Positions 1 through 64,000 of a stretch of DNA of 64,000 nucleotides are shown in pieces. This DNA is from a virus. The stretch is from the IMG/VR virus record IMGVR_UViG_3300036851_000176, positions 82,626 through 146,625 of that record. The stretch is one strand, 5' to 3'. The position numbers and the translations under genes are program-made. The stretch's first letter is position 1; every line of letters starts with the position of its first letter. Under the pieces are notes generated by a model. That model saw nothing but the letters and a program-made list of their open reading frames with translations, was not told where the DNA came from and made no database searches.

Positions 1-932
1 TACAACTCCAAGGAATTCGTTGGATCGGGAGACATGTCGAGCACGAATGTGTCGTTGACTCCATCGATTGTCCCAGCAGGCGTCTCGTTCCAAATGATGT
101 CTGACCGTGACAACGGACCAGTTGCGCCAGTGGCTCCTCCCGGTGATCCGGTAGCTCCAGCAGGGCCAGTTGATCCTGTTGCCCCAGAACCGCCAACCGC
201 TCCTGTCGCCCCATCTTCGCCTTGCGCTCCGGCTGGCCCTGATGGCCCCATGAGTCCATCGAGACCAATGTCTCCCGGAGGTCCTGCCGGTCCTGTCGGT
301 CCCGTGGCTCCTGTTGCGCCGCCAGGGCTTCCTGGGTCACCTTGAGGTCCGGTGGCTCCTGTGGCTCCTCCGGGGCTACCAGAGGCTCCTGCGGGGCCTG
401 TGGCCCCTGTGGCGCCCGATCCTGTTGCTCCCGTTGCTCCCGTTGCTCCGGCAGACCCCGTGGCGCCAGTCGATCCCTTGGCACCAGGAGTTCCGGCCGA
501 TCCTGTCGCTCCCACGTTCGAAGTCGAGAGATACCACACCGAACCATCCGGATCGATCTGGACGTGTGCCACGAATCCATCGACGGCAGGGATGACGAAC
601 TGTTCGCTCTTCTCTGGTCGGAACCCAACTGGAAGGACGAACACGACCGTATTCGGATCTCCATTCTGGAAGGCTCCTCGAATTCGAATCTCGCCATCGG
701 CAGATCGATAGAACGACACTGCCACGTAATCTCCGCCAACATTTCCCCACCCGTTCTTGAAAACGGCGGTAAATCCCCCATTTTCTGATCCAGGATCTCC
801 ATCAGGCAAATCTGCCGTGCTGTCAACAACAGGGATCCAGCCCGTGTCCGGGAGTTTGCGAGGTCGGCGAAGTTCCTTGATCGTGTCCGTCAGGTCACGA
901 TTGAAGTGCCGAAGATCGGGACTCTTGCTCAT
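1..932 (-). CDS. collagen-like tail fibre / minor tail protein (partial, runs off left edge)
   Basis: Minus-strand frame starting ATGAGC at 932 and open to the window edge (about 310 codons seen). Residues 1-140 look like a globular attachment domain; then come about 100 residues of Gly-X-Y triplets rich in GATGATG and GPAG units, the mark of a collagen-like triple helix, followed by a new non-repetitive domain. Such proteins form fibrous shafts at siphovirus tail tips. Its ATG overlaps the TGA of the upstream tail gene (ATGA), so the two are translationally coupled. The C-terminus, which would carry any receptor-binding domain, is missing from the window. Confidence 0.85.
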
Positions 933-2194
933 GACTCTGGAACCTTACTGTGGAAGTCACTGGCGATTCGGAGAGATGCCGTCTCAACACAGTTGTCAGA
1001 GAGCGACAAGATGACCTCGTAAATGCGCTGCTTCACATTCGAGACCGAGAGCGCGCCCTTGCTGGCGTTAAGCATGACAAGATCACCGAGTCCGTAGTGA
1101 TACCCGTAATAGGGAGGCTTCAGCGCCGCCTGCTCAATTGCGTACACGACTGGTTTGTCTCCGAGGCGCTGCAATGCTTCCTTGGCCTGCTTGTCGAGGA
1201 TTCCAGTCTCGTCCACCATGTCCTCTGAATCCGAGTCCACGATGAACATGTAGTTACCGACAGAGTTGACTGAGTAGTCGCCAGTGTCCTGGTTGAATCG
1301 AACCTTGCGATGCGTTTCGGGGTCGTTGTTTCCGACCGCCCAGACGAAGTTCGAGAAGTTACCGTCCTTTCCGACAACGACCTCTTCCGTTTCTACGAAA
1401 TCGTCCAGGTTCGACGCACCTGTGCAGAAATCGAAACTGACGCTACTGCTCACATCACTGCCCCTCTGTGGCGAAGTCTTGAAGTACATAAGCGCGTAGT
1501 CTCCGCGATTGATGTACTCAGGAATCAAATCAGGAGCCGGGTTGCCGTCCTCGTAGGTGAATATCATCTCCTGAATCTCGTCCCAAACCCAATTTCCTCG
1601 ACGCACGTTTCTGCCATTAGCGATCTGGATCGTTTTCTCCCAATAGGGAGGCCCAGTCGTTGGCTTGATGATGCCGGTTAGGGCTACATCTGTCTCTGAT
1701 CCCAACTGATGATTTACGAGATCGATCAGGCGCCAGCAGAGAGCGGACACATCCCACTTCAGTCCGTCCATGTTTCCGCCGTCCCAGCCGTGACTGAGGT
1801 TCTGTCCCGCGTAGTCGATGACCAGTTTCCAGTTGTTGCGGTGGAATCGTCCCTGAAGACGCCAGAACGGTGACTGAGCAAGCACGGACAGAGTGTTGGC
1901 CTGTCCAGCCTTCTCGCATCTGGTGATGATCCCCGCAAAGCACGGAGTTCCTGGCGGGTCGGTATAGAAAACCGAGTTGATTGGATCGTTGATCGTGCGC
2001 CACACCTTCACAGTGCGTCGAAGCGCCTTCAACTCGTTCGCGTTCTCGTTGTCCAACCATACCGTGAACGAGCACGAGTCGATTCCGTTGAGAGGAAGCG
2101 AGAGCGTCTGGTCTGTCGCGCCCTCGATCGTGCAGACCTCCGTTCCGTCCAGTTCGAAGATCTTGATGAGCCAGGTGAGGGTGATCTGCGCCAC
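929..2194 (-). CDS. minor tail protein (tail-tip, Gp37/Tal-like position)
   Basis: 421 residues, directly downstream of the Dit-like gene and upstream of the fibre, the usual place of the baseplate hub protein. The N-terminus ([18 protein letters not shown]) and the flow of short beta strands resemble the ReqiPepy6 Gp37-like siphovirus tail family; this is a position-and-style call, not a motif proof. Rich in Trp and Asn, with no membrane segment and no peptidase motif that I can see. Confidence 0.6.
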
Positions 2195-2199
2195 TCAGA

Positions 2200-2688
2200 T
2201 CACATCCAGGACTGAAACTTAGTGGTGCCTCCGACGTAATAGATGGTCGGATCGTCCGCGCGCAAGCCAACAGTCCAATCCTGTCGCCAGTTGCCGGTCG
2301 CGTCGTTCCACTCATCTGTGATCACCAGCGGCTGATTGCAGTATGCGGTGATGTATACCTGTGCGTACTTTGGAGAGAAGTAGAACGCGAGCTGATGTTC
2401 TTGAAGGTCATAGAACATTCGCATCAGTTCCAATTCTCCGTCACGAAGGTCGGTGAGGTTGCGCGCATAAATCCTTCCGGTGAGGACAACCTGCTTGCCG
2501 GAGCGCTGCACCTCTCCGTGGACCTCTCCCGGGCCGCACGGGTTCGGGTGTGTCTCGGTGCGGATCTCGTCTCCGAAAAGACCATCCGCGTTCGTAACCG
2601 GGATCCAGTAGTAGGGGCTAACCATCAGACTTGCTTTAGCGCCATCGTTGAGAGTGCCGCTGTTGAAGGTGATTGGCTTTTCGATCAT
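2200..2688 (-). CDS. distal tail protein (Dit-like)
   Basis: 162 residues between tape measure and tail-hub genes. The opening (PITFNSGTLNDGAKASLMV) and the beta-rich body that ends in a Trp are in the style of Dit N-terminal domains, which form the hexameric ring joining tail tube to tip. It lacks the galectin-like extension of larger Dit proteins, so it would be a short form. Identification rests on order, size and style. Confidence 0.55.
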   Translation of the reverse strand: MIEKPITFNSGTLNDGAKASLMVSPYYWIPVTNADGLFGDEIRTETHPNPCGPGEVHGEVQRSGKQVVLTGRIYARNLTDLRDGELELMRMFYDLQEHQLAFYFSPKYAQVYITAYCNQPLVITDEWNDATGNWRQDWTVGLRADDPTIYYVGGTTKFQSWM

Positions 2689-2691
2689 CGC

Positions 2692-5600
2692 TTATCCGCT
2701 CTCCGCATGGATCTTGGCGACGCGCATCACATAGTCGATGTCCACCTTCGGTGATGCCGTGATGATCTCGAACGTCTGATTGGTCTGCTTCGTTGCCCCC
2801 GTGGCCTTGGGAGTCGCTCCTCGTGCCACCACTCCCCCGGCTGCAAAACTCTGGTGAGGCACGGACGCGGGCTGGAATCCAACCACGCCGCCGCTGCCGT
2901 AACTCCACAACTTGCTGCGCATGATCGCTCCGATCGCCGCCTGTCCTCCTTCTCCTTCATGGATCCCCAGGCCGCGCATGACGTGTCCTCGCTTCCAGGC
3001 ATTGATCTGCGCACGCGTCGCTCCCGCATAACCCTGTGCGCGCTTCACATACTCAGGGATCCAGAATCCCTTGCTCTTGATGATGTATTGGAGATCGTTT
3101 CGCGCAAGGTTGACGTACTGACCCAGAGGCGTGTCGATGAACAGGGGTGATCGGGCTTCTCGTGCCTTCTGCTGCGCAGCGGTCCCTTCTCCGCCGGGAA
3201 CTCCCAACTCTGTTCCGGCCCAATCGTCGATGTCAGGACTGAATCCGAACCACTGTCCCATGCGATCGTTGTCGAATCCATGAGCGAGATTTCCGACGCC
3301 AGCCAGGAGTCTTCGTGCCTGCTTTCGCTTGCGGATATGCTCAGACATCGACTCGCCCCTGCTCTTACCGAACAAGAACTCCTTGATGAGTCCCACTGGC
3401 AGGCCGAGAGCGTGAGCAATCTGCGACTGCTGTCCCTGATTGAGCACCCATTCTCCAACGTGAGCAGTGATAGGAACAGCTGCTCCCAATCCGGCGCCTC
3501 CGACTTCTCCGCCCTGGTCGTAACTTCCTCCGTATCGCTCAGCGAATCGTTTGAAGGCATCCTGTCTCTGCTTAGCCGTTGCGTGCGGGTGTGCGCGTGA
3601 CCAGGCTCGATACGCCTGCATCGCTCGTGGCGACAGAGTTGCTTCTCCGCCGCTATCTCCTTTCCCGAACAGATCGGCTGCGAGTCTTCCGGGTGCTCCC
3701 AGCGGGCTATCGGCGGCTGCCTTCGCCACTCTTTTTGTCCACTGAACTGCGTCGTAGGCGAGGCTGCCAAGGATCTTTCCCAATCCCTGCAAGGCTCCTC
3801 CGAGGATGGGAATCCTTCGAATGACCTTCGAAAGTTCGTACCCCGCGATGAGCGCAACACCTGCGAGACCAGCACGCAGACCAAGTTTCAGGATGAGGCT
3901 GTTCGTTGCTGGCAACAAGTTTCTCGTCATGATTCCACCAACGATCGGCAAACGCGCTCCCCACCTGTTGAGAGCACCACGAAGGCGTCCGAGTCGAGTT
4001 GTAGTAGTCACGGTTTCTCGGCCCAGCGCTCTTTCGGCATCGCGAGCCTTCCAGTATGCGTCTCCTTCTGCCTTGCCCATCTTGCGTCCACTGAAACCTC
4101 CGCCTGCGCCTCCGAGAGTAATCGCCTCGACAAGAGTCGCAGTCTGAGCAGCCTTGGCGGCAAGTTCGGCTGCCGCAGTTTGCTCGATTGCTGTCACTTC
4201 TGGATTCAGAAACTTGCCAATCGCTCCTGAAATTCGAGAAGCGCCTACACGAGCGGCAAGAGCGGCTGTTCCTCTAGCCAGTCCTCTGATGATCTGTCGC
4301 AGCGCGAATCCCACGCCCGGAACGATCTTGGAAGCGAGGACCAGAGCGACAAAGATCTCTGTGATTTGCTTGAGACCTGGCTGTGAAGCAGCGACTGCCA
4401 GAATGCGGAACAATCCTCCGTAAGCCTCTCCAACGTGCTTGAGCGCAGGAAGGCCAATCGTCTCCAGGTCAGTCAGGAATGTCGTGAAGGCCGAGTTCTG
4501 CGACAGATCGAACAGTACCTTGATCAACTTTCCGAAGAATTCGAGAATCTGACCCGAAATTTCGATTGACTTCAAGAAGAATTCGCGAGCCGCCTGGTGT
4601 TTCGGTCCGTTGAGTTCGTCAGCCCATCTCTGGAATGCTGCCGTCATTCTCTCCAGAGCCGTACCTCCCGGACCAGCAGCGACCCCGATCACGGCTCCGA
4701 GGAAGTGGAAGAACGCCCCCAGGAACTTCATGAACTGGTCCAGGAAGCCCTGCGATCGTTCGGCGAATGCTCCGAGACGATTCTGCTGGAACCCGGCACC
4801 TGCCCGGGCTGGCTGACCTGCGCGCTCATTCTGACGACCCAGGAAACCACTCACTCCGCCAAGGATGTGAGAGAATACTGGTGCGAACGCCAATGCGATC
4901 TTTTCGACCAGAGTGAAGATCTGCTCGAAGATGCGGACGATCGTCGGCAGATTTTTGTTCGCGAGGTTGATGAAGCTCGTGAAGAAGGCTCTCTGTTCTG
5001 GACTCGTGAAAAATCGCGCCAGTTCTCGGATAGAGTTACCAATCGTCGTCGCGAGTCCTCTCCACGCCGCCATGAAGTTCTTGTCTGCGAACAACTTCTC
5101 CAGGGTTTGAATCGCATCCCCGATCGCGTCAAGGATCGCGTCTGTCAGGGGACGAGTTGCTTTCTTCCACAGAGCCTTGAATCTGTCTACGATTGCCAGG
5201 AGCCGACGCTCGGTCGGGTCCAGCCCCTTGAGTGCCTGCTGAGCCGCGTCTTCTCCGGCTGCTCCCTGAGGTTTCGTGACGTACCCTGTTCTCTTTGCTC
5301 GCGCCGCATCCTCAACAGCGCGCTGCCTCGCAATCGTCGCCTCTTTCTGACGCTGCGCTGCCTCCTGAACAGCCAATTGTGCTCGACGCTTTTCGAGATC
5401 CTGAGTGTTGGCCGCTGCTGCGTTTTTGGCCGCGTTGAACTGCTGTTGGGCTGTGGCGAGTTGGGATAGCGCTGCGGAGATTGCCGCAGGATCTCCGGTG
5501 GCCTGTGCCAAAGCCAGAGCCTGCTGCGCCTGGGTGACGTTTCCCTTGAGGACACCCAGTTCACGCTGATCCTGAGCCTCTGCTCTAGCCATGTCGCGGA

Positions 5601-6453
5601 GCCGCTGCTTGGCTTCGAGCAACGACAGGCGTGCGCTCTTCTCTGCAAGGATCGCATCGATCTTCTGGTTCTGAATGTCAACCAAATCGCGCGCATTCTT
5701 GCGTTCCTCGCCAGCAAGATCGCGAGTGGATCTGATGTGTTCCTTCTGGAGCAAGGTCGAAGCGTTCAGAACAGCCTTGAGGCGACCGACAGCGGCGACG
5801 AGCAGACCGACCACGGGGATAGCCTGCATCACGCCTGCGACGAGGGCACCGCCGATCGCCGCCGCTGCCAGTGTTGCCGCCGAGGCCACAGAAATCAGCG
5901 CTGCGGCTAGGTTCAATACCGCCGTGACCAGCGAGAAGATCACGGGAGCCAGAAGGGCTGCTACCGTGTTCATTCGCGTCAGGCTCTTGACGGCGTTGTC
6001 AAATCCTCTCGAAGCGTTGTAGGCGAAGTTGAAGAATGCTCCCTGCGCCTGACGAGTCGCGTAGTCCATATCGCGGACGCCTCGCCTCAGATCGAAAAAC
6101 TGACGCTGGATACCGAGCGCTGCCTGGCGAACTCGTCCAAATCCCTTTTCGAGAGCATTGTTGCTTCTCAGGAGGCGCTGAGTCTCCAAGTCGAGCATGT
6201 GCATCGTATGCACCTTGTCTTTGATCACGGCCACTTCTCTGTTGGCCGCAATGACCGCTCGCTCCGCAGCCTGAGACGAATTTCTGGAGGCTCCGGCCTG
6301 TCTGGTCTGCGAAACCGTCACCCGGTCCGTGGCACTGGACAGCCCTTCGGCTTCGGCCTTGAACGCCCTCAATTCCGCGCTCGCCTTGGCAAGCGTGGCC
6401 GTGAGGTTGTCGCGCCCCTGGAGAATAATTTCAATGAAGTATTCTGCGTCCAT
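2692..6453 (-). CDS. tail tape measure protein
   Basis: 1253 residues, by far the longest tail gene. Residues 1-160 are coiled coil; about 160-215 is a long Ala/Val-rich hydrophobic stretch; a second long charged coiled coil (about 230-400) is rich in Ala, Gln and Lys; more hydrophobic stretches lie near 560-600 and 740-770. This is the usual tape-measure pattern: it sets tail length and takes part in DNA ejection. By the common rule of about 0.15 nm per residue the tail would be near 190 nm (inference). The start ATG shares a base with the stop of the preceding small gene (TAATG). No lytic transglycosylase or peptidase motif was recognised. Confidence 0.92.
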   Translation of the reverse strand: MDAEYFIEIILQGRDNLTATLAKASAELRAFKAEAEGLSSATDRVTVSQTRQAGASRNSSQAAERAVIAANREVAVIKDKVHTMHMLDLETQRLLRSNNALEKGFGRVRQAALGIQRQFFDLRRGVRDMDYATRQAQGAFFNFAYNASRGFDNAVKSLTRMNTVAALLAPVIFSLVTAVLNLAAALISVASAATLAAAAIGGALVAGVMQAIPVVGLLVAAVGRLKAVLNASTLLQKEHIRSTRDLAGEERKNARDLVDIQNQKIDAILAEKSARLSLLEAKQRLRDMARAEAQDQRELGVLKGNVTQAQQALALAQATGDPAAISAALSQLATAQQQFNAAKNAAAANTQDLEKRRAQLAVQEAAQRQKEATIARQRAVEDAARAKRTGYVTKPQGAAGEDAAQQALKGLDPTERRLLAIVDRFKALWKKATRPLTDAILDAIGDAIQTLEKLFADKNFMAAWRGLATTIGNSIRELARFFTSPEQRAFFTSFINLANKNLPTIVRIFEQIFTLVEKIALAFAPVFSHILGGVSGFLGRQNERAGQPARAGAGFQQNRLGAFAERSQGFLDQFMKFLGAFFHFLGAVIGVAAGPGGTALERMTAAFQRWADELNGPKHQAAREFFLKSIEISGQILEFFGKLIKVLFDLSQNSAFTTFLTDLETIGLPALKHVGEAYGGLFRILAVAASQPGLKQITEIFVALVLASKIVPGVGFALRQIIRGLARGTAALAARVGASRISGAIGKFLNPEVTAIEQTAAAELAAKAAQTATLVEAITLGGAGGGFSGRKMGKAEGDAYWKARDAERALGRETVTTTTRLGRLRGALNRWGARLPIVGGIMTRNLLPATNSLILKLGLRAGLAGVALIAGYELSKVIRRIPILGGALQGLGKILGSLAYDAVQWTKRVAKAAADSPLGAPGRLAADLFGKGDSGGEATLSPRAMQAYRAWSRAHPHATAKQRQDAFKRFAERYGGSYDQGGEVGGAGLGAAVPITAHVGEWVLNQGQQSQIAHALGLPVGLIKEFLFGKSRGESMSEHIRKRKQARRLLAGVGNLAHGFDNDRMGQWFGFSPDIDDWAGTELGVPGGEGTAAQQKAREARSPLFIDTPLGQYVNLARNDLQYIIKSKGFWIPEYVKRAQGYAGATRAQINAWKRGHVMRGLGIHEGEGGQAAIGAIMRSKLWSYGSGGVVGFQPASVPHQSFAAGGVVARGATPKATGATKQTNQTFEIITASPKVDIDYVMRVAKIHAESG

Positions 6454-6620
6454 TACTGCTTAGCCCTTAGGCGTTCCAACTCCCTTCGCTTCGCTGCGAT
6501 CTCTCCTTCGATCTGCGCTCGTCTTGGGAGGAGATCTGCCTCTGCTGCTAGCGCCTGATGCTGCGCCTCCAGCAAGCGGATCTCCTCCCGCACTCTGTCG
6601 ATGCGCTCCTTCCGGTTCAC
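6453..6620 (-). CDS. small coiled-coil protein between chaperones and tape measure
   Basis: 55-codon frame with a GTG start that overlaps the upstream stop (GTGA) and a TAA that overlaps the tape-measure ATG (TAATG). Almost entirely charged helix with heptad leucines (RVREEIRLLEAQ, then GEIAAKRRELERLRAKQ). The tight overlaps on both sides argue that it is a real gene. Possibly a tape-measure or tail-assembly helper; no family recognised. Confidence 0.7.
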   Translation of the reverse strand: MNRKERIDRVREEIRLLEAQHQALAAEADLLPRRAQIEGEIAAKRRELERLRAKQ

Positions 6621-7051
6621 TCTGAGTCGAGTTCCCCTTCCCGGCCAGCCGCTTTGTAAGCGACGACCAGAGCGGCATCGATTGTCTCCAGACCCTTACG
6701 GGCCGGGTCGAGAGCGGCGACGGTGTCCAGGAAATCCTGGGACATGCCGAGCGCCCCGATGTTCTTCTTGCGCAGTTCCAGGCGCTTGATCTCTGCGATC
6801 TGACGCTCCTTCGCTTCGCTGAGACCGACGATGGTTTTGTTCGCCTGCATCTTGGTCTTGAGTTCAAGCAAGATGTCGGCGTCCACCTGAACGGTGTCGA
6901 TGCCGTCCATCGGCGTGACAGCCTTCGTCGTCTCCAGCTCGCGCACCGCGTCCGCCGAGAGCTGCGCGTGGTTAAGCGACTTGAACTTCTTCCAGTCGCT
7001 GTACACGACGCGCTTCGTCTTCTTCAGGCCCCTTGCGGTTCCTGTGGTCAT
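6617..7051 (-). CDS. hypothetical helical tail-assembly region protein
   Basis: 144 residues. The ATG at 7051 is chosen because AAGGAGGT stands seven bases upstream; an in-frame extension would run through the neighbouring gene. Lys/Arg-rich N-terminus (GLKKTKRVVYSDWKKF), then mostly charged helices. It lies between the frameshifted chaperones and the tape measure, where lambda-like phages normally have nothing, so this phage has three extra small genes here. Function not recognised. Confidence 0.75.
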   Translation of the reverse strand: MTTGTARGLKKTKRVVYSDWKKFKSLNHAQLSADAVRELETTKAVTPMDGIDTVQVDADILLELKTKMQANKTIVGLSEAKERQIAEIKRLELRKKNIGALGMSQDFLDTVAALDPARKGLETIDAALVVAYKAAGREGELDSE

Positions 7052-7070
7052 TCGGGCACCTCCTTCGTTA

Positions 7071-7364
7071 CTAGTCGAGACCCGACATACCGAGTCCCGT
7101 GGTGAACGCCTTGCGGCGCTTGTGCTTACGGATGTATCTGCGTGCTGCTTCGATCTGTTCTGATGCTCTCCGAAGGGCTTCCTCTGCTTGCAATTCGGCG
7201 TATCCGTTCTGACCCTTCGCCAGGTCTTTGGCATGGATCAAAAGATCCTCAGCGGCATCCAACTCATCTCCGAGTCGGCTGACCTCTTTGGACAGACCAG
7301 AGACTAGAGATTCGAGTTCTCGCTCTCGTCTCCGACACTCGTCATGCACGCCTGATTTGCTCAC
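7071..7364 (-). CDS. hypothetical coiled-coil protein
   Basis: 97 residues, coiled coil over residues 10-80 and a basic C-terminus (RRYIRKHKRRK). Its start overlaps the stop of the chaperone extension. Probably a structural or assembly accessory; no family recognised. Confidence 0.7.
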   Translation of the reverse strand: MSKSGVHDECRRRERELESLVSGLSKEVSRLGDELDAAEDLLIHAKDLAKGQNGYAELQAEEALRRASEQIEAARRYIRKHKRRKAFTTGLGMSGLD

Positions 7365-8385
7365 GTCTGGTCGATCTCCTTCTTGAAATCCTTCATGAGT
7401 CTCTCCGAGCGATCTTGTCGGACTGCTGCCTCTTCCATCATCCCTGCGATGATCGCGTCTTCTGTGCCGATGCGCGGCGATTTGATGGCTGCGAAAAACG
7501 GATCTGTCCAGTCGATCTCGTTATCCTCTGGCTTAACGCCGGTACGGATTTCGACGACCGCTCTATTGAATCCATCTTCAATCTGTTGCAGCATTCCTGT
7601 CCTTGATCCCTCCTTGCCTTCCTCCTGGGGGTCGTAGTTCGAGTTGCCCCAGACTCCAGCGATCATCATGTTCTTCACTTCGATGAGTTGTGCGATTGCT
7701 TTGCGCTTCGCGTGAGCCTCGAACATTTTCTCGAACAGTTTCCAGTAGGTCTCCTTCAGTTGTTCGATTGTCTCGGGGTGTTCGCTGCTGTACTCCTCCA
7801 GAGCCTCTACGACTGTGATGGCGGGGACTTCATCTTGCTTCCCGCCTTCTCCGCTAGTGGCGCGATCTGCTCCTTGAAAAAATCCCGCAGCACTTCCCAG
7901 TTCTGATCGAAGAAGGTGTCGAGGATCGCGGCGCCATCGGCGTCACTCAGCCCGCCTTTCTCTTCGTCCAGTTCGAAGATCTCCTTCACGATCTCGCGCT
8001 GTCCGCGCGGAACGTTCAGGATCGTGCAGTACAGATCTCCGACGATCTCTGGGGCATACGAGATCAGTTTGGCGACACCGCGAACGAACGTGTCGGCGTC
8101 CTTTACGTCCTCGATCAGATTTCCGGATCGCTCCGGAGTATCGAGAAGGTCTCCGACCGAGATGCCGGTCGGTCCGGTCATCGCACGGTCGAGCGCACGA
8201 CCCAGGACGGCGAAGAAATCGAGCTTGCCGAAGAAGGTCAGTGGCTTCTGCTGAAACGTGAACTCGTAGTCGTCTTTACCGACGACCTGAACACGCGTGG
8301 CGACACTCGGCACGAGAATCTCTGCGGGATCCACAGCCTCTGTCTCCTGGTCTTTGGTTTCTACTGCTGATGCTACTGCGGTCAC
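7361..8385 (-). CDS. tail assembly chaperone, -1 frameshift fusion (gpGT-like)
   Basis: Long product made if ribosomes slip -1 at T TTT TTC (7882 to 7876). The -1 frame is open from the slip site to the TGA at 7361, adding about 173 residues to the first 168 of the short protein. In lambda the G and G-T proteins coat the tape measure before tube assembly. The site lies just upstream of the short protein's C-terminus, and the fused region continues through the helical segment starting MFEAHAKRKAIAQL, as expected. The extension has no good independent start. Confidence 0.75.
7807..8385 (-). CDS. tail assembly chaperone (gpG-like, short product)
   Basis: 192 residues, GTG start at 8385 with GAAAGGAG upstream. 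Acidic, helical, with the length and position (two to four genes before the tape measure) of siphovirus tail assembly chaperones. It is the unshifted product of the pair described for 7361-8385. Confidence 0.75.
   Translation of the reverse strand: MTAVASAVETKDQETEAVDPAEILVPSVATRVQVVGKDDYEFTFQQKPLTFFGKLDFFAVLGRALDRAMTGPTGISVGDLLDTPERSGNLIEDVKDADTFVRGVAKLISYAPEIVGDLYCTILNVPRGQREIVKEIFELDEEKGGLSDADGAAILDTFFDQNWEVLRDFFKEQIAPLAEKAGSKMKSPPSQS
7876..7882 (-). other. -1 programmed frameshift slippery site
   Basis: On the minus strand the zero-frame codons read GAT TTT TTC AAG, giving the classical heptamer T TTT TTC. The -1 frame is free of stops from here to 7361, while the zero frame ends at 7807. 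Confidence 0.75.
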
Positions 8386-8403
8386 TTTGTGACTCCTTTC
8401 TGT

Positions 8404-8937
8404 TTACCTGGCAATCTGACGAGCCAGTCTATGAATGCGAAGCGGAATTTCTGAGCGCTTCGCGATTTCGAACGCTTCAGTCAAGAAGGGCTGTGGTCTC
8501 TGTCCCTTGTTCTCAACCCTCTTTCGGAAGTACACCTCTCCATCTCCCGCCGTCAGTTTGAGGACGTTGCCGACCGCTGGATTTCTTCGTCCTAGTCGAT
8601 CGATTCCCCAGTTCGGCGGGAAGTTCGTCTGCTGCTTCTCGATCACGAACGGCCGATGAAGCGGGCCGTAGATACCGGTTCCGCCATGAACGAACTTCGC
8701 GTGCTTTGGAAATCTCCGAACGCCAACGCCGCCTCGGTAGTGTCCTCCGCCCATCGGATGGGCCGGTGTCTCCCCGACTGCCTCTCCAAGTGCTCCCGGA
8801 GCCGCAGCGCGAGCCAGCCTCCCGATGGTTCCGCTGATGTCATCCATCGCTTCCATGAGGTAGTGCCCCGTTCGAGCGATGGTCGCATCAACGTCACGGT
8901 AGAACCTCTGTTCCCCGACGACCTTGACTTGGATCAC
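8404..8937 (-). CDS. minor tail / tail-completion protein (HK97 gp10-like)
   Basis: 177 residues. N-terminal amphipathic helix, then a His/Gly-rich stretch (HPMGGGHYRGGVGVRRF), GTGIYGPLHRPFVI, and a C-terminal QPFLTEAFE. This GIYG-P and PFL-A pattern is typical of HK97 gp10 / lambda Z type proteins that finish the tail end facing the head. Its ATG overlaps the upstream stop. Confidence 0.7.
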   Translation of the reverse strand: MIQVKVVGEQRFYRDVDATIARTGHYLMEAMDDISGTIGRLARAAAPGALGEAVGETPAHPMGGGHYRGGVGVRRFPKHAKFVHGGTGIYGPLHRPFVIEKQQTNFPPNWGIDRLGRRNPAVGNVLKLTAGDGEVYFRKRVENKGQRPQPFLTEAFEIAKRSEIPLRIHRLARQIAR

Positions 8938-9125
8938 GCCGCCGATGTCCCTTCGTTGGCTGTCGTACTGTCGGGACGCTTGTACGTGACCTTGCCTCGA
9001 TTGATGACAACGGGAGAAGCGGGAACGATCCGCTCGTAGAAGTCGTCTCCGTCCGAGTCGGTCATGTTCGGCTCCGCCTCATAACTGTCATCGTTGTCGG
9101 CGTTATGCGGAATCACTTTCGCCAT
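8934..9125 (-). CDS. small acidic hypothetical protein
   Basis: 63 residues, Asp/Glu-rich N-terminal half (NDDSYEAEPNMTDSDGDDFY), then a short beta-like RGKVTYKRP segment. Coupled by ATGA to the gp10-like gene. The start has a usable AAGGAGG upstream. Probably a head-tail joining accessory; no family recognised. Confidence 0.65.
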   Translation of the reverse strand: MAKVIPHNADNDDSYEAEPNMTDSDGDDFYERIVPASPVVINRGKVTYKRPDSTTANEGTSAA

Positions 9126-9140
9126 GGCTTGCCTCCTTCC

Positions 9141-9782
9141 TTACGTTGTCGCGATCGACCCCGGATACGTGACCCACTGATCGATCCTGTAATCAAGACG
9201 CGCTCCCTGCCAGAACCAGCGGGGTCCGTGTCCTTTCTCCTGACGACGAACAAAAACGTCAGTCTTGATGATGTTCGGTTGGTTACCGATGCGCGGCACG
9301 ATCTTTCCAAGGGAGCGAGCATCGTCGCTCATGAGCACTTTGTGAGCTGCTGCGATCGTGCGGTCAAGACGGCTGCCAACAAGGATACAGGCATTGACGT
9401 TTTCGTCAACGTCCAGTCGGTCATCCGTTCCGACAGCCTTCACCATGATCTCGATCGCCAGGTTCACGAGATACCTGTCCTGGTGGTCGCTGTTAGTCGC
9501 CTGAGCATCGGCTCTCCAAGCAAACGCGGAAACGTTCGGGTAGCGCTCGATCGGAGCGTCCAGTAGCGAAGGCTGGATCCCCGGATAGAAATTCCGAGCC
9601 TCGATCTCCTCCACCTCGATTGTCGGGAGAGCACGACCAGTAAACGCCTCGAAGTCGGCGTCCTCTTCCGCCCAGTTGGCAGCGTCACTGATGACCTGGT
9701 CGTTAAGGTAGGCAAGGAGAAACCGCAGCGCTCCACGCTGGATTCGCTCGAACTCGATCTGATCAGTGATGATCCGCCCCAA
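9141..9782 (-). CDS. putative tail terminator / head-tail joining protein
   Basis: 213 residues, mixed alpha/beta. It lies between the connector-like gene and the gp10-like gene, where tail terminators are usual. Segments such as DRYLVNLAIEIMVKAVG are compatible with that fold. The call is from gene order only. Confidence 0.4.
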   Translation of the reverse strand: MGRIITDQIEFERIQRGALRFLLAYLNDQVISDAANWAEEDADFEAFTGRALPTIEVEEIEARNFYPGIQPSLLDAPIERYPNVSAFAWRADAQATNSDHQDRYLVNLAIEIMVKAVGTDDRLDVDENVNACILVGSRLDRTIAAAHKVLMSDDARSLGKIVPRIGNQPNIIKTDVFVRRQEKGHGPRWFWQGARLDYRIDQWVTYPGSIATT

Positions 9783-10334
9783 TTACACCAACTCCTCTCC
9801 GAGGAAATGGTCCAGCGAGGGGATGACACCAGGGACACGAGGTCTACTCTTGATGACCGGTCCGAACTCCTGGGGATCCGGGGTGATGAGGATGCCGCGA
9901 CCGTTGTCTCCGTATGAAACTCCTGGCGCCCAACTGGTCTTGCCAGAGATGCCGAGAACCTCGTCCCACTCGTCCGCGACTTCTGCGCTGAGGCGCTTGA
10001 AGAGTTCCTGAAGGTGGGCCAGTCGGCTCGGGAAATCTTCCGACTCCTCCGGTCCATGAGTTTCCACGGTCTCAGACTGATCCATCCAGTAGTCGATCGC
10101 AGCAGGGATGAACTTGAGGGTTGTGACCTTCCCGATGAACTCGATTTGTCGCGGGTTGAACTCGGCTTCCTCAGTTGGATTTGCCAATTCCGTGCTGAAC
10201 AGCCGGAAGATGACGTAGTTAGCCAAGGTCTGAAGGTCGTTCAGGGAGTAGTAGTCCGTCGTTTCGGACGGCCCGATCATGGCCTTGTAGGTCGCCGGGA
10301 CGTGCCGACGCACGGATTCTGTGATTGCTCCCAT
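9783..10334 (-). CDS. putative head-tail connector protein
   Basis: 183 residues, helical N-terminal two thirds (YYSLNDLQTLANYVIFRLF). The stop abuts the next gene. A helical protein of this length here fits gp6/gpFII-like adaptors, but no diagnostic motif was seen. Confidence 0.4.
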   Translation of the reverse strand: MGAITESVRRHVPATYKAMIGPSETTDYYSLNDLQTLANYVIFRLFSTELANPTEEAEFNPRQIEFIGKVTTLKFIPAAIDYWMDQSETVETHGPEESEDFPSRLAHLQELFKRLSAEVADEWDEVLGISGKTSWAPGVSYGDNGRGILITPDPQEFGPVIKSRPRVPGVIPSLDHFLGEELV

Positions 10335-10366
10335 CTACCCTCCTTTCCGCTTACGAATCCGTGCTG

Positions 10367-10837
10367 TTAGGACCTTGCTGCCGCGCCGACGAGAAAGGTG
10401 TTGGCGCCTGTCTTGCCGATCTGCTTCTCCGCTGTGTAGTACACGCGACTCGGAGTGACGAACTCCTGCTGAGTCTGAGCCTCCATGGTGACGATCTTCA
10501 CGTCACGCTCGTCCTCGGCATACACGAGTTCCTCGACCTCTCCCGCCTGGACCGCTTCGACCAGTTCAGGCTGGACTTCGGCGACCGCGACATACTGGCC
10601 GAGAGCGAGAACCTTCGATCGAACCTCATCGACGCGAGGTGCTTCCGCGTCACGAGCATCCTTTTCTCTTTCCTCGTCCTCGTCCTTGATCAGATGGATC
10701 TGAATCGATCCGTCTTTCTTCGTGCAGACGAGAAAACCCGTCGTCGATGTGACTTCGGGCTGTGTCTGCGAATCCTGTTCGGGGACTTCTGCTGCCGTCG
10801 TCTCGGCTGTCTTCTTCGTATCGGTGCTCTTGGGCAC
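10367..10837 (-). CDS. hypothetical acidic protein in structural block
   Basis: 156 residues, low-complexity Thr/Glu N-terminus (about 1-30), then a charged domain rich in Val and Glu. Followed by the connector-like gene and preceded by a UUCG-capped hairpin. No family recognised. Confidence 0.65.
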   Translation of the reverse strand: MPKSTDTKKTAETTAAEVPEQDSQTQPEVTSTTGFLVCTKKDGSIQIHLIKDEDEEREKDARDAEAPRVDEVRSKVLALGQYVAVAEVQPELVEAVQAGEVEELVYAEDERDVKIVTMEAQTQQEFVTPSRVYYTAEKQIGKTGANTFLVGAAARS

Positions 10838-10862
10838 TGTGTCTCCTTTTCATTGGGGTGAA

Positions 10863-10882
10863 GCCACCCCCGAAGGGGTGGC
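10863..10882 (-). terminator. stable UUCG-capped hairpin between structural genes
   Basis: On the minus strand, GCCACCCC-UUCG-GGGGUGGC forms an 8-bp perfect stem with a cUUCGg tetraloop. No U tract follows, so it is more likely an RNA-processing or attenuation hairpin that lowers expression of genes downstream of the tail-tube-like gene than a full terminator. Confidence 0.55.
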
Positions 10883-10920
10883 CTCACTGATGACGATTTT
10901 CTTCACTTCTTCGGCCTGGC

Positions 10921-11538
10921 TTAGACCTCGTTCGTCACGTCCGTGTCGAAGATCATGAAGTACCGCTGGAGCTGGTCCGGGATGCTGGTGTCGGCCAGTG
11001 CCTTGAAGCGAACTGGCACGGTCTGCTGCTCCCCGGTCTTCGCGTACACGATTGACGACTCCTGCGGAGTGCGCTGTGTCTTCCGGAAAACGTACGCACG
11101 AATGTTTCCGTTCTCCTTCTGGAACAGCACCGCGAGGCGACGCCGCGTGTACGTGAGTGGGTTACCGACACCCATCGTGGTCTGACCCGCTGCCGCGTCT
11201 ACGACAGGAGTCGAACCTTCCCAAGCCAGCGCGAGGTGCTTCAGGCTCATCTCGGCCAGTGCGGTCGAGACTTCACACGTCCAGCCCGTAGGCCGCGAGT
11301 CGATGTCGCCGTAGACCTGGTCCACGTCGAACGTCTCCTCCGTGTTGTTCACGGTGATGGTGATTCCGGTCTTCGTCGCTCCGAGGTCATGCCAAGCAGT
11401 CTTGGCGTTGTAGACCGTCGTATCGATGATGTCCTCGATCTCACTCGGGAACGCCACCGTAGCGCCAGCCCACAAGAAGCGGGCGGCGCCACGGATGAAG
11501 TTGTCCTCGTTGAGCTCTACTCGATGGAAGTCAGTCAT
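10921..11538 (-). CDS. probable major tail (tube) protein
   Basis: 205 residues directly after the major capsid gene. The C-terminal half has the alternating beta style of tail-tube proteins, ending QTVPVRFKALADTSIPDQLQ. Its place before the connector-like genes is unusual for a lambda-type order, where the tube gene comes later, so a head accessory role is the alternative. Confidence 0.45.
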   Translation of the reverse strand: MTDFHRVELNEDNFIRGAARFLWAGATVAFPSEIEDIIDTTVYNAKTAWHDLGATKTGITITVNNTEETFDVDQVYGDIDSRPTGWTCEVSTALAEMSLKHLALAWEGSTPVVDAAAGQTTMGVGNPLTYTRRRLAVLFQKENGNIRAYVFRKTQRTPQESSIVYAKTGEQQTVPVRFKALADTSIPDQLQRYFMIFDTDVTNEV

Positions 11539-11551
11539 TCAGACCGCCCCC

Positions 11552-12643
11552 TTACGCGACTGTCGCAGCGATCACTGCGTCCGGGTAGTTCAGGCGCGGG
11601 ATGCGCGCGCTGGACGCCCGAAGGTAGTGAGTCCGCGACATTCCGTCGAGAAGCACCTCGGCCTGGAAGCCCTGGCGATTCTCTGTCTTGTTCCAGTCCG
11701 TCAGGACCATGACCTGGCCGTCCAGGGTCTGCGCGATCGGCACACCCTCGATTGCCAGCGGGCCGAGCACGAGCACCTTGTTGTCGGGCAGGTACTTCGT
11801 GAGCGACGGCCGACCGACGCCAGCCTCGCCCTCTGCTCGGTATCCGTTGTCGTAGATCGTGATGTCCTGGTTGACCGCGAACGACGTGAACATCTCCAGG
11901 ATGTCCTGCTTGCGTGGGCGCTGGATCGGTGCCGCGCCCTGCGCGAAGAAGTTGATCGTGTTGATGATCTTCGTGTTGCGGATCAGGTAGTCGAACGTCT
12001 TCGAGGTCATGTACAGATGGCGCGCGTAGAAGCCCGCGTCGTCTGCCATGAGTTCCGACCACGTCTGGATGTCGGCGACCGGATCGGCCGTCGCGACCTG
12101 ACTCCATCGAGCACCTGCCGTCAGGGTTGGCAGGTGGTCAGCGGCCACGTCGTAGTCCACCTGGAGAGTGTTACCTCCGGGGTACGTGATCGTGAGCTTG
12201 CCGTTGAGCAGCATGTCCCAACGCATCGCCTCTGTGAGGCGCTCGTTGCGGAGCCGGAGAATGCGCCCACGCTCGACCAGTTCGACACCGGCCGACCGCA
12301 GAACGTTCTCGTCGTCGCTCTCGAGCTTCATCCACTCTTCCTCCTCGATGGGGTGGATCTCTTCGAGGATGACGAGTCCGATGATCTTCTCCTGCCACGA
12401 CAGCTCGGGGCTGTACACGGCAGGCGAACCGTCGGGAGCGCGGAACTGCCCAACGCCGAACGGCTTCAGCTCGCGCACGCGCTGCTTGACCGTCCGCGTC
12501 GTGACGCTCTTGTTGGGAGCGAGGGTCTCACCGAGACGAGTCTCGGCATCCTCCGCCGCCCCGGGATCGCGGCCAGCCGCCGGACGAGTGATCTCCTCCG
12601 TCAGCGCTGCCTGATCCCATACGTCAAACACTTGCATAGGCAT
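11552..12643 (-). CDS. major capsid protein (lambda gpE family)
   Basis: 363 residues, close to lambda gpE (341). Features of the E family include an N-terminal domain with the long helix region VLILEEIHPIEEEEWMKLE-like near residues 92-110, RLRNERLTEAMRWDMLLNG near 130-150, and a C-terminal RTHYLRASSARIPRLNYPDA. It follows protease, scaffold and decoration genes exactly as in lambda. Strong SD (AAAGGAGG) precedes the start. Confidence 0.85.
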   Translation of the reverse strand: MPMQVFDVWDQAALTEEITRPAAGRDPGAAEDAETRLGETLAPNKSVTTRTVKQRVRELKPFGVGQFRAPDGSPAVYSPELSWQEKIIGLVILEEIHPIEEEEWMKLESDDENVLRSAGVELVERGRILRLRNERLTEAMRWDMLLNGKLTITYPGGNTLQVDYDVAADHLPTLTAGARWSQVATADPVADIQTWSELMADDAGFYARHLYMTSKTFDYLIRNTKIINTINFFAQGAAPIQRPRKQDILEMFTSFAVNQDITIYDNGYRAEGEAGVGRPSLTKYLPDNKVLVLGPLAIEGVPIAQTLDGQVMVLTDWNKTENRQGFQAEVLLDGMSRTHYLRASSARIPRLNYPDAVIAATVA

Positions 12644-12666
12644 GGTTGTTCACACCTCCTTTCGGG

Positions 12667-13134
12667 TTACGAGAGCGGCGAACCGCTCGGGTCATGTGCG
12701 AGGAACTCGCACGTTGGGAGCGCGGTGGCAGCGCGGGTCACAGCGGGGCTGTTCTCCGACACTTCGACTCCACCTGCGATCTTGAGCTTCGACACGTCGA
12801 ACGAGACCAGACGGTAGAACGCTCCGAAAGGCTCGTCGCCCTCCGTGACGTTCCCTGCAAGGTCCACGTTCTCGATCAGCACGCCGACGATCTCGGCAGC
12901 GCTGTCTCCAGCGGAGTTGTCTCCGCCGTAGGCCGTCACCTTGCCATCCCGTGTCGAGTTGACGAGGATCGTGCCTGCCGGAGCGAAGAAGCGCGAGCCG
13001 TCAGTCGGCGACGCGAACGCACCGTCGTCCGTGGCGTCGAGCACGACGTTCTTGCGAGGCGTGCCCACCGGCGCCGCGAAACGCAGCGGCGAAACGCTGC
13101 CGTAGCTTGCCTTCTTCACGATGTTTGCTGGCAT
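12667..13134 (-). CDS. head decoration protein (gpD-like)
   Basis: 155 residues, beta-rich, with GKVTAYGGDNSAGDSAAEIV and GVLIENVDLAGNVTEGDEP, the style of head-stabilising D proteins that trimerise on the capsid surface. Its place between the scaffold and the gpE-like gene is the lambda order (C, Nu3, D, E). Confidence 0.7.
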   Translation of the reverse strand: MPANIVKKASYGSVSPLRFAAPVGTPRKNVVLDATDDGAFASPTDGSRFFAPAGTILVNSTRDGKVTAYGGDNSAGDSAAEIVGVLIENVDLAGNVTEGDEPFGAFYRLVSFDVSKLKIAGGVEVSENSPAVTRAATALPTCEFLAHDPSGSPLS

Positions 13135-13154
13135 TTGGACTTACCTCCTTTCGA

Positions 13155-13685
13155 TTACTCGGACTTCTTCTCTGCCTTCGCCTCGGCCTCGGCCTTGGCG
13201 ACAGCCTCGTCGGACGACAGGCCCTCCTCCAGGAAGAGCTGGCGTGCCCGACGCTGAACGTCAGCCGAAAGTTCGACCTCTTCGGTCGTCTCCTCGGGCT
13301 TCGTTCCCTCGGTCGTGTCCTTGTCCGTGACCTGCTTGTCTTCCAGGTTCACGGCCCCACTGAGATCGACGAGAGCCTCGACCACATCGGACAGCGTGAG
13401 TCCGGTCGTCTTGGACTTCGGATCGTCGGAGAGCGTGATCTTGCCCTCGGACTTCGATCCCGGAACCTCGGCGATCACCGTTCCGTCGTCGGCGAGCATG
13501 AACGCCTCGGCCGCTGCGAGAATGGCAGGAGCCTTCTTCTCCTCTGCCCACTCGCTCAGCTTCGCCTCCACCTTCGCCTTCTTCTGGGACTCCTTGAGCG
13601 CCTCGCGCTCTTCCAGAGCCGCGCGGATCTCGTCCTCCGAGAGTCCGAACGTCTCCACGTAGTCCACCGTTGCTTCGTCTGGCAT
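13155..13685 (-). CDS. nested scaffold protein (internal start in protease gene)
   Basis: In-frame ATG at 13685, codon 694 of the protease gene, preceded by GGAGGGAGGTAACGAA, a better ribosome site than most gene starts in this window. The 176-residue product is acidic, helical and Ala/Glu-rich (ERE ALKESQKKAKVEAKLSEW), as scaffolds are, and would share its C-terminus with the protease. This mirrors lambda C and Nu3. That both forms are made is inferred from the ribosome site. Confidence 0.7.
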   Translation of the reverse strand: MPDEATVDYVETFGLSEDEIRAALEEREALKESQKKAKVEAKLSEWAEEKKAPAILAAAEAFMLADDGTVIAEVPGSKSEGKITLSDDPKSKTTGLTLSDVVEALVDLSGAVNLEDKQVTDKDTTEGTKPEETTEEVELSADVQRRARQLFLEEGLSSDEAVAKAEAEAKAEKKSE

Positions 13686-15764
13686 TTCGTTACCTCCCTC
13701 CGATGCAGTCGATGTCACCTCCTGACTCAGTAGAACCAGAAGGTTCTCGCGGGTCAGTCTTGCGTCGCTCATGTTCACCTTGACGCCGTACTTCTTCAGC
13801 GCGGCGCGGATGCGAGCCTTGATCTTGCTGAGTTGCCCGCTGCTGTACTGCGCAGCGTTCTGTGCCTGGTTGATGTACGACCAGGCGGCTCGACAGTGCT
13901 GCTCGGTGTCGAGCGGGTATCGCTTCTTGCCGTCCTTCTGGTAACCGGGGTCGGCGTACTTCACGTCGCCGTACGGTTTCTTCGGGTCGGCGGCGAGATC
14001 AGCCTTCTCTTCGGATTCCTCGGTCTCCTCAGCAGCGGCCTCTTCCTCTGCTTCGGTCACCTCAGTCTCCTCAGCGACAACTTCCTCGCCCTCCGGGGCC
14101 TTCTCTTCGTCAGAGAGTTCGACATCCGCCTTACCCTCAGCGGCCCCGTCGTCCGTCTTCTCGACCTCCTTCTCCTCGGGCTTCTCTTCGGCGAGCATCG
14201 CCTCCAATTCCTCGTCGGAGATTTCGGTCACTTCCTCTGAGAACGTCACGACTGTCTTCACCTCCTCATCAGTTGCGGCCATACCGAAGGGCTTCATCCC
14301 ACTCAGCCACGGCCGGTTCGTGAGCGCGACGTGTTCGAGCACGGCGTTGAAACGCTTGCCGTCTTCCTTACGCGGGTAGTCGAAGAGGACTCCTGCGCTG
14401 GTGTTGGCGATCGTTCCGTTCTGTGCCTTGCCCTTCACGTCAGGCTCCGTGAAGTCATGCGCCGCCTGAAGCGTCACACGACCCTTTCCATCCTTCTTGA
14501 GCCGCAGCCCTCGGATGAAACCTGTATTTTCGAGAACTTTGTTGTCGTGCGATGTCGGGATCGTGACATGCTCAACCGCCCCGTCCTCGTAATTCTTGAG
14601 CAACTCGCTCATCGAGATGACGAGCTTCGCGGGATCAGACTTGCCCTTCGCAATTACCGTGATCGGCTTCGAAACCGGGCGCTGTCCAGGGCCAGGAGAC
14701 AACTTCCACCTGCCCTCGCGCATGATCGTCTTCCAGATGTACCCATCCTTGTCCGCAGCGAGTTCGATTTCTCCGCGCGCGGTCTTATCATCGAAGAAGA
14801 ACTCTCCCATCCATGGCTCGTCGTCCGACAGGCTCATTCCCATCGCGCGTGCCGGGTGGGGAGCCTTGTCGAGCGCCTTGTCCGCTCGATCCTTGGCAAT
14901 GAGACCGTGGATGCGGCGGAAAATGTCCTTCATCTCGAACCGATCGCTGTCATCGGTCTCGACCTTCAAGTAGGACAAAGCCGCGTCGGCGACGTGCTGA
15001 AGGATCTGGATGTTCGTCTCGGCAGCGAGATTCACACGCTCGGCAGATTCGGAGAGCAGCGTTTCGACCTTCTCCTCGTCGAGCGACTCGACGAACTTTG
15101 CGAGGTCGGTGTACTCCTCTTCTGTCCAGTCGAAATATTCGCTCAGAACAACCGGCTTCATCTTGGACTCCGCCTCCGCGCTCTTGCGCCAAGCGGTCGA
15201 GTGGTAGATGAGATCCTTGATGATTCCGGCATACCGCTGAGCATTCTCCTCTCCGAACTCTTCCTTGTAGTCGGCGAAGCACTGAGCAAATGGGTGCGAG
15301 AACTTAGCGTAGTAACGGAGCAGCGGGAGCAATTTCTGGTAGTCCTCCGCGCTCACGTTCGCCGTTCCGGGACTGAAGCCGCCCTGGAGGTTCTCGGCGC
15401 TGTACTTCTGGAAGTCTTCATCGCTCAGATCCACTTCGAGAGACACGATCGGGTCTTCGATCTCCGAGAGGCGGGCCTTTGCCGCGCGACTTGCTGCGGC
15501 CTTCGCCTTCAGCGCCTCCCACTCAGCGACAGCCTTGAGTGCCGCCGCGCGAGTCTCGGGCTTGACGTTTCCTCCGCCGCGCGCCCATCGCTTCACGGTG
15601 TTGATCGCCGTAGCGATGGCTCGCGATTCCGTCATACCCTTCTTCTTCAGCTCGTTGGCGATGTGCTGAATGTAGGCAGGAAGTTGCCAACCTTTGTGCT
15701 TCCACAGGGGCTTGGTGCCTACTGGCTCGTGGATCGTGGCTTTGGCGAGACTGCCTACTGCCAT
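13155..15764 (-). CDS. capsid maturation protease with C-terminal scaffold domain
   Basis: 869 residues from the ATG at 15764, which overlaps the upstream TGA and has GGGAGG upstream. Order of parts: residues 15-75 a YIQHIANELKKKG / AIATAINTVKRWA helical domain often found in phage head proteases; about 290-505 a Mu gpI-like protease region (VEHVTIPTSHDNKVLENTGF, HVALTNRPWL); about 510-610 a very acidic linker (EEVTEISDEELEAMLAEEK); about 615-680 a DUF6582-like domain (HCRAAWSYINQAQNA, LSKIKARIRAALKKYGV); 694-869 the scaffold. It cleaves capsid and scaffold during prohead maturation. It is unusually long because of the fused parts. Confidence 0.8.
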   Translation of the reverse strand: MAVGSLAKATIHEPVGTKPLWKHKGWQLPAYIQHIANELKKKGMTESRAIATAINTVKRWARGGGNVKPETRAAALKAVAEWEALKAKAAASRAAKARLSEIEDPIVSLEVDLSDEDFQKYSAENLQGGFSPGTANVSAEDYQKLLPLLRYYAKFSHPFAQCFADYKEEFGEENAQRYAGIIKDLIYHSTAWRKSAEAESKMKPVVLSEYFDWTEEEYTDLAKFVESLDEEKVETLLSESAERVNLAAETNIQILQHVADAALSYLKVETDDSDRFEMKDIFRRIHGLIAKDRADKALDKAPHPARAMGMSLSDDEPWMGEFFFDDKTARGEIELAADKDGYIWKTIMREGRWKLSPGPGQRPVSKPITVIAKGKSDPAKLVISMSELLKNYEDGAVEHVTIPTSHDNKVLENTGFIRGLRLKKDGKGRVTLQAAHDFTEPDVKGKAQNGTIANTSAGVLFDYPRKEDGKRFNAVLEHVALTNRPWLSGMKPFGMAATDEEVKTVVTFSEEVTEISDEELEAMLAEEKPEEKEVEKTDDGAAEGKADVELSDEEKAPEGEEVVAEETEVTEAEEEAAAEETEESEEKADLAADPKKPYGDVKYADPGYQKDGKKRYPLDTEQHCRAAWSYINQAQNAAQYSSGQLSKIKARIRAALKKYGVKVNMSDARLTRENLLVLLSQEVTSTASEGGNEMPDEATVDYVETFGLSEDEIRAALEEREALKESQKKAKVEAKLSEWAEEKKAPAILAAAEAFMLADDGTVIAEVPGSKSEGKITLSDDPKSKTTGLTLSDVVEALVDLSGAVNLEDKQVTDKDTTEGTKPEETTEEVELSADVQRRARQLFLEEGLSSDEAVAKAEAEAKAEKKSE

Positions 15765-15949
15765 CAGAGCGCCTCCCTTCCTAGGAGCCATTCCTTGATG
15801 ATCTCTTCATCGATGCAAGGCGCAAACTGCCAACGACAGTGTGGGCACTTGTAGATGGGAGTTGTCTCCCTCGCGTATTCTTCGATCATTCGCATGCGGG
15901 TGTACTGAAGAACATCGTGCTGCTGCTTGCATCGAGGGCAGCGCATCAT
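15764..15949 (-). CDS. zinc-ribbon microprotein
   Basis: About 61 residues (start at 15949 or 15946; a GTG at 16003 preceded by TACATT and six bases is an alternative leaderless start). Two CxxC pairs, MRCPRCKQQH and YKCPHCRWQF, separated by 30 residues form a zinc ribbon. First gene of the leftward structural run, coupled to the protease by TGATG. Likely a small nucleic-acid-binding or assembly accessory. Confidence 0.7.
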   Translation of the reverse strand: MMRCPRCKQQHDVLQYTRMRMIEEYARETTPIYKCPHCRWQFAPCIDEEIIKEWLLGREAL

Positions 15950-16066
15950 TCGCCCTTCGATCAGTGGGCGGCGGGGGCGTGCTGGTGACTGGCCGTCCGT
16001 CGCCACTAGCCCAATGTAACCATTAGAGGGTATTTCTGGCTGGATTTGGCAAGGGTTCGCGCAGGT

Positions 16067-16095
16067 AACAGACAGTTTCCTGCTTATCTTGTCAA
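16067..16095 (-). promoter_or_regulatory. candidate promoter of the leftward head/tail genes
   Basis: TTGACA on the minus strand (16095-16090), 17 bases, then TCTGTT. The -35 is perfect and the -10 is weak (3 of 6). It is the only good candidate upstream of the structural run, in the gap between divergent genes. Confidence 0.45.
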
Positions 16096-16139
16096 CCCGG
16101 ACAATTTCACCTACGATTCGAAGTGGTAAAATGATCGAC

Positions 16140-16484
16140 GTGCCCCCTAAGGATCTGACGCGATGCCGCAAAGGTCATCGCAAGGCTCAAACAAGCGGTC
16201 GGTGTCGTCAGTGCAAGCGAGAAGCCGACCTTCGCTATCGCCATTCCGAGAAAGGTAGGGCGCAGAGGGCTGTCTACGAACAAAGCGAGACGGGGAAGAC
16301 TCGCAAGGCTCGTTTTCGATCTACCGAGACCAATGCCGTCATCCAGTCCCGGTACAGTCATTCCGAGAAAGGGCATGCTCGCAGGGCGCGCTACCAACAC
16401 AGCGATAAGGGACACGCGACGGCAAGCAGATTTCAACAGTCTGAGCGGGGGCGAAACATCGCCGCTCGAAATCGACACAAGTAA
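16140..16484 (+). CDS. Y-x2-S-E-K-G-x-A repeat protein
   Basis: 114 residues from GTG at 16140, which follows TGGTAAAAT (extended -10) by seven bases, so a leaderless start fits; an ATG at 16131 would lie inside the -10. After a CRKGH..CRQC zinc knuckle, at least four copies of RY-HSEKGRAxRA follow. A related protein is encoded at 48514-48930. This repeat is seen in phage proteins of unknown role, some near HNH endonucleases; no catalytic motif is visible here. Confidence 0.7.
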   Translation: MPPKDLTRCRKGHRKAQTSGRCRQCKREADLRYRHSEKGRAQRAVYEQSETGKTRKARFRSTETNAVIQSRYSHSEKGHARRARYQHSDKGHATASRFQQSERGRNIAARNRHK

Positions 16485-16493
16485 GGAGGTCTA

Positions 16494-17618
16494 GTGGCTG
16501 AAACAAGACAGTGCGGTAAGTGTCGAGAAGACAAGCCCGTGACCGACTTCGACGACACGCGAGTGTCCAACGGAGTCAGTCGCAAGTGTGAGGCTTGCTA
16601 CGAAGCAGAGGGCAGAGGCCGACGACCGAACGTCGCCGAGCCAAGCGAGATCGAGAAGTCAACTCTCGAAGCCCTCAAGAAGCTGGGAGATACGGCGTCA
16701 ATCGAAGAGATCGCCGACTACGCCGACATCGCGCCGAAGCGAGTGCGCGAGGCTCTGGAATCCCTTGGGCATCAAGGATTCCGTCTGGAGCACGAGGGAG
16801 ATCACAAGGTTACCCTCCAGAAAGTCCCCCGACCGAGCACCATGGAGCACAAGGTGCTGTTCAAGGGCGAGACCTATCGGTTCGCCATCATCTCCGACGT
16901 ACACCTCAACTCGAAGCACTGCCGACTCGATGAACTCCACATCGCGTATGACATGGTGGCCTCCGAAGGAATCTCCGACGTGTACAACCCGGGAGACATC
17001 GTGGCCGGTCGCGGCATCTTCAAGGGCCAGGACCACGAGATCATCAACCACACGTTCGAGGCACAGAAATCGTTTGCGATCGAGAACTACCCGGTGCGTG
17101 ATGGGGTCACGACCTACATCATCTCCGGGAACCACGACTGCGAAGGCGACTTCGGCAAGGCCGGAGCCGATGCCTGCCTCGGAGTGGCAAACGAGCGCGA
17201 GGACCTGATCTGGGGCGGAATGTATGCCGCCGACTATGTTCTCCCGAACGGAGCCGTGATGACGATGCGGCACCCGATGGGCGGATCGTCCTACGCGAAG
17301 TCGTACAAACCTCAGAAGTTCGCTGAATCGTTCGAGGGCGGCACGAAGCCCGCGATCGTCCTCTTCGGCCACTGGCACAACTTCGAGGTCGGTTTCCACC
17401 GCAACGTGTACATGATCAACTGCGGCACCTTCGAGGGATACGGCGGGACCTTGGGTCTCCGCGTTCCTCTCGGAGCGCCCGCTGTCGGCTTCACGATCGC
17501 CGAAGCAACTCTCGGCGATGACGGATCACTCGTCCGCTTCAAGCACGAGTGGTTCCCGTTCTACGCGGGCCGACGCATGGGCAAAGGAAAGAGCCGTTCC
17601 GGCCGCAAGGCTGCGTAG
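16494..17618 (+). CDS. calcineurin-like metallophosphoesterase with zinc-finger and HTH N-terminus
   Basis: 374 residues, GTG start with AAGGAGG at good distance. Residues 7-35 carry C-x2-C ... C-x2-C; 50-110 look like a winged or simple HTH (IEEIADYADIAPKRVREALE); 128 onward is the phosphoesterase: SDVHLN (D135, H137), NPGDIV (D168), GNHD (N213, H214), FGHWH (H293, H295). All metal ligands are present. Substrate unknown; a nuclease or nucleotide phosphatase is possible. Ends TAGTG, coupled to the next gene. Confidence 0.85.
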   Translation: MAETRQCGKCREDKPVTDFDDTRVSNGVSRKCEACYEAEGRGRRPNVAEPSEIEKSTLEALKKLGDTASIEEIADYADIAPKRVREALESLGHQGFRLEHEGDHKVTLQKVPRPSTMEHKVLFKGETYRFAIISDVHLNSKHCRLDELHIAYDMVASEGISDVYNPGDIVAGRGIFKGQDHEIINHTFEAQKSFAIENYPVRDGVTTYIISGNHDCEGDFGKAGADACLGVANEREDLIWGGMYAADYVLPNGAVMTMRHPMGGSSYAKSYKPQKFAESFEGGTKPAIVLFGHWHNFEVGFHRNVYMINCGTFEGYGGTLGLRVPLGAPAVGFTIAEATLGDDGSLVRFKHEWFPFYAGRRMGKGKSRSGRKAA

Positions 17619-18016
17619 TGGGCGGTCTATCCATCCCCGACCGGATTCTCAGTGAGGATGCCACCGAAAGGTGGTGTCCTTGCTGTGAGACCTGGAAGTT
17701 GATGGACCGCCAGCACTTCTATGTCGCCTCGAACACGAAAGCAGGATTTCGTCGGACGTGCAAGGCGTGCCAGAAATTGAAAGATGCACGCAATCGACAT
17801 CTCGAATACAACGGGTATGTCTACATGAATAGAGTCCGGCCGTGGCTGCGCGCTCTCGTCGAGAAACTCGGCTTCACCGGTGCAGCCGAAGCCCTCGGCG
17901 TCTGGAAAGGCCAATTGGCCGGATGGATGAGCAAGCGCCGCAGACGTATCCAGCGGCGCAACGCGGCCCGCATTCTCCGCGTGTGCGGAGAGCATGGGAT
18001 TCGCATCGCTGTTTAG
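17618..18016 (+). CDS. zinc-finger protein with C-terminal HTH-like segment
   Basis: 132 residues from GTG at 17618, overlapping the upstream stop. CPCC at about 19-22 and CKAC at about 52-55 form a treble-clef-like pair, the arrangement seen at the start of many phage HNH-type proteins, but no HNH triad follows. Residues 90-130 (AAEALGVWKGQLAGWMSKRRR) look like a DNA-binding HTH with a basic tail. A DNA-binding regulator is the best guess. Confidence 0.7.
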   Translation: MGGLSIPDRILSEDATERWCPCCETWKLMDRQHFYVASNTKAGFRRTCKACQKLKDARNRHLEYNGYVYMNRVRPWLRALVEKLGFTGAAEALGVWKGQLAGWMSKRRRRIQRRNAARILRVCGEHGIRIAV

Positions 18017-18017
18017 G

Positions 18018-18088
18018 CTGGCACGGAAGGAATCGAACCTTCATCACTCGGTTAACAGCCGAGGGTTTTACCGTTAAACTACACGCCA
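18018..18088 (-). tRNA. tRNA-Asn(GTT)
   Basis: Cloverleaf on the minus strand: acceptor TGGCGTG/CGTGCCA, anticodon loop CTGTTAA, T arm GGTTCGATTCC, discriminator G as usual for Asn. Confidence 0.9.
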
Positions 18089-18178
18089 TCGATTTACTGC
18101 TGTCGCAGTAGTTATTTCGTCAAACCGGCCAATTCCCTGGTCCAGGAAATTAGCCTTCGTGCAACGTTTCCGTTCAAA

Positions 18179-18254
18179 TGGGGGGTCGCCAGGGACTTGC
18201 ACCCTGCTCAACCAGAGTCACAGTCTGGGATCTCGCTGCCTAGATTTACGACCC
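18179..18254 (-). tRNA. tRNA-His(GTG)
   Basis: Acceptor GGGTCGT/GCGACCC, anticodon loop CTGTGAC. Discriminator C73 and an encoded CCA, the only clear CCA of the set. The T loop reads TGCAAGT, with G in place of U55. Confidence 0.85.
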
Positions 18255-18256
18255 AG

Positions 18257-18325
18257 CTGGAGAGGCAGGGGTCGAACCTGCGCTACGAGGTTCAGAGCCT
18301 CGCTGTCTACCATTAACACCCTCCA
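18257..18325 (-). tRNA. tRNA-Gln(CTG)
   Basis: Acceptor TGGAGGG/CTCTCCA, anticodon stem CGAGG/CCTCG around CTCTGAA, T arm GGTTCGACC, discriminator G. Confidence 0.88.
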
Positions 18326-18328
18326 ATG

Positions 18329-18414
18329 TAGGGAGACCACTCGCTTCCCACCCCGGCTTGGAGACCCCGGTTTGATGGGGGTTTATCCTCACGGGCCTTA
18401 GCCTTGTCCGTCTC
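18329..18414. other. tRNA-sized element with closing stem, unassigned
   Basis: Between tRNA-Gln and tRNA-Phe, the ends GGGAGAC and GTCTCCC pair perfectly across 86 bases, but no T loop or anticodon arm can be drawn. Either a decayed tRNA gene or a small structured RNA processed with the tRNAs. Confidence 0.35.
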
Positions 18415-18417
18415 CCA

Positions 18418-18490
18418 GTGGACCGAGAAGGAGTTGAACCTTCACCTCCCGCGCTTCAAGCGGGCGCTCTACCTCTGAGCTACCAGTCCA
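18418..18490 (-). tRNA. tRNA-Phe(GAA)
   Basis: Acceptor GGACTGG/TCGGTCC, anticodon loop TTGAAGC, D stem GCTC/GAGC, T arm GGTTCAACTCC, discriminator A. Confidence 0.88.
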
Positions 18491-18501
18491 TGTCTTGCTA
18501 G

Positions 18502-18570
18502 CGGGCCAGGAAGGAATCGAACCCTCTCCTAACGGGTTGGAGCCGTTTTGGACACCATGTCCTCTCGCCC
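18502..18570 (-). tRNA. tRNA-Trp(CCA)
   Basis: Anticodon stem AACGG/CCGTT around CTCCAAC, T arm GGTTCGATTCC, discriminator G as in bacterial tRNA-Trp. One acceptor mismatch (5-68). Confidence 0.85.
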
Positions 18571-18637
18571 AAGTTGGACGATCGTGCGCACCGGGGGAAT
18601 GCTCTTATCACCGGTGCCCAGTGCGCGCGTCGTCCGA

Positions 18638-18710
18638 TCAGGCTGAGAGGATTCGAACCTCTACCGCTCGCTCCCAAAGCGACCGTGCTGCCGTTGAACA
18701 CTACAGCCTG
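18638..18710 (-). tRNA. tRNA-Pro(TGG)
   Basis: Acceptor CAGGCTG/CAGCCTG, anticodon loop TTTGGGA, T arm GGTTCGAATCC, discriminator A. Confidence 0.88.
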
Positions 18711-18856
18711 TTGTGACTGTCTTCGCGGCTCGAACTTCGGTGCTTATGTGATGGTGCTTGAAGAGAGACGCGCAGACAGCGAATTAGACCCCTGGAAACC
18801 AGGGGGTATTCGGCTGATGCTGTTGCGATGTCATCTCGATCTTCATTGCGCCACCA
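18711..18856 (-). other. tRNA-operon leader, no clear gene
   Basis: Stretch between the promoter at 18857 and tRNA-Pro. It holds a short frame of 20 codons (18843 down to about 18781) ending in a hairpin (CCCCTGG/CCAGGGG), and no recognisable tRNA. It may be a transcribed leader only. Confidence 0.3.
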
Positions 18857-18885
18857 ACGTTACATGAATGGTCGTGGTCTGTCAA
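18857..18885 (-). promoter_or_regulatory. promoter for tRNA-Pro to tRNA-Asn run
   Basis: TTGACA (18885-18880), 17 bases, TAACGT (18862-18857) on the minus strand. Confidence 0.65.
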
Positions 18886-18974
18886 GCCGAGGCCGCTTGC
18901 TCAACCGCCAGTTTCCCAAGCGGCTCAGCGAAGCGGCCCAACACAAGGCCGATATTCCCAGTCGCCGCTGACAC
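18882..18974 (-). CDS. possible 30-residue small protein
   Basis: GTG-start frame (SAATGNIGLVLGRFAEPLG...) ending inside the -35 of the tRNA promoter. Ribosome site is too close to the GTG, so this is weak. Together with it, 18885-19040 shows no other gene. Confidence 0.25.
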   Translation of the reverse strand: MSAATGNIGLVLGRFAEPLGKLAVEQAASA

Positions 18975-19042
18975 GGCTCCTGACTGCCTCGGATCCGGTG
19001 TCAGCCGGAGAGCCGAGCGGGCGCTTGCGCCTCGGACACGCT

Positions 19043-19243
19043 TCAAACGTCTGGCATCGAGAGGAAGTCCTGGTAACTCTCCTGCATGTCGGCCAAGCGT
19101 TCCTCGAAAAACTCCCGAATCTCTTCTTCGCTGGCGCGAGGGATCAGAGCAGCAAGGGCATGGTTCATCTCGTCCGCTGCGTACTCTCGTGTTCTGTCGG
19201 GGATCTTCATGATGTGGGGTGGCAGACTATTTGAACGGCTCAT
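19043..19243 (-). CDS. small hypothetical protein
   Basis: 66 residues, GGAGG eight bases before the ATG. Helical, acidic C-terminal half (EEEIREFFEERLADMQESYQ). Sits alone between the tRNA operon and the tmRNA. No family recognised. Confidence 0.65.
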   Translation of the reverse strand: MSRSNSLPPHIMKIPDRTREYAADEMNHALAALIPRASEEEIREFFEERLADMQESYQDFLSMPDV

Positions 19244-19338
19244 GTGATGCCTCCGCTTAGCGGCCTGCCAGCGACCTTACGCACTGGTTCTGTTCCCACG
19301 CCAGCGTGCGCCCCGCGCGGCCCCGAAGGGCATTTCAG

Positions 19339-19658
19339 TGGAGCCGCCGGGTATCGAACCCGGGTCCGTCTCGTCCGTACAAACAGATCTTCTAGCAGCT
19401 TCGGGGTGGTATACGCCACCTCCACCAGGGCAGACCTTTGGTCTCCGCGTCACCGTTGAATGGGGTCGGTGTCCCGTCCTACTGGTACATCATCCCGGAC
19501 TTCTGTTCCTACCGGCCGGGGCGGCGCTCGTGGCCGTTAAGCCGCGAGAGGAAGCACGTATGCTTCGTCGTTTCGTTTGCCCTCCGGGCCGGTGCGGTAG
19601 GCCGCAACCCGCTGCGATCTCCTTGCCGTTTTCGAGGCGTCGAATCCAATTCGGCCCC
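19339..19658 (-). ncRNA. ssrA: transfer-messenger RNA (tmRNA)
   Basis: 320 nt. The 5' end GGGGCCGAATTGGATTCGAC matches the classic tmRNA start and pairs with the 3' end CGGCTCC-A. T arm GGACCCGGGTTCGATACCC near the 3' end. The internal tag frame reads KRNDEAYVLPLAA then TAA, ending in the usual LAA-type degradation signal, with the resume codon GGC or AAA. It rescues stalled ribosomes and tags their products. A phage copy can serve when host tmRNA is limiting; tmRNAs are known from some actinophages. Confidence 0.93.
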
Positions 19659-19665
19659 ACACGGG

Positions 19666-19693
19666 ACTATACACATTCCGGGCGTTTTGTCAA
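19666..19693 (-). promoter_or_regulatory. tmRNA promoter
   Basis: TTGACA (19693-19688), 16 bases, TATAGT (19671-19666). Transcription would begin at 19659 or 19658, the mature 5' end of the tmRNA, so little or no 5' trimming would be needed. Confidence 0.8.
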
Positions 19694-19947
19694 CCCACCT
19701 CGCGCCATATCCCTCGTTCGAGGTACCCGTGCCAGCCATCCTTGTTATCGGCCAACTTCTCCAGGATCGATGGAGAGACGGTCACGGTGCCGTCCTGGTG
19801 CTCGGTCACGTCCCATTCTTCGAGACGTGCGGGGCCAGATCCGTTCGGGAGGCAAACCCACAGGAATCTCGATGGGCCTCGGAAACAGTAGTCGCCCGCT
19901 TCGAGTTCCCACGGCAGCGTGTTATCTGGGCGTCGTCGTCCTTTCAT
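19690..19947 (-). CDS. DUF6527-like protein
   Basis: 85 residues from ATG at 19947. GDYCFRGPSRFLWVCLP, then VTVSPSILEKL and DGWHGYLERGIW follow the DUF6527 pattern (a small domain ending SPSI...WHGYL-dG-W) common in phages. A 9-bp hairpin (19957-19981) lies just upstream and could hide or regulate the start, which has only a weak ribosome site. Function unknown. Confidence 0.65.
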   Translation of the reverse strand: MKGRRRPDNTLPWELEAGDYCFRGPSRFLWVCLPNGSGPARLEEWDVTEHQDGTVTVSPSILEKLADNKDGWHGYLERGIWREVG

Positions 19948-20008
19948 GTGTTTACCGCAGACGACCCGCGCAAGGCGGGTCGTCGCGAGACTCAGGATCA
20001 CCTCCCCG

Positions 20009-20068
20009 TTAGAAGGGCCACTCTTCCTGTACGGCCACCGCTACGGGGAGGCCGTTGAGTCTTGCCAC
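20009..20068 (-). CDS. 19-residue leader peptide
   Basis: GTG start with GGAAGGAGGTGG upstream, a very strong ribosome site, and 19 codons (ARLNGLPVAVAVQEEWPF) to TAA. It lies just before the hairpin and start of the DUF6527-like gene, so it looks like a regulatory leader or a microprotein. Confidence 0.5.
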   Translation of the reverse strand: MARLNGLPVAVAVQEEWPF

Positions 20069-20114
20069 GTAGACCACCTCCTTCCTCCAACAAGGTGAGT
20101 CTACCGCAAAGTTT

Positions 20115-20143
20115 TTGGGCACAAAACATTGCAGTGGTACGCT
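20115..20143 (+). promoter_or_regulatory. leaderless promoter (plus strand)
   Basis: TTGGGC, 17 bases, TGG-TACGCT (extended -10), then six bases and the ATG at 20150. Confidence 0.6.
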
Positions 20144-20149
20144 AAAGGG

Positions 20150-20287
20150 ATGCCAATCGACCCCGAAACTGGACGCTACTGGACGCCGCGCTATCGATCG
20201 AAGTTTGAGGCGGTTCGAACCGTTGCCTCGTGCGTGTCTGCGGTTGGAACGATCTTCGTTCTGCTCAGAGTTTTCGGCAAGATCTAA
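20150..20287 (+). CDS. 45-residue single-pass membrane protein
   Basis: MPIDPETGRYWTPRYRSKFE, then a hydrophobic segment (ASCVSAVGTIFVLLRVF) at residues 25-42. A lone plus-strand gene inside the minus-strand tRNA region with its own leaderless promoter. Size and topology would suit a small holin-like or inhibitory peptide, but this is a guess. Confidence 0.65.
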   Translation: MPIDPETGRYWTPRYRSKFEAVRTVASCVSAVGTIFVLLRVFGKI

Positions 20288-20288
20288 G

Positions 20289-20373
20289 CGGCGGGTGAGG
20301 GGATCGAACCCCCACAGGTGTTACCCCATCACCGGGTTCAAGCCGGATAAGCACGCCAGCCATGCGACCCGCC
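20289..20373 (-). tRNA. tRNA-Ser(TGA)
   Basis: Class II tRNA with long variable arm; acceptor GGCGGGT/ACCCGCC, anticodon loop CTTGAAC, T arm GGTTCGATCC, discriminator G. Confidence 0.88.
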
Positions 20374-20445
20374 GAGTGGACGATGTAACGCATTTTGCGT
20401 CACTCTGTCCATTCAAACCATTCCGCAATCGGAACAATTATGAAA

Positions 20446-20526
20446 TGCGCACCCCGGGATTCGAACCCGGACGCCTCGCGGCACCAGCCTCTCAGACTGG
20501 CGTGTCTACCGTTCCACCAGGCGCGC
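20446..20526 (-). tRNA. tRNA-Leu(GAG)
   Basis: Class II; acceptor GCGCGCC/GGTGCGC, Leu-type D arm GGTAGACACG, anticodon stem CCAGT/GCTGG around CTGAGAG, discriminator A. Confidence 0.85.
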
Positions 20527-20529
20527 AAG

Positions 20530-20559
20530 TGTCAAGTTTTATGGCAAGAAAACTTGACA
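20530..20559. repeat. 11-bp inverted repeat between tRNA genes
   Basis: TGTCAAGTTTT and AAAACTTGACA, 8 bases apart, perfect. Each arm contains TTGACA, but no -10 is well placed on either side. Possible operator or processing hairpin. Confidence 0.5.
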
Positions 20560-20650
20560 AAGCGGAAGGCCGAGGTCACGATCCCCACGCCTTTCGGCGC
20601 GATCCGGCTAGCAACCGGTCCCCGGGCCATCCCAGGTTGACCTTCCGTAG

Positions 20651-20724
20651 TCCCCACGCCAGGATTCGAACCTGGATCCCTCCGGTTTGAGCGGAGTGCG
20701 TCTGCCGGATTGCGCCACGCGGGG
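20651..20724 (-). tRNA. tRNA-Leu(CAA)-like, class I body
   Basis: Acceptor CCCCGCG/CGTGGGG, anticodon stem CTCCG/CGGAG around CTCAAAC, T arm GGTTCGAATCC, discriminator A. The variable region is only about 4-5 bases, while bacterial Leu tRNAs are class II. Charging identity is therefore uncertain. Confidence 0.75.
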
Positions 20725-20734
20725 CTATGTCGAG

Positions 20735-20821
20735 TACGGGAGGCGGGAGTCGAACCCGCACGTCCTTTCGGACACCGATTTCTGAGACCGGCGCGTCTAC
20801 CGAGATTCCAGCCACTCCCGT
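20735..20821 (-). tRNA. tRNA-Leu(CAG)
   Basis: Class II with long variable arm (GTCCGAAAGGAC); acceptor ACGGGAG/CTCCCGT, anticodon loop CTCAGAA, discriminator A. Confidence 0.88.
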
Positions 20822-20829
20822 ATGTCGAG

Positions 20830-20902
20830 AGCCGATGGCAGGAATCGAACCTGCGTGGACGGGGTTGCAATCCGTCGCCTGGGACCACTCGGCCACATCG
20901 GC
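20830..20902 (-). tRNA. tRNA-Cys(GCA)
   Basis: Acceptor GCCGATG/CATCGGC, anticodon loop TTGCAAC, U73 discriminator typical of Cys. Confidence 0.88.
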
Positions 20903-20906
20903 TTGG

Positions 20907-20977
20907 TGGGCGCCCTAGGATTTGCACCTAGTCCTGCGGGGTTACGGCCCGGAATGCTCTAACTACACCAGACGCCC
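20907..20977 (-). tRNA. tRNA-Tyr(GTA)-like, unusual loops
   Basis: Acceptor GGGCGTC/GGCGCCC, anticodon stem CCGGG/CCCGC around CCGTAAC. Position 33 is C instead of the near-universal U, the T loop is TGCAAAT (G55), and the body is class I where bacterial Tyr tRNAs are class II. The anticodon call depends on that stem choice. Confidence 0.55.
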
Positions 20978-20985
20978 AAGTAGGT

Positions 20986-21005
20986 CAGTCCGCCGAGGCG
21001 GACTG
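20986..21005 (-). terminator. hairpin upstream of tRNA-Tyr
   Basis: CAGTCCGC-CTCG-GCGGACTG, an 8-bp stem capped by CTCG, with no U tract. It lies in the leader of the tRNA operon between promoter and first tRNA. Confidence 0.4.
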
Positions 21006-21303
21006 GCTAAGACTTAGGCAATACAACTGGTGCGCGAACATAACGTGCCGGAGTATAGACGAAGATTGCTGATTTCGCAAGTATCTTCTCTACTTGAGCA
21101 ATCAGAGGTACTCGACGTGAAGAGTTCCGCCGAAGGGGAGGGTGCCATCGAAGAGGAACATTCCAAGTTCGTCACCTTGGTAGGCCAGAATCGAGGGTAT
21201 TTTCCTCGCGATCTTCTTGCTCCAGCGCCCACGCCGAGATGATCTTTCCAAGAGGAGGATCCGGAAAGAGGGGACGACCCAGTTCGTCTCGATCGTCGGG
21301 CAC
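21006..21303 (-). other. tRNA-operon leader and short frames of doubtful coding
   Basis: Two short minus-strand frames read like protein: one from GTG at 21302 (PDDRDELGRPLFPDPPLGKI, 43 codons) and one from ATG near 21144 (FLFDGTLPFGGTLHVEYL, 19 codons, AAGGTGACG upstream). Both are plausible microproteins continuing the operon of 21304-21954, but neither is proven. Confidence 0.35.
21052..21080 (-). promoter_or_regulatory. promoter for the Tyr-to-Ser tRNA run
   Basis: TTGCGA (21080-21075), 17 bases, TATACT (21057-21052) on the minus strand. Confidence 0.7.
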
Positions 21304-21564
21304 TTACTTCGCCTGGAACATCGGCTTCAGCCGAGGTCGCGTCTCTGGCTTAGGGTCTCCCTCGTCCTCTGGGTAATCCACCGGCTGGCCCGAGATGCTG
21401 ATGTCTCCTGTCCCGTTTTCTACAATCCTGTTCACGTTGTATCGGACGCGAAAGTCGTTCGAGTAGACATCGTTGTCGATTTCTAGGGTCTCTCCTTCTC
21501 CCGGAAGCAGCACATACCCAACCGCGAAGACAAAGCAGTTATCCGTGTGGTTCGTGAGGATCAT
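21304..21564 (-). CDS. hypothetical beta-rich protein
   Basis: 86 residues (HTDNCFVFAVGYVLLPGEGE, then IDNDVYSNDFRVRYNVNRIV), an all-beta style like a virion surface or fibre domain. Follows the 128-residue gene by three bases. No family recognised; a minor structural protein is the best guess. Confidence 0.65.
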   Translation of the reverse strand: MILTNHTDNCFVFAVGYVLLPGEGETLEIDNDVYSNDFRVRYNVNRIVENGTGDISISGQPVDYPEDEGDPKPETRPRLKPMFQAK

Positions 21565-21567
21565 GAC

Positions 21568-21954
21568 TCAGGCCGGGTAAGGAACGATGTTGTACAGGAC
21601 CACCAGAATCCCGCTGGCTACCGATCCTCCCGTCACATGAGCACTGATCTTTCCATCCTCGCTGGCAATGGATTTGATCCCGGATCCGAGTTCCGCCAAA
21701 ACCGCGTAAGACGTGGCCGGAATGGAAGAGCCGGATGTGATCGAGTTGTCGGCTCCGATCCCTACACCCAACGATCCAGATCCAGAGAACGCTTTCAGGA
21801 CGACTACGGTGCTGACGATTGCCCAGCCCTTCGGAATCAGATCTCCGAATTCGTAGGTTCCGGCAGAAAGACCGGGGCGAGCATCGAAGGTGGCGACCTT
21901 TGAGGTTTGTCCACCCTTCATCAGGGCGTAAATCTCTGAAAGGGGAGCAGTCAT
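21568..21954 (-). CDS. hypothetical beta-rich virion-like protein
   Basis: 128 residues. TGG-TACACT lies six bases upstream of the ATG at 21954, a leaderless promoter. Sequence is Gly/Ser/Val-rich (VLKAFSGSGSLGVGIGADNS, ending GILVVLYNIVPYPA), in the manner of tail-fibre or decoration domains. Location among tRNAs, far from the tail genes, is odd. Confidence 0.65.
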   Translation of the reverse strand: MTAPLSEIYALMKGGQTSKVATFDARPGLSAGTYEFGDLIPKGWAIVSTVVVLKAFSGSGSLGVGIGADNSITSGSSIPATSYAVLAELGSGIKSIASEDGKISAHVTGGSVASGILVVLYNIVPYPA

Positions 21955-21981
21955 GGTGCGAGTGTACCATGCAAAATCAGG

Positions 21982-22054
21982 AGCCGGGGAGAGGAGTCGA
22001 ACCCCCACCGCAACCGTACAAAGGGTGCATGCTAGCCATTAACACCACCCCGGC
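21982..22054 (-). tRNA. tRNA-Thr(TGT)
   Basis: Acceptor GCCGGGG/CCCCGGC, anticodon loop TTTGTAC in a stem with one mismatch, T arm GGTTCGACTCC. Confidence 0.8.
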
Positions 22055-22110
22055 TCGATCGTTCACTGGTGCAAGAAACTACGTTATGACTTAGTTTTCC
22101 GCACCAGTAG

Positions 22111-22183
22111 AGGCCCTAGGAGGATTCGAACCCCCGACTCACGCGGTAGAAACGCGCAGCTCTGTCCCCTGAGCTACAGGGCC
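22111..22183 (-). tRNA. tRNA-Arg(TCT)
   Basis: Acceptor GGCCCTG/TAGGGCC, D stem GCTC/GAGC, anticodon stem GCGCG/CGCGT around TTTCTAC. Confidence 0.88.
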
Positions 22184-22269
22184 TTGGTAGTCATTACACG
22201 TACGATGTATCTGTCAGGCGCTAGTCTCCCTTGACCACTCCTGCCTCTCGTCCGCTGGTACCCGCTCGC

Positions 22270-22306
22270 GAGCGCACGCCGGAATCGAACCGGCCGTCTC
22301 CTGAAG
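22270..22306 (-). pseudogene. tRNA remnant (3' half only)
   Basis: GCCGG-TTCGATT-CCGGC T arm followed by GTGCGCT, with nothing of the D or anticodon arms upstream; tRNA-Lys(TTT) abuts it. A truncated tRNA gene. Confidence 0.5.
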
Positions 22307-22378
22307 TGGATCCCCGAGGACTCGAACCCCGATCTCATGGCTTAAAAGGCCAGACTCTGCCTGTTGAGTTAGAGATCC
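22307..22378 (-). tRNA. tRNA-Lys(TTT)
   Basis: Acceptor GGATCTC/GGGATCC, D stem ACTC/GAGT, anticodon loop CTTTTAA, discriminator A. Confidence 0.88.
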
Positions 22379-22420
22379 ATGTGCCGCAATTGGAAGGGGA
22401 TGCGGCCAACCGTCTTCGAG

Positions 22421-22493
22421 TGGACCGGCCGAGATTCGAACTCGGATCGCACGCGGTGCAAGCGCGGCAGGTTCCCATTACGCCCACCAGCCC
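22421..22493 (-). tRNA. tRNA-Ala(TGC)
   Basis: Acceptor GGGCTGG/CCGGTCC gives a G3-U70 pair, the alanine identity element; anticodon loop CTTGCAC; discriminator A. Confidence 0.88.
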
Positions 22494-22504
22494 AGGTGTT
22501 GCTA

Positions 22505-22579
22505 TCGGCCGAGGAGGATTCGAACCTCCGACTGACACGGGTTCGAAGCCCGCCGCTCTGTCCACTGAGCTACCAGCCG
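22505..22579 (-). tRNA. tRNA-Arg(TCG)
   Basis: Acceptor CGGCTGG/TCGGCCG, D stem GCTC/GAGC, anticodon loop CTTCGAA, T arm GGTTCGAATCC, discriminator A. Confidence 0.88.
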
Positions 22580-22587
22580 TTATGTAG

Positions 22588-22660
22588 TGCGGCGAGCAAG
22601 AGTCGAACTTGCGTCCTCCGGGTTCGCAACCCGGCGCTCTGTCCTCTGAGCTATCGTCGC
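22588..22660 (-). tRNA. tRNA-Arg(GCG)
   Basis: Anticodon stem CCGGG/CCCGG around TTGCGAA. Bacteria normally read CGN with inosine-bearing ACG; an unmodified GCG reads CGC/CGU directly. One A-C mismatch in the acceptor (4-69). Confidence 0.83.
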
Positions 22661-22709
22661 GCGTGTCATGCAATACACGTTTTTCATGTACAACGTGACA
22701 GTCTTGCAG

Positions 22710-22782
22710 TGGCGCCCCGAGGACTTGCACCCCGTTCGCGCGGCTTAAGAGGCCGGACTCTGGCTCGTTGAGTTAGAGCGCC
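22710..22782 (-). tRNA. tRNA-Lys(CTT)
   Basis: Acceptor GGCGCTC/GGGCGCC, anticodon loop CTCTTAA, discriminator A. T loop TGCAAGT with G55. Confidence 0.85.
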
Positions 22783-22790
22783 ATATGTAG

Positions 22791-22861
22791 TAGGCATCCA
22801 GAGACTTGAACTCCGATCTCCTGGGTGTAGGCCAGGTGTCCTCCCATTGGACGAGACGCCT
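22791..22861 (-). tRNA. tRNA-Val(TAC)
   Basis: Acceptor AGGCGTC/GATGCCT, anticodon stem CCTGG/CCAGG around CCTACAC; position 33 is C rather than U. T arm GAGTTCAAGTCTC. Confidence 0.75.
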
Positions 22862-22874
22862 ATGTTGTTTCGAG

Positions 22875-22947
22875 TGGACCGGGGAGCGATCGAATCTCCC
22901 GCCTCTCCTTTATCAGAGGAGCGCTCTGCCGTCTGAGCTACCAGTCC
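22875..22947 (-). tRNA. tRNA-Ile(GAT)
   Basis: Acceptor GGACTGG/CCGGTCC, anticodon stem CTCCT/AGGAG around CTGATAA, discriminator A; T stem has one A-G mismatch. Confidence 0.85.
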
Positions 22948-22968
22948 ATGTTCCGTGCTGGACTGCGG

Positions 22969-23064
22969 CTATGCGACGGTAATGCGCGTCGCGGCCAGCA
23001 CGGTGCGGACGACGGTTCTCGTCGTTCGCTTGAGTTTCCTCTGTGCTGTCCGCGTGAAGTTCAT
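22969..23064 (-). CDS. 31-residue basic microprotein
   Basis: NFTRTAQRKLKRTTRTVVRTV, then a short hydrophobic end. The ATG is seven bases after TAAGGT of a strong promoter, so it fits the leaderless pattern; it precedes tRNA-Ile. Very basic, perhaps RNA-binding; no family. Confidence 0.5.
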   Translation of the reverse strand: MNFTRTAQRKLKRTTRTVVRTVLAATRITVA

Positions 23065-23071
23065 GATCGTG

Positions 23072-23099
23072 ACCTTAGCAGGTTTCGAGAAAAAGTCAA
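23072..23099 (-). promoter_or_regulatory. leaderless promoter before 31-residue gene and tRNAs
   Basis: TTGACT (23099-23094), 16 bases ending CTGC, TAAGGT (23077-23072). Confidence 0.7.
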
Positions 23100-23100
23100 G

Positions 23101-23173
23101 AGCCACCGATCGGATTTGAACCGATCCTACAACGTTGGCAACGTTGCGTGCTACCGCTAGACACTACGGTGGC
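23101..23173 (-). tRNA. tRNA-Gly(GCC)
   Basis: Acceptor GCCACCG/CGGTGGC, anticodon stem CAACG/CGTTG around TTGCCAA, U73 as in bacterial Gly tRNAs. Confidence 0.88.
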
Positions 23174-23302
23174 AAATGGAGAGCCTAGGTCCTCAGTTAT
23201 TCCCCGCCGGGGAGGACTCCACGGCATCACTCCTAAGAGTGGCGGGCCAGATGTCTCCGATGTCAACTCTCCTGGGAGACCCACGGTCTTTGGTTTTTCC
23301 AG

Positions 23303-23376
23303 AGCGCCTGCTCGGATTCGAACCGAGACTGCCAGCTTGGAAGGCTGGCGTGCTGACCGTTAAACACTACGGGCGC
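23303..23376 (-). tRNA. tRNA-Gly(TCC)
   Basis: Anticodon stem CCAGC/GCTGG around CTTCCAA, T arm GGTTCGAATCC, U73; one acceptor mismatch (6-67). Confidence 0.86.
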
Positions 23377-23404
23377 GTGCTTGCCATGGTACCTGAAACG
23401 AGAG

Positions 23405-23476
23405 CGGGTCTACGGAGGATCGAACTCCGATCTGTGCCTCGACAGGGCACCGTCCTAGCCATTGAACGACAGACCC
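23405..23476 (-). tRNA. tRNA-Asp(GTC)
   Basis: Acceptor GGGTCTG/TAGACCC, anticodon stem GTGCC/GGCAC around CTGTCGA, discriminator G as usual for Asp. Confidence 0.88.
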
Positions 23477-23570
23477 AAGGATGAGGAGTGAGCGGTGCAA
23501 ATCGACCACCCTCATCAGCAACTCCTGTCCGGATGCATCCCCGGCTCAGGTCAGCAGCGTCCTACTGAGT

Positions 23571-23643
23571 GTCCCGACCGGGATTCGAACCCGGGTCGCC
23601 GCCGTGAGAGGGCGGTATCCTAGACCAACTAGACGATCAGGAC
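23571..23643 (-). tRNA. tRNA-Glu(CTC)
   Basis: Acceptor GTCCTGA/TCGGGAC, anticodon stem CCGCC/GGCGG around CTCTCAC, discriminator A. Confidence 0.88.
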
Positions 23644-23695
23644 GTATCGGGGTTCTTCATCTCCGGGCCTGAACCCGAAGCGAGTGCTACCCCAG

Positions 23696-23769
23696 TGCCA
23701 CCGGCGGGATTCGAACCCGCATCGCCGAGCTTGAAAGGCTCGCATCCTAAGCCATTAGACGACGTTGGC
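23696..23769 (-). tRNA. tRNA-Glu(TTC)
   Basis: Anticodon stem CGAGC/GCTCG around CTTTCAA, T arm GGTTCGAATCC, discriminator A; one acceptor mismatch (5-68). Confidence 0.87.
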
Positions 23770-24057
23770 AAGTCCCCTTGCGGGGAGCGCCCAGTCCGCT
23801 TGCCCTCTACCGGGGGCCGACCGGGCAATGATTGAGGCACCTGCGGGCCGTGCCTCCCTGCGCCCTCCGGAGAATCCATGAGGCTGCGAGCGGTGGAGAG
23901 TCGATCGCGCCTGGGATGTCAATTCGGGAGGGTCATGACTCCCTCCCGACCTGGCCGTCGCCAGGATTTCAGTGTTGCTCCGTCGAGCACCCCTCGGCCC
24001 GGACAACCGCCGGGACGGAAACGCGAGAGGCCACTGTCTCCGGGTTTCCCCTTCGAG
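23770..24057 (-). other. structured spacer without recognisable gene
   Basis: 288 bases between tRNA-Met and tRNA-Glu. It holds a perfect 9-bp hairpin (23924-23949, TCGGGAGGG arms) and smaller hairpins at 23841-23859 and 23798-23826, and no good frame. Could be a small RNA co-processed with the tRNAs. Confidence 0.4.
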
Positions 24058-24130
24058 TAGCGGGTACGGGAGTCGAACCCGCTGTCTTCGGCTTATGAGG
24101 CCGCTGTGGAAGCCGTTTCACTCCCCCGCT
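24058..24130 (-). tRNA. tRNA-Met(CAT)
   Basis: Acceptor AGCGGGG/ACCCGCT, anticodon loop CTCATAA, T arm GGTTCGACTCC, discriminator A. Elongator Met, initiator and Ile2(CAT) cannot be told apart with certainty. First gene of the tRNA cluster. Confidence 0.8.
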
Positions 24131-24136
24131 CGTCGG

Positions 24137-24164
24137 AGTATACATGCCGGAGATGGCATGTCAA
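24137..24164 (-). promoter_or_regulatory. tRNA cluster promoter with inverted repeat in spacer
   Basis: TTGACA (24164-24159), 16 bases, TATACT (24142-24137). The spacer holds an inverted repeat (ATGCC/GGCAT), a possible operator. Six bases after the -10 puts the start at 24130, the first base of mature tRNA-Met. Confidence 0.8.
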
Positions 24165-24168
24165 GGGC

Positions 24169-24537
24169 TTACTTGCAGTTCTGTGGATCGACCGCCTGGA
24201 CGTTCTCCGGCTTCACGACTCCGTTGGGGATCTGAAACAGGAAGTCTCCACAGGCCGACTGACTTCCGTCTGCGTTCGACACGACGGCCAGGCACTCGAA
24301 GCGAATGGAGTTCTTGGGATCCTGAGCACACTTCACGATGCGCGCGATCTGGATTCCTTCGGCTGCCTCGGCCTTGTTGAAGTCTCGCTTCAGCGCGATC
24401 CCGGCTTTCTGCGTCACCGTCAGGGGTTTCGGCTTGGGCTTCGAGTCACCGCCCGTCGTCAAGACGATCGCGGCAACAACGGCAGCTACTACGACCACGG
24501 CGAGTACGGCGTAACTGACGATCTGGTTGCGCTTCAT
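24169..24537 (-). CDS. membrane-anchored protein of the ExbB/ExbD-like operon
   Basis: 122 residues: short cytoplasmic N-terminus, one transmembrane helix (VSYAVLAVVVVAAVVAAIVL, residues 7-27), then an extracellular domain with four Cys (CAQDP, FECLAV, SACGDF, QNCK), enough for two disulphides. Last gene of the operon, coupled by ATGA. A substrate-binding or sensor subunit of the complex is plausible; no family recognised. Confidence 0.75.
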   Translation of the reverse strand: MKRNQIVSYAVLAVVVVAAVVAAIVLTTGGDSKPKPKPLTVTQKAGIALKRDFNKAEAAEGIQIARIVKCAQDPKNSIRFECLAVVSNADGSQSACGDFLFQIPNGVVKPENVQAVDPQNCK

Positions 24538-25043
24538 GGCTTTCCTTTCTCTTGAGGGATAGGTGGCGGCAATGCGTAAAAGACGAACTTACCGGGCTTG
24601 TTCGACCGTCCCGATCTATGAACCGCTACCGGAGCGGCTCCTTGTTGCCGACTCTGCGTGGTTGCTTCGACACACTGCTTATGCAAGTCACGGTCGTACG
24701 GCAATTTGTACCCTCGCGGCTCGTCCGGGATCGACGAATACCCAAACGGACTTGCGTAATGCTTCTGCGGAATGAGCCAGAGATAGATCGCTCCGGTGCT
24801 GGGATCGGATTGGTCCTGTGGTTCGACGACATGACAACCCGCGAAAATGCTCTTCCTTGGCGGCTCGTTCGGAGTCGGCCATCCCGTGCCAGTGACTCTA
24901 TAGTGGATCACAGTGAAATTGAGGCCGACGACGACCAGGATGGCGGCAAGTTTCAGCCCCCAGTACCCCCATCCCTTTGCACAAATCGCCCAGAGCAGAA
25001 TCGCGTCTAGGATCGTCAGGGAGAGAAAGAGGCTAGAGATCAC
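24534..25043 (-). CDS. membrane protein of the ExbB/ExbD-like operon
   Basis: 169 residues with two transmembrane helices (about 2-20 and 27-47) and a long soluble C-terminal domain (PFGYSSIPDEPRGYKLPYDR). Overlaps its neighbours by four bases on each side. Not a known family to me; operon position argues for a role with the proton-channel-like pair. Confidence 0.75.
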   Translation of the reverse strand: MISSLFLSLTILDAILLWAICAKGWGYWGLKLAAILVVVGLNFTVIHYRVTGTGWPTPNEPPRKSIFAGCHVVEPQDQSDPSTGAIYLWLIPQKHYASPFGYSSIPDEPRGYKLPYDRDLHKQCVEATTQSRQQGAAPVAVHRSGRSNKPGKFVFYALPPPIPQEKGKP

Positions 25044-25696
25044 GGGGCGCCCCCGCCGTAGTAGTCAGGAGCGCGCGTACCGTTTCCGCCGGAGGAGTCA
25101 TAAGACACTCCTGCACTTGGATCAGCGGAGTAAACGACGTTCTTGGGAAGTTCGTTGTGTCCCGTCATTCTCCCCTTGGCATCGAGAGTGAAACGGAAAG
25201 GAGTCAGCGCCTGTCCCTCTCGGACAAGGACTACGTTGCGAGAGATCAGAGACTTGTCGTTGCCACGCAATCGCCACAGTTCGACATGTACCTTGATGCT
25301 TCCTCGATCACTCTTCATGTAGAGATGAACGTTGACCGAATACTCACCCACGACCGCTCCCCTGATGACGACTCGTTCTCCGTTCTGAACCACCCTGACG
25401 GATCCTTCGGTCTCGGACGCTGCGGTTCCGAGGTCGTCGTGCTCAAGGTGCATGAGACCGACGCTGTCGGAACCGAAGTAAACGACGTTTCCTTCGGGAT
25501 CCTCGACGTAAAGATCCACGTCATCATTCGATCCGTCCTTCCATGAGATCGTGACCGCGTACACACCCAGCGTGTCCACGGCCGTCGTCTTCTTGGGTGG
25601 CGGCTGAAGAAGAACGAGGATGATGAGAAGGAGACAGAACAGCGTATCGATCGCTGCCCATGCGACCGCCGCCCTAGCGCTGTCGCGGTGTGGCAT
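25040..25696 (-). CDS. ExbD/TolR-like subunit with DUF2135-type extracellular domain
   Basis: 218 residues from ATG at 25696. One transmembrane helix (11-30) with Asp17 at its start in AAIDTLFCLLLIILVLL, matching the conserved proton-carrying Asp of ExbD, TolR and MotB (FIDVMLVLLIIFM in E. coli ExbD). Beyond it is a beta domain with NDDVDLYVEDPEGNVVYFGS and LEHDDLG, like DUF2135/YfaP-type domains and unlike the usual peptidoglycan-binding fold. A Gly/Tyr-rich tail follows. Overlaps the ExbB-like gene by 23 bases. Confidence 0.7.
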   Translation of the reverse strand: MPHRDSARAAVAWAAIDTLFCLLLIILVLLQPPPKKTTAVDTLGVYAVTISWKDGSNDDVDLYVEDPEGNVVYFGSDSVGLMHLEHDDLGTAASETEGSVRVVQNGERVVIRGAVVGEYSVNVHLYMKSDRGSIKVHVELWRLRGNDKSLISRNVVLVREGQALTPFRFTLDAKGRMTGHNELPKNVVYSADPSAGVSYDSSGGNGTRAPDYYGGGAP

Positions 25697-26108
25697 GATC
25701 TTTGAGGGGAAGCTGAAGCAACACGAGCACGACCGCGCAAGAGATTCCCACGAACGTCGCAAGCAATCCGCTTGAAGCGCCCGCGACCTTCTGCTGGAAA
25801 TTCGTCACGTCACTCGAATCGCTGCTGAGCGCCATGAGGAATCCAGCGACCGTCCCGAGCATCGCCACCATCGGGCAGAGACCGATCGCCTCAGAGAGAT
25901 GATGCTTCTCGTCCTTCTGCTCGTCCCATGCCAACTTCCCCGCGTATGCGCTAGCAACAGCGAACACACTGAAAACAGCGCCAATCGCCAGTTTGGCCGG
26001 AGTGGGGATGCTGCCCGAATAGGAAATGTCTGCTGTGACAAGGCTTGCTACGAAGAGCACGTTGATCAGTGCCCAACGGAGGAAGAGTTTCCTGTCACGA
26101 ACCCTCAT
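25674..26108 (-). CDS. MotA/TolQ/ExbB-type proton channel subunit
   Basis: 144 residues, four hydrophobic segments (about 9-26, 38-57, 74-94, 109-132). The last two carry the family signature: AMLGTVAGFLMAL with Thr86 and SGLLATFVGISCAVVL with Thr118, equivalent to the channel threonines of ExbB (148 and 181). The large cytoplasmic domain of ExbB/TolQ is missing, so it is a minimal form. Paired with the ExbD-like gene, as all such channels are. The start ATG is six bases after TAAGGT. Confidence 0.75.
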   Translation of the reverse strand: MRVRDRKLFLRWALINVLFVASLVTADISYSGSIPTPAKLAIGAVFSVFAVASAYAGKLAWDEQKDEKHHLSEAIGLCPMVAMLGTVAGFLMALSSDSSDVTNFQQKVAGASSGLLATFVGISCAVVLVLLQLPLKDHATPRQR

Positions 26109-26114
26109 TTACTC

Positions 26115-26142
26115 ACCTTACCAGAATGACCCGACTAGTCAA
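26115..26142 (-). promoter_or_regulatory. leaderless promoter of the ExbB/ExbD-like operon
   Basis: TTGACT (26142-26137) inside the end of the HTH gene, 16 bases ending TCTGG, TAAGGT (26120-26115), six bases, then the ATG at 26108. Confidence 0.75.
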
Positions 26143-26425
26143 TTTTCGGAAGCATCGACTGCGGTTGGGAGATTCCTTTCTCGTCAACGGGCGTAATCAA
26201 GCCGTTCTGACAGGCCAGGAGAACGGCCTGGGCCAGATTCCGCGCTCCGAGTCGATCCTTAAGATCGCGGGTCACTCGATTGATCTCGCTGAGCGAGAGA
26301 TACTCCTCCTTGGCGATTTCCTTCAACTTCACCCCTGACGCTGTGCGCGCGAGGATGCGAGTTTGAAGGACCGTCAACGTAGGCTTTCGAACAGCTCGAT
26401 CCACTGTGGTGCGATCAGGCGCCAT
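26135..26425 (-). CDS. LuxR/GerE-type HTH regulator
   Basis: 96 residues. TVLQTRILARTASGVKLKEIA then LSLSEINRVTRDLKDRLGARN follows the GerE HTH pattern (recognition helix after a one-turn gap, then a hydrophobic C-terminal helix AQAVLLACQNGL). No receiver or ligand domain. Ribosome site GAAAGGAG. Overlaps the glycosyltransferase end by about 50 bases and sits right before the ExbB/ExbD-like promoter, so it may regulate that operon. Confidence 0.75.
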   Translation of the reverse strand: MAPDRTTVDRAVRKPTLTVLQTRILARTASGVKLKEIAKEEYLSLSEINRVTRDLKDRLGARNLAQAVLLACQNGLITPVDEKGISQPQSMLPKID

Positions 26426-27465
26426 TGTCTCCTTTCTGCGAATGATCTGCCCGCCGTCGCGAGAGCCATGTATGTGTCGCGATCTTCCAGCACGTCCGTA
26501 AGCGCTCCAAGATAGTCGTCGTCTCGGAATGGAAGTGGAACGATTACCGCCGCTTCCGAAAACTCTTCTTCAAGACAATCGCAGTTCGTTGTAACTACCG
26601 GCTTGCCCGCTGCCATGGCTTCGATGACTGTAATGCATCCAGTCTCGGTCGGAGACATAGTGTCACACGGATACGCAAGAGCGCTGCTCTGTCGATGCAA
26701 ACGTGCGATCTCTGACTGTGGGAGACGACCAACATCCTCGACTCCATCTTGTCGAAGTCGGTGCCCGATCTCGACAGCCATTGCTCCTCCCTGCGAGTGT
26801 CCCCAGATATTCGCCGCGACCCAATTGGACACTCCATACGCCACCTTCAATTCCGCTCCCGGCCAGCGCTCTCTGACCTTGGGCCAGATACGCAGGAGAT
26901 GGATCAGTCCACGATCGGGACTTGACGTATAGACGAAGCGCTTTTTGCGAGGCAACGTCAGGGTCTTGGGCCAAGGGAAGTGCTCCAGATCGACCCCGTT
27001 CGGAAGGACATAAAACGGACCGTCATTTCCCTCGTGAGCCAAGAAGTCAACATGCCACTGACTGAGTCCGATGATGCCCGTTGCGAACTCCTGCGCGGCC
27101 TCTTTCCGCATGCCGGGAAGGTGCGCGCATTGCATCTCTACGAGACGGATGGGGTTTCTCTCGACAACGCGAGGGTCGGCAAATACGTCCGGGCATTCCC
27201 ACGCGACGCAAGAGTCGTACTCGAACGTAGCCATACAGGTCATCGCCAATTTGTACGGCACGAACTCGAAGAACCCGCCGCTATCGTCGTAGACACGAGA
27301 AGGGGTCGTGGTAGGAACGAAATTTGTGACCTCGTGCCCTAGTTTCGCCCACTCCCGGGAAAGACGAATTAGGGCACCTTCGCGACCGCCGACTCCGCGT
27401 TCGAGCGTCTCGTTGTTGATCTCTCCCCAGGCGTCAGATCCAGAGAGTGCCTGCGCGATCTTCAT
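26374..27465 (-). CDS. glycosyltransferase, GT-B fold (GT4-like)
   Basis: 363 residues. N-terminal GGREGALIRLSREWAKLGHEV is the acceptor-side Rossmann start; RFVYTSSPDRGLIHLLRIWP opens the donor domain; SPTETGCITVIEAMAAGKPV holds the ExxxxxxxE-type donor motif near residues 285-305. Could glycosylate phage DNA, virion proteins or host wall polymers. No base-modification genes are next to it, so the target is open. Confidence 0.85.
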   Translation of the reverse strand: MKIAQALSGSDAWGEINNETLERGVGGREGALIRLSREWAKLGHEVTNFVPTTTPSRVYDDSGGFFEFVPYKLAMTCMATFEYDSCVAWECPDVFADPRVVERNPIRLVEMQCAHLPGMRKEAAQEFATGIIGLSQWHVDFLAHEGNDGPFYVLPNGVDLEHFPWPKTLTLPRKKRFVYTSSPDRGLIHLLRIWPKVRERWPGAELKVAYGVSNWVAANIWGHSQGGAMAVEIGHRLRQDGVEDVGRLPQSEIARLHRQSSALAYPCDTMSPTETGCITVIEAMAAGKPVVTTNCDCLEEEFSEAAVIVPLPFRDDDYLGALTDVLEDRDTYMALATAGRSFAERRQWRLIAPQWIELFESLR

Positions 27466-27620
27466 CCGACGAGTCGAACCTTCCTCTTGCCGATGACGGT
27501 TTCGTGCAGGACATTCTGGCTAGTGAGCGGAGTCCGCACATTCGCGTAGTAGCAGAGCAACGTGAATGGACCTACCTGGCGCGTCCACCACGTTCTCTTG
27601 GTCGTCTTGAGTCGCTCCAT
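27462..27620 (-). CDS. small basic hypothetical protein
   Basis: 52 residues (ERLKTTKRTWWTRQVGPFTL, then CYYANVRTPLTSQNV), overlapping both neighbours (TGATG and ATGA). The overlaps support coding. No family. Confidence 0.6.
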   Translation of the reverse strand: MERLKTTKRTWWTRQVGPFTLLCYYANVRTPLTSQNVLHETVIGKRKVRLVG

Positions 27621-28000
27621 CACGCCGCTCTCCGGTTGTTGATCTTCTGGCGTCGGCGACGAGCCTGCGCCGCGATCTGCTGGTTTCTGCGACGAGAGGC
27701 ACGCGCTCTCTTGTTCTTTGCCCGTCTTCGTTGTCTCTCTGCTTCCGGAGTTGACGCACGACGAGCGCTGCGAAGCAAGGCCGCGAACTCTGGCGAGTAC
27801 CCGATTGCTGCGTTGAGAAGTTCGAGAGGGATCTTGTCTCCTGGCTCGACCTGGGCCAGCGGGCCTCTGGCCTCTTGCTCCTTCCGCACCTCTTTGGCGC
27901 GAGAGATGATATCGAACGCCTTGCTGCCCATCACGCGATCGAGGAACGACTTCTCGTTCTCTTTCGGATCGCGCTCCCAGAATGGTCTGCCGTCGCTCAT
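27620..28000 (-). CDS. hypothetical protein with Arg-rich tail
   Basis: 126 residues: an ordered N-terminal half (WERDPKENEKSFLDRVMGSK) and a very basic C-terminal 45 residues (RRRAKNKRARASRRRNQQIA) likely to bind nucleic acid. Coupled to rnhA upstream. Confidence 0.65.
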   Translation of the reverse strand: MSDGRPFWERDPKENEKSFLDRVMGSKAFDIISRAKEVRKEQEARGPLAQVEPGDKIPLELLNAAIGYSPEFAALLRSARRASTPEAERQRRRAKNKRARASRRRNQQIAAQARRRRQKINNRRAA

Positions 28001-28458
28001 GCTACTTGCTCCTTCGCGAGTAGGGTTTGTTCTCCCGCTAGTTTATCAGCCTTTTCGTTGTGCTCGACGTGATGAGCCTTCGCGGGGTCGTCGTTCTTCT
28101 TGTGGCCGCGAACGTGGATGAACGCCACCGACTTGTGACGATCGGCGGCTTCAATGAGTTCTTTCCACAGGTCCTGGTTCTTGACGTGACTCGGCCACCC
28201 GTTCGGGATCCAAAGACGTTGCATCCACTGGGTGTATCCGAGGACGACGTACTGTGCGTCTGAAACTACGGTAACGATCGATCCCTCCGGAAGTGCATTA
28301 AGACCACCGATGACGGCAGTCAACTCCATGCGCCCGTTCTTCGTTTCGGTCTCGTAACCGACCGAAGTCAAGGAGTCATCTTCGATGCACACAGACGCCC
28401 AACCGCCGGGACCTCCCGGTTTCGGGCACGAGCCATCCGTGTAGATCGTGAAGCGCAA
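27997..28458 (-). CDS. rnhA: ribonuclease HI
   Basis: 153 residues, full length for RNase HI. Catalytic D8 (YTDGS), E45 (GRMELTA), D67 (VVSDAQYV) and D138 (HNEKADKLAG) are all present. Cuts RNA in RNA-DNA hybrids, for primer removal and R-loop clearance in phage replication. Confidence 0.92.
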   Translation of the reverse strand: MRFTIYTDGSCPKPGGPGGWASVCIEDDSLTSVGYETETKNGRMELTAVIGGLNALPEGSIVTVVSDAQYVVLGYTQWMQRLWIPNGWPSHVKNQDLWKELIEAADRHKSVAFIHVRGHKKNDDPAKAHHVEHNEKADKLAGEQTLLAKEQVA

Positions 28459-28461
28459 CGC

Positions 28462-28671
28462 TTACGCGGTTTTCTTCGGACGACCGCGAGGCTTGGCCTT
28501 CACGCCAGCTGCCTTGCATGCTGCGCGCCACGAACCAAACTCACGCTCGGCCGCGCCTCGGAGTCCGCCCCCGACCGTCTTGTAGCCGACGAAACCGTTC
28601 TCGTCAGCCTCGGCCTTGAGCGCCTCCTTGATGCGGTCCTTCGTCCACTCCTTCGGTCTTCCCCTAGCCAT
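28462..28671 (-). CDS. small DNA-binding protein with endonuclease-associated repeat
   Basis: 69 residues flanked by AT-hook-like GRPK motifs (residues 4-7 and near the end). The middle (GAAEREFGSWRAACKAAGV) matches the homing-endonuclease-associated repeat (HNH_repeat), a small DNA-binding unit. No nuclease domain, so a free-standing DNA-binding protein. Confidence 0.7.
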   Translation of the reverse strand: MARGRPKEWTKDRIKEALKAEADENGFVGYKTVGGGLRGAAEREFGSWRAACKAAGVKAKPRGRPKKTA

Positions 28672-29413
28672 TCAACTCCACCTCCAGGATGTCGATTTCG
28701 CCGTCGCGGATGAATGCACCCGCAATTCGATTCGAATGGCGACCGCTCCCGAGGTCGATGCAATACGAGCCAGCAGCCGGTGAGCCATGCGTTCCGAACT
28801 GTCTAACTGTATCACCCACAGAATGACCGATCAGTTGACGTATCTTCTGGTACTTGGGTTCGCTGTAATCCGACCAGAGAATTCCACCCTGAGGATAATT
28901 CCCTCCCCTGATTGGGCCGCATGCGTCGAACAGTTCTCCAGTAGCGTCCCGGCGCCAGCGCTCCTCGATCAGGGCGCACGCCTCATCTGAGTCATTCGAA
29001 CCAAGAAGGGTTCCGAAGTAGTGGCTGAGTCCCGCATGAGAGACCAGAATTCCGTCGATTGACGCCGAGGCTGCAATGTACCCGGACTGTTCGAGATCGA
29101 ACATCATTGAGGCGATGCGATCGTCGTGAAAGAACCCTCCGAATGGGTGTCCTCCCCAGTATGGGTGCTCGTGATTTCCGACGATCAGCAGATCGATCCA
29201 GTCTCCAACGCGCTTGAGACATTCGAAATCATTCTCGGTTCCATCACGGTAGGGATCCTCCGCGCAGTTGGCAAGGTCTCCAAGACTGATGACATCGATG
29301 TCCCAATCCTTGCGTTGGCCGGTTTTGGGGTCAACGATTCCCGCGTCTTCCAGCAAGGCACGCAGGTTCAGGTGCATGCCATGAATGTCAGGTACGACGA
29401 AGACATTACTCAC
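28664..29413 (-). CDS. calcineurin-like metallophosphoesterase
   Basis: 249 residues, GTG start. VVPDIHG (D8, H10), SLGDLAN, VGNHEHPY, VSHAGLSHYF and IGHSVG give the full PPP/PrpE-like ligand set with the His in VSHAG. Could be a protein phosphatase or Ap4A-type hydrolase. Distinct from the zinc-finger phosphoesterase at 16.5 kb. Confidence 0.85.
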   Translation of the reverse strand: MSNVFVVPDIHGMHLNLRALLEDAGIVDPKTGQRKDWDIDVISLGDLANCAEDPYRDGTENDFECLKRVGDWIDLLIVGNHEHPYWGGHPFGGFFHDDRIASMMFDLEQSGYIAASASIDGILVSHAGLSHYFGTLLGSNDSDEACALIEERWRRDATGELFDACGPIRGGNYPQGGILWSDYSEPKYQKIRQLIGHSVGDTVRQFGTHGSPAAGSYCIDLGSGRHSNRIAGAFIRDGEIDILEVELNG

Positions 29414-29495
29414 CGGAGAACCACCACTTGAGGTCTCGCCAGGCTGCGCCCATCACAACGAGCGAAGCGATCAAAAGTGTGCTGAGTTTCTTCAT
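29406..29495 (-). CDS. 29-residue membrane microprotein
   Basis: KKLSTLLIASLVVMGAAWRD then LKWWFSGE: a basic start and one hydrophobic helix. Overlaps both neighbours and has GGAGA upstream. Role unknown. Confidence 0.55.
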   Translation of the reverse strand: MKKLSTLLIASLVVMGAAWRDLKWWFSGE

Positions 29496-29719
29496 GTAAT
29501 TGGTTCTCCGCGTTTCTTACGCCAGCGCCGAATGGCTGCGGTTGCACGATTGTCACGGAAGACCTGAAAGAATACCCGGTACTTTCCATCGACGCGTTTC
29601 ACGGAGAAGTTGAAGGTGTGGACCAGTCCACAATCACAGCAGGACATCTTGTATCCCTCCATAACGGGACGAACCCACTCTCCCGCCTCCGGCTCGTAGT
29701 AGCGCTCTTTGACGGCCAT
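29492..29719 (-). CDS. small CxxC protein common in phages
   Basis: 75 residues from the ATG at 29719. EAGEWVRPVMEGYKMSCCDC, then GLVHTFNFSV and FRDNRATAAIRRWRKK. This conserved pattern recurs in actinophage and other siphophage genomes without known function. The single CCDC and a nearby His could bind a metal. Confidence 0.75.
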   Translation of the reverse strand: MAVKERYYEPEAGEWVRPVMEGYKMSCCDCGLVHTFNFSVKRVDGKYRVFFQVFRDNRATAAIRRWRKKRGEPIT

Positions 29720-29723
29720 CACA

Positions 29724-29927
29724 TCAGAAGGCCGTTCCGCAGTTCGTACAGAGGAATCTCTCGTCATCATTGCCGATTCCCTGGTATGGAATGATCACCA
29801 GGCTTCCGCACGAAGGGCACGGTCCTGAAACACGACCGCAGCGGCAGCCACAGTAGTTGCCGCCGCAGTCGTAACGAACGACATGCCCTCGCCTAGAGCA
29901 GATCCAGTCCGAAAGCCACGCCGTCAT
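29724..29927 (-). CDS. zinc-ribbon protein
   Basis: 67 residues with seven Cys beyond the first: CGGNYCGCRCGR, CPSCGS and FLCTNCGTAF, two possible zinc sites. Start overlaps the upstream stop (ATGA). Confidence 0.7.
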   Translation of the reverse strand: MTAWLSDWICSRRGHVVRYDCGGNYCGCRCGRVSGPCPSCGSLVIIPYQGIGNDDERFLCTNCGTAF

Positions 29928-30106
29928 TCGCGCTCTTCCAGCGCGCGAGCGGCGCGATCTTTCAGGAACACCGCGCCGTCGCGAAGTTGCTTCAGTTCGT
30001 CCTTCGTGAACTGCCGAAGATGATCCTCCAGGGCGAGAGTGTCGGACTCGCACGCCATCAGAAAGGCGTCGCTCTCGATATATTTGCTGTCGTAGATCGA
30101 CGACAT
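29924..30106 (-). CDS. small helical hypothetical protein
   Basis: 60 residues, acidic helices (ALEDHLRQFTKDELKQLRDG). Overlaps its neighbours by one and four bases. No family. Confidence 0.6.
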   Translation of the reverse strand: MSSIYDSKYIESDAFLMACESDTLALEDHLRQFTKDELKQLRDGAVFLKDRAARALEERE

Positions 30107-30330
30107 CAGTCGGGTAGTTTGGTCTCGTTCTCTGACCGAAACGTCTCGAACGCTTCGATCTCTGCATCGACGCTCGCGACGATGGAATCCAGGCCGAGTG
30201 CGAGCGCACGAGAGCGATAGTCCTTGATCGCCAGGAGTGCGGTTTCGTCGCGCGCTCTCAGAACGAACACCGGCTCGTCATCTGCGATCTTGCCGATGTC
30301 TAGCTTTCCGTACTTGGTTGAAACAGCCAT
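30106..30330 (-). CDS. small hypothetical protein
   Basis: 74 residues; ATG at 30330 has AAGGAGG upstream. Possibly a beta-hairpin followed by helix (VFVLRARDETALLAIKDYRS). No family. Confidence 0.6.
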   Translation of the reverse strand: MAVSTKYGKLDIGKIADDEPVFVLRARDETALLAIKDYRSRALALGLDSIVASVDAEIEAFETFRSENETKLPD

Positions 30331-30566
30331 CAGTATTTCCTCCTTGTATCTTCCCATTTTTCGAGGTAATCGAGGGCCGCTCTGAACTCCTTGAGACTCA
30401 GTTCCGGCACTTCGATTTCCTTCTTCCTGCTCTTGGACAGATCGTCCACACTTCCGTCGAAAACGCTGATGTAGAGCGAGTCACCAACGATCGACACTTC
30501 TATCTCTCGATCGGGCGGCTCGTAGCGTTCGTCAACTCCTTCGAGGATTACCTTCCTGACGCTCAC
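30330..30566 (-). CDS. small hypothetical protein
   Basis: 78 residues from GTG at 30566 (GTGA overlap). Beta strands IEVSIVGDSLYISVF then a helix LKEFRAALDYLEKW. No family. Confidence 0.6.
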   Translation of the reverse strand: MSVRKVILEGVDERYEPPDREIEVSIVGDSLYISVFDGSVDDLSKSRKKEIEVPELSLKEFRAALDYLEKWEDTRRKY

Positions 30567-30895
30567 TCTTCGTCCTCCAGGAGCCGCAGCCCTCCGTCCC
30601 ACTCCATGCTGTAGGGATCGTAGTTGCTGAATGCTTCAATCTGGAACTCTCCGGCCGCTAGTGTTGTCCAATCCGGATAGAGACCATCGAGTCCAACGTG
30701 GTAAACCTCGTGCGCGACCATGCAGTCGTACGCTTCTGTCTTCGTTCCGGGAATCAACGGATCCTCTTCCTCGAACTTCGGGCAGTCGTCCGGATGAACA
30801 ACCTCCCACTCGCGGTACGGAATGTGAGTCTCCGGATCTCTTGCTTCCAGTTCGGTGATGATCAGAAGATGGGGTTTGCTTACAGATTCGGCCAC
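30563..30895 (-). CDS. hypothetical protein
   Basis: 110 residues, acidic; VAHEVYHVG is reminiscent of a metal site but lacks HExxH spacing. Overlaps the FtsH-like gene end by 16 bases, so it is co-expressed with it. No family. Confidence 0.6.
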   Translation of the reverse strand: MAESVSKPHLLIITELEARDPETHIPYREWEVVHPDDCPKFEEEDPLIPGTKTEAYDCMVAHEVYHVGLDGLYPDWTTLAAGEFQIEAFSNYDPYSMEWDGGLRLLEDEE

Positions 30896-33018
30896 TGATG
30901 CGTCCCTTCTGGCTTCTTCAGTCCGGCGCCTTTGAGCAGATCCATCACATCATCTCCAAACACTTCCTTCTCCTCGACCATGCGTGAAGCAATCTCCCCC
31001 ACGGCGTTCTTGTTCTGAAGGATCGTGTTGTACGCGATCAGGAAAGCGTGACCGAGCAGAAGAGCCTCATCTCTGCGCTTGTCAGGAGGTAGTGGGATGT
31101 CGCCGGGATTTCCGATCGTAAGGAGTTGCTTGCCGAGTTTCTCCATGCTGCGCAGATCGTCTCGCGACAAGTTGGGCGGGAGGATCGGAGCCATGCCCCA
31201 CCGACCTACCATTGTTCCGGCAAGCGCCGAGGCGCTGCCCAGGTCTCCTCCAACTCCCTGCGTGTTGTGACCGTAGAAGACGATCTCAGCTGCGTAGGCG
31301 CCCAGGCCCCAGATCAGATTCGAGAAAAGTTCGTCTCGCGTACGGAACGTGCGCTCCTCGGTTCCGATCGCCTGGTGGTGACCGCCAGTCTCGCCTCGTC
31401 TCCTGATACTCAGCCGTGTACTCTCGTGATCCTCCATGAAGAGGTAAGAACAAACTGCGTGACCGGCTTCGTGGATCGCCGTCGAACGCTCCTCCATTTC
31501 AGACTCGTATCCCCATCCGAGAGCGGTTCCGGCCTCGTTCGTGACCATCGCTTCTGTCAGATCTTCCCGCGAGAAGGCGTGGCGACCGTCGTGGTGCGCA
31601 TACGTTAGAGCCAACGAGCACGCCTGCTCGATCTGAGCAGGGGAATACCCTTCCATCATGCGTGCGAGTTCGTCGCGGGCCTCTGATGAGTCCAGAGAGT
31701 CCTCGTGTGCGACCTTGCCGAGGTACAGATCCAGGATGTCGATGCGGTCTTTCTTGGTCGGAGTTCGGAAATGAATGTGGCGTCCCATGCGTCCGGGACG
31801 AACGAGCGCCGGGTCGAGTGCGCTCAGTGGAACGTTCGTCGCGCCGACAAAGTAGATCTGATTCCCAGTGGGCTTGGCGTGCGGAAGACGTAGGGGTACG
31901 TCGCCCAGACGACGCGGGACGATGTAACTGGCATCGAGCCAAGTGTTGACCTTGTTCGTCATGACCCGCTTCATGAACGGGGGCGAATCGATACCGTCCA
32001 TGACGACGAGGAGCTGGTTGATCGCCATGCCGCCTCCGTACATGCCGCCCATGGCACCACCGGGGATCTGAGGCTTCGTAAACCCTCCCAATCCGCCGCC
32101 GCCCAGGCTACCTCTTCGCATTCCCACGGCGTCGATTTCGTCGATGAAAACGATGCACTGTCCACCCCACTTCGCGGCCAACTTGCGCGCCTTGCGCGCC
32201 ATGTAGCGGACGATGATGACATCCATGCCGATGAAGGTCTGCGCGAAGCCAGAGCCGGGGATCGTCACGAGCGGGCAGTTGAACCCGGTCGCGATGGCCT
32301 TGGCGAGCATCGTCTTACCGACGCCAGGGGCGCCGAGGAAGAGGATGCCGCGCTCGCGCTTGCCGCCAGCGCTCACGAACTTCTCGCCGGACTGCCAGAG
32401 CGTGATGACCTTGTGGATCTCTTCCTTCGCTTCCTTCTGGCCGCGCACGTCCTCAAGACGCACGCCCCAGTCTGCGTCACCCGGCTCAAAGCCTCGGATC
32501 TGCGACACACCCATCATCATCATGGGGCCGAAGAACAGGAGAAAGTTCGCGAGGAAGAAGATCGGCAGGATGATCAGCTGCATCAGGACCTGCGGATTGG
32601 AGAGCAGAGAAAGGCCGCTCCATAGCCACTCGGCGTTGCTTCCCCACGTCCCGCCACGCTTGAGCCAGGTCAGCGTGATCAAGGACAGCACGATGACGAT
32701 CCAGCGCAACTTCTTGGACCAGAAGTGAATGCGTCTGCGGTTGAGCGCATCCTCGGCTCTCAATTCGTCCGAGTTCGTTCCATACAGGCTCGCAAAGGGG
32801 ACCAACTTGCGGTACACCAGATCGAGAAATCCACGCAGAACGAGCACGCAAGAGGCCAGCGCCAAAGACCCGGTGGCGGAACGTCCCTGATGGAGGTAGA
32901 ACAAGAACACCATCGGGAATGTAAAGGCCGTGATCAGGTTCGCGACGAGATTGAAAGAGCGTCGCTGGCGGCGCAGATACTCCTGCTGGTCTACCGAATC
33001 AATCGCAACGTCAGACAC
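30880..33018 (-). CDS. FtsH-like membrane AAA+ zinc metalloprotease
   Basis: 712 residues, GTG start. Several N-terminal transmembrane helices (about 25-42, 50-66, 105-120, 145-170). AAA+ module: Walker A GAPGVGKT (229-236), Walker B IVFIDEID (289-296), second-region RPGRMGR (407-413). Peptidase: HEAGH (516-520) and the third ligand Asp592 in GVGGDLGSA, so all catalytic parts are intact. Differences from host FtsH: more membrane helices and a Gly-rich insert (301-331) plus another near 350-385 in the AAA domain. It would degrade membrane or cytoplasmic proteins; FtsH homologues are rare in phages. Confidence 0.88.
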   Translation of the reverse strand: MSDVAIDSVDQQEYLRRQRRSFNLVANLITAFTFPMVFLFYLHQGRSATGSLALASCVLVLRGFLDLVYRKLVPFASLYGTNSDELRAEDALNRRRIHFWSKKLRWIVIVLSLITLTWLKRGGTWGSNAEWLWSGLSLLSNPQVLMQLIILPIFFLANFLLFFGPMMMMGVSQIRGFEPGDADWGVRLEDVRGQKEAKEEIHKVITLWQSGEKFVSAGGKRERGILFLGAPGVGKTMLAKAIATGFNCPLVTIPGSGFAQTFIGMDVIIVRYMARKARKLAAKWGGQCIVFIDEIDAVGMRRGSLGGGGLGGFTKPQIPGGAMGGMYGGGMAINQLLVVMDGIDSPPFMKRVMTNKVNTWLDASYIVPRRLGDVPLRLPHAKPTGNQIYFVGATNVPLSALDPALVRPGRMGRHIHFRTPTKKDRIDILDLYLGKVAHEDSLDSSEARDELARMMEGYSPAQIEQACSLALTYAHHDGRHAFSREDLTEAMVTNEAGTALGWGYESEMEERSTAIHEAGHAVCSYLFMEDHESTRLSIRRRGETGGHHQAIGTEERTFRTRDELFSNLIWGLGAYAAEIVFYGHNTQGVGGDLGSASALAGTMVGRWGMAPILPPNLSRDDLRSMEKLGKQLLTIGNPGDIPLPPDKRRDEALLLGHAFLIAYNTILQNKNAVGEIASRMVEEKEVFGDDVMDLLKGAGLKKPEGTHQWPNL

Positions 33019-33184
33019 GTTTGATTTCCTCGGCCTCTTCTTTCGTTACAGTCGGGCCAGGAGCCTCGTCCTGAATCGATTTCGCCCAAATGACATAAGC
33101 GGCGGCGATCTGTCCCAGTGACACTCGGATGCCGATCAACTCGAATAGAGCGACGACAATCACGATGGTGTAGATGATGTTCAT
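33011..33184 (-). CDS. single-pass membrane protein coupled to FtsH-like protease
   Basis: 57 residues: hydrophobic helix at 2-20 (IIYTIVIVVALFELIGI) and a charged tail. Overlaps the protease start by eight bases. An adaptor or inhibitor peptide for the protease is plausible (compare small FtsH regulators such as lambda CIII), but this is inference from position. Confidence 0.6.
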   Translation of the reverse strand: MNIIYTIVIVVALFELIGIRVSLGQIAAAYVIWAKSIQDEAPGPTVTKEEAEEIKRV

Positions 33185-33579
33185 TTGTCCTCCGGAGGGA
33201 TTGGATGGGGCATCTCGTATTCGGATTCCGGCTCTGTTGCGCCTCGTGGCACTGGAGCCAACCCGGCGTCTTCGAGTTCGAGTTGAAGCAACGCCAGCGC
33301 TCGCCACGCCAACTCAGCCGAATGCCGTAGTCCGGTGTCGGGGTCAATACCACCACGATCGATCAGATGGCGACCGATGGCGTCTGCCTGATCGGTGGAC
33401 TTTCCGCGCGCCCAATGAATCGGCTCGCCGGGATTGTGCTTGTCGTTTCCCGCCTTCGAGACACGCGCAACTTCCGCAAGAGCCGCCGGGAAGTAGTCGA
33501 TCACTCCCGAAACGATCGGAGTGTCCTTTCGGGCTTGCGAGTCACTCGGCAGCGTGTCAGTTCGGGATGTTTGGCTCAT
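33181..33579 (-). CDS. dATP/dGTP diphosphohydrolase-like protein (DUF5664)
   Basis: 132 residues. KHNPGEPIHWARGKSTDQAD, then IGRHLIDRG and HSAELAWRALALLQLELE match the DUF5664 / dATP-dGTP diphosphohydrolase N-terminal domain, an all-alpha nucleotide pyrophosphatase. It would adjust dNTP pools or remove an unwanted nucleotide. No 2-aminoadenine pathway genes are visible here. Confidence 0.65.
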   Translation of the reverse strand: MSQTSRTDTLPSDSQARKDTPIVSGVIDYFPAALAEVARVSKAGNDKHNPGEPIHWARGKSTDQADAIGRHLIDRGGIDPDTGLRHSAELAWRALALLQLELEDAGLAPVPRGATEPESEYEMPHPIPPEDK

Positions 33580-33889
33580 ACTCGTCCTCCTCGAATCGAG
33601 ACGGCGGAGGTTCCGGAAGGTCTCGGCGCGCTAGTTCGAGTTGCCTGGCCGTGACCAGAGAAGTCGGCGCTGCGTTCTTCGGCACCCCGCCAATCGCGCG
33701 CTGGTTTTCCAGCACTTCAAGATGGCCGTTCAACTTGTCGTAGATCGCCAACTCTTCTTGACGCAATTCAAGGTCGTGTTCCAGGGCCAACTCGAAGAGA
33801 AAGTTGTACGAACTGACGATCGTTCGCGTCTCTTCCTCTGTCAAGGCGTACAACGAATCGGGAGAGCGGTCCGTGCTCGTATGCCTCAT
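33557..33889 (-). CDS. hypothetical helical protein
   Basis: 110 residues, coiled helix at 35-70 (LALEHDLELRQEELAIYDKL) and an acidic Pro-rich tail. Overlaps the next gene by 23 bases. No family. Confidence 0.6.
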   Translation of the reverse strand: MRHTSTDRSPDSLYALTEEETRTIVSSYNFLFELALEHDLELRQEELAIYDKLNGHLEVLENQRAIGGVPKNAAPTSLVTARQLELARRDLPEPPPSRFEEDEYEPNIPN

Positions 33890-34035
33890 AAGCCGAGAGC
33901 CTTGGTCACAAGACTGAACACCGGAGCCTTCTCCCAGATGACGTGCTCGACAGGGAAGCCAAGGGTGAACAGGACGCAGCGAAAGCAGATCTTGCCGTGC
34001 TTCGTGCAGTAGAACCTATGCGCCAATCTCTTCAT
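33886..34035 (-). CDS. 49-residue zinc-knuckle-like protein
   Basis: FYCTKHGKICFRC gives Cys-x3-His-x3-Cys-x2-Cys. Ribosome site GGAGG is strong and the stop overlaps the next ATG. No family. Confidence 0.6.
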   Translation of the reverse strand: MKRLAHRFYCTKHGKICFRCVLFTLGFPVEHVIWEKAPVFSLVTKALGL

Positions 34036-34198
34036 CTGACCTCCAGAACGGACAGTGGGGCTGCATGACGTGGACGACTCCGTAGTTGTCGCAGTCGCAA
34101 GGAACGTGGATCGACTGCGGAAACGGCTTCTTGAACTTCGGAGGTTCGAGCGCAGCCACTCGTTCCTCCAGAGCCTCTATTCTCTCTTCGAGGGTCAT
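34016..34198 (-). CDS. small coiled-coil/metal-site protein
   Basis: 60 residues: coiled coil LEERIEALEERVAALE, then PCDCDNYGVVHV and HCPFW. Common microprotein style in this phage. Confidence 0.6.
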   Translation of the reverse strand: MTLEERIEALEERVAALEPPKFKKPFPQSIHVPCDCDNYGVVHVMQPHCPFWRSDEEIGA

Positions 34199-34410
34199 GT
34201 TTCGGTCAGAACACGCTTCTTACGGATGCCTGCTTTGACCTCGATAGGAAGTTCGTTGCGGCCGTTGAACTCCTGGGCCAGAGCCTTGCGACGGGCCTTG
34301 ACGGGCTTCCACTCGTCAAGGTTCTCGACGTTGCGCGGGAGCGAGTCGTACTCACGCTCGAGCTCGTCGAGCGTCATCTCGCTAACCGGCCGGGTGCTGA
34401 TCTCTGTCAT
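34195..34410 (-). CDS. small helical protein
   Basis: 71 residues (TLDELEREYDSLPRNVENLD, basic C-terminus). Coupled to the RNA ligase (TGATG) and to the next gene. Possibly an RNA-ligase accessory by position only. Confidence 0.6.
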   Translation of the reverse strand: MTEISTRPVSEMTLDELEREYDSLPRNVENLDEWKPVKARRKALAQEFNGRNELPIEVKAGIRKKRVLTET

Positions 34411-35186
34411 TACAGATCCTCTCGCTTGAGTTTGAAGAATACGCGGCTGCGGTTGTGATCGAATAGATAGGGATCGGTGCGCGCGATCACTCCTTCTGCG
34501 TACGGAAGATCGTTTGCGTTCTCGAATTCGACACCCGAATCCTCAGCCGCTACAGCGGAGCGCAATTCGGGTACTCGTTCGACGATCTCTTCGAGGGGAG
34601 CCGTCGATGACAGAACGGGAACGGTCTTGATTCCGATGACTTCGGCTGCGTCGGCGACATCATCCCACCGACGCCACATCGGCGAACCCCAGTGTCCGTG
34701 CTCGGCCTGGCCGCGATAGGTCGTCGCGTCGAATGCGCGAAACTGCTTGGTCGGTGAGTAGTAGCCACCCTTCTGGATGCCAGCGCCGTATCCCTCTCCG
34801 TAGATAACCAGCATCGTCGGATCGCGCGTGATCTTGTCGGTGAGTTCCTCGTCGGACTCACCGCCGTGGATGATCACCTTGAGAGCGCGAAATACGCGAT
34901 CGGTCAGTTCATATGCCTCTTCGACACCGAACGCCTCCTGCAAGAATCCCTTAGGGACCGTCGCCTTGTCGCTCCGCCCGCGAACATCCACGATTGGACG
35001 CCAACGATCCTCTTCCTCGTCGTAGGCCCAGTCGAGGATGATCCGCATGTTCGTCCCATCGATCTTCTCGGTGACAAGCCAGTCCTTGATCTGGCGCACG
35101 TAGGGGTTGCGGAAGTCGCCGATGTTCAACTTGTGCGTCTCTTCGTTGCGAGTGAAGAGGTTCTCGGTCTTGCCGTACTCCGTCAC
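34410..35186 (-). CDS. RNA ligase (Rnl2-like)
   Basis: 258 residues. Nucleotidyl-transferase motifs in order: EKIDGTN (I, nucleophile Lys41), VRGRSD (Ia-like), VIYGEGYG (III), EGVIARTD (IV), FFKLKRED (V). It seals nicked RNA, for example tRNAs cut by host anticodon nucleases. A second, unrelated ligase (RtcB) lies at 43.2 kb. Confidence 0.82.
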   Translation of the reverse strand: MTEYGKTENLFTRNEETHKLNIGDFRNPYVRQIKDWLVTEKIDGTNMRIILDWAYDEEEDRWRPIVDVRGRSDKATVPKGFLQEAFGVEEAYELTDRVFRALKVIIHGGESDEELTDKITRDPTMLVIYGEGYGAGIQKGGYYSPTKQFRAFDATTYRGQAEHGHWGSPMWRRWDDVADAAEVIGIKTVPVLSSTAPLEEIVERVPELRSAVAAEDSGVEFENANDLPYAEGVIARTDPYLFDHNRSRVFFKLKREDL

Positions 35187-35371
35187 ACCAGCACCTCGAC
35201 AGCCTTGACGACACCGACGATGCCCCAGAACACGACGTTGATCCAGATGAGCATCATCGCGAGCAGAGTCATCCAGATCGAAAGGCTGTACGTGCCGGTC
35301 TCGCCGCTCGCGTTCTTGCGTGTGACGTAGACGGGCGCGGCGAATGAGAGGTTCCCGTTGAACATGCTCAT
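35183..35371 (-). CDS. small membrane protein
   Basis: 62 residues, hydrophobic helix at 31-57 (IWMTLLAMMLIWINVVFWGI). Follows a strong promoter by nine bases. Coupled to the RNA ligase gene. Confidence 0.6.
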   Translation of the reverse strand: MSMFNGNLSFAAPVYVTRKNASGETGTYSLSIWMTLLAMMLIWINVVFWGIVGVVKAVEVLV

Positions 35372-35380
35372 GATTCTCCT

Positions 35381-35409
35381 ACCTTATCGATTTTGTGGGC
35401 GTTTGTCAA
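35381..35409 (-). promoter_or_regulatory. promoter of the RNA-ligase operon
   Basis: TTGACA (35409-35404), 17 bases, TAAGGT (35386-35381), nine bases to ATG 35371 with AGGAG inside. Confidence 0.7.
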
Positions 35410-35412
35410 AGT

Positions 35413-35448
35413 GGAGAAGGGCCAGGGTGGCGGTCCCGGCCCCTCTCC
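35413..35448 (-). terminator. strong hairpin after lipoprotein gene
   Basis: An 11-bp stem, GGAGAGGGGCC with GGCCCTTCTCC, separates the lipoprotein gene from the next promoter. No U tract; probable terminator or RNA-end stabiliser. Confidence 0.55.
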
Positions 35449-35466
35449 TCGCGCGCGGCGCGATCC

Positions 35467-35889
35467 TTACGGACGATCGAAGTTCGGAATGAGCGCCTCG
35501 GGCTTGAAAATCACGCGATAGCGCGATGTTGAGACCTGGACGGGTTCGAGCTGCTCCACGACGAAAGACACGTTGTCGGAGAGGCCGAGGAAGGTCTTTT
35601 TGTAGCCGACCTTGCCGGTCTTGGCGTCCACCACTCGGCAGGTCACTTCGAGAGCACCGGCGAGTCCTGAGTCCGTCGTCTCGACGGAGCAGTATCCGAC
35701 AACCTCGAACAGGTACTTGTCCGTGATGCCGTTGATGCCGACGATGTGACGCGGAATTTCGAACTGCTCAGCCGCGACCGAGAGGTTGTGTGCCGCCACG
35801 TCTGCGTCGGACGGACCGCAACCGGAAATCACGAGTGATGTCGCCAGTGCTGCGAGGGCGACAAGGATGACGGTGATGCGCTTTCTCAT
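35467..35889 (-). CDS. lipoprotein
   Basis: 140 residues from ATG at 35889 (GAAAGGA upstream). RKR start, hydrophobic helix, lipobox LVISGC with Cys at about residue 23: a lipidated surface protein. The mature part is beta-rich. Phage lipoproteins often block superinfection or mask receptors; that role is inferred. Confidence 0.75.
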   Translation of the reverse strand: MRKRITVILVALAALATSLVISGCGPSDADVAAHNLSVAAEQFEIPRHIVGINGITDKYLFEVVGYCSVETTDSGLAGALEVTCRVVDAKTGKVGYKKTFLGLSDNVSFVVEQLEPVQVSTSRYRVIFKPEALIPNFDRP

Positions 35890-35912
35890 TTGATTCCTTT
35901 CGTCGAGGGGTT

Positions 35913-36263
35913 TCAGAAGGGAATTGTTCCTTCGATGCGCTCGTAGCGAGCTGTAACGGGGAGACAGGATCTGATCCACGAGCCGCGACCGAGAGCCTTG
36001 ACCTGCGCCACGTTGTGTTCCTCGTACTGCGTAGGCACGTCTACGAGATCACCGATTTTGAGATCGAGACCGGGATCCTCGTAGCAGTAGAGAGACGAGG
36101 AATAACTGCCCCCGATGAACTCGACGCGGACATACGTGCCGAGGTCCTCTTCTTCGAGATCGAATTCACCCTCGATTACGAGGCCGACGATCTCCTTGCC
36201 TTCGAGCAGTTCGTAAAACTCGAACCCCTCTCCGGCGTCTTCGATGATGAACTTGCGCTTCAT
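35913..36263 (-). CDS. hypothetical acidic protein
   Basis: 116 residues, beta-rich acidic first half (IIEDAGEGFEFYELLEGKEI) and a SWIRSCLPVTARYE end. No family. Confidence 0.6.
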   Translation of the reverse strand: MKRKFIIEDAGEGFEFYELLEGKEIVGLVIEGEFDLEEEDLGTYVRVEFIGGSYSSSLYCYEDPGLDLKIGDLVDVPTQYEEHNVAQVKALGRGSWIRSCLPVTARYERIEGTIPF

Positions 36264-36499
36264 TCGTCGTCCCTTCTGAGCAGGAGTGTTGTCGATGAGT
36301 CCTGATCGATCTGTCCGAACAACTCGCGATCGGCGAAGATCGATCCTTCGGTGGCCTCGAACAGTTCGATGATGATGTCATCGAGGTCCATCCATTCCTT
36401 GATGTCGATCACGTCAGGATTGTCGTTGACGAACACCAACACCTTGTCCCGGTCGTATTCGTACTCCTCGGTGATCGTGCGCTTAAGGATGTACTGCAT
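36260..36499 (-). CDS. hypothetical acidic protein
   Basis: 79 residues from ATG at 36499, coupled on both sides. YILKRTITEEYEYDRDKVLV then an acidic amphipathic helix. No family. Confidence 0.6.
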   Translation of the reverse strand: MQYILKRTITEEYEYDRDKVLVFVNDNPDVIDIKEWMDLDDIIIELFEATEGSIFADRELFGQIDQDSSTTLLLRRDDE

Positions 36500-36585
36500 C
36501 ACGGACCCATCTTCGGGAAGAGGGGAGGGCCGATCCAGACTCCGTGAATCCATCTCCCCAACATAGGCTTCGGCTTCTTCTTCAT
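36499..36585 (-). CDS. 28-residue microprotein
   Basis: KKKPKPMLGRWIHGVWIGPP: basic start, Trp-rich end. Lies in the gap between the second lipoprotein and 36499 gene and shares a TGATG junction. Confidence 0.45.
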   Translation of the reverse strand: MKKKPKPMLGRWIHGVWIGPPLFPKMGP

Positions 36586-36586
36586 C

Positions 36587-36970
36587 TCAGCCGTCACAGT
36601 GAAGGTCGGCTCGATGAGAGTCGAGTCTGCTTCCGATGCTCAGGGTGCGCCAGTAGGACGGCGCCACGCAGACTAGGGAGTACGTCTCGTACCACCCGTC
36701 GTACGTGTAACGATTACCTGGCAGCGGCTCGATGTAGAGGGCATAGTCGTAGTTGCCCGCCTCCGAGCACTGCTCTACGTATGGAACGGCAGAGAGCATC
36801 GTGCATTCCTCATGCGAGCCCTCAGGAGCGATCCGCGCGGTGACGATGCCGACGTAGTGCGGAGTGTAGTTCGGACTCCGAATGTCCCTCTCGGGTCTGC
36901 CGTTATCGTTGCTACCGCCGCACCCGGCGAACAGGAAGGTGATCGGAACGAGAAGCAGCAGCCGCTTCAT
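36587..36970 (-). CDS. second lipoprotein
   Basis: 127 residues. KR start, hydrophobic stretch, lipobox LFAGC with Cys17, then a Gly/Asn linker and a mature domain with five Cys. Same class of surface protein as 35467-35889, different sequence. Confidence 0.75.
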   Translation of the reverse strand: MKRLLLLVPITFLFAGCGGSNDNGRPERDIRSPNYTPHYVGIVTARIAPEGSHEECTMLSAVPYVEQCSEAGNYDYALYIEPLPGNRYTYDGWYETYSLVCVAPSYWRTLSIGSRLDSHRADLHCDG

Positions 36971-37218
36971 GACTGCTTGAGATCTTCGAGGTCGATTCGA
37001 ATGTCCGAGAGCGTCTGCTGAACGCTCGCCAGGTCTGCCTCTCGGATCGAATCGTTCATCTTGGTCCAGACGCCACCGTCCGGGTTGCCCTCTTCGAGGG
37101 TGAAGTGGCGGTGGCGATAGACCATGTCATGAAGGTTGCCGACGAGGCTTGAGAGCACTACCACCGCGTCGATGATCTGGTCCAGAGCCGGGTCGCTGAT
37201 GGTGACCTTGCGCTCCAT
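36967..37218 (-). CDS. hypothetical helical protein
   Basis: 83 residues, helical at both ends (LDQIIDAVVVLSSLVGNLHD, then coiled LSDIRIDLEDLKQS). ATGA junctions. No family. Confidence 0.6.
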   Translation of the reverse strand: MERKVTISDPALDQIIDAVVVLSSLVGNLHDMVYRHRHFTLEEGNPDGGVWTKMNDSIREADLASVQQTLSDIRIDLEDLKQS

Positions 37219-37643
37219 CAGCCCACCATCTCCTCTGCTTCTAGTTCCTCGCGGATCTCGTCGAGGTCGAGGCCGTATGCGTCGGCGATCTCTTGTGCCG
37301 ATCGATCCAGGAGTTCTTCGATCCCGACAGCGATGTCCATGCCATCGATCGGCTCCTTGATCTCTGCACCGCTGATGATGTCCTCGCCGTTGACCGCTAC
37401 GACGAAGTACGACGTGCCGGGGTGGGCGAGGAAGTTGATGAGGCTCAGGCGAGTCTTGGTCTGATTCAGACCCTCGTCGAGAAAGCTCGCGGCGTCGTAC
37501 GCCTCTTCGCGTTGCTTGATCAGCGAGATCGCTCGCTCCTGTTCGTAATCGACCATCTCGTAGAGGTGGTCCCGATCTGCCGCCACGACGTTGAGTTGAT
37601 CCTCCAAGTCGATGAGGAGACTCTTGCGTACGAATCCGAACAT
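37218..37643 (-). CDS. hypothetical coiled-coil protein
   Basis: 141 residues; N-terminal coiled coil (about 10-65), a small beta segment (TSYFVVAVNGEDIISG), then an acidic helix. No family. Confidence 0.6.
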   Translation of the reverse strand: MFGFVRKSLLIDLEDQLNVVAADRDHLYEMVDYEQERAISLIKQREEAYDAASFLDEGLNQTKTRLSLINFLAHPGTSYFVVAVNGEDIISGAEIKEPIDGMDIAVGIEELLDRSAQEIADAYGLDLDEIREELEAEEMVG

Positions 37644-37879
37644 CAGATTGCCTTTCTGTAGTGGAGCGTTCCGTGAACGTTGAGTCTGCCGAGAAGGTAA
37701 GGTCTGTACTTCAGGTTGCGCCCGATGTTGAGTTCATCCTCTCGCTTCAAGTTGTCGAACTGGATCTGAGACATCTCTCGATAGACCGCTCCGAGGATGC
37801 GGCCGATCTCTTCGTAACTGCCGTCCAGTTCCAGCGTGAAGCCAGAGATCGGCGTGTCTTTCAGAGGCTCTGATTCCAC
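37643..37879 (-). CDS. hypothetical small protein
   Basis: 78 residues; FTLELDGSYEEIGRILGAVY then a basic end. Overlaps the next gene by 19 bases. No family. Confidence 0.6.
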   Translation of the reverse strand: MESEPLKDTPISGFTLELDGSYEEIGRILGAVYREMSQIQFDNLKREDELNIGRNLKYRPYLLGRLNVHGTLHYRKAI

Positions 37880-38187
37880 TCCTCTTCCCTCTTCTCTAGT
37901 CGCTTGATCTCGGCCCAGATGATGCCGCGCTGCCTAGGCGTCTTGGCTTTGTCGTACTTCTTCATCAACTCAGTTCGACGATCGATCAGCTTCTTCTGCT
38001 CGTCGTGCATCAGGCCGACAGGGAACTTGCCACGGCACTTCGAGCAGACGATGTACATCTCCCACAACACTCCCGTAGGCTTCCGCCGCTCGACCTGAAT
38101 GAGCGCCCCGGCTGCATTGCAGTTCGGGCAGTCATCCGTGCCGAGTTTCTCTACGGTTGGGTTCGCCACAGGTCTTGAGGAGACCAT
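37861..38187 (-). CDS. zinc-ribbon protein
   Basis: 108 residues from ATG at 38187, seven bases after TAACCT of a leaderless promoter. DCPNCNAAG and IVCSKCRGKF make the zinc site; a long basic helix follows (RTELMKKYDKAKTPRQRGII). Confidence 0.7.
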   Translation of the reverse strand: MVSSRPVANPTVEKLGTDDCPNCNAAGALIQVERRKPTGVLWEMYIVCSKCRGKFPVGLMHDEQKKLIDRRTELMKKYDKAKTPRQRGIIWAEIKRLEKREEEWNQSL

Positions 38188-38194
38188 CGAACGG

Positions 38195-38222
38195 AGGTTA
38201 GCAGAAAGGCCCGGAAAGTCAA
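38195..38222 (-). promoter_or_regulatory. leaderless promoter
   Basis: TTGACT (38222-38217), 16 bases ending TTTCTGC, TAACCT (38200-38195), then seven bases to ATG 38187. Confidence 0.7.
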
Positions 38223-38416
38223 GAGGCGGGCGGCAAGATCGTCGTCCCGGGTTCGTACTCGTTGAGTCGAGGACGAAGGCAAGTTGCACACTGGCTTCGA
38301 TAGCCAGGCTGGGGGCCATGTTCCGGGCAGCACCAGGGCTGAGGGGCTGGCTTCATCTTCTTCTTCTGGATCATGTTGCCTCCAAAGCCGCGCTTGCTCT
38401 CGCTGTACTCAGTCAT
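38219..38416 (-). CDS. zinc-finger microprotein
   Basis: 65 residues; WCCPEHGPQPGYRSQCATCL gives Cys-Cys-x2-His ... Cys-x2-Cys. Its end overlaps the following promoter. Confidence 0.6.
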   Translation of the reverse strand: MTEYSESKRGFGGNMIQKKKMKPAPQPWCCPEHGPQPGYRSQCATCLRPRLNEYEPGTTILPPAS

Positions 38417-38732
38417 CCCGCTCTCGAAGCATCCCTTGCAACTTGTCGGCCAGGTCTGCTGCACTCATGTTCGGCTGATTGAAAGGGAGGTAGTGCTGCT
38501 GAAGTTTCGATCGCAGTTGCTCGAACCAATCTCCATTCATCAGCGGGTAAAGTCTGGCTTCTCGAATCGCGTCGAGTGCCGCCTTCAGGTTCGCGATCTC
38601 GTACCCGTCGAGCCAAACGTGCGCTCCGTTCCCGTCAGCGAACGAGCACGGTCCAAGATGACCCTCCTCGCGACCGCATACCTGCGCGTGAACAGTCTCG
38701 GTGTAGCGCGTGCTCTGGCAGAGTCTTCTCAT
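38409..38732 (-). CDS. hypothetical protein
   Basis: 107 residues from ATG at 38732 (TAATG). HAQVCGREEGHLGPCSFADG matches the short Cys-His pattern found in several phage microproteins here (compare 47176); helical C-terminus. Confidence 0.6.
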   Translation of the reverse strand: MRRLCQSTRYTETVHAQVCGREEGHLGPCSFADGNGAHVWLDGYEIANLKAALDAIREARLYPLMNGDWFEQLRSKLQQHYLPFNQPNMSAADLADKLQGMLRERDD

Positions 38733-38950
38733 TACCCGCAGGCACAATCGCCGCAACCGCCAACACACGAGCCGGGAAGCGACTTCGTTCCGACGATCAG
38801 AGAGAAAACCTGATCAGCGATATTTTGCGCGGGCGTCAAGATAACATAGCCCTCTTCGTCCTCTTCGAGATCCTCGATCTTCGGATCAAAATCAGCGTGG
38901 AACTCTACGCCCGCATCGGAATCTTCGAAGGTGAAGGTGACTTTTGCCAT
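38732..38950 (-). CDS. small protein with Cys-rich tail
   Basis: 72 residues. A beta-rich acidic body (VTFTFEDSDAGVEFHADFD) and a tail SCVGGCGDCACG with four Cys. TATACT stands six bases before the ATG (38962-38957), a leaderless start. Confidence 0.65.
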   Translation of the reverse strand: MAKVTFTFEDSDAGVEFHADFDPKIEDLEEDEEGYVILTPAQNIADQVFSLIVGTKSLPGSCVGGCGDCACG

Positions 38951-38967
38951 GCGATCAGTATAGACGA

Positions 38968-39390
38968 TTAGGAGGGGAGCGAGAAGGTCAGGGCGTATGG
39001 CTCGGGACCAACTTCGATCTTCCAGCCCGCACTCGCGTACGAATCCTTGATCTTTCCGATGTCGTCGTCTTCGAGCATGAACCGAAGAAGATCAACGATC
39101 ACGCTCGCCTCTCCGTCGTCGATGATTGCTCGACCGATCAGAGCTTCGATGTGATCGTAAGCAGGCTTAATCCTTTGCTGCTCGCGCTTCATTTGTTGCA
39201 TCGCACGCGCCATGCTGGCGGAGGTCACTTTTCCCTTCGACTGAGGAGGATCGATCTCGATGACATCAGGAGGCCCGCCCACATCTGCCGATCCCCGACC
39301 GGTGATGGGGGTGCTGAGCAAGCGCTCCTCTTCATCAAACAGTGCCTCGTTCGCTCCGATAACCGGGATCACATCATCGTCTTCGTCCAT
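38968..39390 (-). CDS. hypothetical acidic protein
   Basis: 140 residues, very acidic N-terminus (DEDDDVIPVIGANEALFDEE), helical middle. TTTTCTGC-TAAGGT lies six bases before the ATG (39402-39397): leaderless start. Confidence 0.65.
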   Translation of the reverse strand: MDEDDDVIPVIGANEALFDEEERLLSTPITGRGSADVGGPPDVIEIDPPQSKGKVTSASMARAMQQMKREQQRIKPAYDHIEALIGRAIIDDGEASVIVDLLRFMLEDDDIGKIKDSYASAGWKIEVGPEPYALTFSLPS

Positions 39391-39424
39391 GCGCTTACCT
39401 TAGCAGAAAAGGGGCGAAAAGTAA

Positions 39425-39505
39425 TCGCCCCGGGGGCGTCAACAGCTCGAAAGCCGGACTGCAACCCCGGGGCGCTGTCCCCTCGTCCGGAATACTACAC
39501 GAAGG
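39425..39505 (-). pseudogene. tRNA-Ala(TGC)-like remnant
   Basis: Contains an anticodon-arm-like CCGGG-GTTGCAG-TCCGG and D-arm-like GGGGACAGCG, but no proper T arm or acceptor stem. Probably a decayed tRNA gene, far from the main cluster. Confidence 0.3.
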
Positions 39506-39519
39506 TTTACTTGTCTGCA

Positions 39520-39696
39520 CTATCCGCGACAGATGTGGGTGTACCGGCTCTTGCTGCTGTTGATTGTGATGATCCGGTAGCACTGTGCGCAACGGCCGGT
39601 TGTGCGCTCGATTCCGAGCCTCTTCATGTAGGCGGCGCGCGCCTTGTCCTTCGCGCTTCGACGCGCGGCGGCGCCGCCCTGACTGGACTGAGCCAT
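39520..39696 (-). CDS. 58-residue zinc-finger protein
   Basis: AQSSQGGAAARRSAKDKARA basic start, then RCAQCYRI and YTHICRG: Cys-x2-Cys ... His-x2-Cys. AAGGAGGTGAACACGC before the ATG is a near-ideal ribosome site, pointing to high expression. Confidence 0.7.
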   Translation of the reverse strand: MAQSSQGGAAARRSAKDKARAAYMKRLGIERTTGRCAQCYRIITINSSKSRYTHICRG

Positions 39697-39713
39697 GCGT
39701 GTTCACCTCCTTC

Positions 39714-39755
39714 CTAGCGACTTCTGGTCGTCGCTAGGCGCTCAACAACACGCAT
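39714..39755 (-). CDS. 13-residue leader peptide overlapping a hairpin
   Basis: RVVERLATTRSR after an ATG with AAGGAGG upstream. Its last codons lie in an 8-bp hairpin (39714-39737, CTAGCGAC arms) that ends just before the ribosome site of the 58-residue gene: an attenuator-like layout. Confidence 0.5.
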   Translation of the reverse strand: MRVVERLATTRSR

Positions 39756-39790
39756 ATGTGGCTCACCTCCTTAGAACTCGCGGGCGTAAA

Positions 39791-39820
39791 GAGGGGCCAC
39801 CCCGCTAAGAGCGGCCCCTC
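39791..39820 (-). terminator. rho-independent-type terminator
   Basis: GAGGGGCC ... GGCCCCTC, 8-bp stem followed by UUU on the minus strand. Ends the candidate RNA at 39791-39951. Confidence 0.65.
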
Positions 39821-39951
39821 GACACTGGCTGACGAACCTTCTCTGGTGCGCCTACGAGATTCCTCTGCCTCGGCTGCCCTCAGAAAGCGCGGCTCTGCAT
39901 GACCCGGTGACCAAACCGGCCGTAGGACGAGTGTTCGTGGCCCTGTGCTGT
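39791..39951 (-). ncRNA. candidate small RNA
   Basis: About 161 nt between a promoter (TTGCAC-16-GATACT, 39985-39958) and a terminator, without a credible frame. Contains several GC-rich complementary blocks (GGCC/GGCCGG, ACCGG/CCGGT). Not RNase P or tmRNA by sequence. Read-through would reach the leader peptide and zinc-finger gene. Confidence 0.5.
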
Positions 39952-39957
39952 TGTCAG

Positions 39958-39994
39958 AGTATCATCTTGCGTTTCCCTTGTGCAAGACTATGAT
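39958..39994. promoter_or_regulatory. overlapping divergent promoters
   Basis: Minus: TTGCAC (39985-39980), 16 bases, GATACT (39963-39958). Plus: TTGCGT (39967-39972), 16 bases, TATGAT (39989-39994), six bases, ATG 40001. The two overlap and should exclude each other. Confidence 0.6.
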
Positions 39995-40000
39995 CAGAAC

Positions 40001-40237
40001 ATGCAACCAGACCTGAGCGATCCATATTTCCAGGCTGGCCTCATTTCAAGCGGCTATGCGCAACTCGCCGAACAGCTCAAGTGTCTGACGAAGCGCATGA
40101 AGGAAGATCTAGAGTGGACGGAGACCGAGGCGCGCTCTGTCCTCTACCTCGTCGGCGTCCCCAAGGATCTTGCCGACGCTTCGCTCGTCATCACGTATCA
40201 CCGCGAGGAACTCCTCGCAGAATGCAGCGGGCGCTAG
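40001..40237 (+). CDS. hypothetical protein, leaderless plus-strand gene
   Basis: 78 residues. Lone plus-strand gene in the minus-strand block; ATG exactly six bases after TATGAT. GYAQLAEQLKCLTKRMKEDL then ETEARSVLYLVGVPKDLADA. Convergent with the next gene, overlapping by four bases. A DNA-binding or regulatory role is possible but unproven. Confidence 0.65.
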   Translation: MQPDLSDPYFQAGLISSGYAQLAEQLKCLTKRMKEDLEWTETEARSVLYLVGVPKDLADASLVITYHREELLAECSGR

Positions 40238-40473
40238 GGACCTAAGATCACGTAAGGCGTCTCTGGCGGTTCAGGGCCGTCGTATTTGTCCACCCAGTCA
40301 ATGATCGCGAAACGGCGCCGCTGCCCCCAGCATCCCGGAAAAAGCGCCACAGAGTAGTCAAGCAGCGCTCCGTTCGCGATAATCGTTGCGTCGAGTTCGT
40401 CCTGAGCCTCGACAATCACCGAAGCCCGCTCTTGTGTGCGCCGCTGGTCGTTGTACGCGATCCAGAGACTCAT
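40234..40473 (-). CDS. hypothetical small protein
   Basis: 79 residues, ASVIVEAQDELDATIIANGA then WVDKYDGPEPPETPYVILG. ATGA junction upstream. No family. Confidence 0.6.
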   Translation of the reverse strand: MSLWIAYNDQRRTQERASVIVEAQDELDATIIANGALLDYSVALFPGCWGQRRRFAIIDWVDKYDGPEPPETPYVILGP

Positions 40474-40757
40474 GCCCAGGCGGGGATGCAGTTACAGTCC
40501 GCGCTGTTTTGAGTCTTGACCGCTCGACACTTCGGATTGTGAAGAGGCACAGCCGGTCCGCGCATAGGCTCTTCCAAGACTCGTTTCGCCATATCCCTGA
40601 TGTCCTGAATCGGATCAGCGTCTGGCCGCGACCAGGAAAGAGTCTCGAACTTCAAGTCCTTGAAATCGATCGTCATCGGGATCAGTTCGATCTCACCGCG
40701 CTCGATTTTCTCGCGAACCGCACGCTGCGCGTCTGTCTCAGGAGGTACGAGTGGCAC
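40470..40757 (-). CDS. hypothetical protein
   Basis: 95 residues, helical N-terminus, Cys-rich end (HNPKCRAVKTQNSADCNCIP) that may bind metal. Overlaps the upstream gene by 20 bases. Confidence 0.6.
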   Translation of the reverse strand: MPLVPPETDAQRAVREKIERGEIELIPMTIDFKDLKFETLSWSRPDADPIQDIRDMAKRVLEEPMRGPAVPLHNPKCRAVKTQNSADCNCIPAWA

Positions 40758-40980
40758 CTGACCTCATATCCACAGCTTCGGGGAACCACCGCCAGGGAAC
40801 GTCCGTGCGGTAGACCTGGAAGTCTTCTTCGTCTCGATCGATCTCCAAAAGGTCCCCGTTGGGCTCTTGCTCGTAGTAGATCTTTTCCGGCCAAAACACG
40901 ACGATGTAGTCAATCCCGCCGAAGTTGAAGTCTCCGACGATGCGTGGCCGAACGTCTCGCTCAGGATCCAACATCGACAT
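40738..40980 (-). CDS. hypothetical protein
   Basis: 80 residues, aromatic-rich beta style (FGGIDYIVVFWPEKIYYEQE). No family. Confidence 0.6.
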   Translation of the reverse strand: MSMLDPERDVRPRIVGDFNFGGIDYIVVFWPEKIYYEQEPNGDLLEIDRDEEDFQVYRTDVPWRWFPEAVDMRSGATRTS

Positions 40981-41176
40981 CCTCTGCTGTGTACTGCGAG
41001 TCGTCCATAACTTCGAGCGTTACCGCGACCCTACAGCGCAGGCCATCGAGCAAGAATTCTACGCACCATGTCGGCCCGTACCATCCCTGATTCAAGAGGG
41101 TTGCTCCTTTAGGAATCAAGCAGTCGCGGGTCACCTTCGGCAACCTAATCTCTCGATACTGAACGAGGTTAGTCAT
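40961..41176 (-). CDS. hypothetical protein
   Basis: 71 residues (LPKVTRDCLIPKGATLLNQG, then beta strands). Overlaps both neighbours. No family. Confidence 0.6.
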   Translation of the reverse strand: MTNLVQYREIRLPKVTRDCLIPKGATLLNQGWYGPTWCVEFLLDGLRCRVAVTLEVMDDSQYTAEDVDVGS

Positions 41177-41369
41177 TCTTCCCTCGACAGAGATGCATTG
41201 CCGCGCCGATCAAGTATATGACCGCGATGGCCTGATGTCTTCGATGCATGCGAGTGACGCTCGTGATCTTCGGCAGCATCCCTCGATAAGCCAGCGCTTC
41301 CCACGCACCAAGAGCGATCACTGTCGCTCCGTAGAACTCACGACGTGCGCGGTCCAGGCTCATTCTCAA
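41169..41369 (-). CDS. small protein with hydrophobic segments
   Basis: 66 residues; two moderately hydrophobic helices (ATVIALGAWEALAYRG and AIAVIYLIGAAMHLC). Possibly membrane-associated. Confidence 0.55.
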   Translation of the reverse strand: MRMSLDRARREFYGATVIALGAWEALAYRGMLPKITSVTRMHRRHQAIAVIYLIGAAMHLCRGKND

Positions 41370-41372
41370 ATT

Positions 41373-41981
41373 CTACACTTGGTCAAAGACGCCGTAGTAA
41401 GCCTTGCCGACGCAGCCGCCCTCGTTCATGTACTCGACGAATCCGCGAGACCCGAACCACTCGTTCAGTTCGTCGGCCGTGAGGGTGTGCGGGTGGCCGG
41501 TATGGGGCGGTGTCTCGATCCAGTCGAAGATGCGCACTCGCTTCGCCATGCGGCGGGCGTTGGCGATCACCTTCGCTGGGTTCTCGACGTGCTGCAAGAC
41601 GTTGTAGATCCACGCCTCGTCCCAGAAATGCTTGGTCCGCTTGACCTTCGAGTTGAACTCCTCGGCGGGCAAGTGATTGACCGCGATTCCGCAAGTCTCG
41701 TAGCGATGGTCAACCCATCCCGGGAAGCGGCAAGGATCGATGATCAGACCCTCTCGCAGGTTCTTGCACTTGAGGAGCAGCGAGGCCGGTCCACCGCCGA
41801 TGTCCACGATGCGACGATCCATGGCGTCGAACACCGGCCAGTGGCCCTCTGGGTCCTGGTACGGATCGCCCAGGCCCATCTTGCGCGCGTAGACGAGTTG
41901 CTTGAGTTCCTCGTTGAGCGTCCACTGGCACTTACCCCACCAGTTGCGCTCCCAGTCCTGAACGCTCTCAGGCATCGCCAT
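41373..41981 (-). CDS. class I SAM-dependent methyltransferase
   Basis: 202 residues. Motif I VDIGGGPASLLLK (about 59-71), acidic residue in LIIDPCRF (strand 2), and AWIYNVLQHVENPAKVI (motif IV-like). Small-molecule or sugar methyltransferase style (type 11/12) rather than a DNA methylase; no NPPY/DPPY. Could act with the glycosyltransferase on a shared surface or wall substrate (inference). Confidence 0.75.
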   Translation of the reverse strand: MAMPESVQDWERNWWGKCQWTLNEELKQLVYARKMGLGDPYQDPEGHWPVFDAMDRRIVDIGGGPASLLLKCKNLREGLIIDPCRFPGWVDHRYETCGIAVNHLPAEEFNSKVKRTKHFWDEAWIYNVLQHVENPAKVIANARRMAKRVRIFDWIETPPHTGHPHTLTADELNEWFGSRGFVEYMNEGGCVGKAYYGVFDQV

Positions 41982-42291
41982 CGAAGACGTGCCACACTGT
42001 GCCGTTGTCGTGGACTGCTGTTCCGATGAACCGTCCGTGCCCGTAGCGCGGCGCGTCGAACTTCTCGCCAGTGTTGACGACGATCAGGCGTCGGCGTTCG
42101 TCGTGGATGCTTGAGATTCGGTCAGCTACGAGCATGACCCACAGAACCATCTCGTCTCCCTGAAAACCGACGCTGAGAATCTCGGAGCGCGGCGGGATCT
42201 CCACATAGGAACGCCCGCGCGAGTCGGGGCGCTCGATCGGGAACTTCCAGACGACGGCCGGTACCTCTTCGCTGTAGTGAATGTCGCTCAT
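41968..42291 (-). CDS. DUF7352-like protein
   Basis: 107 residues from ATG at 42291. AVVWKFPIERPDSRGRSYVE, IPPRSEILSVGFQGDEMVLW and GRFIGTAVHDNGTVWHVFD follow a small all-beta family (VWKFPI ... LW ...) widespread in phages, function unknown. Confidence 0.65.
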   Translation of the reverse strand: MSDIHYSEEVPAVVWKFPIERPDSRGRSYVEIPPRSEILSVGFQGDEMVLWVMLVADRISSIHDERRRLIVVNTGEKFDAPRYGHGRFIGTAVHDNGTVWHVFDGDA

Positions 42292-42395
42292 CGTGTCAGG
42301 AGGTAGATGGTTCCGCCGAGCAGCGCTCCGCCCCAGAGGATCACGGCCCACCGGACGATTCGCTCGAAGAGTGCGATCAGTTCGCCGGGAATCAT
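42288..42395 (-). CDS. 35-residue membrane microprotein
   Basis: IPGELIALFERIVRWAVILW then GGALLGGTIYLLTR: amphipathic start and one transmembrane helix. ATGA junctions on both sides. Confidence 0.55.
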   Translation of the reverse strand: MIPGELIALFERIVRWAVILWGGALLGGTIYLLTR

Positions 42396-42511
42396 CTGTG
42401 CGCTCGGTTGTCGGGGACAAGCCAAGCGTGGTAGTCGTTCTCTTCCTCGTGGTACGACGCGAGATCGTTGGTGAGTAGGCGACAGAGCCAGCGAGCGAGT
42501 CGTAGTCTCAC
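42392..42511 (-). CDS. 39-residue microprotein
   Basis: RLRLARWLCRLLTNDLASYH then EEENDYHAWLVPDNRAHR. GTG start overlapping the upstream stop, ATGA at its end. No family. Confidence 0.5.
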   Translation of the reverse strand: MRLRLARWLCRLLTNDLASYHEEENDYHAWLVPDNRAHR

Positions 42512-42693
42512 CACCAGCCTCCATCTTCGTCGGTCTCCCGATCTTCGTCCGCCGTCACTTCGACGTGATGATCCCAGGCCCGATCGGCAGCATCTTCGTC
42601 CTCATGCCCGCCGCTGAACCACTTGCAGTAGTGACAACCGATCTCGATCGTGTCATCGTCCATGTAGTTCTCGTAGCGAGAGTGGTCGGTCAC
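42508..42693 (-). CDS. zinc-finger-like acidic protein
   Basis: 61 residues from GTG at 42693. IGCHYCKWFSGGHEDEDAAD then AWDHHVEV: Cys-x2-Cys ... His ... His-His. Resembles a degenerate C2H2 finger. Confidence 0.6.
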   Translation of the reverse strand: MTDHSRYENYMDDDTIEIGCHYCKWFSGGHEDEDAADRAWDHHVEVTADEDRETDEDGGWW

Positions 42694-42821
42694 GGCTCGA
42701 TGCTCTGATCTGCGCACAGAATCTCGTAGATCTGGCGCGTCCAGTCCTTCGAGACCTTCTTCGCCTGGCCCGCCAACCTCCAGCGGAGACGCCAGAGCGC
42801 GAAGCGAGACATCTCTCTCAT
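42690..42821 (-). CDS. 43-residue basic microprotein
   Basis: REMSRFALWRLRWRLAGQAK then KVSKDWTRQIYEILCADQ. ATGA and GTGA junctions. No family. Confidence 0.55.
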   Translation of the reverse strand: MREMSRFALWRLRWRLAGQAKKVSKDWTRQIYEILCADQSIEP

Positions 42822-42988
42822 GAGTTTCTCTTCCGCAGTTCGTCACGGATGTCCTTGAGCATGTCCTTGACTCCGTACAAAGACGGGCTGGCCGCGCTGG
42901 CTACGAACAGCAGGACGAAAATGATGAGCATCCCATGATGCAGATAGACCTCTCCGTCGTGGTACGAGAGGATGTGGACGGCGATCAC
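42818..42988 (-). CDS. 56-residue membrane protein
   Basis: GTG start at 42988. Hydrophobic helix LIIFVLLFVASAA (21-33) followed by a charged amphipathic helix. Coupled on both sides. Confidence 0.55.
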   Translation of the reverse strand: MIAVHILSYHDGEVYLHHGMLIIFVLLFVASAASPSLYGVKDMLKDIRDELRKRNS

Positions 42989-43152
42989 TCGGGCACCTGA
43001 ATGTACACGCGGTGCCAGTTGGTGTGATAACCGCCGTCTAGGACAGCCTCGACCGACACGATCGTCTCGCCCTCGTTCAGTTCCACGTCGTAGTCCTTCG
43101 TGGTGTCGTCGGCCCCGTTCAGGGCCTCGAAGTATGCGATGCGGATCTTCAT
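42985..43152 (-). CDS. hypothetical small protein
   Basis: 55 residues, beta style (IRIAYFEALNGADDTTKDYD). TGATG junction with rtcB, so co-translated with the ligase. Confidence 0.6.
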   Translation of the reverse strand: MKIRIAYFEALNGADDTTKDYDVELNEGETIVSVEAVLDGGYHTNWHRVYIQVPE

Positions 43153-44546
43153 CAGTCTTTGTACGGATCGAAGGTGTCGGGCGACGCCATCACGACGCCG
43201 AGAGGTCGCAGCACTTCGAGCACTTCGATGTTCGAGTGCGCCTCGATCACGTCAGCCAGCGGCTTGTACACGCCCGGGCTTTCGTCCGCCCCCGCTCCGA
43301 GCACGCAGATTCCGCGACCCTTGAGGTCGTCGCGCGCGAAATCCCAGTCGATCGCGGCCGTGCTCTTGTCGCGCGTGCGCACCTTGCGCATTTTGTGCTC
43401 GTGCTCGGGCGGCGGCTTGTTTCCCTCCGAGCGAACCTGGAAGTCACAGTCGCGCTCACTACATACCCACATCTTGCGCAACTTGCCCGCCGCAGCAGTG
43501 CGGGACATGACGCGACCGGCCCCATGAGGGGCGCTGCCGATCGCGCCAATGTCCACGACAGTTTTTCCGTTTCGAGACCAGTCCTCATAGGCATCGAGTT
43601 CGATCTCTGACGGAGGCCAAGAAACCTTTCCCTTCACGATCACGCTGATGTCTCCCATGCTTCCGCCGATGAAGGCGGGTTCTGTTGTCAGCGGAGTCGC
43701 CCCCTTGCGCACAACCCATAGCCCGTTCTCGAACCACGCGTAATTGTGATGGTTGTGGACGGTCGCTGTCACTTCGGGATTTCCGAGGATGCCAAGCACC
43801 TGCTCGATTACGAACTCGCGACCTGCATATGCGTACTCGCCCGCGAGTTGCATCGCAGCAACATAGAATGTTCCGAGTTCTTCTTTCGTGCTGAACACGA
43901 CCCCGTTCTCGCTCTCTTTCGTTCGATCGGTGAAATCGAGACCTTCAGCTGCGGCCATGAACCCGGAAGCGATCGAGTGTCCAAGTCCGCGCGAGCCGAA
44001 GTGGTTCGCGATCCAGACGTTGCCTTCGTCGTCGTAGAGCAAGTCCACGTAGTGATTGCCGGAACCGACCGTGCCGAGTTGGGCGCGAGCCTTCTCCTTC
44101 AGGTCCGTTCCAAACTGTCGGTTGATTTCGCTCCAAATTGCGGAGTCGAAAAGTTCATGTTCAACAGGCGTTTTGCTCTTTCCGCCAACACCGAACTCGA
44201 CCTTCTTCTGGATCTCGCGCATGATTGGCTTGAGCCGTTCGACGAACAGGTCAGGCTTCGCGTAGTCCTCGACATCGGTCACGTCCACGAGTTCGTTGAC
44301 GGTGAGGTCCGTGCGCACGGCCATGTTCCCGCACGCGATGTCGTATCCGACGCCAGTCGGGCTGATGTGGTCCTCGTAGGCCACGACGCCGCCGATGGGC
44401 ATCGCGTAGCCGAGATGGTGGTCGGCCATCAAGGCGCCCTTGACCGCCCCCGGGTGGCTCAGACAGTTCGCCATCTGATCGATGGCGTTCTCGTAAGGCT
44501 CGATGCCCTCGGGGTGGAAGACTGTGAAGTTTGGGGTATCAATCAC
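43152..44546 (-). CDS. rtcB: RNA-splicing ligase RtcB with a metal-site insert
   Basis: 464 residues, GTG start. RtcB motifs in order: ADHHLGYAMPIGG, GVGYDIACG (Mn-binding Cys), GTVGSGNHYVDL, HFGSRGLGHSIA, VHNHHNYAW, VVRKGATP, FIGGSMGD and the guanylated-His motif APHGAGRVMSRT. Joins 2',3'-cyclic phosphate or 3'-phosphate ends to 5'-OH ends. Odd: about 40 residues after the active-site motif an insert with C-x5-C ... H-x-H (MWVCSERDCDF, EHEHK) looks like an added zinc site. Confidence 0.9.
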   Translation of the reverse strand: MIDTPNFTVFHPEGIEPYENAIDQMANCLSHPGAVKGALMADHHLGYAMPIGGVVAYEDHISPTGVGYDIACGNMAVRTDLTVNELVDVTDVEDYAKPDLFVERLKPIMREIQKKVEFGVGGKSKTPVEHELFDSAIWSEINRQFGTDLKEKARAQLGTVGSGNHYVDLLYDDEGNVWIANHFGSRGLGHSIASGFMAAAEGLDFTDRTKESENGVVFSTKEELGTFYVAAMQLAGEYAYAGREFVIEQVLGILGNPEVTATVHNHHNYAWFENGLWVVRKGATPLTTEPAFIGGSMGDISVIVKGKVSWPPSEIELDAYEDWSRNGKTVVDIGAIGSAPHGAGRVMSRTAAAGKLRKMWVCSERDCDFQVRSEGNKPPPEHEHKMRKVRTRDKSTAAIDWDFARDDLKGRGICVLGAGADESPGVYKPLADVIEAHSNIEVLEVLRPLGVVMASPDTFDPYKD

Positions 44547-44559
44547 GAAGGGGGAGTGG

Positions 44560-44600
44560 GGCGGATGCTGACACCCGCCCCAGAGAGAGGAGGTCTCTCG
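44560..44600 (-). promoter_or_regulatory. structured rtcB leader
   Basis: GGGGCGG ... CCGCCCC, a 7-bp GC stem just upstream of the rtcB GTG, in an untranslated leader of about 60 bases. Most strong promoters in this window are leaderless, so the leader probably has a regulatory task. Confidence 0.5.
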
Positions 44601-44613
44601 CTTGCAGGTTCTG

Positions 44614-44642
44614 AGACTAGATCAAATCGAACGATTTGTCAA
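44614..44642 (-). promoter_or_regulatory. rtcB promoter
   Basis: TTGACA (44642-44637), 17 bases, TAGTCT (44619-44614). The spacer contains the palindrome AAATCGTTCGATTT, a possible operator. Confidence 0.7.
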
Positions 44643-44929
44643 GCCTTTTCGGCGCCAGCGAGGAACTTCTCGTAGGCTCCGTGCCCGTCTCCCATGATTT
44701 CGACCGTCTCGGCGACCGTCGTGCGCTTCGTGTTCTCGAAGTTCACGATCCGTAGCCGCCAGAGCGTCTTGGCGAGAAGGTGCGGAATGCGAATGGCGAA
44801 CCCTGTGCCCAGTTTCCAAGGCAGACAGGCTGGCTTGCCATCAATGGTGATGAAGAGTGTCTTCGTCCCCGTCTTGAGTCCCTTGCCAGCCGGGATCCGC
44901 TCTGTGTTGAGAATTAGGTACCTCGTCAT
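44639..44929 (-). CDS. hypothetical protein
   Basis: 96 residues, AAAGGAGG before the ATG. Beta style (GTKTLFITIDGKPACLPWKL) then helix. Stop lies in the rtcB promoter. No family. Confidence 0.6.
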   Translation of the reverse strand: MTRYLILNTERIPAGKGLKTGTKTLFITIDGKPACLPWKLGTGFAIRIPHLLAKTLWRLRIVNFENTKRTTVAETVEIMGDGHGAYEKFLAGAEKA

Positions 44930-45200
44930 GCTTGCCTCCTTTGGATGGCGCGTCGGCCTCTGCTCGACGCTGCAATCCAGAAAGGCTAGCAGGCCGATTC
45001 GAAATCCAGTTCGCTAGGTTCAGCAGCGCAATCAGTGGTCCGAGGAGAATCAGGCTGACGATCAACAAAGCGAAGCCGAGAATGATCACTCCCGCTGCAA
45101 TTCCGAATGCGTAGAAGATCACGCTCGGGAACAGGAAGAACACGATGATCGCCTCGATCCCCAGAACCAAAGCGGCAGATTGGGTGATACGAAGTATCAT
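44841..45200 (-). CDS. small membrane protein
   Basis: 119 residues with two strongly hydrophobic helices (about 9-30 and 33-60) and a hydrophilic tail overlapping the next gene by 89 bases. The long overlap makes the tail doubtful. Confidence 0.55.
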   Translation of the reverse strand: MILRITQSAALVLGIEAIIVFFLFPSVIFYAFGIAAGVIILGFALLIVSLILLGPLIALLNLANWISNRPASLSGLQRRAEADAPSKGGKHDEVPNSQHRADPGWQGTQDGDEDTLHHH

Positions 45201-45475
45201 CGCTTGAACGGACTCTCGCGCTCCAAGTCGGCGGCTTCTTGCTCGAGCTGGGTGAGCCGAACCTCAACAACGGGAGCCGTAACTGATTGTTTCGCATCGG
45301 CAGGCTTAGGAGGGGGCTTCGTTGGTTCTTTGAGCAACGAGATCGCCGCGTTGTCGAGCACGTATCGCGCCCAATCCGTGACATCCATCTCGTAGAAGTC
45401 GGCCATGCGCTGATACGCCGCCAGGTTCTCGGCAGGAACTCGAATCGTGAGGCGCGGGTTGCCCTTACCGGCCAA
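45197..45475 (-). CDS. ribbon-helix-helix-like DNA-binding protein
   Basis: 92 residues. RLTIRVPAENLAAYQRMADF then MDVTDWARYVLDNA fits the strand-helix-helix pattern of Arc/CopG repressors; coiled C-terminus (LTQLEQEAADLERE). One of three candidate regulators in the window. Confidence 0.65.
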   Translation of the reverse strand: MAGKGNPRLTIRVPAENLAAYQRMADFYEMDVTDWARYVLDNAAISLLKEPTKPPPKPADAKQSVTAPVVEVRLTQLEQEAADLERESPFKR

Positions 45476-45710
45476 TGGGACTCTCCACGAGCGGCAGCAA
45501 CTTCCCCGCCACCATCGGCTGATAGTGGTACTGGCGGTAGCGAAGGTTTCCGGCGCTATCGTGCTCGCGCCGAAGGAGTCCGGATCGAACGAAGCCCTCG
45601 CAGACAGAGCACAGGCACTCGAACTCCTGCCAACTTCCCCACTCCATCGTGAGGTTCGCGCGCTGGGAGTCGATGCCGCAGGCCATGCAGCGAGCGTCGG
45701 CCATGTTCAC
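45465..45710 (-). CDS. zinc-binding small protein
   Basis: 81 residues, GTG start overlapping the upstream stop. RCMACGID and ECLCSVCEGF provide a four-Cys site. Confidence 0.6.
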   Translation of the reverse strand: MNMADARCMACGIDSQRANLTMEWGSWQEFECLCSVCEGFVRSGLLRREHDSAGNLRYRQYHYQPMVAGKLLPLVESPIGR

Positions 45711-45931
45711 GGGAACTGGTTCTCCAGTTGCGAGATCACGATCGCGCTGTTCTCCAGCGCCTCCGCCAACTCTTCTTGATTGAGATCCTCCGGGTAGCGC
45801 GCCGTGTCCACCTTGCGCGCCAGGCCGATCAGGTGCTTGCGAAAGTCGCTCGCCTTGCAGTACATGTACTCGCCCTTGTGGCGAACGATGACGATGTGGA
45901 TCTGCTCGACCGGCTCTCCGATGTCACACAT
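45707..45931 (-). CDS. hypothetical small protein
   Basis: 74 residues from ATG at 45931 (CDIGEPVEQIHIVIVRHKGE, then helices). Overlaps upstream gene by eight bases. No family. Confidence 0.6.
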   Translation of the reverse strand: MCDIGEPVEQIHIVIVRHKGEYMYCKASDFRKHLIGLARKVDTARYPEDLNQEELAEALENSAIVISQLENQFP

Positions 45932-46199
45932 CGTGAGTGACCTCCTCGATGTCCTCGTCCGCATCCCATCCGTCTACAATCCTCTTGAGGAACTTCGCCC
46001 CTTCAGCCGAAACTGTCGGAAGATCCTGACCGAACATTCCCACGGATTGAATCCCGACCACATCAAGAGCCTCCTCGACCTTCACCAGGCGCTCAACTCG
46101 ATCGACAAGTTCTTCGAGAAGTTCCACGTCCGCGCCATCCAGTTCGAGGCGCATGACGTTTCGCTTGTTATCCTCCGGTGTGGTCGCGAAGATCTTCAC
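45924..46199 (-). CDS. hypothetical protein
   Basis: 91 residues from GTG at 46199 with AAGGA upstream. Acidic helices (LELDGADVELLEELVDRVER). No family. Confidence 0.6.
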   Translation of the reverse strand: MKIFATTPEDNKRNVMRLELDGADVELLEELVDRVERLVKVEEALDVVGIQSVGMFGQDLPTVSAEGAKFLKRIVDGWDADEDIEEVTHDV

Positions 46200-46200
46200 G

Positions 46201-46596
46201 CTATTCCTTCCATGCCACGCCACCGCGCTCGCGCTCTCTGCGCTCCCTGTGCAGTTCGAACGCCTCTGCTGCTTCTCCGCGCAGCACGGCCAATTGGGCC
46301 TCTAGTTCTCGCTTGTGGGTCTGCACTCGCGCATGATCGGCTTCAGCTTCATCGAGTGCCAACTCGCGCGCGGCGACGATACTCTCCAAACGGATCAGGC
46401 TTCGCTCGTCGTCGGAAATCAGATCGAGGATCTGCCGCTGGTCGGGCGAGACGGAACCCAAGCGGATCTCTTCGTCTCTACGATCACGTTCCTCCCGGAG
46501 AGCAGTCAGGTATCCGACCGAGCGCTCGCGAGGGGGCCGGTTCTGGAGTTCGTCCGTCAACTCCCTGTACGTCATCTTCGTGACGGTGCTAGTCAT
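46201..46596 (-). CDS. coiled-coil protein
   Basis: 131 residues, start ATGA-coupled. Long charged coiled coil over residues 60-125 (ALDEAEADHARVQTHKRELE). No family. Confidence 0.6.
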   Translation of the reverse strand: MTSTVTKMTYRELTDELQNRPPRERSVGYLTALREERDRRDEEIRLGSVSPDQRQILDLISDDERSLIRLESIVAARELALDEAEADHARVQTHKRELEAQLAVLRGEAAEAFELHRERRERERGGVAWKE

Positions 46597-46874
46597 CGCG
46601 TCCACTCCTGGCCCCTGCCCTCCAACTCGGCGAAAGTCGCGGGCATCCGACACCCGAACTCGTTGCAGTCGATCTCCCCGATGTGCCGGTACTTGATGCC
46701 GAGCAGATCGAGCATCTTGCTCTCGTCGATCGAGTGGCCCTCGTACAGCAACTTCCCGTCCTCGTACAGGCCGATCCAGTCGCCCTCATCGTTACTGACA
46801 AGAGCGTACTTCGTATGCTGCCGCTCCAGCCGCAGAATCGCGGCCTCGATCTCGATTTCGTTCGGCTCGTTCAT
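46593..46874 (-). CDS. hypothetical protein
   Basis: 93 residues from ATG at 46874. Helix then KYALVSNDEGDWIGLYEDGK beta segment. ATGA junctions. No family. Confidence 0.6.
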   Translation of the reverse strand: MNEPNEIEIEAAILRLERQHTKYALVSNDEGDWIGLYEDGKLLYEGHSIDESKMLDLLGIKYRHIGEIDCNEFGCRMPATFAELEGRGQEWTR

Positions 46875-47179
46875 CTGTCTCCCTCGTTGTTTAACGCGAT
46901 TTTCAAGCCCTTTTCTTCGGCTCTCCAGACGAGCCACTTCTCCATGTTGAAGGAGAGAACGTCCGCAGGCTCCGCGCGCAGTTCCGGATGGGCCTTCGAG
47001 AACTCGATCGCCTCCACAAGCAGGTCGAGAACCCGATCCAACTCCTTGTCCTTGTCCCGCTCGGAGTGGAAGGCGTCGAATGGATACACCCACTTCTCGT
47101 AGTGGTGCGCGGCCTTGTCGAGGCGGTCGAGCATCCGCTCCATCTTCTGCTCGGGTGAGTGTCTGAACAGGCCCATCAT
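46871..47179 (-). CDS. hypothetical helical protein
   Basis: 102 residues, mostly charged helix (QKMERMLDRLDKAAHHYEKW). Two ATGs in tandem at the start. No family. Confidence 0.6.
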   Translation of the reverse strand: MMGLFRHSPEQKMERMLDRLDKAAHHYEKWVYPFDAFHSERDKDKELDRVLDLLVEAIEFSKAHPELRAEPADVLSFNMEKWLVWRAEEKGLKIALNNEGDR

Positions 47180-47379
47180 TCCTCTCCTAGAACGTCCGCT
47201 AGAAAGTCGTCTACATTCTTGATCGGAGGACGGGCCAGGATCTCTTCGGATGCCAGGGATCTTGGGTCGCGGTCAGCTGGTATGCACTGACCTTCGTGGC
47301 CCTCGTTGAGGATGCAGCGCTGGTTCATCTGCCCGTCGTAGATCTCGTGAGGACAACGAATGTCCGAGAAGGTGCTCAC
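47176..47379 (-). CDS. small Cys/His protein
   Basis: 67 residues from GTG at 47379. IRCPHEIYDGQMNQRCILNE then GHEGQCIPAD: a C..C-x3-GH-x3-C pattern shared with the 38409 gene. No family. Confidence 0.6.
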   Translation of the reverse strand: MSTFSDIRCPHEIYDGQMNQRCILNEGHEGQCIPADRDPRSLASEEILARPPIKNVDDFLADVLGEE

Positions 47380-47603
47380 GATGGATGACCCTCTTGTCCG
47401 CGAGCGAGGACTCGGGACTCGGCGTAGCGAGCGTGCAAGACGGCAAAATTCCCTTCGAGGAGAGCGCCTTCGCATATGTCGCACAGCGAAACCGACTCTC
47501 GGTACGGATCTCTCTGAGAACCTTTGTCCGAACCGACAGGTACGCCCCTGGCGCCCAGGCTCAGACAATTTAGGCACAGCCGGACTCCGGGAATGTCGCT
47601 CAC
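47376..47603 (-). CDS. zinc-ribbon microprotein
   Basis: 75 residues from GTG at 47603. LCLNCLSLG and LCDICEGALL give two Cys-x2-Cys knuckles 30 residues apart. Confidence 0.6.
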   Translation of the reverse strand: MSDIPGVRLCLNCLSLGARGVPVGSDKGSQRDPYRESVSLCDICEGALLEGNFAVLHARYAESRVLARGQEGHPS

Positions 47604-47752
47604 GCCAGTCGCCTCTTGGCTTCTCTGAGCATCGACTCGGACTCCTCCAAAAGGACATCTCGGCTGATGGCGTGCGGAACCTTGTACGAGTCGATCAAAT
47701 AGACCAGCGCGAGTCGAAGGAGGTTCGCTGTCAACTTCAGTTGCTCGATCAC
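47600..47752 (-). CDS. hypothetical helical protein
   Basis: 50 residues from GTG at 47752 (GTGA overlap with the gene before it). LTANLLRLALVYLIDSYKVP then a charged helix. A longer reading from a TTG at 47857 would run across the neighbouring frame and is less likely. Confidence 0.5.
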   Translation of the reverse strand: MIEQLKLTANLLRLALVYLIDSYKVPHAISRDVLLEESESMLREAKRRLA

Positions 47753-47874
47753 CAGCCATGCCTCTTGATGTATGCGAGACGCCAGCGGAATCGTGTCCGA
47801 AAAGGGATGTCTTTCCACCCATTCCAACAGTTCCGGCACGAACAGAAGTCGTGGCAAGGACCCTCGATGCTCAC
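47749..47874 (-). CDS. 41-residue Cys-rich microprotein
   Basis: GTG at 47874 overlaps the upstream stop and the TGA overlaps the next GTG. GPCHDFCSCRNCWNGW packs four Cys and a His into 13 residues, then a basic aromatic end. Junctions and Cys spacing support coding. Confidence 0.5.
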   Translation of the reverse strand: MSIEGPCHDFCSCRNCWNGWKDIPFRTRFRWRLAYIKRHGW

Positions 47875-48071
47875 AAGTATTTCCCGATCTCAGGCATGTC
47901 CTTCATGACTGATGCAAGGCCGAGTACCTTGGCCTCTTCCTTAAGCCTGCGACGACGGAAGATCCTCCAAGCCGGAGTCTGGTCCAGTTCTTGTCGAGTG
48001 AGATCGTGGGCTTTGGACAGAGGCTCGGCCTCCAGTTCTCCTGTCCTTGGGTTCACTCGCATTTTGCTCAT
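47871..48071 (-). CDS. hypothetical basic protein
   Basis: 66 residues from ATG at 48071 (ATGA). RVNPRTGELEAEPLSKAHDL then WRIFRRRRLKEEAKVLG. No family. Confidence 0.6.
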   Translation of the reverse strand: MSKMRVNPRTGELEAEPLSKAHDLTRQELDQTPAWRIFRRRRLKEEAKVLGLASVMKDMPEIGKYL

Positions 48072-48265
48072 GCGAGGCTGAACTTCCAGTGAGCCTCTGA
48101 CACATGCCCCGCGTGTCGGGCTGGCTCTCTCGAACCTTCGCAGTTCTCGTCCGAAAAGAGACCGCCGATCCTGTAGGCCCGATGAGTCCCTACTGTCCCG
48201 TCCTTGAGCAGCGGCGCTTTGTAGCCGCAGCGATGACACTGAACCTGGATTCGTGGGCCTCTCAC
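48068..48265 (-). CDS. zinc-finger microprotein, leaderless
   Basis: 65 residues. GTG at 48265 is exactly six bases after TAGGCT. VQCHRCGYKAPLL and later Cys/His residues suggest a zinc site. Confidence 0.65.
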   Translation of the reverse strand: MRGPRIQVQCHRCGYKAPLLKDGTVGTHRAYRIGGLFSDENCEGSREPARHAGHVSEAHWKFSLA

Positions 48266-48271
48266 GTTCTC

Positions 48272-48315
48272 AGCCTAGGAGGGTGGTGACACCCTGTCAA
48301 TCCCTCGAACGAGGT
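48272..48315 (-). promoter_or_regulatory. leaderless promoter with two palindromic operators
   Basis: TTGACA (48300-48295), 17 bases, TAGGCT (48277-48272). The spacer is the palindrome GGGTGTCACCACCC, and immediately upstream lies a copy of the right-arm palindrome (48300-48315, TACCTCGTTCGAGGGAT on this strand). Confidence 0.7.
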
Positions 48316-55636: not shown

Positions 55637-55879
55637 GGATCACTCGATCGGGGGATTGTCCGCGAGGGCAATCCCGCCGATGAAAGAGAAGAACGGACAG
55701 CCGGTACCGAGACACCGGAGGACGGGAGTGGCCACTAGGCGACCCGTCGTTTCGCTCGATCGAGTTACCCCGTTTGAGCGATGTAAGGGGTCGGGTAGTG
55801 GCATCTCCCACTCTCGGCGCTCTCGGTGGCCGCTTTCCGCCTTACGCTCAGATCATCGGCCGAAACGATCGCGCGCATA
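55637..55879 (+). other. structured gene-poor stretch
   Basis: Starts with a palindrome (55639-55656) but the expected -10 reads only GATGAA. 55720-55805 has nested complementary blocks (CCACTA/TAGTGG, ACCCC/GGGGT, CTCGATCGAG) and is similar to 59895-59975. Probably a non-coding RNA; no convincing frame. Confidence 0.45.
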
Positions 55880-55930
55880 ATCACCCGTTCGAGGGTTTCG
55901 TTGTCGTGCCCTTACGTCGATACTAAGGGC
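55880..55930 (+). promoter_or_regulatory. palindrome-controlled leaderless promoter
   Basis: Palindrome 55880-55897 (ATCACCCGTTCGAGGGTT), 21 bases, GATACT (55919-55924), six bases, ATG 55931. Confidence 0.75.
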
Positions 55931-56251
55931 ATGGACTTCCGACTCTCATGCGGACACACTCGAACGGTCATGCCTTGGACCAACTGGTTCACGGTTATCC
56001 GCGAGGATTGCATGCGTTGCCACCTAGAGGGCAAGGCTGCGGCCAGGGTCGCCGCGACCTACAACCGTGGCGCTCATGAGGCGTTCGAGTTTCATGCGCC
56101 TAGGATCATCGCCGCGCGCAACGATAGCGCTGACTCGCGCGAACGTGCGCGCGGCATGGTCGCCGCTCTGCGCCGACACCGCGCGGCGTTCGAGGCGTGG
56201 AAGATCACCCGTTCGGGTGATGCAGAAGCACGGCCAAACGCCGATACTTAG
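55931..56251 (+). CDS. small zinc-binding protein, leaderless
   Basis: 106 residues. DFRLSCGHTRTVMPWTNW and REDCMRCHLEGKAAARVA supply Cys, His and Cys-x2-Cys-His ligands; the rest is helical and Arg-rich. Its end overlaps the next promoter. Confidence 0.65.
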   Translation: MDFRLSCGHTRTVMPWTNWFTVIREDCMRCHLEGKAAARVAATYNRGAHEAFEFHAPRIIAARNDSADSRERARGMVAALRRHRAAFEAWKITRSGDAEARPNADT

Positions 56252-56254
56252 AGC
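56204..56254 (+). promoter_or_regulatory. palindrome-controlled leaderless promoter
   Basis: Perfect palindrome 56204-56221 (ATCACCCGTTCGGGTGAT), 21 bases, GATACT (56243-56248), six bases, ATG 56255. Confidence 0.78.
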
Positions 56255-56464
56255 ATGGACGGAACACTCACACAGGAGGGCACCATGGTCTACACCTTCC
56301 GCATCGACTACGCGGACGGGACATTCTCGGTCGAGGATGTGACTCCCGAGGATGAAATGCTTGCGACCGCTTACTGGCAGGTTCGGCGCGGTCTCGTTGA
56401 GGGCGATTGGGTCTCGCTGATCGGCATGCGCGACCTTCGCCCGCAGGAAGCGCTGGCGTTCTGA
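56255..56464 (+). CDS. small hypothetical protein
   Basis: 69 residues from the leaderless ATG; an in-frame ATG at 56285 has AGGAGG upstream, so two starts are offered. VYTFRIDYADGTFSVEDVTP then a helical end. TGATG junction with the DUF2958 gene. Confidence 0.65.
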   Translation: MDGTLTQEGTMVYTFRIDYADGTFSVEDVTPEDEMLATAYWQVRRGLVEGDWVSLIGMRDLRPQEALAF

Positions 56465-56781
56465 TGCGGCGCGTCATGCTTCTCACACAGGAGAACAGGC
56501 GCGCGCTGCCTGCGCTGTACTCGCAGGACGGCAAGGGCATGGACGCAATTGCCCACGTCAAGATTTTTGATCCCTGCGGCCGGTTCACGTTCTACGTGAC
56601 CGAGTTTGACGGCGAGGATACGCTGTTCGGCTGGACGGTCTCGCCTCTCGGCGCTGACTGCGACGAACTAGGCTATGCCTCCCTCTCCGAGTTGGAGGCC
56701 GTCAAGGGTCGCCTGGGCATCGGTCTCGAACGGGATCGCTACTTCACTCCCGGACCTCTGAGCGCAGTCGTCGGCCAGTGA
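56464..56781 (+). CDS. DUF2958 protein
   Basis: 105 residues. MLLTQENRRALPALYSQDGK, AHVKIFDPCGRFTFYVTEFD, FGWTVSPLGADCDELGYASL and RDRYFTPGPLS match DUF2958, found on plasmids, integrative elements and phages; function unknown. Confidence 0.82.
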   Translation: MRRVMLLTQENRRALPALYSQDGKGMDAIAHVKIFDPCGRFTFYVTEFDGEDTLFGWTVSPLGADCDELGYASLSELEAVKGRLGIGLERDRYFTPGPLSAVVGQ

Positions 56782-56975
56782 TGCACGCGGCCGGAATCTG
56801 TCCCTGTTGCGAACCGCGCGACGGATGCCCCGAGTGCGGAGGGCAGGATCTTAGCTTCAACGGTCCGGGCTACCTGGCCGACCTGAGCGATGGGCAGCCG
56901 GATACGCCGCTTGTCTGCGAAGAGTGCGGCTGGACGGGCACCGAGGATGAAACCCTCAATCGGGTGATTGTGTAG
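56781..56975 (+). CDS. zinc-ribbon protein
   Basis: 64 residues, TGATG junction. CPCCEPRDGCPECGGQD and LVCEECGWTG: three CxxC-type knuckles. The end overlaps the next palindrome. Confidence 0.7.
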   Translation: MHAAGICPCCEPRDGCPECGGQDLSFNGPGYLADLSDGQPDTPLVCEECGWTGTEDETLNRVIV

Positions 56976-57002
56976 TCGGCGGTTTCCGTCGATACTCAGG
57001 GT
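56951..57002 (+). promoter_or_regulatory. palindrome-controlled leaderless promoter
   Basis: Palindrome 56951-56968 (AACCCTCAATCGGGTGAT) followed by TTG, 22 bases, GATACT (56991-56996), six bases, ATG 57003. Confidence 0.75.
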
Positions 57003-57176
57003 ATGAGGTCAACTACAACATACTTCGCAAAGAACGGAAACGTCTACGCGCGGACGCCTAACGGCATCGTCAAAGTAACTACGGCGATGCGCGCGAACGG
57101 ACGTGACCTGGCTCGTTTCGAGAAGGTTCTGAACATCGCACAGACTCAGACCCCTAGACGATTCCTGTCCTGGTAA
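57003..57176 (+). CDS. 57-residue protein, leaderless
   Basis: RSTTTYFAKNGNVYARTPNG then ANGRDLARFEKVLNIAQTQT. Small alpha/beta protein; no ribosome site, consistent with the leaderless promoter. Confidence 0.65.
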   Translation: MRSTTTYFAKNGNVYARTPNGIVKVTTAMRANGRDLARFEKVLNIAQTQTPRRFLSW

Positions 57177-57632
57177 GTGAAGGTCGAGACCCCCTTCGGA
57201 ACGCTTGCGGACGATACGCTCCCCTTCGAGGGCGAGCGGGTCCTAGTCGAGACTGCGCCGTGCGGCTGCAAGGCGTTCTCGGACGATACGGGCGTGCCGT
57301 GCGTGCTGCACGATCCTAACGGGCTGATGTTCCATATCGCTTTCGACCTTGGCGGCTGTCGCTTCTCCACGAAGCGCGCGACCCTCGCGCAGGCGCGCGA
57401 GTGCATCGCGAGCATGGACGCGCCGCAGGGCTATAGCAGCCACTCAGCCACGATCTACGAATGGCGCGCTCGCGCGGTTGACGGCAAGCCGTACCTGCAT
57501 ACGATCGAGCGGTACTGGTTCGGGGAGTTGGTTGACCCCTCTACGGCCGCACGCGCGCCGCTGTCGCCTCTGCTGGACTCAGACGACCCGGACTATGACC
57601 CTGACCTGTACGTGGCGCAGGTGGACGCATGA
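57177..57632 (+). CDS. hypothetical protein
   Basis: 151 residues, GTG start directly after the previous stop. CGCKAFSDDTGVPCVLHDPN has a Cys/His cluster; KPYLHTIERYWFGELVDPST later. No family. Confidence 0.65.
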   Translation: MKVETPFGTLADDTLPFEGERVLVETAPCGCKAFSDDTGVPCVLHDPNGLMFHIAFDLGGCRFSTKRATLAQARECIASMDAPQGYSSHSATIYEWRARAVDGKPYLHTIERYWFGELVDPSTAARAPLSPLLDSDDPDYDPDLYVAQVDA

Positions 57633-57823
57633 GGCAGAATCGCGCACCGTGGCAGACGATCCAAGGGCAGTCGCCCAGGGTCACGCGGCGACGGCCGGAC
57701 CGCCCAGGCAACGTCCAGGCGCGCGAGGGCTGCGACCGCTGCGAGTGCGGCTGCAAGTATTGGGAAAATGACCGCTGCATCGACTGCGGCGCACACGTCA
57801 GCATGGTCGAACTAGCGCGGTAA
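57629..57823 (+). CDS. zinc-ribbon protein
   Basis: 64 residues (ATGA). CDRCECGCKYWENDRCIDCG: seven ligand-type residues in 20, preceded by a basic N-terminus. Confidence 0.68.
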   Translation: MRQNRAPWQTIQGQSPRVTRRRPDRPGNVQAREGCDRCECGCKYWENDRCIDCGAHVSMVELAR

Positions 57824-57874
57824 ATCCCCCTTCTAGGGGATAGCATCGTCCGATGGGATGACGATAATGAGACT
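57824..57874 (+). promoter_or_regulatory. palindrome-controlled promoter of a structured RNA
   Basis: Palindrome 57824-57841 (ATCCCCCTTCTAGGGGAT), 21 bases, GATAAT (57863-57868), six bases, predicted start 57875. Unlike its sister promoters it is not followed by a start codon. Confidence 0.7.
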
Positions 57875-58500
57875 GTAAGCGAGATACGGAGTCAAGCGAA
57901 ACTCCCTCTGTCTCACCGGCCACCACCGAGGCCGGGGTTCAAGACTCAGTGAGAGGTCGGGTGGAAGAGAATGCCTCGATTTTGAGCGTCCGGGCATGCG
58001 CGGCTGTTGCCCCTAAGGTCACACCGCTTCAACCTACCCGGACCGCTCTCCAAGGATCGGACCACCCCGCATCGGGCAGCCGAGACTCCGCGACATACCC
58101 GCGTCGAGTCGGTTGCGGACGATCCTTAGAGAGCGGCGACACCGCTCCGACCGAACCTAATTAGTCGAGGCATGAGAGACACGCGAGCACCGTGAAGTAC
58201 CGTCGCAAGTAACCCTACGAAGCACCGCTGACGGCTAACGACCACGACTTTTCCGAGATAACGAATCCTGCCCAGGGCAAGCCATAGGTAACGCTCTGTT
58301 GCGCTATGCCTGCGCTACCCAAAGCGATTCTCCCCGAGTCAAGCGATCCCTGAATGAACGAGTGTGGAGGGCGAACGGTAAGGCGAGTGAAGCGGTAACA
58401 CGCGCGAGTCTGAGCCGAGAGGATTCCGGGAGTGCGCACGAACGGAGGATGGTAGGCGACGGCGGACGCGCGCTCGCGTGCCTCTCATGCCTCGGCCGAC
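57875..58500 (+). ncRNA. large structured non-coding RNA
   Basis: About 625 nt without a credible frame and with many complementary blocks. A 24-bp stem (58164-58187 with 58472-58495, one mismatch) encloses about 285 nt. A 16-17-bp stem (58042-58058 with 58120-58136) encloses 60 nt with its own CCGA-ACTC/GAGT-CGG stem. 57956-57964 pairs with 58033-58043. Local hairpins at 57916-57935 (CCGGCC/GGCCGG), 57992-58012 (GGGCA/TGCCC) and 58275-58312 (CATAG/CTATG). This is the size and style of ornate phage RNAs such as GOLLD and ROOL, but no family match could be tested. Confidence 0.7.
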
Positions 58501-58512
58501 GAAAGGAAATTC

Positions 58513-58689
58513 ATGCTCGAGCTTCTGGACGCACTTCGGCAGTTGAGCGACAATCGCTCAGCAGTCGATTCGGCGCTGACTTCTGCGATCTTCGCGATTG
58601 CGAAGGATCACGGCATCGGTGCAACCGAGTTGGACGGCAAGGCGAACGAACTTGCGCAGTACGGCGGCGCAGTCATCTACTACCCCTAG
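58513..58689 (+). CDS. 58-residue protein after the structured RNA
   Basis: LELLDALRQLSDNRSAVDSA then KDHGIGATELDGKANELAQY. GACGAAAGGAAATTC before the ATG. It follows the long closing stem of the RNA by 17 bases, so it may be expressed from the same transcript. Confidence 0.6.
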   Translation: MLELLDALRQLSDNRSAVDSALTSAIFAIAKDHGIGATELDGKANELAQYGGAVIYYP

Positions 58690-58696
58690 CAGGCTC

Positions 58697-58740
58697 TCGC
58701 GCGACTGGCTCTCGTCGGGTTCGATTCCCGAACGCGCGAA
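58697..58740 (+). other. tRNA-like minihelix (acceptor stem plus T arm)
   Basis: TCGCGCG and CGCGCGA pair; between them only 11 bases and a perfect T arm TCGGG-TTCGATT-CCCGA. D and anticodon arms are absent. Could be a tRNA-mimic end of the upstream RNA, a remnant, or an att-like core. Confidence 0.5.
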
Positions 58741-58896
58741 ATTTCCGGCCTACCAACGGCCTAATGAGCGTTGGCGCGTGGGCAACAGTACACCAGGACA
58801 CGCGGCGCATCGGAGTTGCATCGATCCGTTGCCACGGTAGGCCAACAAGTCTGCGCTACGGAGGGCACTCTACTCACTCCGGGTACCACGCGCGTC
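58741..58896 (+). other. base-paired stretch, probable RNA element
   Basis: GGCCTACC (58748) pairs with GGTAGGCC (58836), enclosing AACG/CGTT and GCGTG/CACGC stems. No frame. May extend the structured RNA region. Confidence 0.4.
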
Positions 58897-59277
58897 ATGC
58901 CTCGTAAGCCTCTGACGGCGGCTCGCCCCGCGATACTAGATCCCCCTCGCCATGCGCGCAGCGCGGCGGCTGTTCTCGGTCTCTATGGGTCGCTCCCATG
59001 GGCATCGGGACGCCGCGTCACTCTCTTCGAGGGCCGTAGACGTGCGATCGCATGCCCCTGCGCGTCCCTCGTAGCTTTCAAGGAAGCCCTGTCCCGGAAC
59101 GATCTTGCCCGGGATCTGAGCGCGCCCGTCCGCGCGCTCCTGGGACAGGGCGGTCGCTTTGCGGAGGCTGAGACCGTGGATACGCCAGTGGCGGACCGTA
59201 CACGGCCCACACAGATCCTCCGCAAACTTTCACTCGATCAAGGGATTGCGCGCGAGAGCGCCGCAGCCGATCGATAA
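58897..59277 (+). CDS. hypothetical protein
   Basis: 126 residues from ATG at 58897. RVTLFEGRRRAIACPCASLV, FKEALSRNDLARDLSAPVRA. Ribosome site is weak; codon use is coding-like. The C-terminus spans the palindrome at 59229. No family. Confidence 0.5.
   Translation: MPRKPLTAARPAILDPPRHARSAAAVLGLYGSLPWASGRRVTLFEGRRRAIACPCASLVAFKEALSRNDLARDLSAPVRALLGQGGRFAEAETVDTPVADRTRPTQILRKLSLDQGIARESAAADR
59229..59275 (+). promoter_or_regulatory. palindrome with weak promoter before second structured RNA
   Basis: Palindrome 59229-59246 (TTCACTCGATCAAGGGAT) followed by TTG; 22 bases on stands GATCGA, and GATAAG four bases later. Weaker than the other promoters. Confidence 0.45.
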
Positions 59278-59720
59278 GTCACGGCGATAGGAGTGGGGCA
59301 AGCGCCCGGAACACTCACAGCGGACGCGGCTGGATCGCCGTACAACCTTCCCCGAGGCTGATGGGAGCGCTTGCGGACGCTGAGCACCTAGGACAGCGGC
59401 CGGTTACTAGTGAAACCGTGCCCCGGACCTGCGGGTACCGGGGATCGCAAGCGACTCCCATGAGCTTCGGGCTCAGCCGAGACAAGAGGCATCCGAGGAT
59501 CGTGCGCGCGACGTTGGCGCGTTGCGAATCACCGTATCGCTTGGAGACTGACCAGCCATCGCTGGGTCCTCCGGGAGCATCCACGGCAGGTTACGACTGC
59601 CCACGATTTCCCGCCAGGATGCCTCTTGCCTCGGCGCAGGTCACAGGGTGGCATGTGGCAATCCTCGGCCACCGCGCTATCGACGCGCGGACTGAGCGCG
59701 AGTTAGGTCTCGTTCACCGC
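59276..59720 (+). ncRNA. second large structured RNA (candidate)
   Basis: TGGGAGCGCTTGCG (59359) pairs with CGCAAGCG-A-CTCCCA (59448), enclosing hairpins CGGTT/AACCG and CCCCGG/CCGGGG; GAGGCTGA/TCAGCC closes outside it. AAGAGGCATCC (59483) pairs with GGATGCCTCTT (59618) across about 125 nt. A 143-codon frame crosses the region but its sequence is constrained by the pairing and it is probably not translated, except perhaps near 59652-59760. Confidence 0.55.
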
Positions 59721-59731
59721 CTGCGTCGAGA

Positions 59732-59788
59732 ATCACTCAAACGGGTGATTGAAAAGCCCACGGAATTGCCGATAATGAGAGTACAGAG
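59732..59788 (+). promoter_or_regulatory. palindrome-controlled promoter without ATG
   Basis: Palindrome 59732-59749 (ATCACTCAAACGGGTGAT) followed by TGA, 21 bases, GATAAT (59771-59776), six bases, start near 59783. The next possible start codon is TTG at 59789. Confidence 0.7.
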
Positions 59789-59920
59789 TTGATCCAGACC
59801 ACAACCGAAGCGGCTCTCGCCAGAGAAGCAAGGCCAACCGTGAGGGGAAGATCAGCCAGAAAATCGAAAGCACCCAGGGCAGCGGCACCAACGCCGAGGA
59901 TGAGAGAGGCCACTAGGTGA
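59789..59920 (+). CDS. possible 43-residue basic protein
   Basis: TTG start six bases into the transcript; TTEAALAREARPTVRGRSAR then SKAPRAAAPTPRMREATR. Ala/Arg/Pro-rich. An untranslated RNA is the alternative. Confidence 0.35.
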   Translation: MIQTTTEAALAREARPTVRGRSARKSKAPRAAAPTPRMREATR

Positions 59921-59975
59921 CCCCTTGAAGCGCTCGATCTAGTTACCCCCGTTGAGACCCCTCGAAAGGGGGATG
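59895..59975 (+). repeat. copy of the element at 55720-55805
   Basis: GAGGCCACTAGGTGACCCC and CGCTCGATCTAGTTACCCC repeat the order and most bases of GTGGCCACTAGGCGACCCG and CGCTCGATCGAGTTACCCC at 55.73 kb. Both copies lie just before a palindrome-controlled promoter. Confidence 0.6.
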
Positions 59976-60007
59976 GTGCTGGTCGCCAGGAATCCGATAC
60001 TGAGGGC
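59957..60007 (+). promoter_or_regulatory. palindrome-controlled leaderless promoter
   Basis: Palindrome 59957-59974 (ACCCCTCGAAAGGGGGAT), 21 bases, GATACT (59996-60001), six bases, ATG 60008. Confidence 0.75.
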
Positions 60008-60139
60008 ATGCAGAAGAGAACGAAACCCGGCAAGTTCTACGTGATGGGCCGCAGGCTCCCGCTCACGGTCGCAGGCGAAGGCCGAGGACAAGGCGAAGCG
60101 GTCTCAGAAGCGACAGGGCGAGCGAGCATGGAAGCGTGA
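60008..60139 (+). CDS. 43-residue protein, leaderless
   Basis: QKRTKPGKFYVMGRRLPLTV then AGEGRGQGEAVSEATGRASM. Basic start. GTGA junction with the next small frame. Confidence 0.6.
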   Translation: MQKRTKPGKFYVMGRRLPLTVAGEGRGQGEAVSEATGRASMEA

Positions 60140-60226
60140 CCTTGGCTAGACGGTCGCGCAAGCATCGCGTCGTGCGCGTGACAGGCGGAAGGGTTGCCTT
60201 CACGAAACACAAGCCGCATCCCTGAC
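60137..60226 (+). CDS. 29-residue basic microprotein
   Basis: TLARRSRKHRVVRVTGGRVA then FTKHKPHP. Starts in a GTGA overlap. Very basic, probably nucleic-acid binding. Confidence 0.45.
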
Positions 60227-60232
60227 AATACC

Positions 60233-60661
60233 GTGGTGGCCGCTCTGCGGCTCCTAGCGCGCCATACGGACCTGGATAGGGTGATCGTCCACGTCAAGCG
60301 CGACGGCAACAGGCGGACGCTAGGACGGGCGTACAACGGCATCCCTAGCATCGCGAGTACCGAGGGTCTACAGCGCTGGCGCTGGCAGTACCTCATCGTG
60401 GTGACGGATGCCTCGTTCATTCGGACGCTGGCGCACGAAGCGCGGCACGTACAGCGCTACCGCGACGGCACGGACGAGAGGCAGCGCCGCGAGACCGGAC
60501 GCCGGACAGGGATGGAGGCAGACTGCGATTCGTTCGGCGCATGGTTCGATCGGATCTGGCAGGAGCACAAGACTACCCTTTCGGGGGATGCAGTCGTCCG
60601 ATCCATAGCCGATAATGAGTGTATGGAATCATCCACAAACACAGGAGGCACCACCGTATGA
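60233..60661 (+). CDS. HExxH zinc-metallopeptidase-like protein
   Basis: About 142 residues from GTG at 60233. FIRTLAHEARHVQRYRDG carries HEARH (HExxH), and MEADCDSFGAWFDRIW 30 residues later offers a Glu third ligand, a gluzincin-like layout. The last 12 codons lie downstream of the rIIA promoter and end in an ATGA overlap with rIIA. Confidence 0.65.
   Translation: MVAALRLLARHTDLDRVIVHVKRDGNRRTLGRAYNGIPSIASTEGLQRWRWQYLIVVTDASFIRTLAHEARHVQRYRDGTDERQRRETGRRTGMEADCDSFGAWFDRIWQEHKTTLSGDAVVRSIADNECMESSTNTGGTTV
60572..60622 (+). promoter_or_regulatory. palindrome-controlled promoter of rIIA
   Basis: Palindrome 60572-60589 (ACTACCCTTTCGGGGGAT), 21 bases, GATAAT (60611-60616), six bases, ATG 60623, which opens a 12-codon leader frame ending on the rIIA start. 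Confidence 0.75.
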
Positions 60662-62694
60662 AGCCACAGACCCGCGTGAGGGACTACGCGAGCAACGTAC
60701 AGGGCGAGGACGTGAAAATGTCCATCGACGAGTCCGCGCTGTCCCACATCATGAGCGTCCTGACGGACCTCTACTCCGACACGGAAATGGCCGTGATCCG
60801 CGAGTATGCGACCAACGCGCTGGATGCCCACGTCGAGGCAGGCGTGAGCCGACCGATCGAAATTAGTCTCCCCACGGCACTCTCTCCGTTCTTCAAGATC
60901 CGCGACTTCGGCACAGGTCTCAACGCCGAGGACATTCGCGAGATTTACTCGCGCTACGGCACGAGCACGAAGCGCGCGAGCAACGATGTTATCGGCATGC
61001 TTGGTCTCGGCTGCAAGTCTGCCCTGACCTACTCGGACCAGTTCACGGTCACGTCCACGAAGGCAGGCCGGACGATTCAGGTCTTGGTCTCGCGCGACGA
61101 GGATGGAGCAGGCAGCATGACCATCGTGTCCGACACAGCCGACGATCGGGAGCAGGGCACCGAAATCATCGTGCCGGTCAAGCGGCACAACGGATTCGAG
61201 ACCAAGAGCGCATCGTTCTTCCGGTTCTGGAAGGACGGCACGGTTCTCGTCAACGGCGAGGCTCCGTCGCGCATCGATGGTCTCTGGCTCAATGACGACA
61301 AGACCCTGCTCCTGACGCGCGACTCGGACAAGAATGTCGTCGTCATGGGCAACGTGGCCTACCCGTTCCTGGACGACGTGGAAGTGCCGACCTACGGCGG
61401 CTCCTACTCGAACCGCTATCACATCGTTGCCTTTGTCGGCATCGGTGAGGTTGCCTTCACGCCGAGCCGCGAGGCTTTGCAGGCGACGAAGCAGACCCGC
61501 GAGGCTCTGCGGACGATCATCGACGGCGTTGCCAAGGCGAGGGACGCGGCCGTGGTGAAGCAGGTTGCAGCGGCGAAGGATGCCGCCGAGGCCGTGAATC
61601 TATTGCAGATGGGCCGCGACCTTGGCTTCAAGGGCGATGCTCACTTCAAGGGCAAGGTCGTCCCGCTTCGCTTCGACCGGACGCCCAAGGTCAAGGGACC
61701 GGACGGCCAGATGGTCATTGACCGCCATGGCATGAACGATCCGAAAGAGAGCAAGCGCAGCTTCCTGTACTCAGGTGGGCGTTATGCCAAGGTCAACGGC
61801 GATCGTTCCTGGTCCATCGATTTCACCGACTCGAAGATGTGGTTTGAGGGCTTCACGGCGAAGCAACTCTCGCCGGTCAAGCGCGAGAAGATCGCGCTCT
61901 GGCTCCACTCGAAGGGTCTCGACCACGGCTCAATGGTGTTCGTGGACACGCTCTCAACCGATGAGCGCTTCTGGCTCAACGGTTCGATCCACCAGTGGGA
62001 CGATGTTGAGGCGATGGAGATTCCGAAGGATCATCGCCCCGAGGTCCCTGGACTCGGCCGACCGCGCGGAAGTTACACGGCGATCGTGGACGGCACACAG
62101 ATGGAGGTCCAGGCTGCGGACATTGACACGTCCAAGCCGGTCATTTGGATGCACGGCAATCAGTATCACCTGAGCGGCAACAAGGCGCTACAGACCGGCG
62201 TAGTCAATCGCAACGTGGGCACGATCGTCGCCCTGAGCGAGAACCGTATCCCCAAGTTCCAGCGTGACTTCCCCATGGCCGTCGAAGTTGACGCGCAGGC
62301 CAAGGCAAACGCTCAAGCGTGGGAAGCGGCGCAGTCCGAAGAGGACAAGGAAGCGTTTGCGTTCCAGCATGCACACCGCGACTCGGCAGCGAAGTTGAAG
62401 GGTCTCGATCCCCTCAGGGTCAAGGACCCCGCTGTCAAACGTGGCATCGAGTTGTCTCAGCGCAACGTGACTGCCTACAGCACGGCGCGCAACAAATTCG
62501 GAGTGTACCTTGACGGCTGGTACAACGATGTCAAGTCCAAGACCCCCGACCCGCTGGTGGCCTACCCCCTGATCCTTTTCAGCGGCTACGGCTACTCCCC
62601 CTCGAAACACGATGAACACAGCTACCTATACCTTAACACCGTCTACGCGGCGGCTCAGGCCGTCGCGCAGGCCCGAAAGGACGTGGCAGCGTGA
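60658..62694 (+). CDS. rIIA: rIIA-like protein (GHKL ATPase)
   Basis: 678 residues from ATG at 60658, with AGGAGG nine bases upstream. GHKL boxes: REYATNALDAHVEAG (N box), FKIRDFGTGLNAEDI (G1), GMLGLGCKSALTYSDQFTV (G2). N-terminal ATPase domain like T4 rIIA, then a long domain of unknown fold. T4 rIIA/B act at the membrane in lysis control and against the Rex exclusion system; here they sit together as in T4. Confidence 0.82.
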   Translation: MKPQTRVRDYASNVQGEDVKMSIDESALSHIMSVLTDLYSDTEMAVIREYATNALDAHVEAGVSRPIEISLPTALSPFFKIRDFGTGLNAEDIREIYSRYGTSTKRASNDVIGMLGLGCKSALTYSDQFTVTSTKAGRTIQVLVSRDEDGAGSMTIVSDTADDREQGTEIIVPVKRHNGFETKSASFFRFWKDGTVLVNGEAPSRIDGLWLNDDKTLLLTRDSDKNVVVMGNVAYPFLDDVEVPTYGGSYSNRYHIVAFVGIGEVAFTPSREALQATKQTREALRTIIDGVAKARDAAVVKQVAAAKDAAEAVNLLQMGRDLGFKGDAHFKGKVVPLRFDRTPKVKGPDGQMVIDRHGMNDPKESKRSFLYSGGRYAKVNGDRSWSIDFTDSKMWFEGFTAKQLSPVKREKIALWLHSKGLDHGSMVFVDTLSTDERFWLNGSIHQWDDVEAMEIPKDHRPEVPGLGRPRGSYTAIVDGTQMEVQAADIDTSKPVIWMHGNQYHLSGNKALQTGVVNRNVGTIVALSENRIPKFQRDFPMAVEVDAQAKANAQAWEAAQSEEDKEAFAFQHAHRDSAAKLKGLDPLRVKDPAVKRGIELSQRNVTAYSTARNKFGVYLDGWYNDVKSKTPDPLVAYPLILFSGYGYSPSKHDEHSYLYLNTVYAAAQAVAQARKDVAA

Positions 62695-63764
62695 GACCGC
62701 GCTGGATGAAGAAACTCGGCTTCGGCCGATTCCTCGACACGCTCGATGCGGTCGCGGAAGCAGAATCCCCCGATAGGGTGATTGATGAATCGGCGTCCCT
62801 CACCGATAATGAGGGTATGGAAACGAACTACAGCAGAGAGTCAGATCGCTTCTCGGACTTCGAGAGCGACACCGACGACGAAAGGACAAGCATGACCCCA
62901 GGCATCACCTTCACGCTCGTGGGCGATGAGGACGAGTCGAACATCGTCGTTTTCGTTCCGGGCACAAGCACGGTGAGAGTCGCCCACTCTTCGCATCCCA
63001 ACTTCGACAAGATCGTTGCGGGAGCGATCGAGGGCGACGAGAGCATTCTCGACCTGTTTGACCTGGCCGAGGCTGCTGTCAAGAAGTTCGAGCGGCTGTC
63101 CGAGCGTGTCACCATGGCGAACGGACGGCTCTACTTCGACGGCGAGGAAATCGCATCGCCTCTGACGGAGCAGATTCTCCGCTTCATGGAGAGCGACATC
63201 GAGGACTATCGCCCGCTGGTCGCGTTCTTCGAGAACGTCCAGACCAATCCCTCCGAGCACTCCCGCGAGCAGTTGTTCGCGTGGTTGCAGCGCCAGAACG
63301 AGCGCGGCGAGGGCTTCACCATCACGCCGGACGGCATGATCGTCGGCTACAAGGGCGTGCGCAAGACGGACGAAGGACTGCTCTCGATCATGAGCGGCAA
63401 GGCGATCGTGAACGGCGAAGTCCACAACGGCAACGTCCCGAACCCCCTCGGCGCGACGGTCGAAATGCCCCGCTCCGAAGTGACGTTCGATCCGGCTGTC
63501 GGCTGCTCGCGTGGTCTCCACGTCGGCACCTACGCCTACGCCAACGGCTTCGCGCAGGGCGCGCTGCTGGAGGTCCACGTCAACCCCCGCGACGTGGTGT
63601 CGGTCCCGACCGAGTGCGATGCGCAGAAGATGCGCACCTGTCGCTACACGGTCATCAAGATGATCGACGCTCCGTACACCGTCCCGGTCGTCTACGACGA
63701 CTACGAGTACGACGAGTACGACGGATGGGGCGACGGCGAGTACGACGAAGAGGATGAGTGGTAG
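62691..63764 (+). CDS. rIIB: rIIB-like protein
   Basis: 357 residues from GTG at 62691 (GTGA with rIIA); a leaderless ATG at 62817 and an ATG at 62892 with GAAAGGA upstream give shorter in-frame forms, and the family-like part begins near the last. ITPDGMIVGYKGVRK, GCSRGLHVGTYAYANGF and DPAVGC recall T4 rIIB. Acidic Tyr-rich tail (YDDYEYDEYDGWGDGEYDEE). Confidence 0.78.
   Translation: MRPRWMKKLGFGRFLDTLDAVAEAESPDRVIDESASLTDNEGMETNYSRESDRFSDFESDTDDERTSMTPGITFTLVGDEDESNIVVFVPGTSTVRVAHSSHPNFDKIVAGAIEGDESILDLFDLAEAAVKKFERLSERVTMANGRLYFDGEEIASPLTEQILRFMESDIEDYRPLVAFFENVQTNPSEHSREQLFAWLQRQNERGEGFTITPDGMIVGYKGVRKTDEGLLSIMSGKAIVNGEVHNGNVPNPLGATVEMPRSEVTFDPAVGCSRGLHVGTYAYANGFAQGALLEVHVNPRDVVSVPTECDAQKMRTCRYTVIKMIDAPYTVPVVYDDYEYDEYDGWGDGEYDEEDEW
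62765..62816 (+). promoter_or_regulatory. palindrome-controlled promoter inside rIIB
   Basis: Palindrome 62765-62782 (ATCCCCCGATAGGGTGAT) followed by TGA, 22 bases, GATAAT (62805-62810), six bases, ATG 62817. It lies within the open rIIB frame. Confidence 0.75.
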
Positions 63765-63769
63765 CCGCG

Positions 63770-64000
63770 ATGGCTACCACTCCCTCACTCACGGCCGTAC
63801 TCACCGCAATCCTGAACGGTGAGTTTGACGGCGATGAGCGCGCGATCTACGACGCTTTCAAGACGCGCCGAGGCGTGGCCGCTCAGATCGCGGCTGCGAG
63901 TTACAAGCCCGGAGACCGCGTGCGCTTCACTGACGCGGTTCGGCCGAAGTACCTCATCGGAGTCGAGGCAAATGTCGTCAAAGTCAACGCCAAGACGGTC
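63770..64000 (+). CDS. hypothetical protein (partial, runs off right edge)
   Basis: 77 codons seen (ATTPSLTAVLTAILNGEFDG, then YKPGDRVRFTDAVRPKYLIG). The last part looks like an SH3-like barrel (KPGDRVRF...), as in small nucleic-acid-binding phage proteins. Starts six bases after rIIB. Confidence 0.65.
   Translation, partial: MATTPSLTAVLTAILNGEFDGDERAIYDAFKTRRGVAAQIAAASYKPGDRVRFTDAVRPKYLIGVEANVVKVNAKTV

Follow-up and report, generated by a model that had tools for sequence, protein, structure and literature searches.

Apart from tRNA and tmRNA, few structured RNAs are known from phages, and what they do is an open question. GOLLD RNAs are roughly 800 nt or more in length and combine a conserved 3′ domain with a variable 5′ domain in a homo-oligomeric cage, ROOL RNAs are about 600 nt long and lie near tRNA islands, the ~600-nt OLE RNA is chromosomal, and the pRNA of phage phi29, which binds the portal and is required for packaging, is small (~120-174 nt), with heterologous loop pairing. 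GOLLD is a proven homo-oligomer with kissing loops, ROOL has a conserved quaternary kissing loop, and OLE RNA forms a symmetric homodimer (PMC12286853). The dimer initiation site (DIS) of HIV-1 is a hairpin with a self-complementary, GC-rich 6-nt loop flanked by purines, and forms a homodimeric kissing complex (PMC7357161). Highly expressed non-coding RNAs have also been described in cluster A mycobacteriophages (PMC10986025).

The locus described here lies in a 64,000-nt stretch of viral DNA (hereafter the window), the terminal part of a virus record of 146,625 bases (IMGVR_UViG_3300036851_000176, positions 82,626 to 146,625). Positions 58164-58496 of the window (333 nt, plus strand, as are all RNA features below) run from the 5′ arm to the 3′ arm of a closing helix, P0, and are a member of an uncatalogued, strongly conserved family of structured non-coding RNAs of phages, identified by a covariance-model match, the P0 arms and homologues. 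None of the 4227 Rfam families matches this RNA. The window returned only tRNAs and one tmRNA, with no noteworthy match in 57600-60200 at a cut-off as loose as E <= 10, and 13 homologous loci gave nothing beyond a nearby tmRNA and chance matches at E <= 1. Over the same regions and at the same thresholds there was no match to the GOLLD, ROOL, OLE or pRNA models, and tmRNA and tRNA models did not match inside the RNA. We found no description of the RNA in the open-licence literature, and rate it a new family within the broad kind of structured, probably oligomeric phage RNAs.

Comparison with the described systems shows where the likenesses end. Like GOLLD, the RNA is phage-borne, ornate, non-coding and found in tRNA-rich phages, but the family is less than half the size of GOLLD (255-406 nt), with neither a covariance-model match nor a conserved linker tRNA. 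ROOL is likewise a phage-borne ornate RNA, whereas the new RNA is smaller, has other signatures and helices and does not match the ROOL model. With OLE it would share the homodimeric state proposed below, but OLE is chromosomal and there is no sequence or model match. The palindromic hairpin loop recalls the HIV-1 DIS, which is compared as a mechanism only, the DIS being an element of a viral genome and not a separate conserved RNA. The phi29 pRNA is a phage RNA that assembles by loop-loop pairing, as proposed here, and some members of the new family adjoin terminase genes; the pRNA is however smaller and pairs heterologously, and the new RNA has no constant link to packaging genes. The cluster A RNAs are also actinophage non-coding RNAs of unknown function, but cluster A phages are outside the 190-192 named-phage records that carry the RNA.

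Homologues were sought by several routes. Alignment of rIIA proteins yielded 34 viral loci, and in the closest of these (L013 and L015) the RNA is absent from the interval upstream of rIIA. A whole-record nucleotide search of the rIIA relatives gave one homologue (G005 357-527, matching 58228-58259 and 58340-58461 of the window, E = 4e-9), and this comparison exposed the blocks CTGACGGCTAACGACCACGAC and GCGATCCCTGAATGAA. Exact 16-mers from both blocks, and later degenerate versions, were sought in 2.9 million IMG/VR contigs, leaving about 25-30 distinct homologues from uncultivated viruses after removal of chance matches and duplicates. By BLAST, the RNA is present in 190-192 named-phage records, all of Mycobacterium (Mycolicibacterium) phages, with Bixzunavirus (cluster C1, Bxz1-like, e.g. 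I3, ET08, Sebata, Tonenili) and Myrna as carriers. In these genomes the RNA gene mostly lies under ‘hypothetical protein’ calls, which are inconsistent, and otherwise has no call over it. Direct nucleotide search found no near relative of the window region itself among named phages.

A covariance model of the family, R1, matches the window at 58194-58469 (161.6 bits, E = 6e-40). Its E-values, which are rough, were 1e-18 to 1e-25 on members left out of its building (C1, C2, L065, L075, L080) and 1e-18 to 1e-40 on most of L144-L164, likewise held out. Each of 26 member records searched with R1 holds a single full-length copy (26/26); further short matches in C1 and C2 correspond to this RNA's own 3′ hairpin, set apart by an insertion, and there is no second copy in the window or in the whole genome. 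R1 has no significant match in 33 rIIA-bearing relatives, and the RNA is lacking in the rIIA relatives among Streptomyces Stanwilliamsviridae, to whose rIIA that of the window virus is ~35% identical. Among cellular genomes, a 16-mer scan of 84,980 species gave 40 GTDB loci, none with a credible R1 match; the best candidate, L126 (E = 7e-4), falls in sequence with the look of an ordinary coding gene. Plasmids gave no match, nor did any close relatives emerge from seeded protein scans with rIIA, the 58-aa ORF downstream of the RNA and the capsid protein.

Covariation carries the case for the RNA. Folding energy was set aside as evidence, the region not being exceptional: z = -1.7 for the conserved RNA, and z = -2.5 for 57875-58512 on the plus strand against -3.3 on the opposite strand. 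In the main alignment, made with MAFFT from sequence alone for 14 members, double-sided changes occur in 27 of 34 base pairs, and 94.4% of cells pair across the named helices (P3, Pb, P1, P2, P5, P6) and the loop palindrome. The covariation value was 0.609, compared with a mean of 0.163 in 500 shuffles, none of which reached the observed value (0/500), and it fell to 0.086 or less when the partner was slid by 1-3 columns; relatedness among members is taken into account by the slid registers but not by the shuffles. An RNAalifold consensus of the same alignment shows compensatory change in 23 of 33 pairs. With 29 members the value was 0.603 (0.148 shuffled) in an alignment that was fitted to the model and so leans towards it by construction.

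The individual helices differ in how much they vary. P3 (58198-58202 with 58384-58389, the 3′ strand lying inside GGCGAGTGAAG) has compensatory changes in 2 of 5 pairs (AU/GC; GC/AU/CG) and 2 invariant pairs. The short helix Pb (58213-58215 with 58369-58371) covaries in 3/3 pairs, and P1 (58222-58227 with 58359-58365, the window copy having a bulged A on the 3′ side) shows double-sided changes in all 7 of its 7 pairs. P2 (58245-58250 with 58341-58345) is the base of a hairpin of variable length (58251-58340). Towards the 3′ end, P5 (58414-58416 with 58455-58457; 3/3 pairs covary) is followed inwards by P6 (58425-58428 with 58443-58446; 4/4 pairs covary), the stem of the proposed kissing hairpin. 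Many G-U pairs occur in the other helices of the RNA in the 29-member alignment. Two signatures lie within this core: TGACGGCTAACGACCACGAC (58229-58248) is invariant or nearly so in all members, and GCGATCCCTGAATGAA (58343-58358) contains GCGAYCCCTGAAYGAA in nearly all. Since TGACGGCTAACGACCACGAC (in part) and GCGATCCCTGAATGAA doubled as search seeds, which biases the set towards members with intact signatures, their invariance is in part built into the search; members were found without recourse to the helices, P0 or the loop. No protein-coding conservation is seen across the RNA, as the most conserved 20-mer has stops in two frames, and indels and compensatory changes dominate.

P0 pairs 58164-58188 with 58472-58496 (25-nt arms, a stem of 23-25 bp, 96% complementary), with a score of 21.9 against a shuffle maximum of 15.2. 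In a gapless scan (an RNAduplex-based version joined everything and was dropped), a P0 of 23-42 nt was found in 24 of 29 members, built from unrelated sequences and starting 62-79 nt before the signature; the scan did not find it in L063, L055, L094, L151 or L162. Where P0 is clear, the RNA measures ~255-406 nt from arm to arm. Of 29 members, 7 have a -10 box (at least 5/6) in the 50 nt that precede P0, against 3 of 246 control windows (p = 7e-6); for some of the family at least, transcription thus begins close to P0 and yields the RNA as a separate unit. Directly upstream of P0 in the window copy there is no such box. The nearest candidate is the GATAAT at 57863-57868 (plus strand), ~300 nt upstream, a possible -10 element from which this copy would be transcribed within a longer precursor; an identical GATAATGAGA is found again at 59771, as is GATAATGAG at 60611 and 62805.

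These limits redraw what the first-pass annotation had presented as a single folded RNA of about 625 nt, in a transcript of up to 900 nt, under a palindrome-controlled promoter. A genuine structured non-coding RNA with covarying stems is there, and neither of the two outcomes that the annotation named as refuting it, stems lacking covariation or coding conservation across the region, was obtained; but the unit is 333 nt, and the stretch as claimed mixes three things: a non-conserved part (57875-58163), the conserved RNA (58164-58496), and a gene and minihelix that most relatives lack. Both of the long stems it listed exist. The 24-bp stem is P0 of the family, whereas the 16-17-bp stem, a 17-nt hairpin in the 5′ part (58043-58059/58120-58136, 94%), has no counterpart in homologues. 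The GATAAT is likewise present, as is the palindrome TCCCCcttctaGGGGA just upstream of it (57825-57840, no strand assigned), but a generic sigma-70 scan misses this element and it is ~300 nt from the RNA. Coding signal is absent from 57824-58512 under a codon model whose training set was the genome's own long ORFs; 58690-60193 is likewise without a gene, and the sole exception across both stretches is the predicted 58-codon ORF (58513-58689, plus strand, 17 nt past P0), which scores 0.21 per codon, like real genes, and has no family match and no relative by seeded scan. The acceptor/T-arm-like minihelix (58698-58738, plus strand) can also be read directly, with a weak mascRNA-type score (E = 8.6). 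Only 5 of 31 members have a T-arm-like element within 900 nt downstream, in one case in a non-tRNA-like context, where ~2.7 would be expected from loci including tRNA-rich ones. The ORF and the minihelix were rejected as family parts, being absent from most relatives.

The 8-nt loop of the P6 hairpin, GUGCGCAC (58432-58439), is self-complementary, and so is that of every other member in which the register could be matched. Hairpins were located by their stem and the frame G-(A or C)-N8-(G or A)-A, palindromy not being used, and all 8 of 8 positions are self-complementary in 26 of 26 register-matched members with seven different loop sequences: GTGCGCAC, GTGGCCAC, GTTGCAAC, GTCCGGAC, GGTGCACC, GCTGCAGC and, with a G-U pair, GGTGCATC. 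The chance of self-complementarity for one 8-mer is ~0.5%. Six members off the standard register were judged by eye, and their loops hold self-complementary 6-8-mers (GTGCGCAC in L074; GTGCAC in L080, L154 and L142; ATGCAT in L162 and L065). In the 14-member alignment the loop palindrome is paired in 100% of cells, with double-sided changes in 3 of 4 pairs; pair 3-6 switches among G-C, T-A and C-G, and pair 4-5 between C-G and G-C. L084 and L089, which are 97.5-98.3% identical, differ at 7 positions in 275 nt, and 4 of these differences convert GTGGCCAC to GTCCGGAC, a clustering in the loop with p = 1e-5. As in the HIV-1 DIS, a self-complementary hairpin loop is thus maintained by compensatory change. 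Calculated duplex energies are -9 to -14.5 kcal/mol for each loop with itself, far stronger than with most other loops.

Since the inner pairs 3-6 and 4-5 are impossible in cis, the RNA probably kisses a second copy of itself and is probably a homodimer held by its P6 loops. A loop kept for self-recognition while its letters drift or switch, as in the DIS, would be the economical reading of this pattern, and a self-complementary kissing loop suggests homo-oligomerisation; the RNA may or may not work in the way of GOLLD/ROOL. In three cluster C2-like members (L067, L068 and L096), a second hairpin, GGGGAGTCATGACCCC, has a palindromic loop, TCATGA, that is invariant in all three, and there more than a dimer could form.

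We consider it likely, on the evidence taken jointly, that the window RNA belongs to an undescribed family of ~255-410 nt, present once per genome in large actinobacterial phages, whose P0-enclosed core and always self-complementary P6 loop would serve a homodimer acting in trans. P0, a long near-perfect helix, would join the ends of the RNA, probably also as an RNase III-type maturation stem, and would enclose the conserved core of P3, Pb, P1, P2, the TGACGGCTAACGACCACGA / GCGAYCCCTGAAYGAA junction and P5. The 3′ hairpin P6 would then present its loop, and two copies could kiss in the manner of the DIS, giving a stable particle or scaffold of RNA that is produced in the course of infection. 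We favor such a stable homodimeric (or larger) particle acting in trans, a state structurally established for OLE, ROOL and GOLLD (PMC12286853). A more tentative extension, which we hold to be possible but doubtful, is that of a compact RNA self-assembling through a rapidly switching loop, such that the RNA of each phage would pair with like copies but not with the RNA of close relatives; the result would be a phage-specific particle, serving as scaffold, decoy or part of packaging, that resembles none of GOLLD, ROOL and pRNA. If the self-recognition loop does have a function of its own, the RNA family would be categorically new. Loop diversification between near-identical phages raises the matter of self versus non-self RNA recognition in co-infection. 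The function is directly testable, since Mycobacterium smegmatis supports the growth of the ~190 sequenced phages that carry the RNA, and the self-complementary loop suits a compensatory-mutation test of homo-oligomerisation.

There are other possible explanations for what the RNA is or does, and the surroundings of the gene bear on several of them. A packaging RNA like the phi29 pRNA, acting as an oligomer with terminase and portal, is unlikely. The pRNA itself assembles by kissing-loop oligomerisation, and genes for terminase large subunits, of different families, lie beside the RNA in L072, L080 and L057, as do capsid and portal/protease-type genes in L162; these are 3 (terminase) and 1 (head genes) of the 19 loci with examined neighbors. 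Most neighbors are unrelated: the window RNA lies 2 kb upstream of rIIA, the copies in C1/C2 phages sit among small genes, and at other loci there is an exonuclease, a methyltransferase, a phosphoesterase or nothing recognizable. Palindromic loops would moreover favor dimers over rings, and the pRNA, at ~120-174 nt, pairs through heterologous loops. The same discordance of neighboring genes that leaves packaging as a minority idea argues against a cis-regulator. We regard a riboswitch-like or attenuator leader of the downstream gene as improbable: P0 is often followed by a codirectional ORF (at 58513 in the window, and in L065, L069, L145 and L157), but the downstream genes are unrelated among members and in several loci on the opposite strand or far off, and an independent RNA would better explain the long closing helix, the promoters at the 5′ end of the RNA and the trans-type loop complementarity. 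That the RNA is a new ribozyme or a catalyst of RNA processing, with dimerisation in a structural role, is similarly improbable; hatchet and VS ribozymes dimerise, and the invariant junction residues and elaborate core would suit a catalyst, but no cleavage site or product is apparent.

The remaining alternatives concern the palindrome, the family and the extent of the RNA. Perfect 8-bp palindromes are typical of DNA sites, and the loop might act as the site of a dimeric protein, or in recombination or replication, and not by kissing. This we find very improbable, in that the palindrome is always in the loop of a covarying stem of an RNA whose other helices are rich in G-U pairs, and its sequence diversifies even between near-identical phages, which a single protein site would not tolerate. 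That the RNA is a divergent GOLLD or ROOL, the likeness proposed in the first-pass annotation from size, stems and phage/tRNA context, has next to no probability left. Phage context, an ornate fold and proposed self-association are shared, and phages of such kind carry tRNA islands and tmRNA; against this, neither model matches (E <= 10 in the window region, E <= 1 at 13 loci), and 255-410 nt compares with ~600 nt for ROOL and more than 800 nt for GOLLD. The window RNA is ~34 kb from its tRNA island, and most member loci are without a nearby tRNA. Finally, there is a small chance that the functional RNA is the whole transcript drawn earlier (57875-58740), or one reaching 59740. Most of 57824-60190 is devoid of coding signal, 57875-59740 folds with z = -4.5, and in L063 the RNA is succeeded by a T-arm-like element and then a tmRNA. 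However, neither the ~290 nt upstream of P0 (57875-58163) nor 58690-59740 has a counterpart in any homologue, and R1 matches 58194-58469 only.

Several further non-coding stretches were observed in the window. Downstream of the 58-codon ORF, 58690-59740 is ~1 kb of strongly folded sequence without coding signal (z = -4.0), which ends at the second GATAATGAGA (59771) and has nested long stems, with 59476-59494 pairing with 59617-59635 (95%) and 59351-59369 with either 58991-59009 or 59455-59471. At 52980-53600, upstream of a helicase gene, is a GC-rich non-coding region with many GGCCGTCTAACGGCC-type repeats, and 53101-53300 has the strongest folding in the scan (z = -6.9). The codon model kept no gene in ~3.5 kb at 47180-50680, where minus-strand genes switch to plus-strand.

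The tRNA island (18016-24130) holds 24 ARAGORN tRNA genes, two further Rfam tRNA hits and the tmRNA, whose gene (19338-19658) is separate from the RNA described here and whose predicted tag, ETTKHTCFLSRLNGHERRPGR, is unusual and lacks a terminal LAA. A tmRNA scores above the cut-off in 7 of 26 member records and is within ~1.3 kb of the RNA in G038 and G045; in L074 it is also downstream of the RNA. The closest homologue, L063, has on its reverse strand (~430-2060, reverse-complement coordinates) a long, apparently non-coding unit with the RNA, the T-arm-like element within a GGCTTGAAGCAGAG/CTCTGCTTCAAGCC stem, the tmRNA and a terminator-like hairpin, in that order. Directly 3′ of the RNA in L055, a tRNA-like gene (574-733; ARAGORN tRNA-Tyr, anticodon ATA) sits within a ~24-bp hairpin. 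In the rIIA relative L015, a non-coding stretch (2903-3800) adjoins an 18-tRNA island, carries the repeat CTCTACTCATAGAGTACC twice and is possibly another phage RNA.
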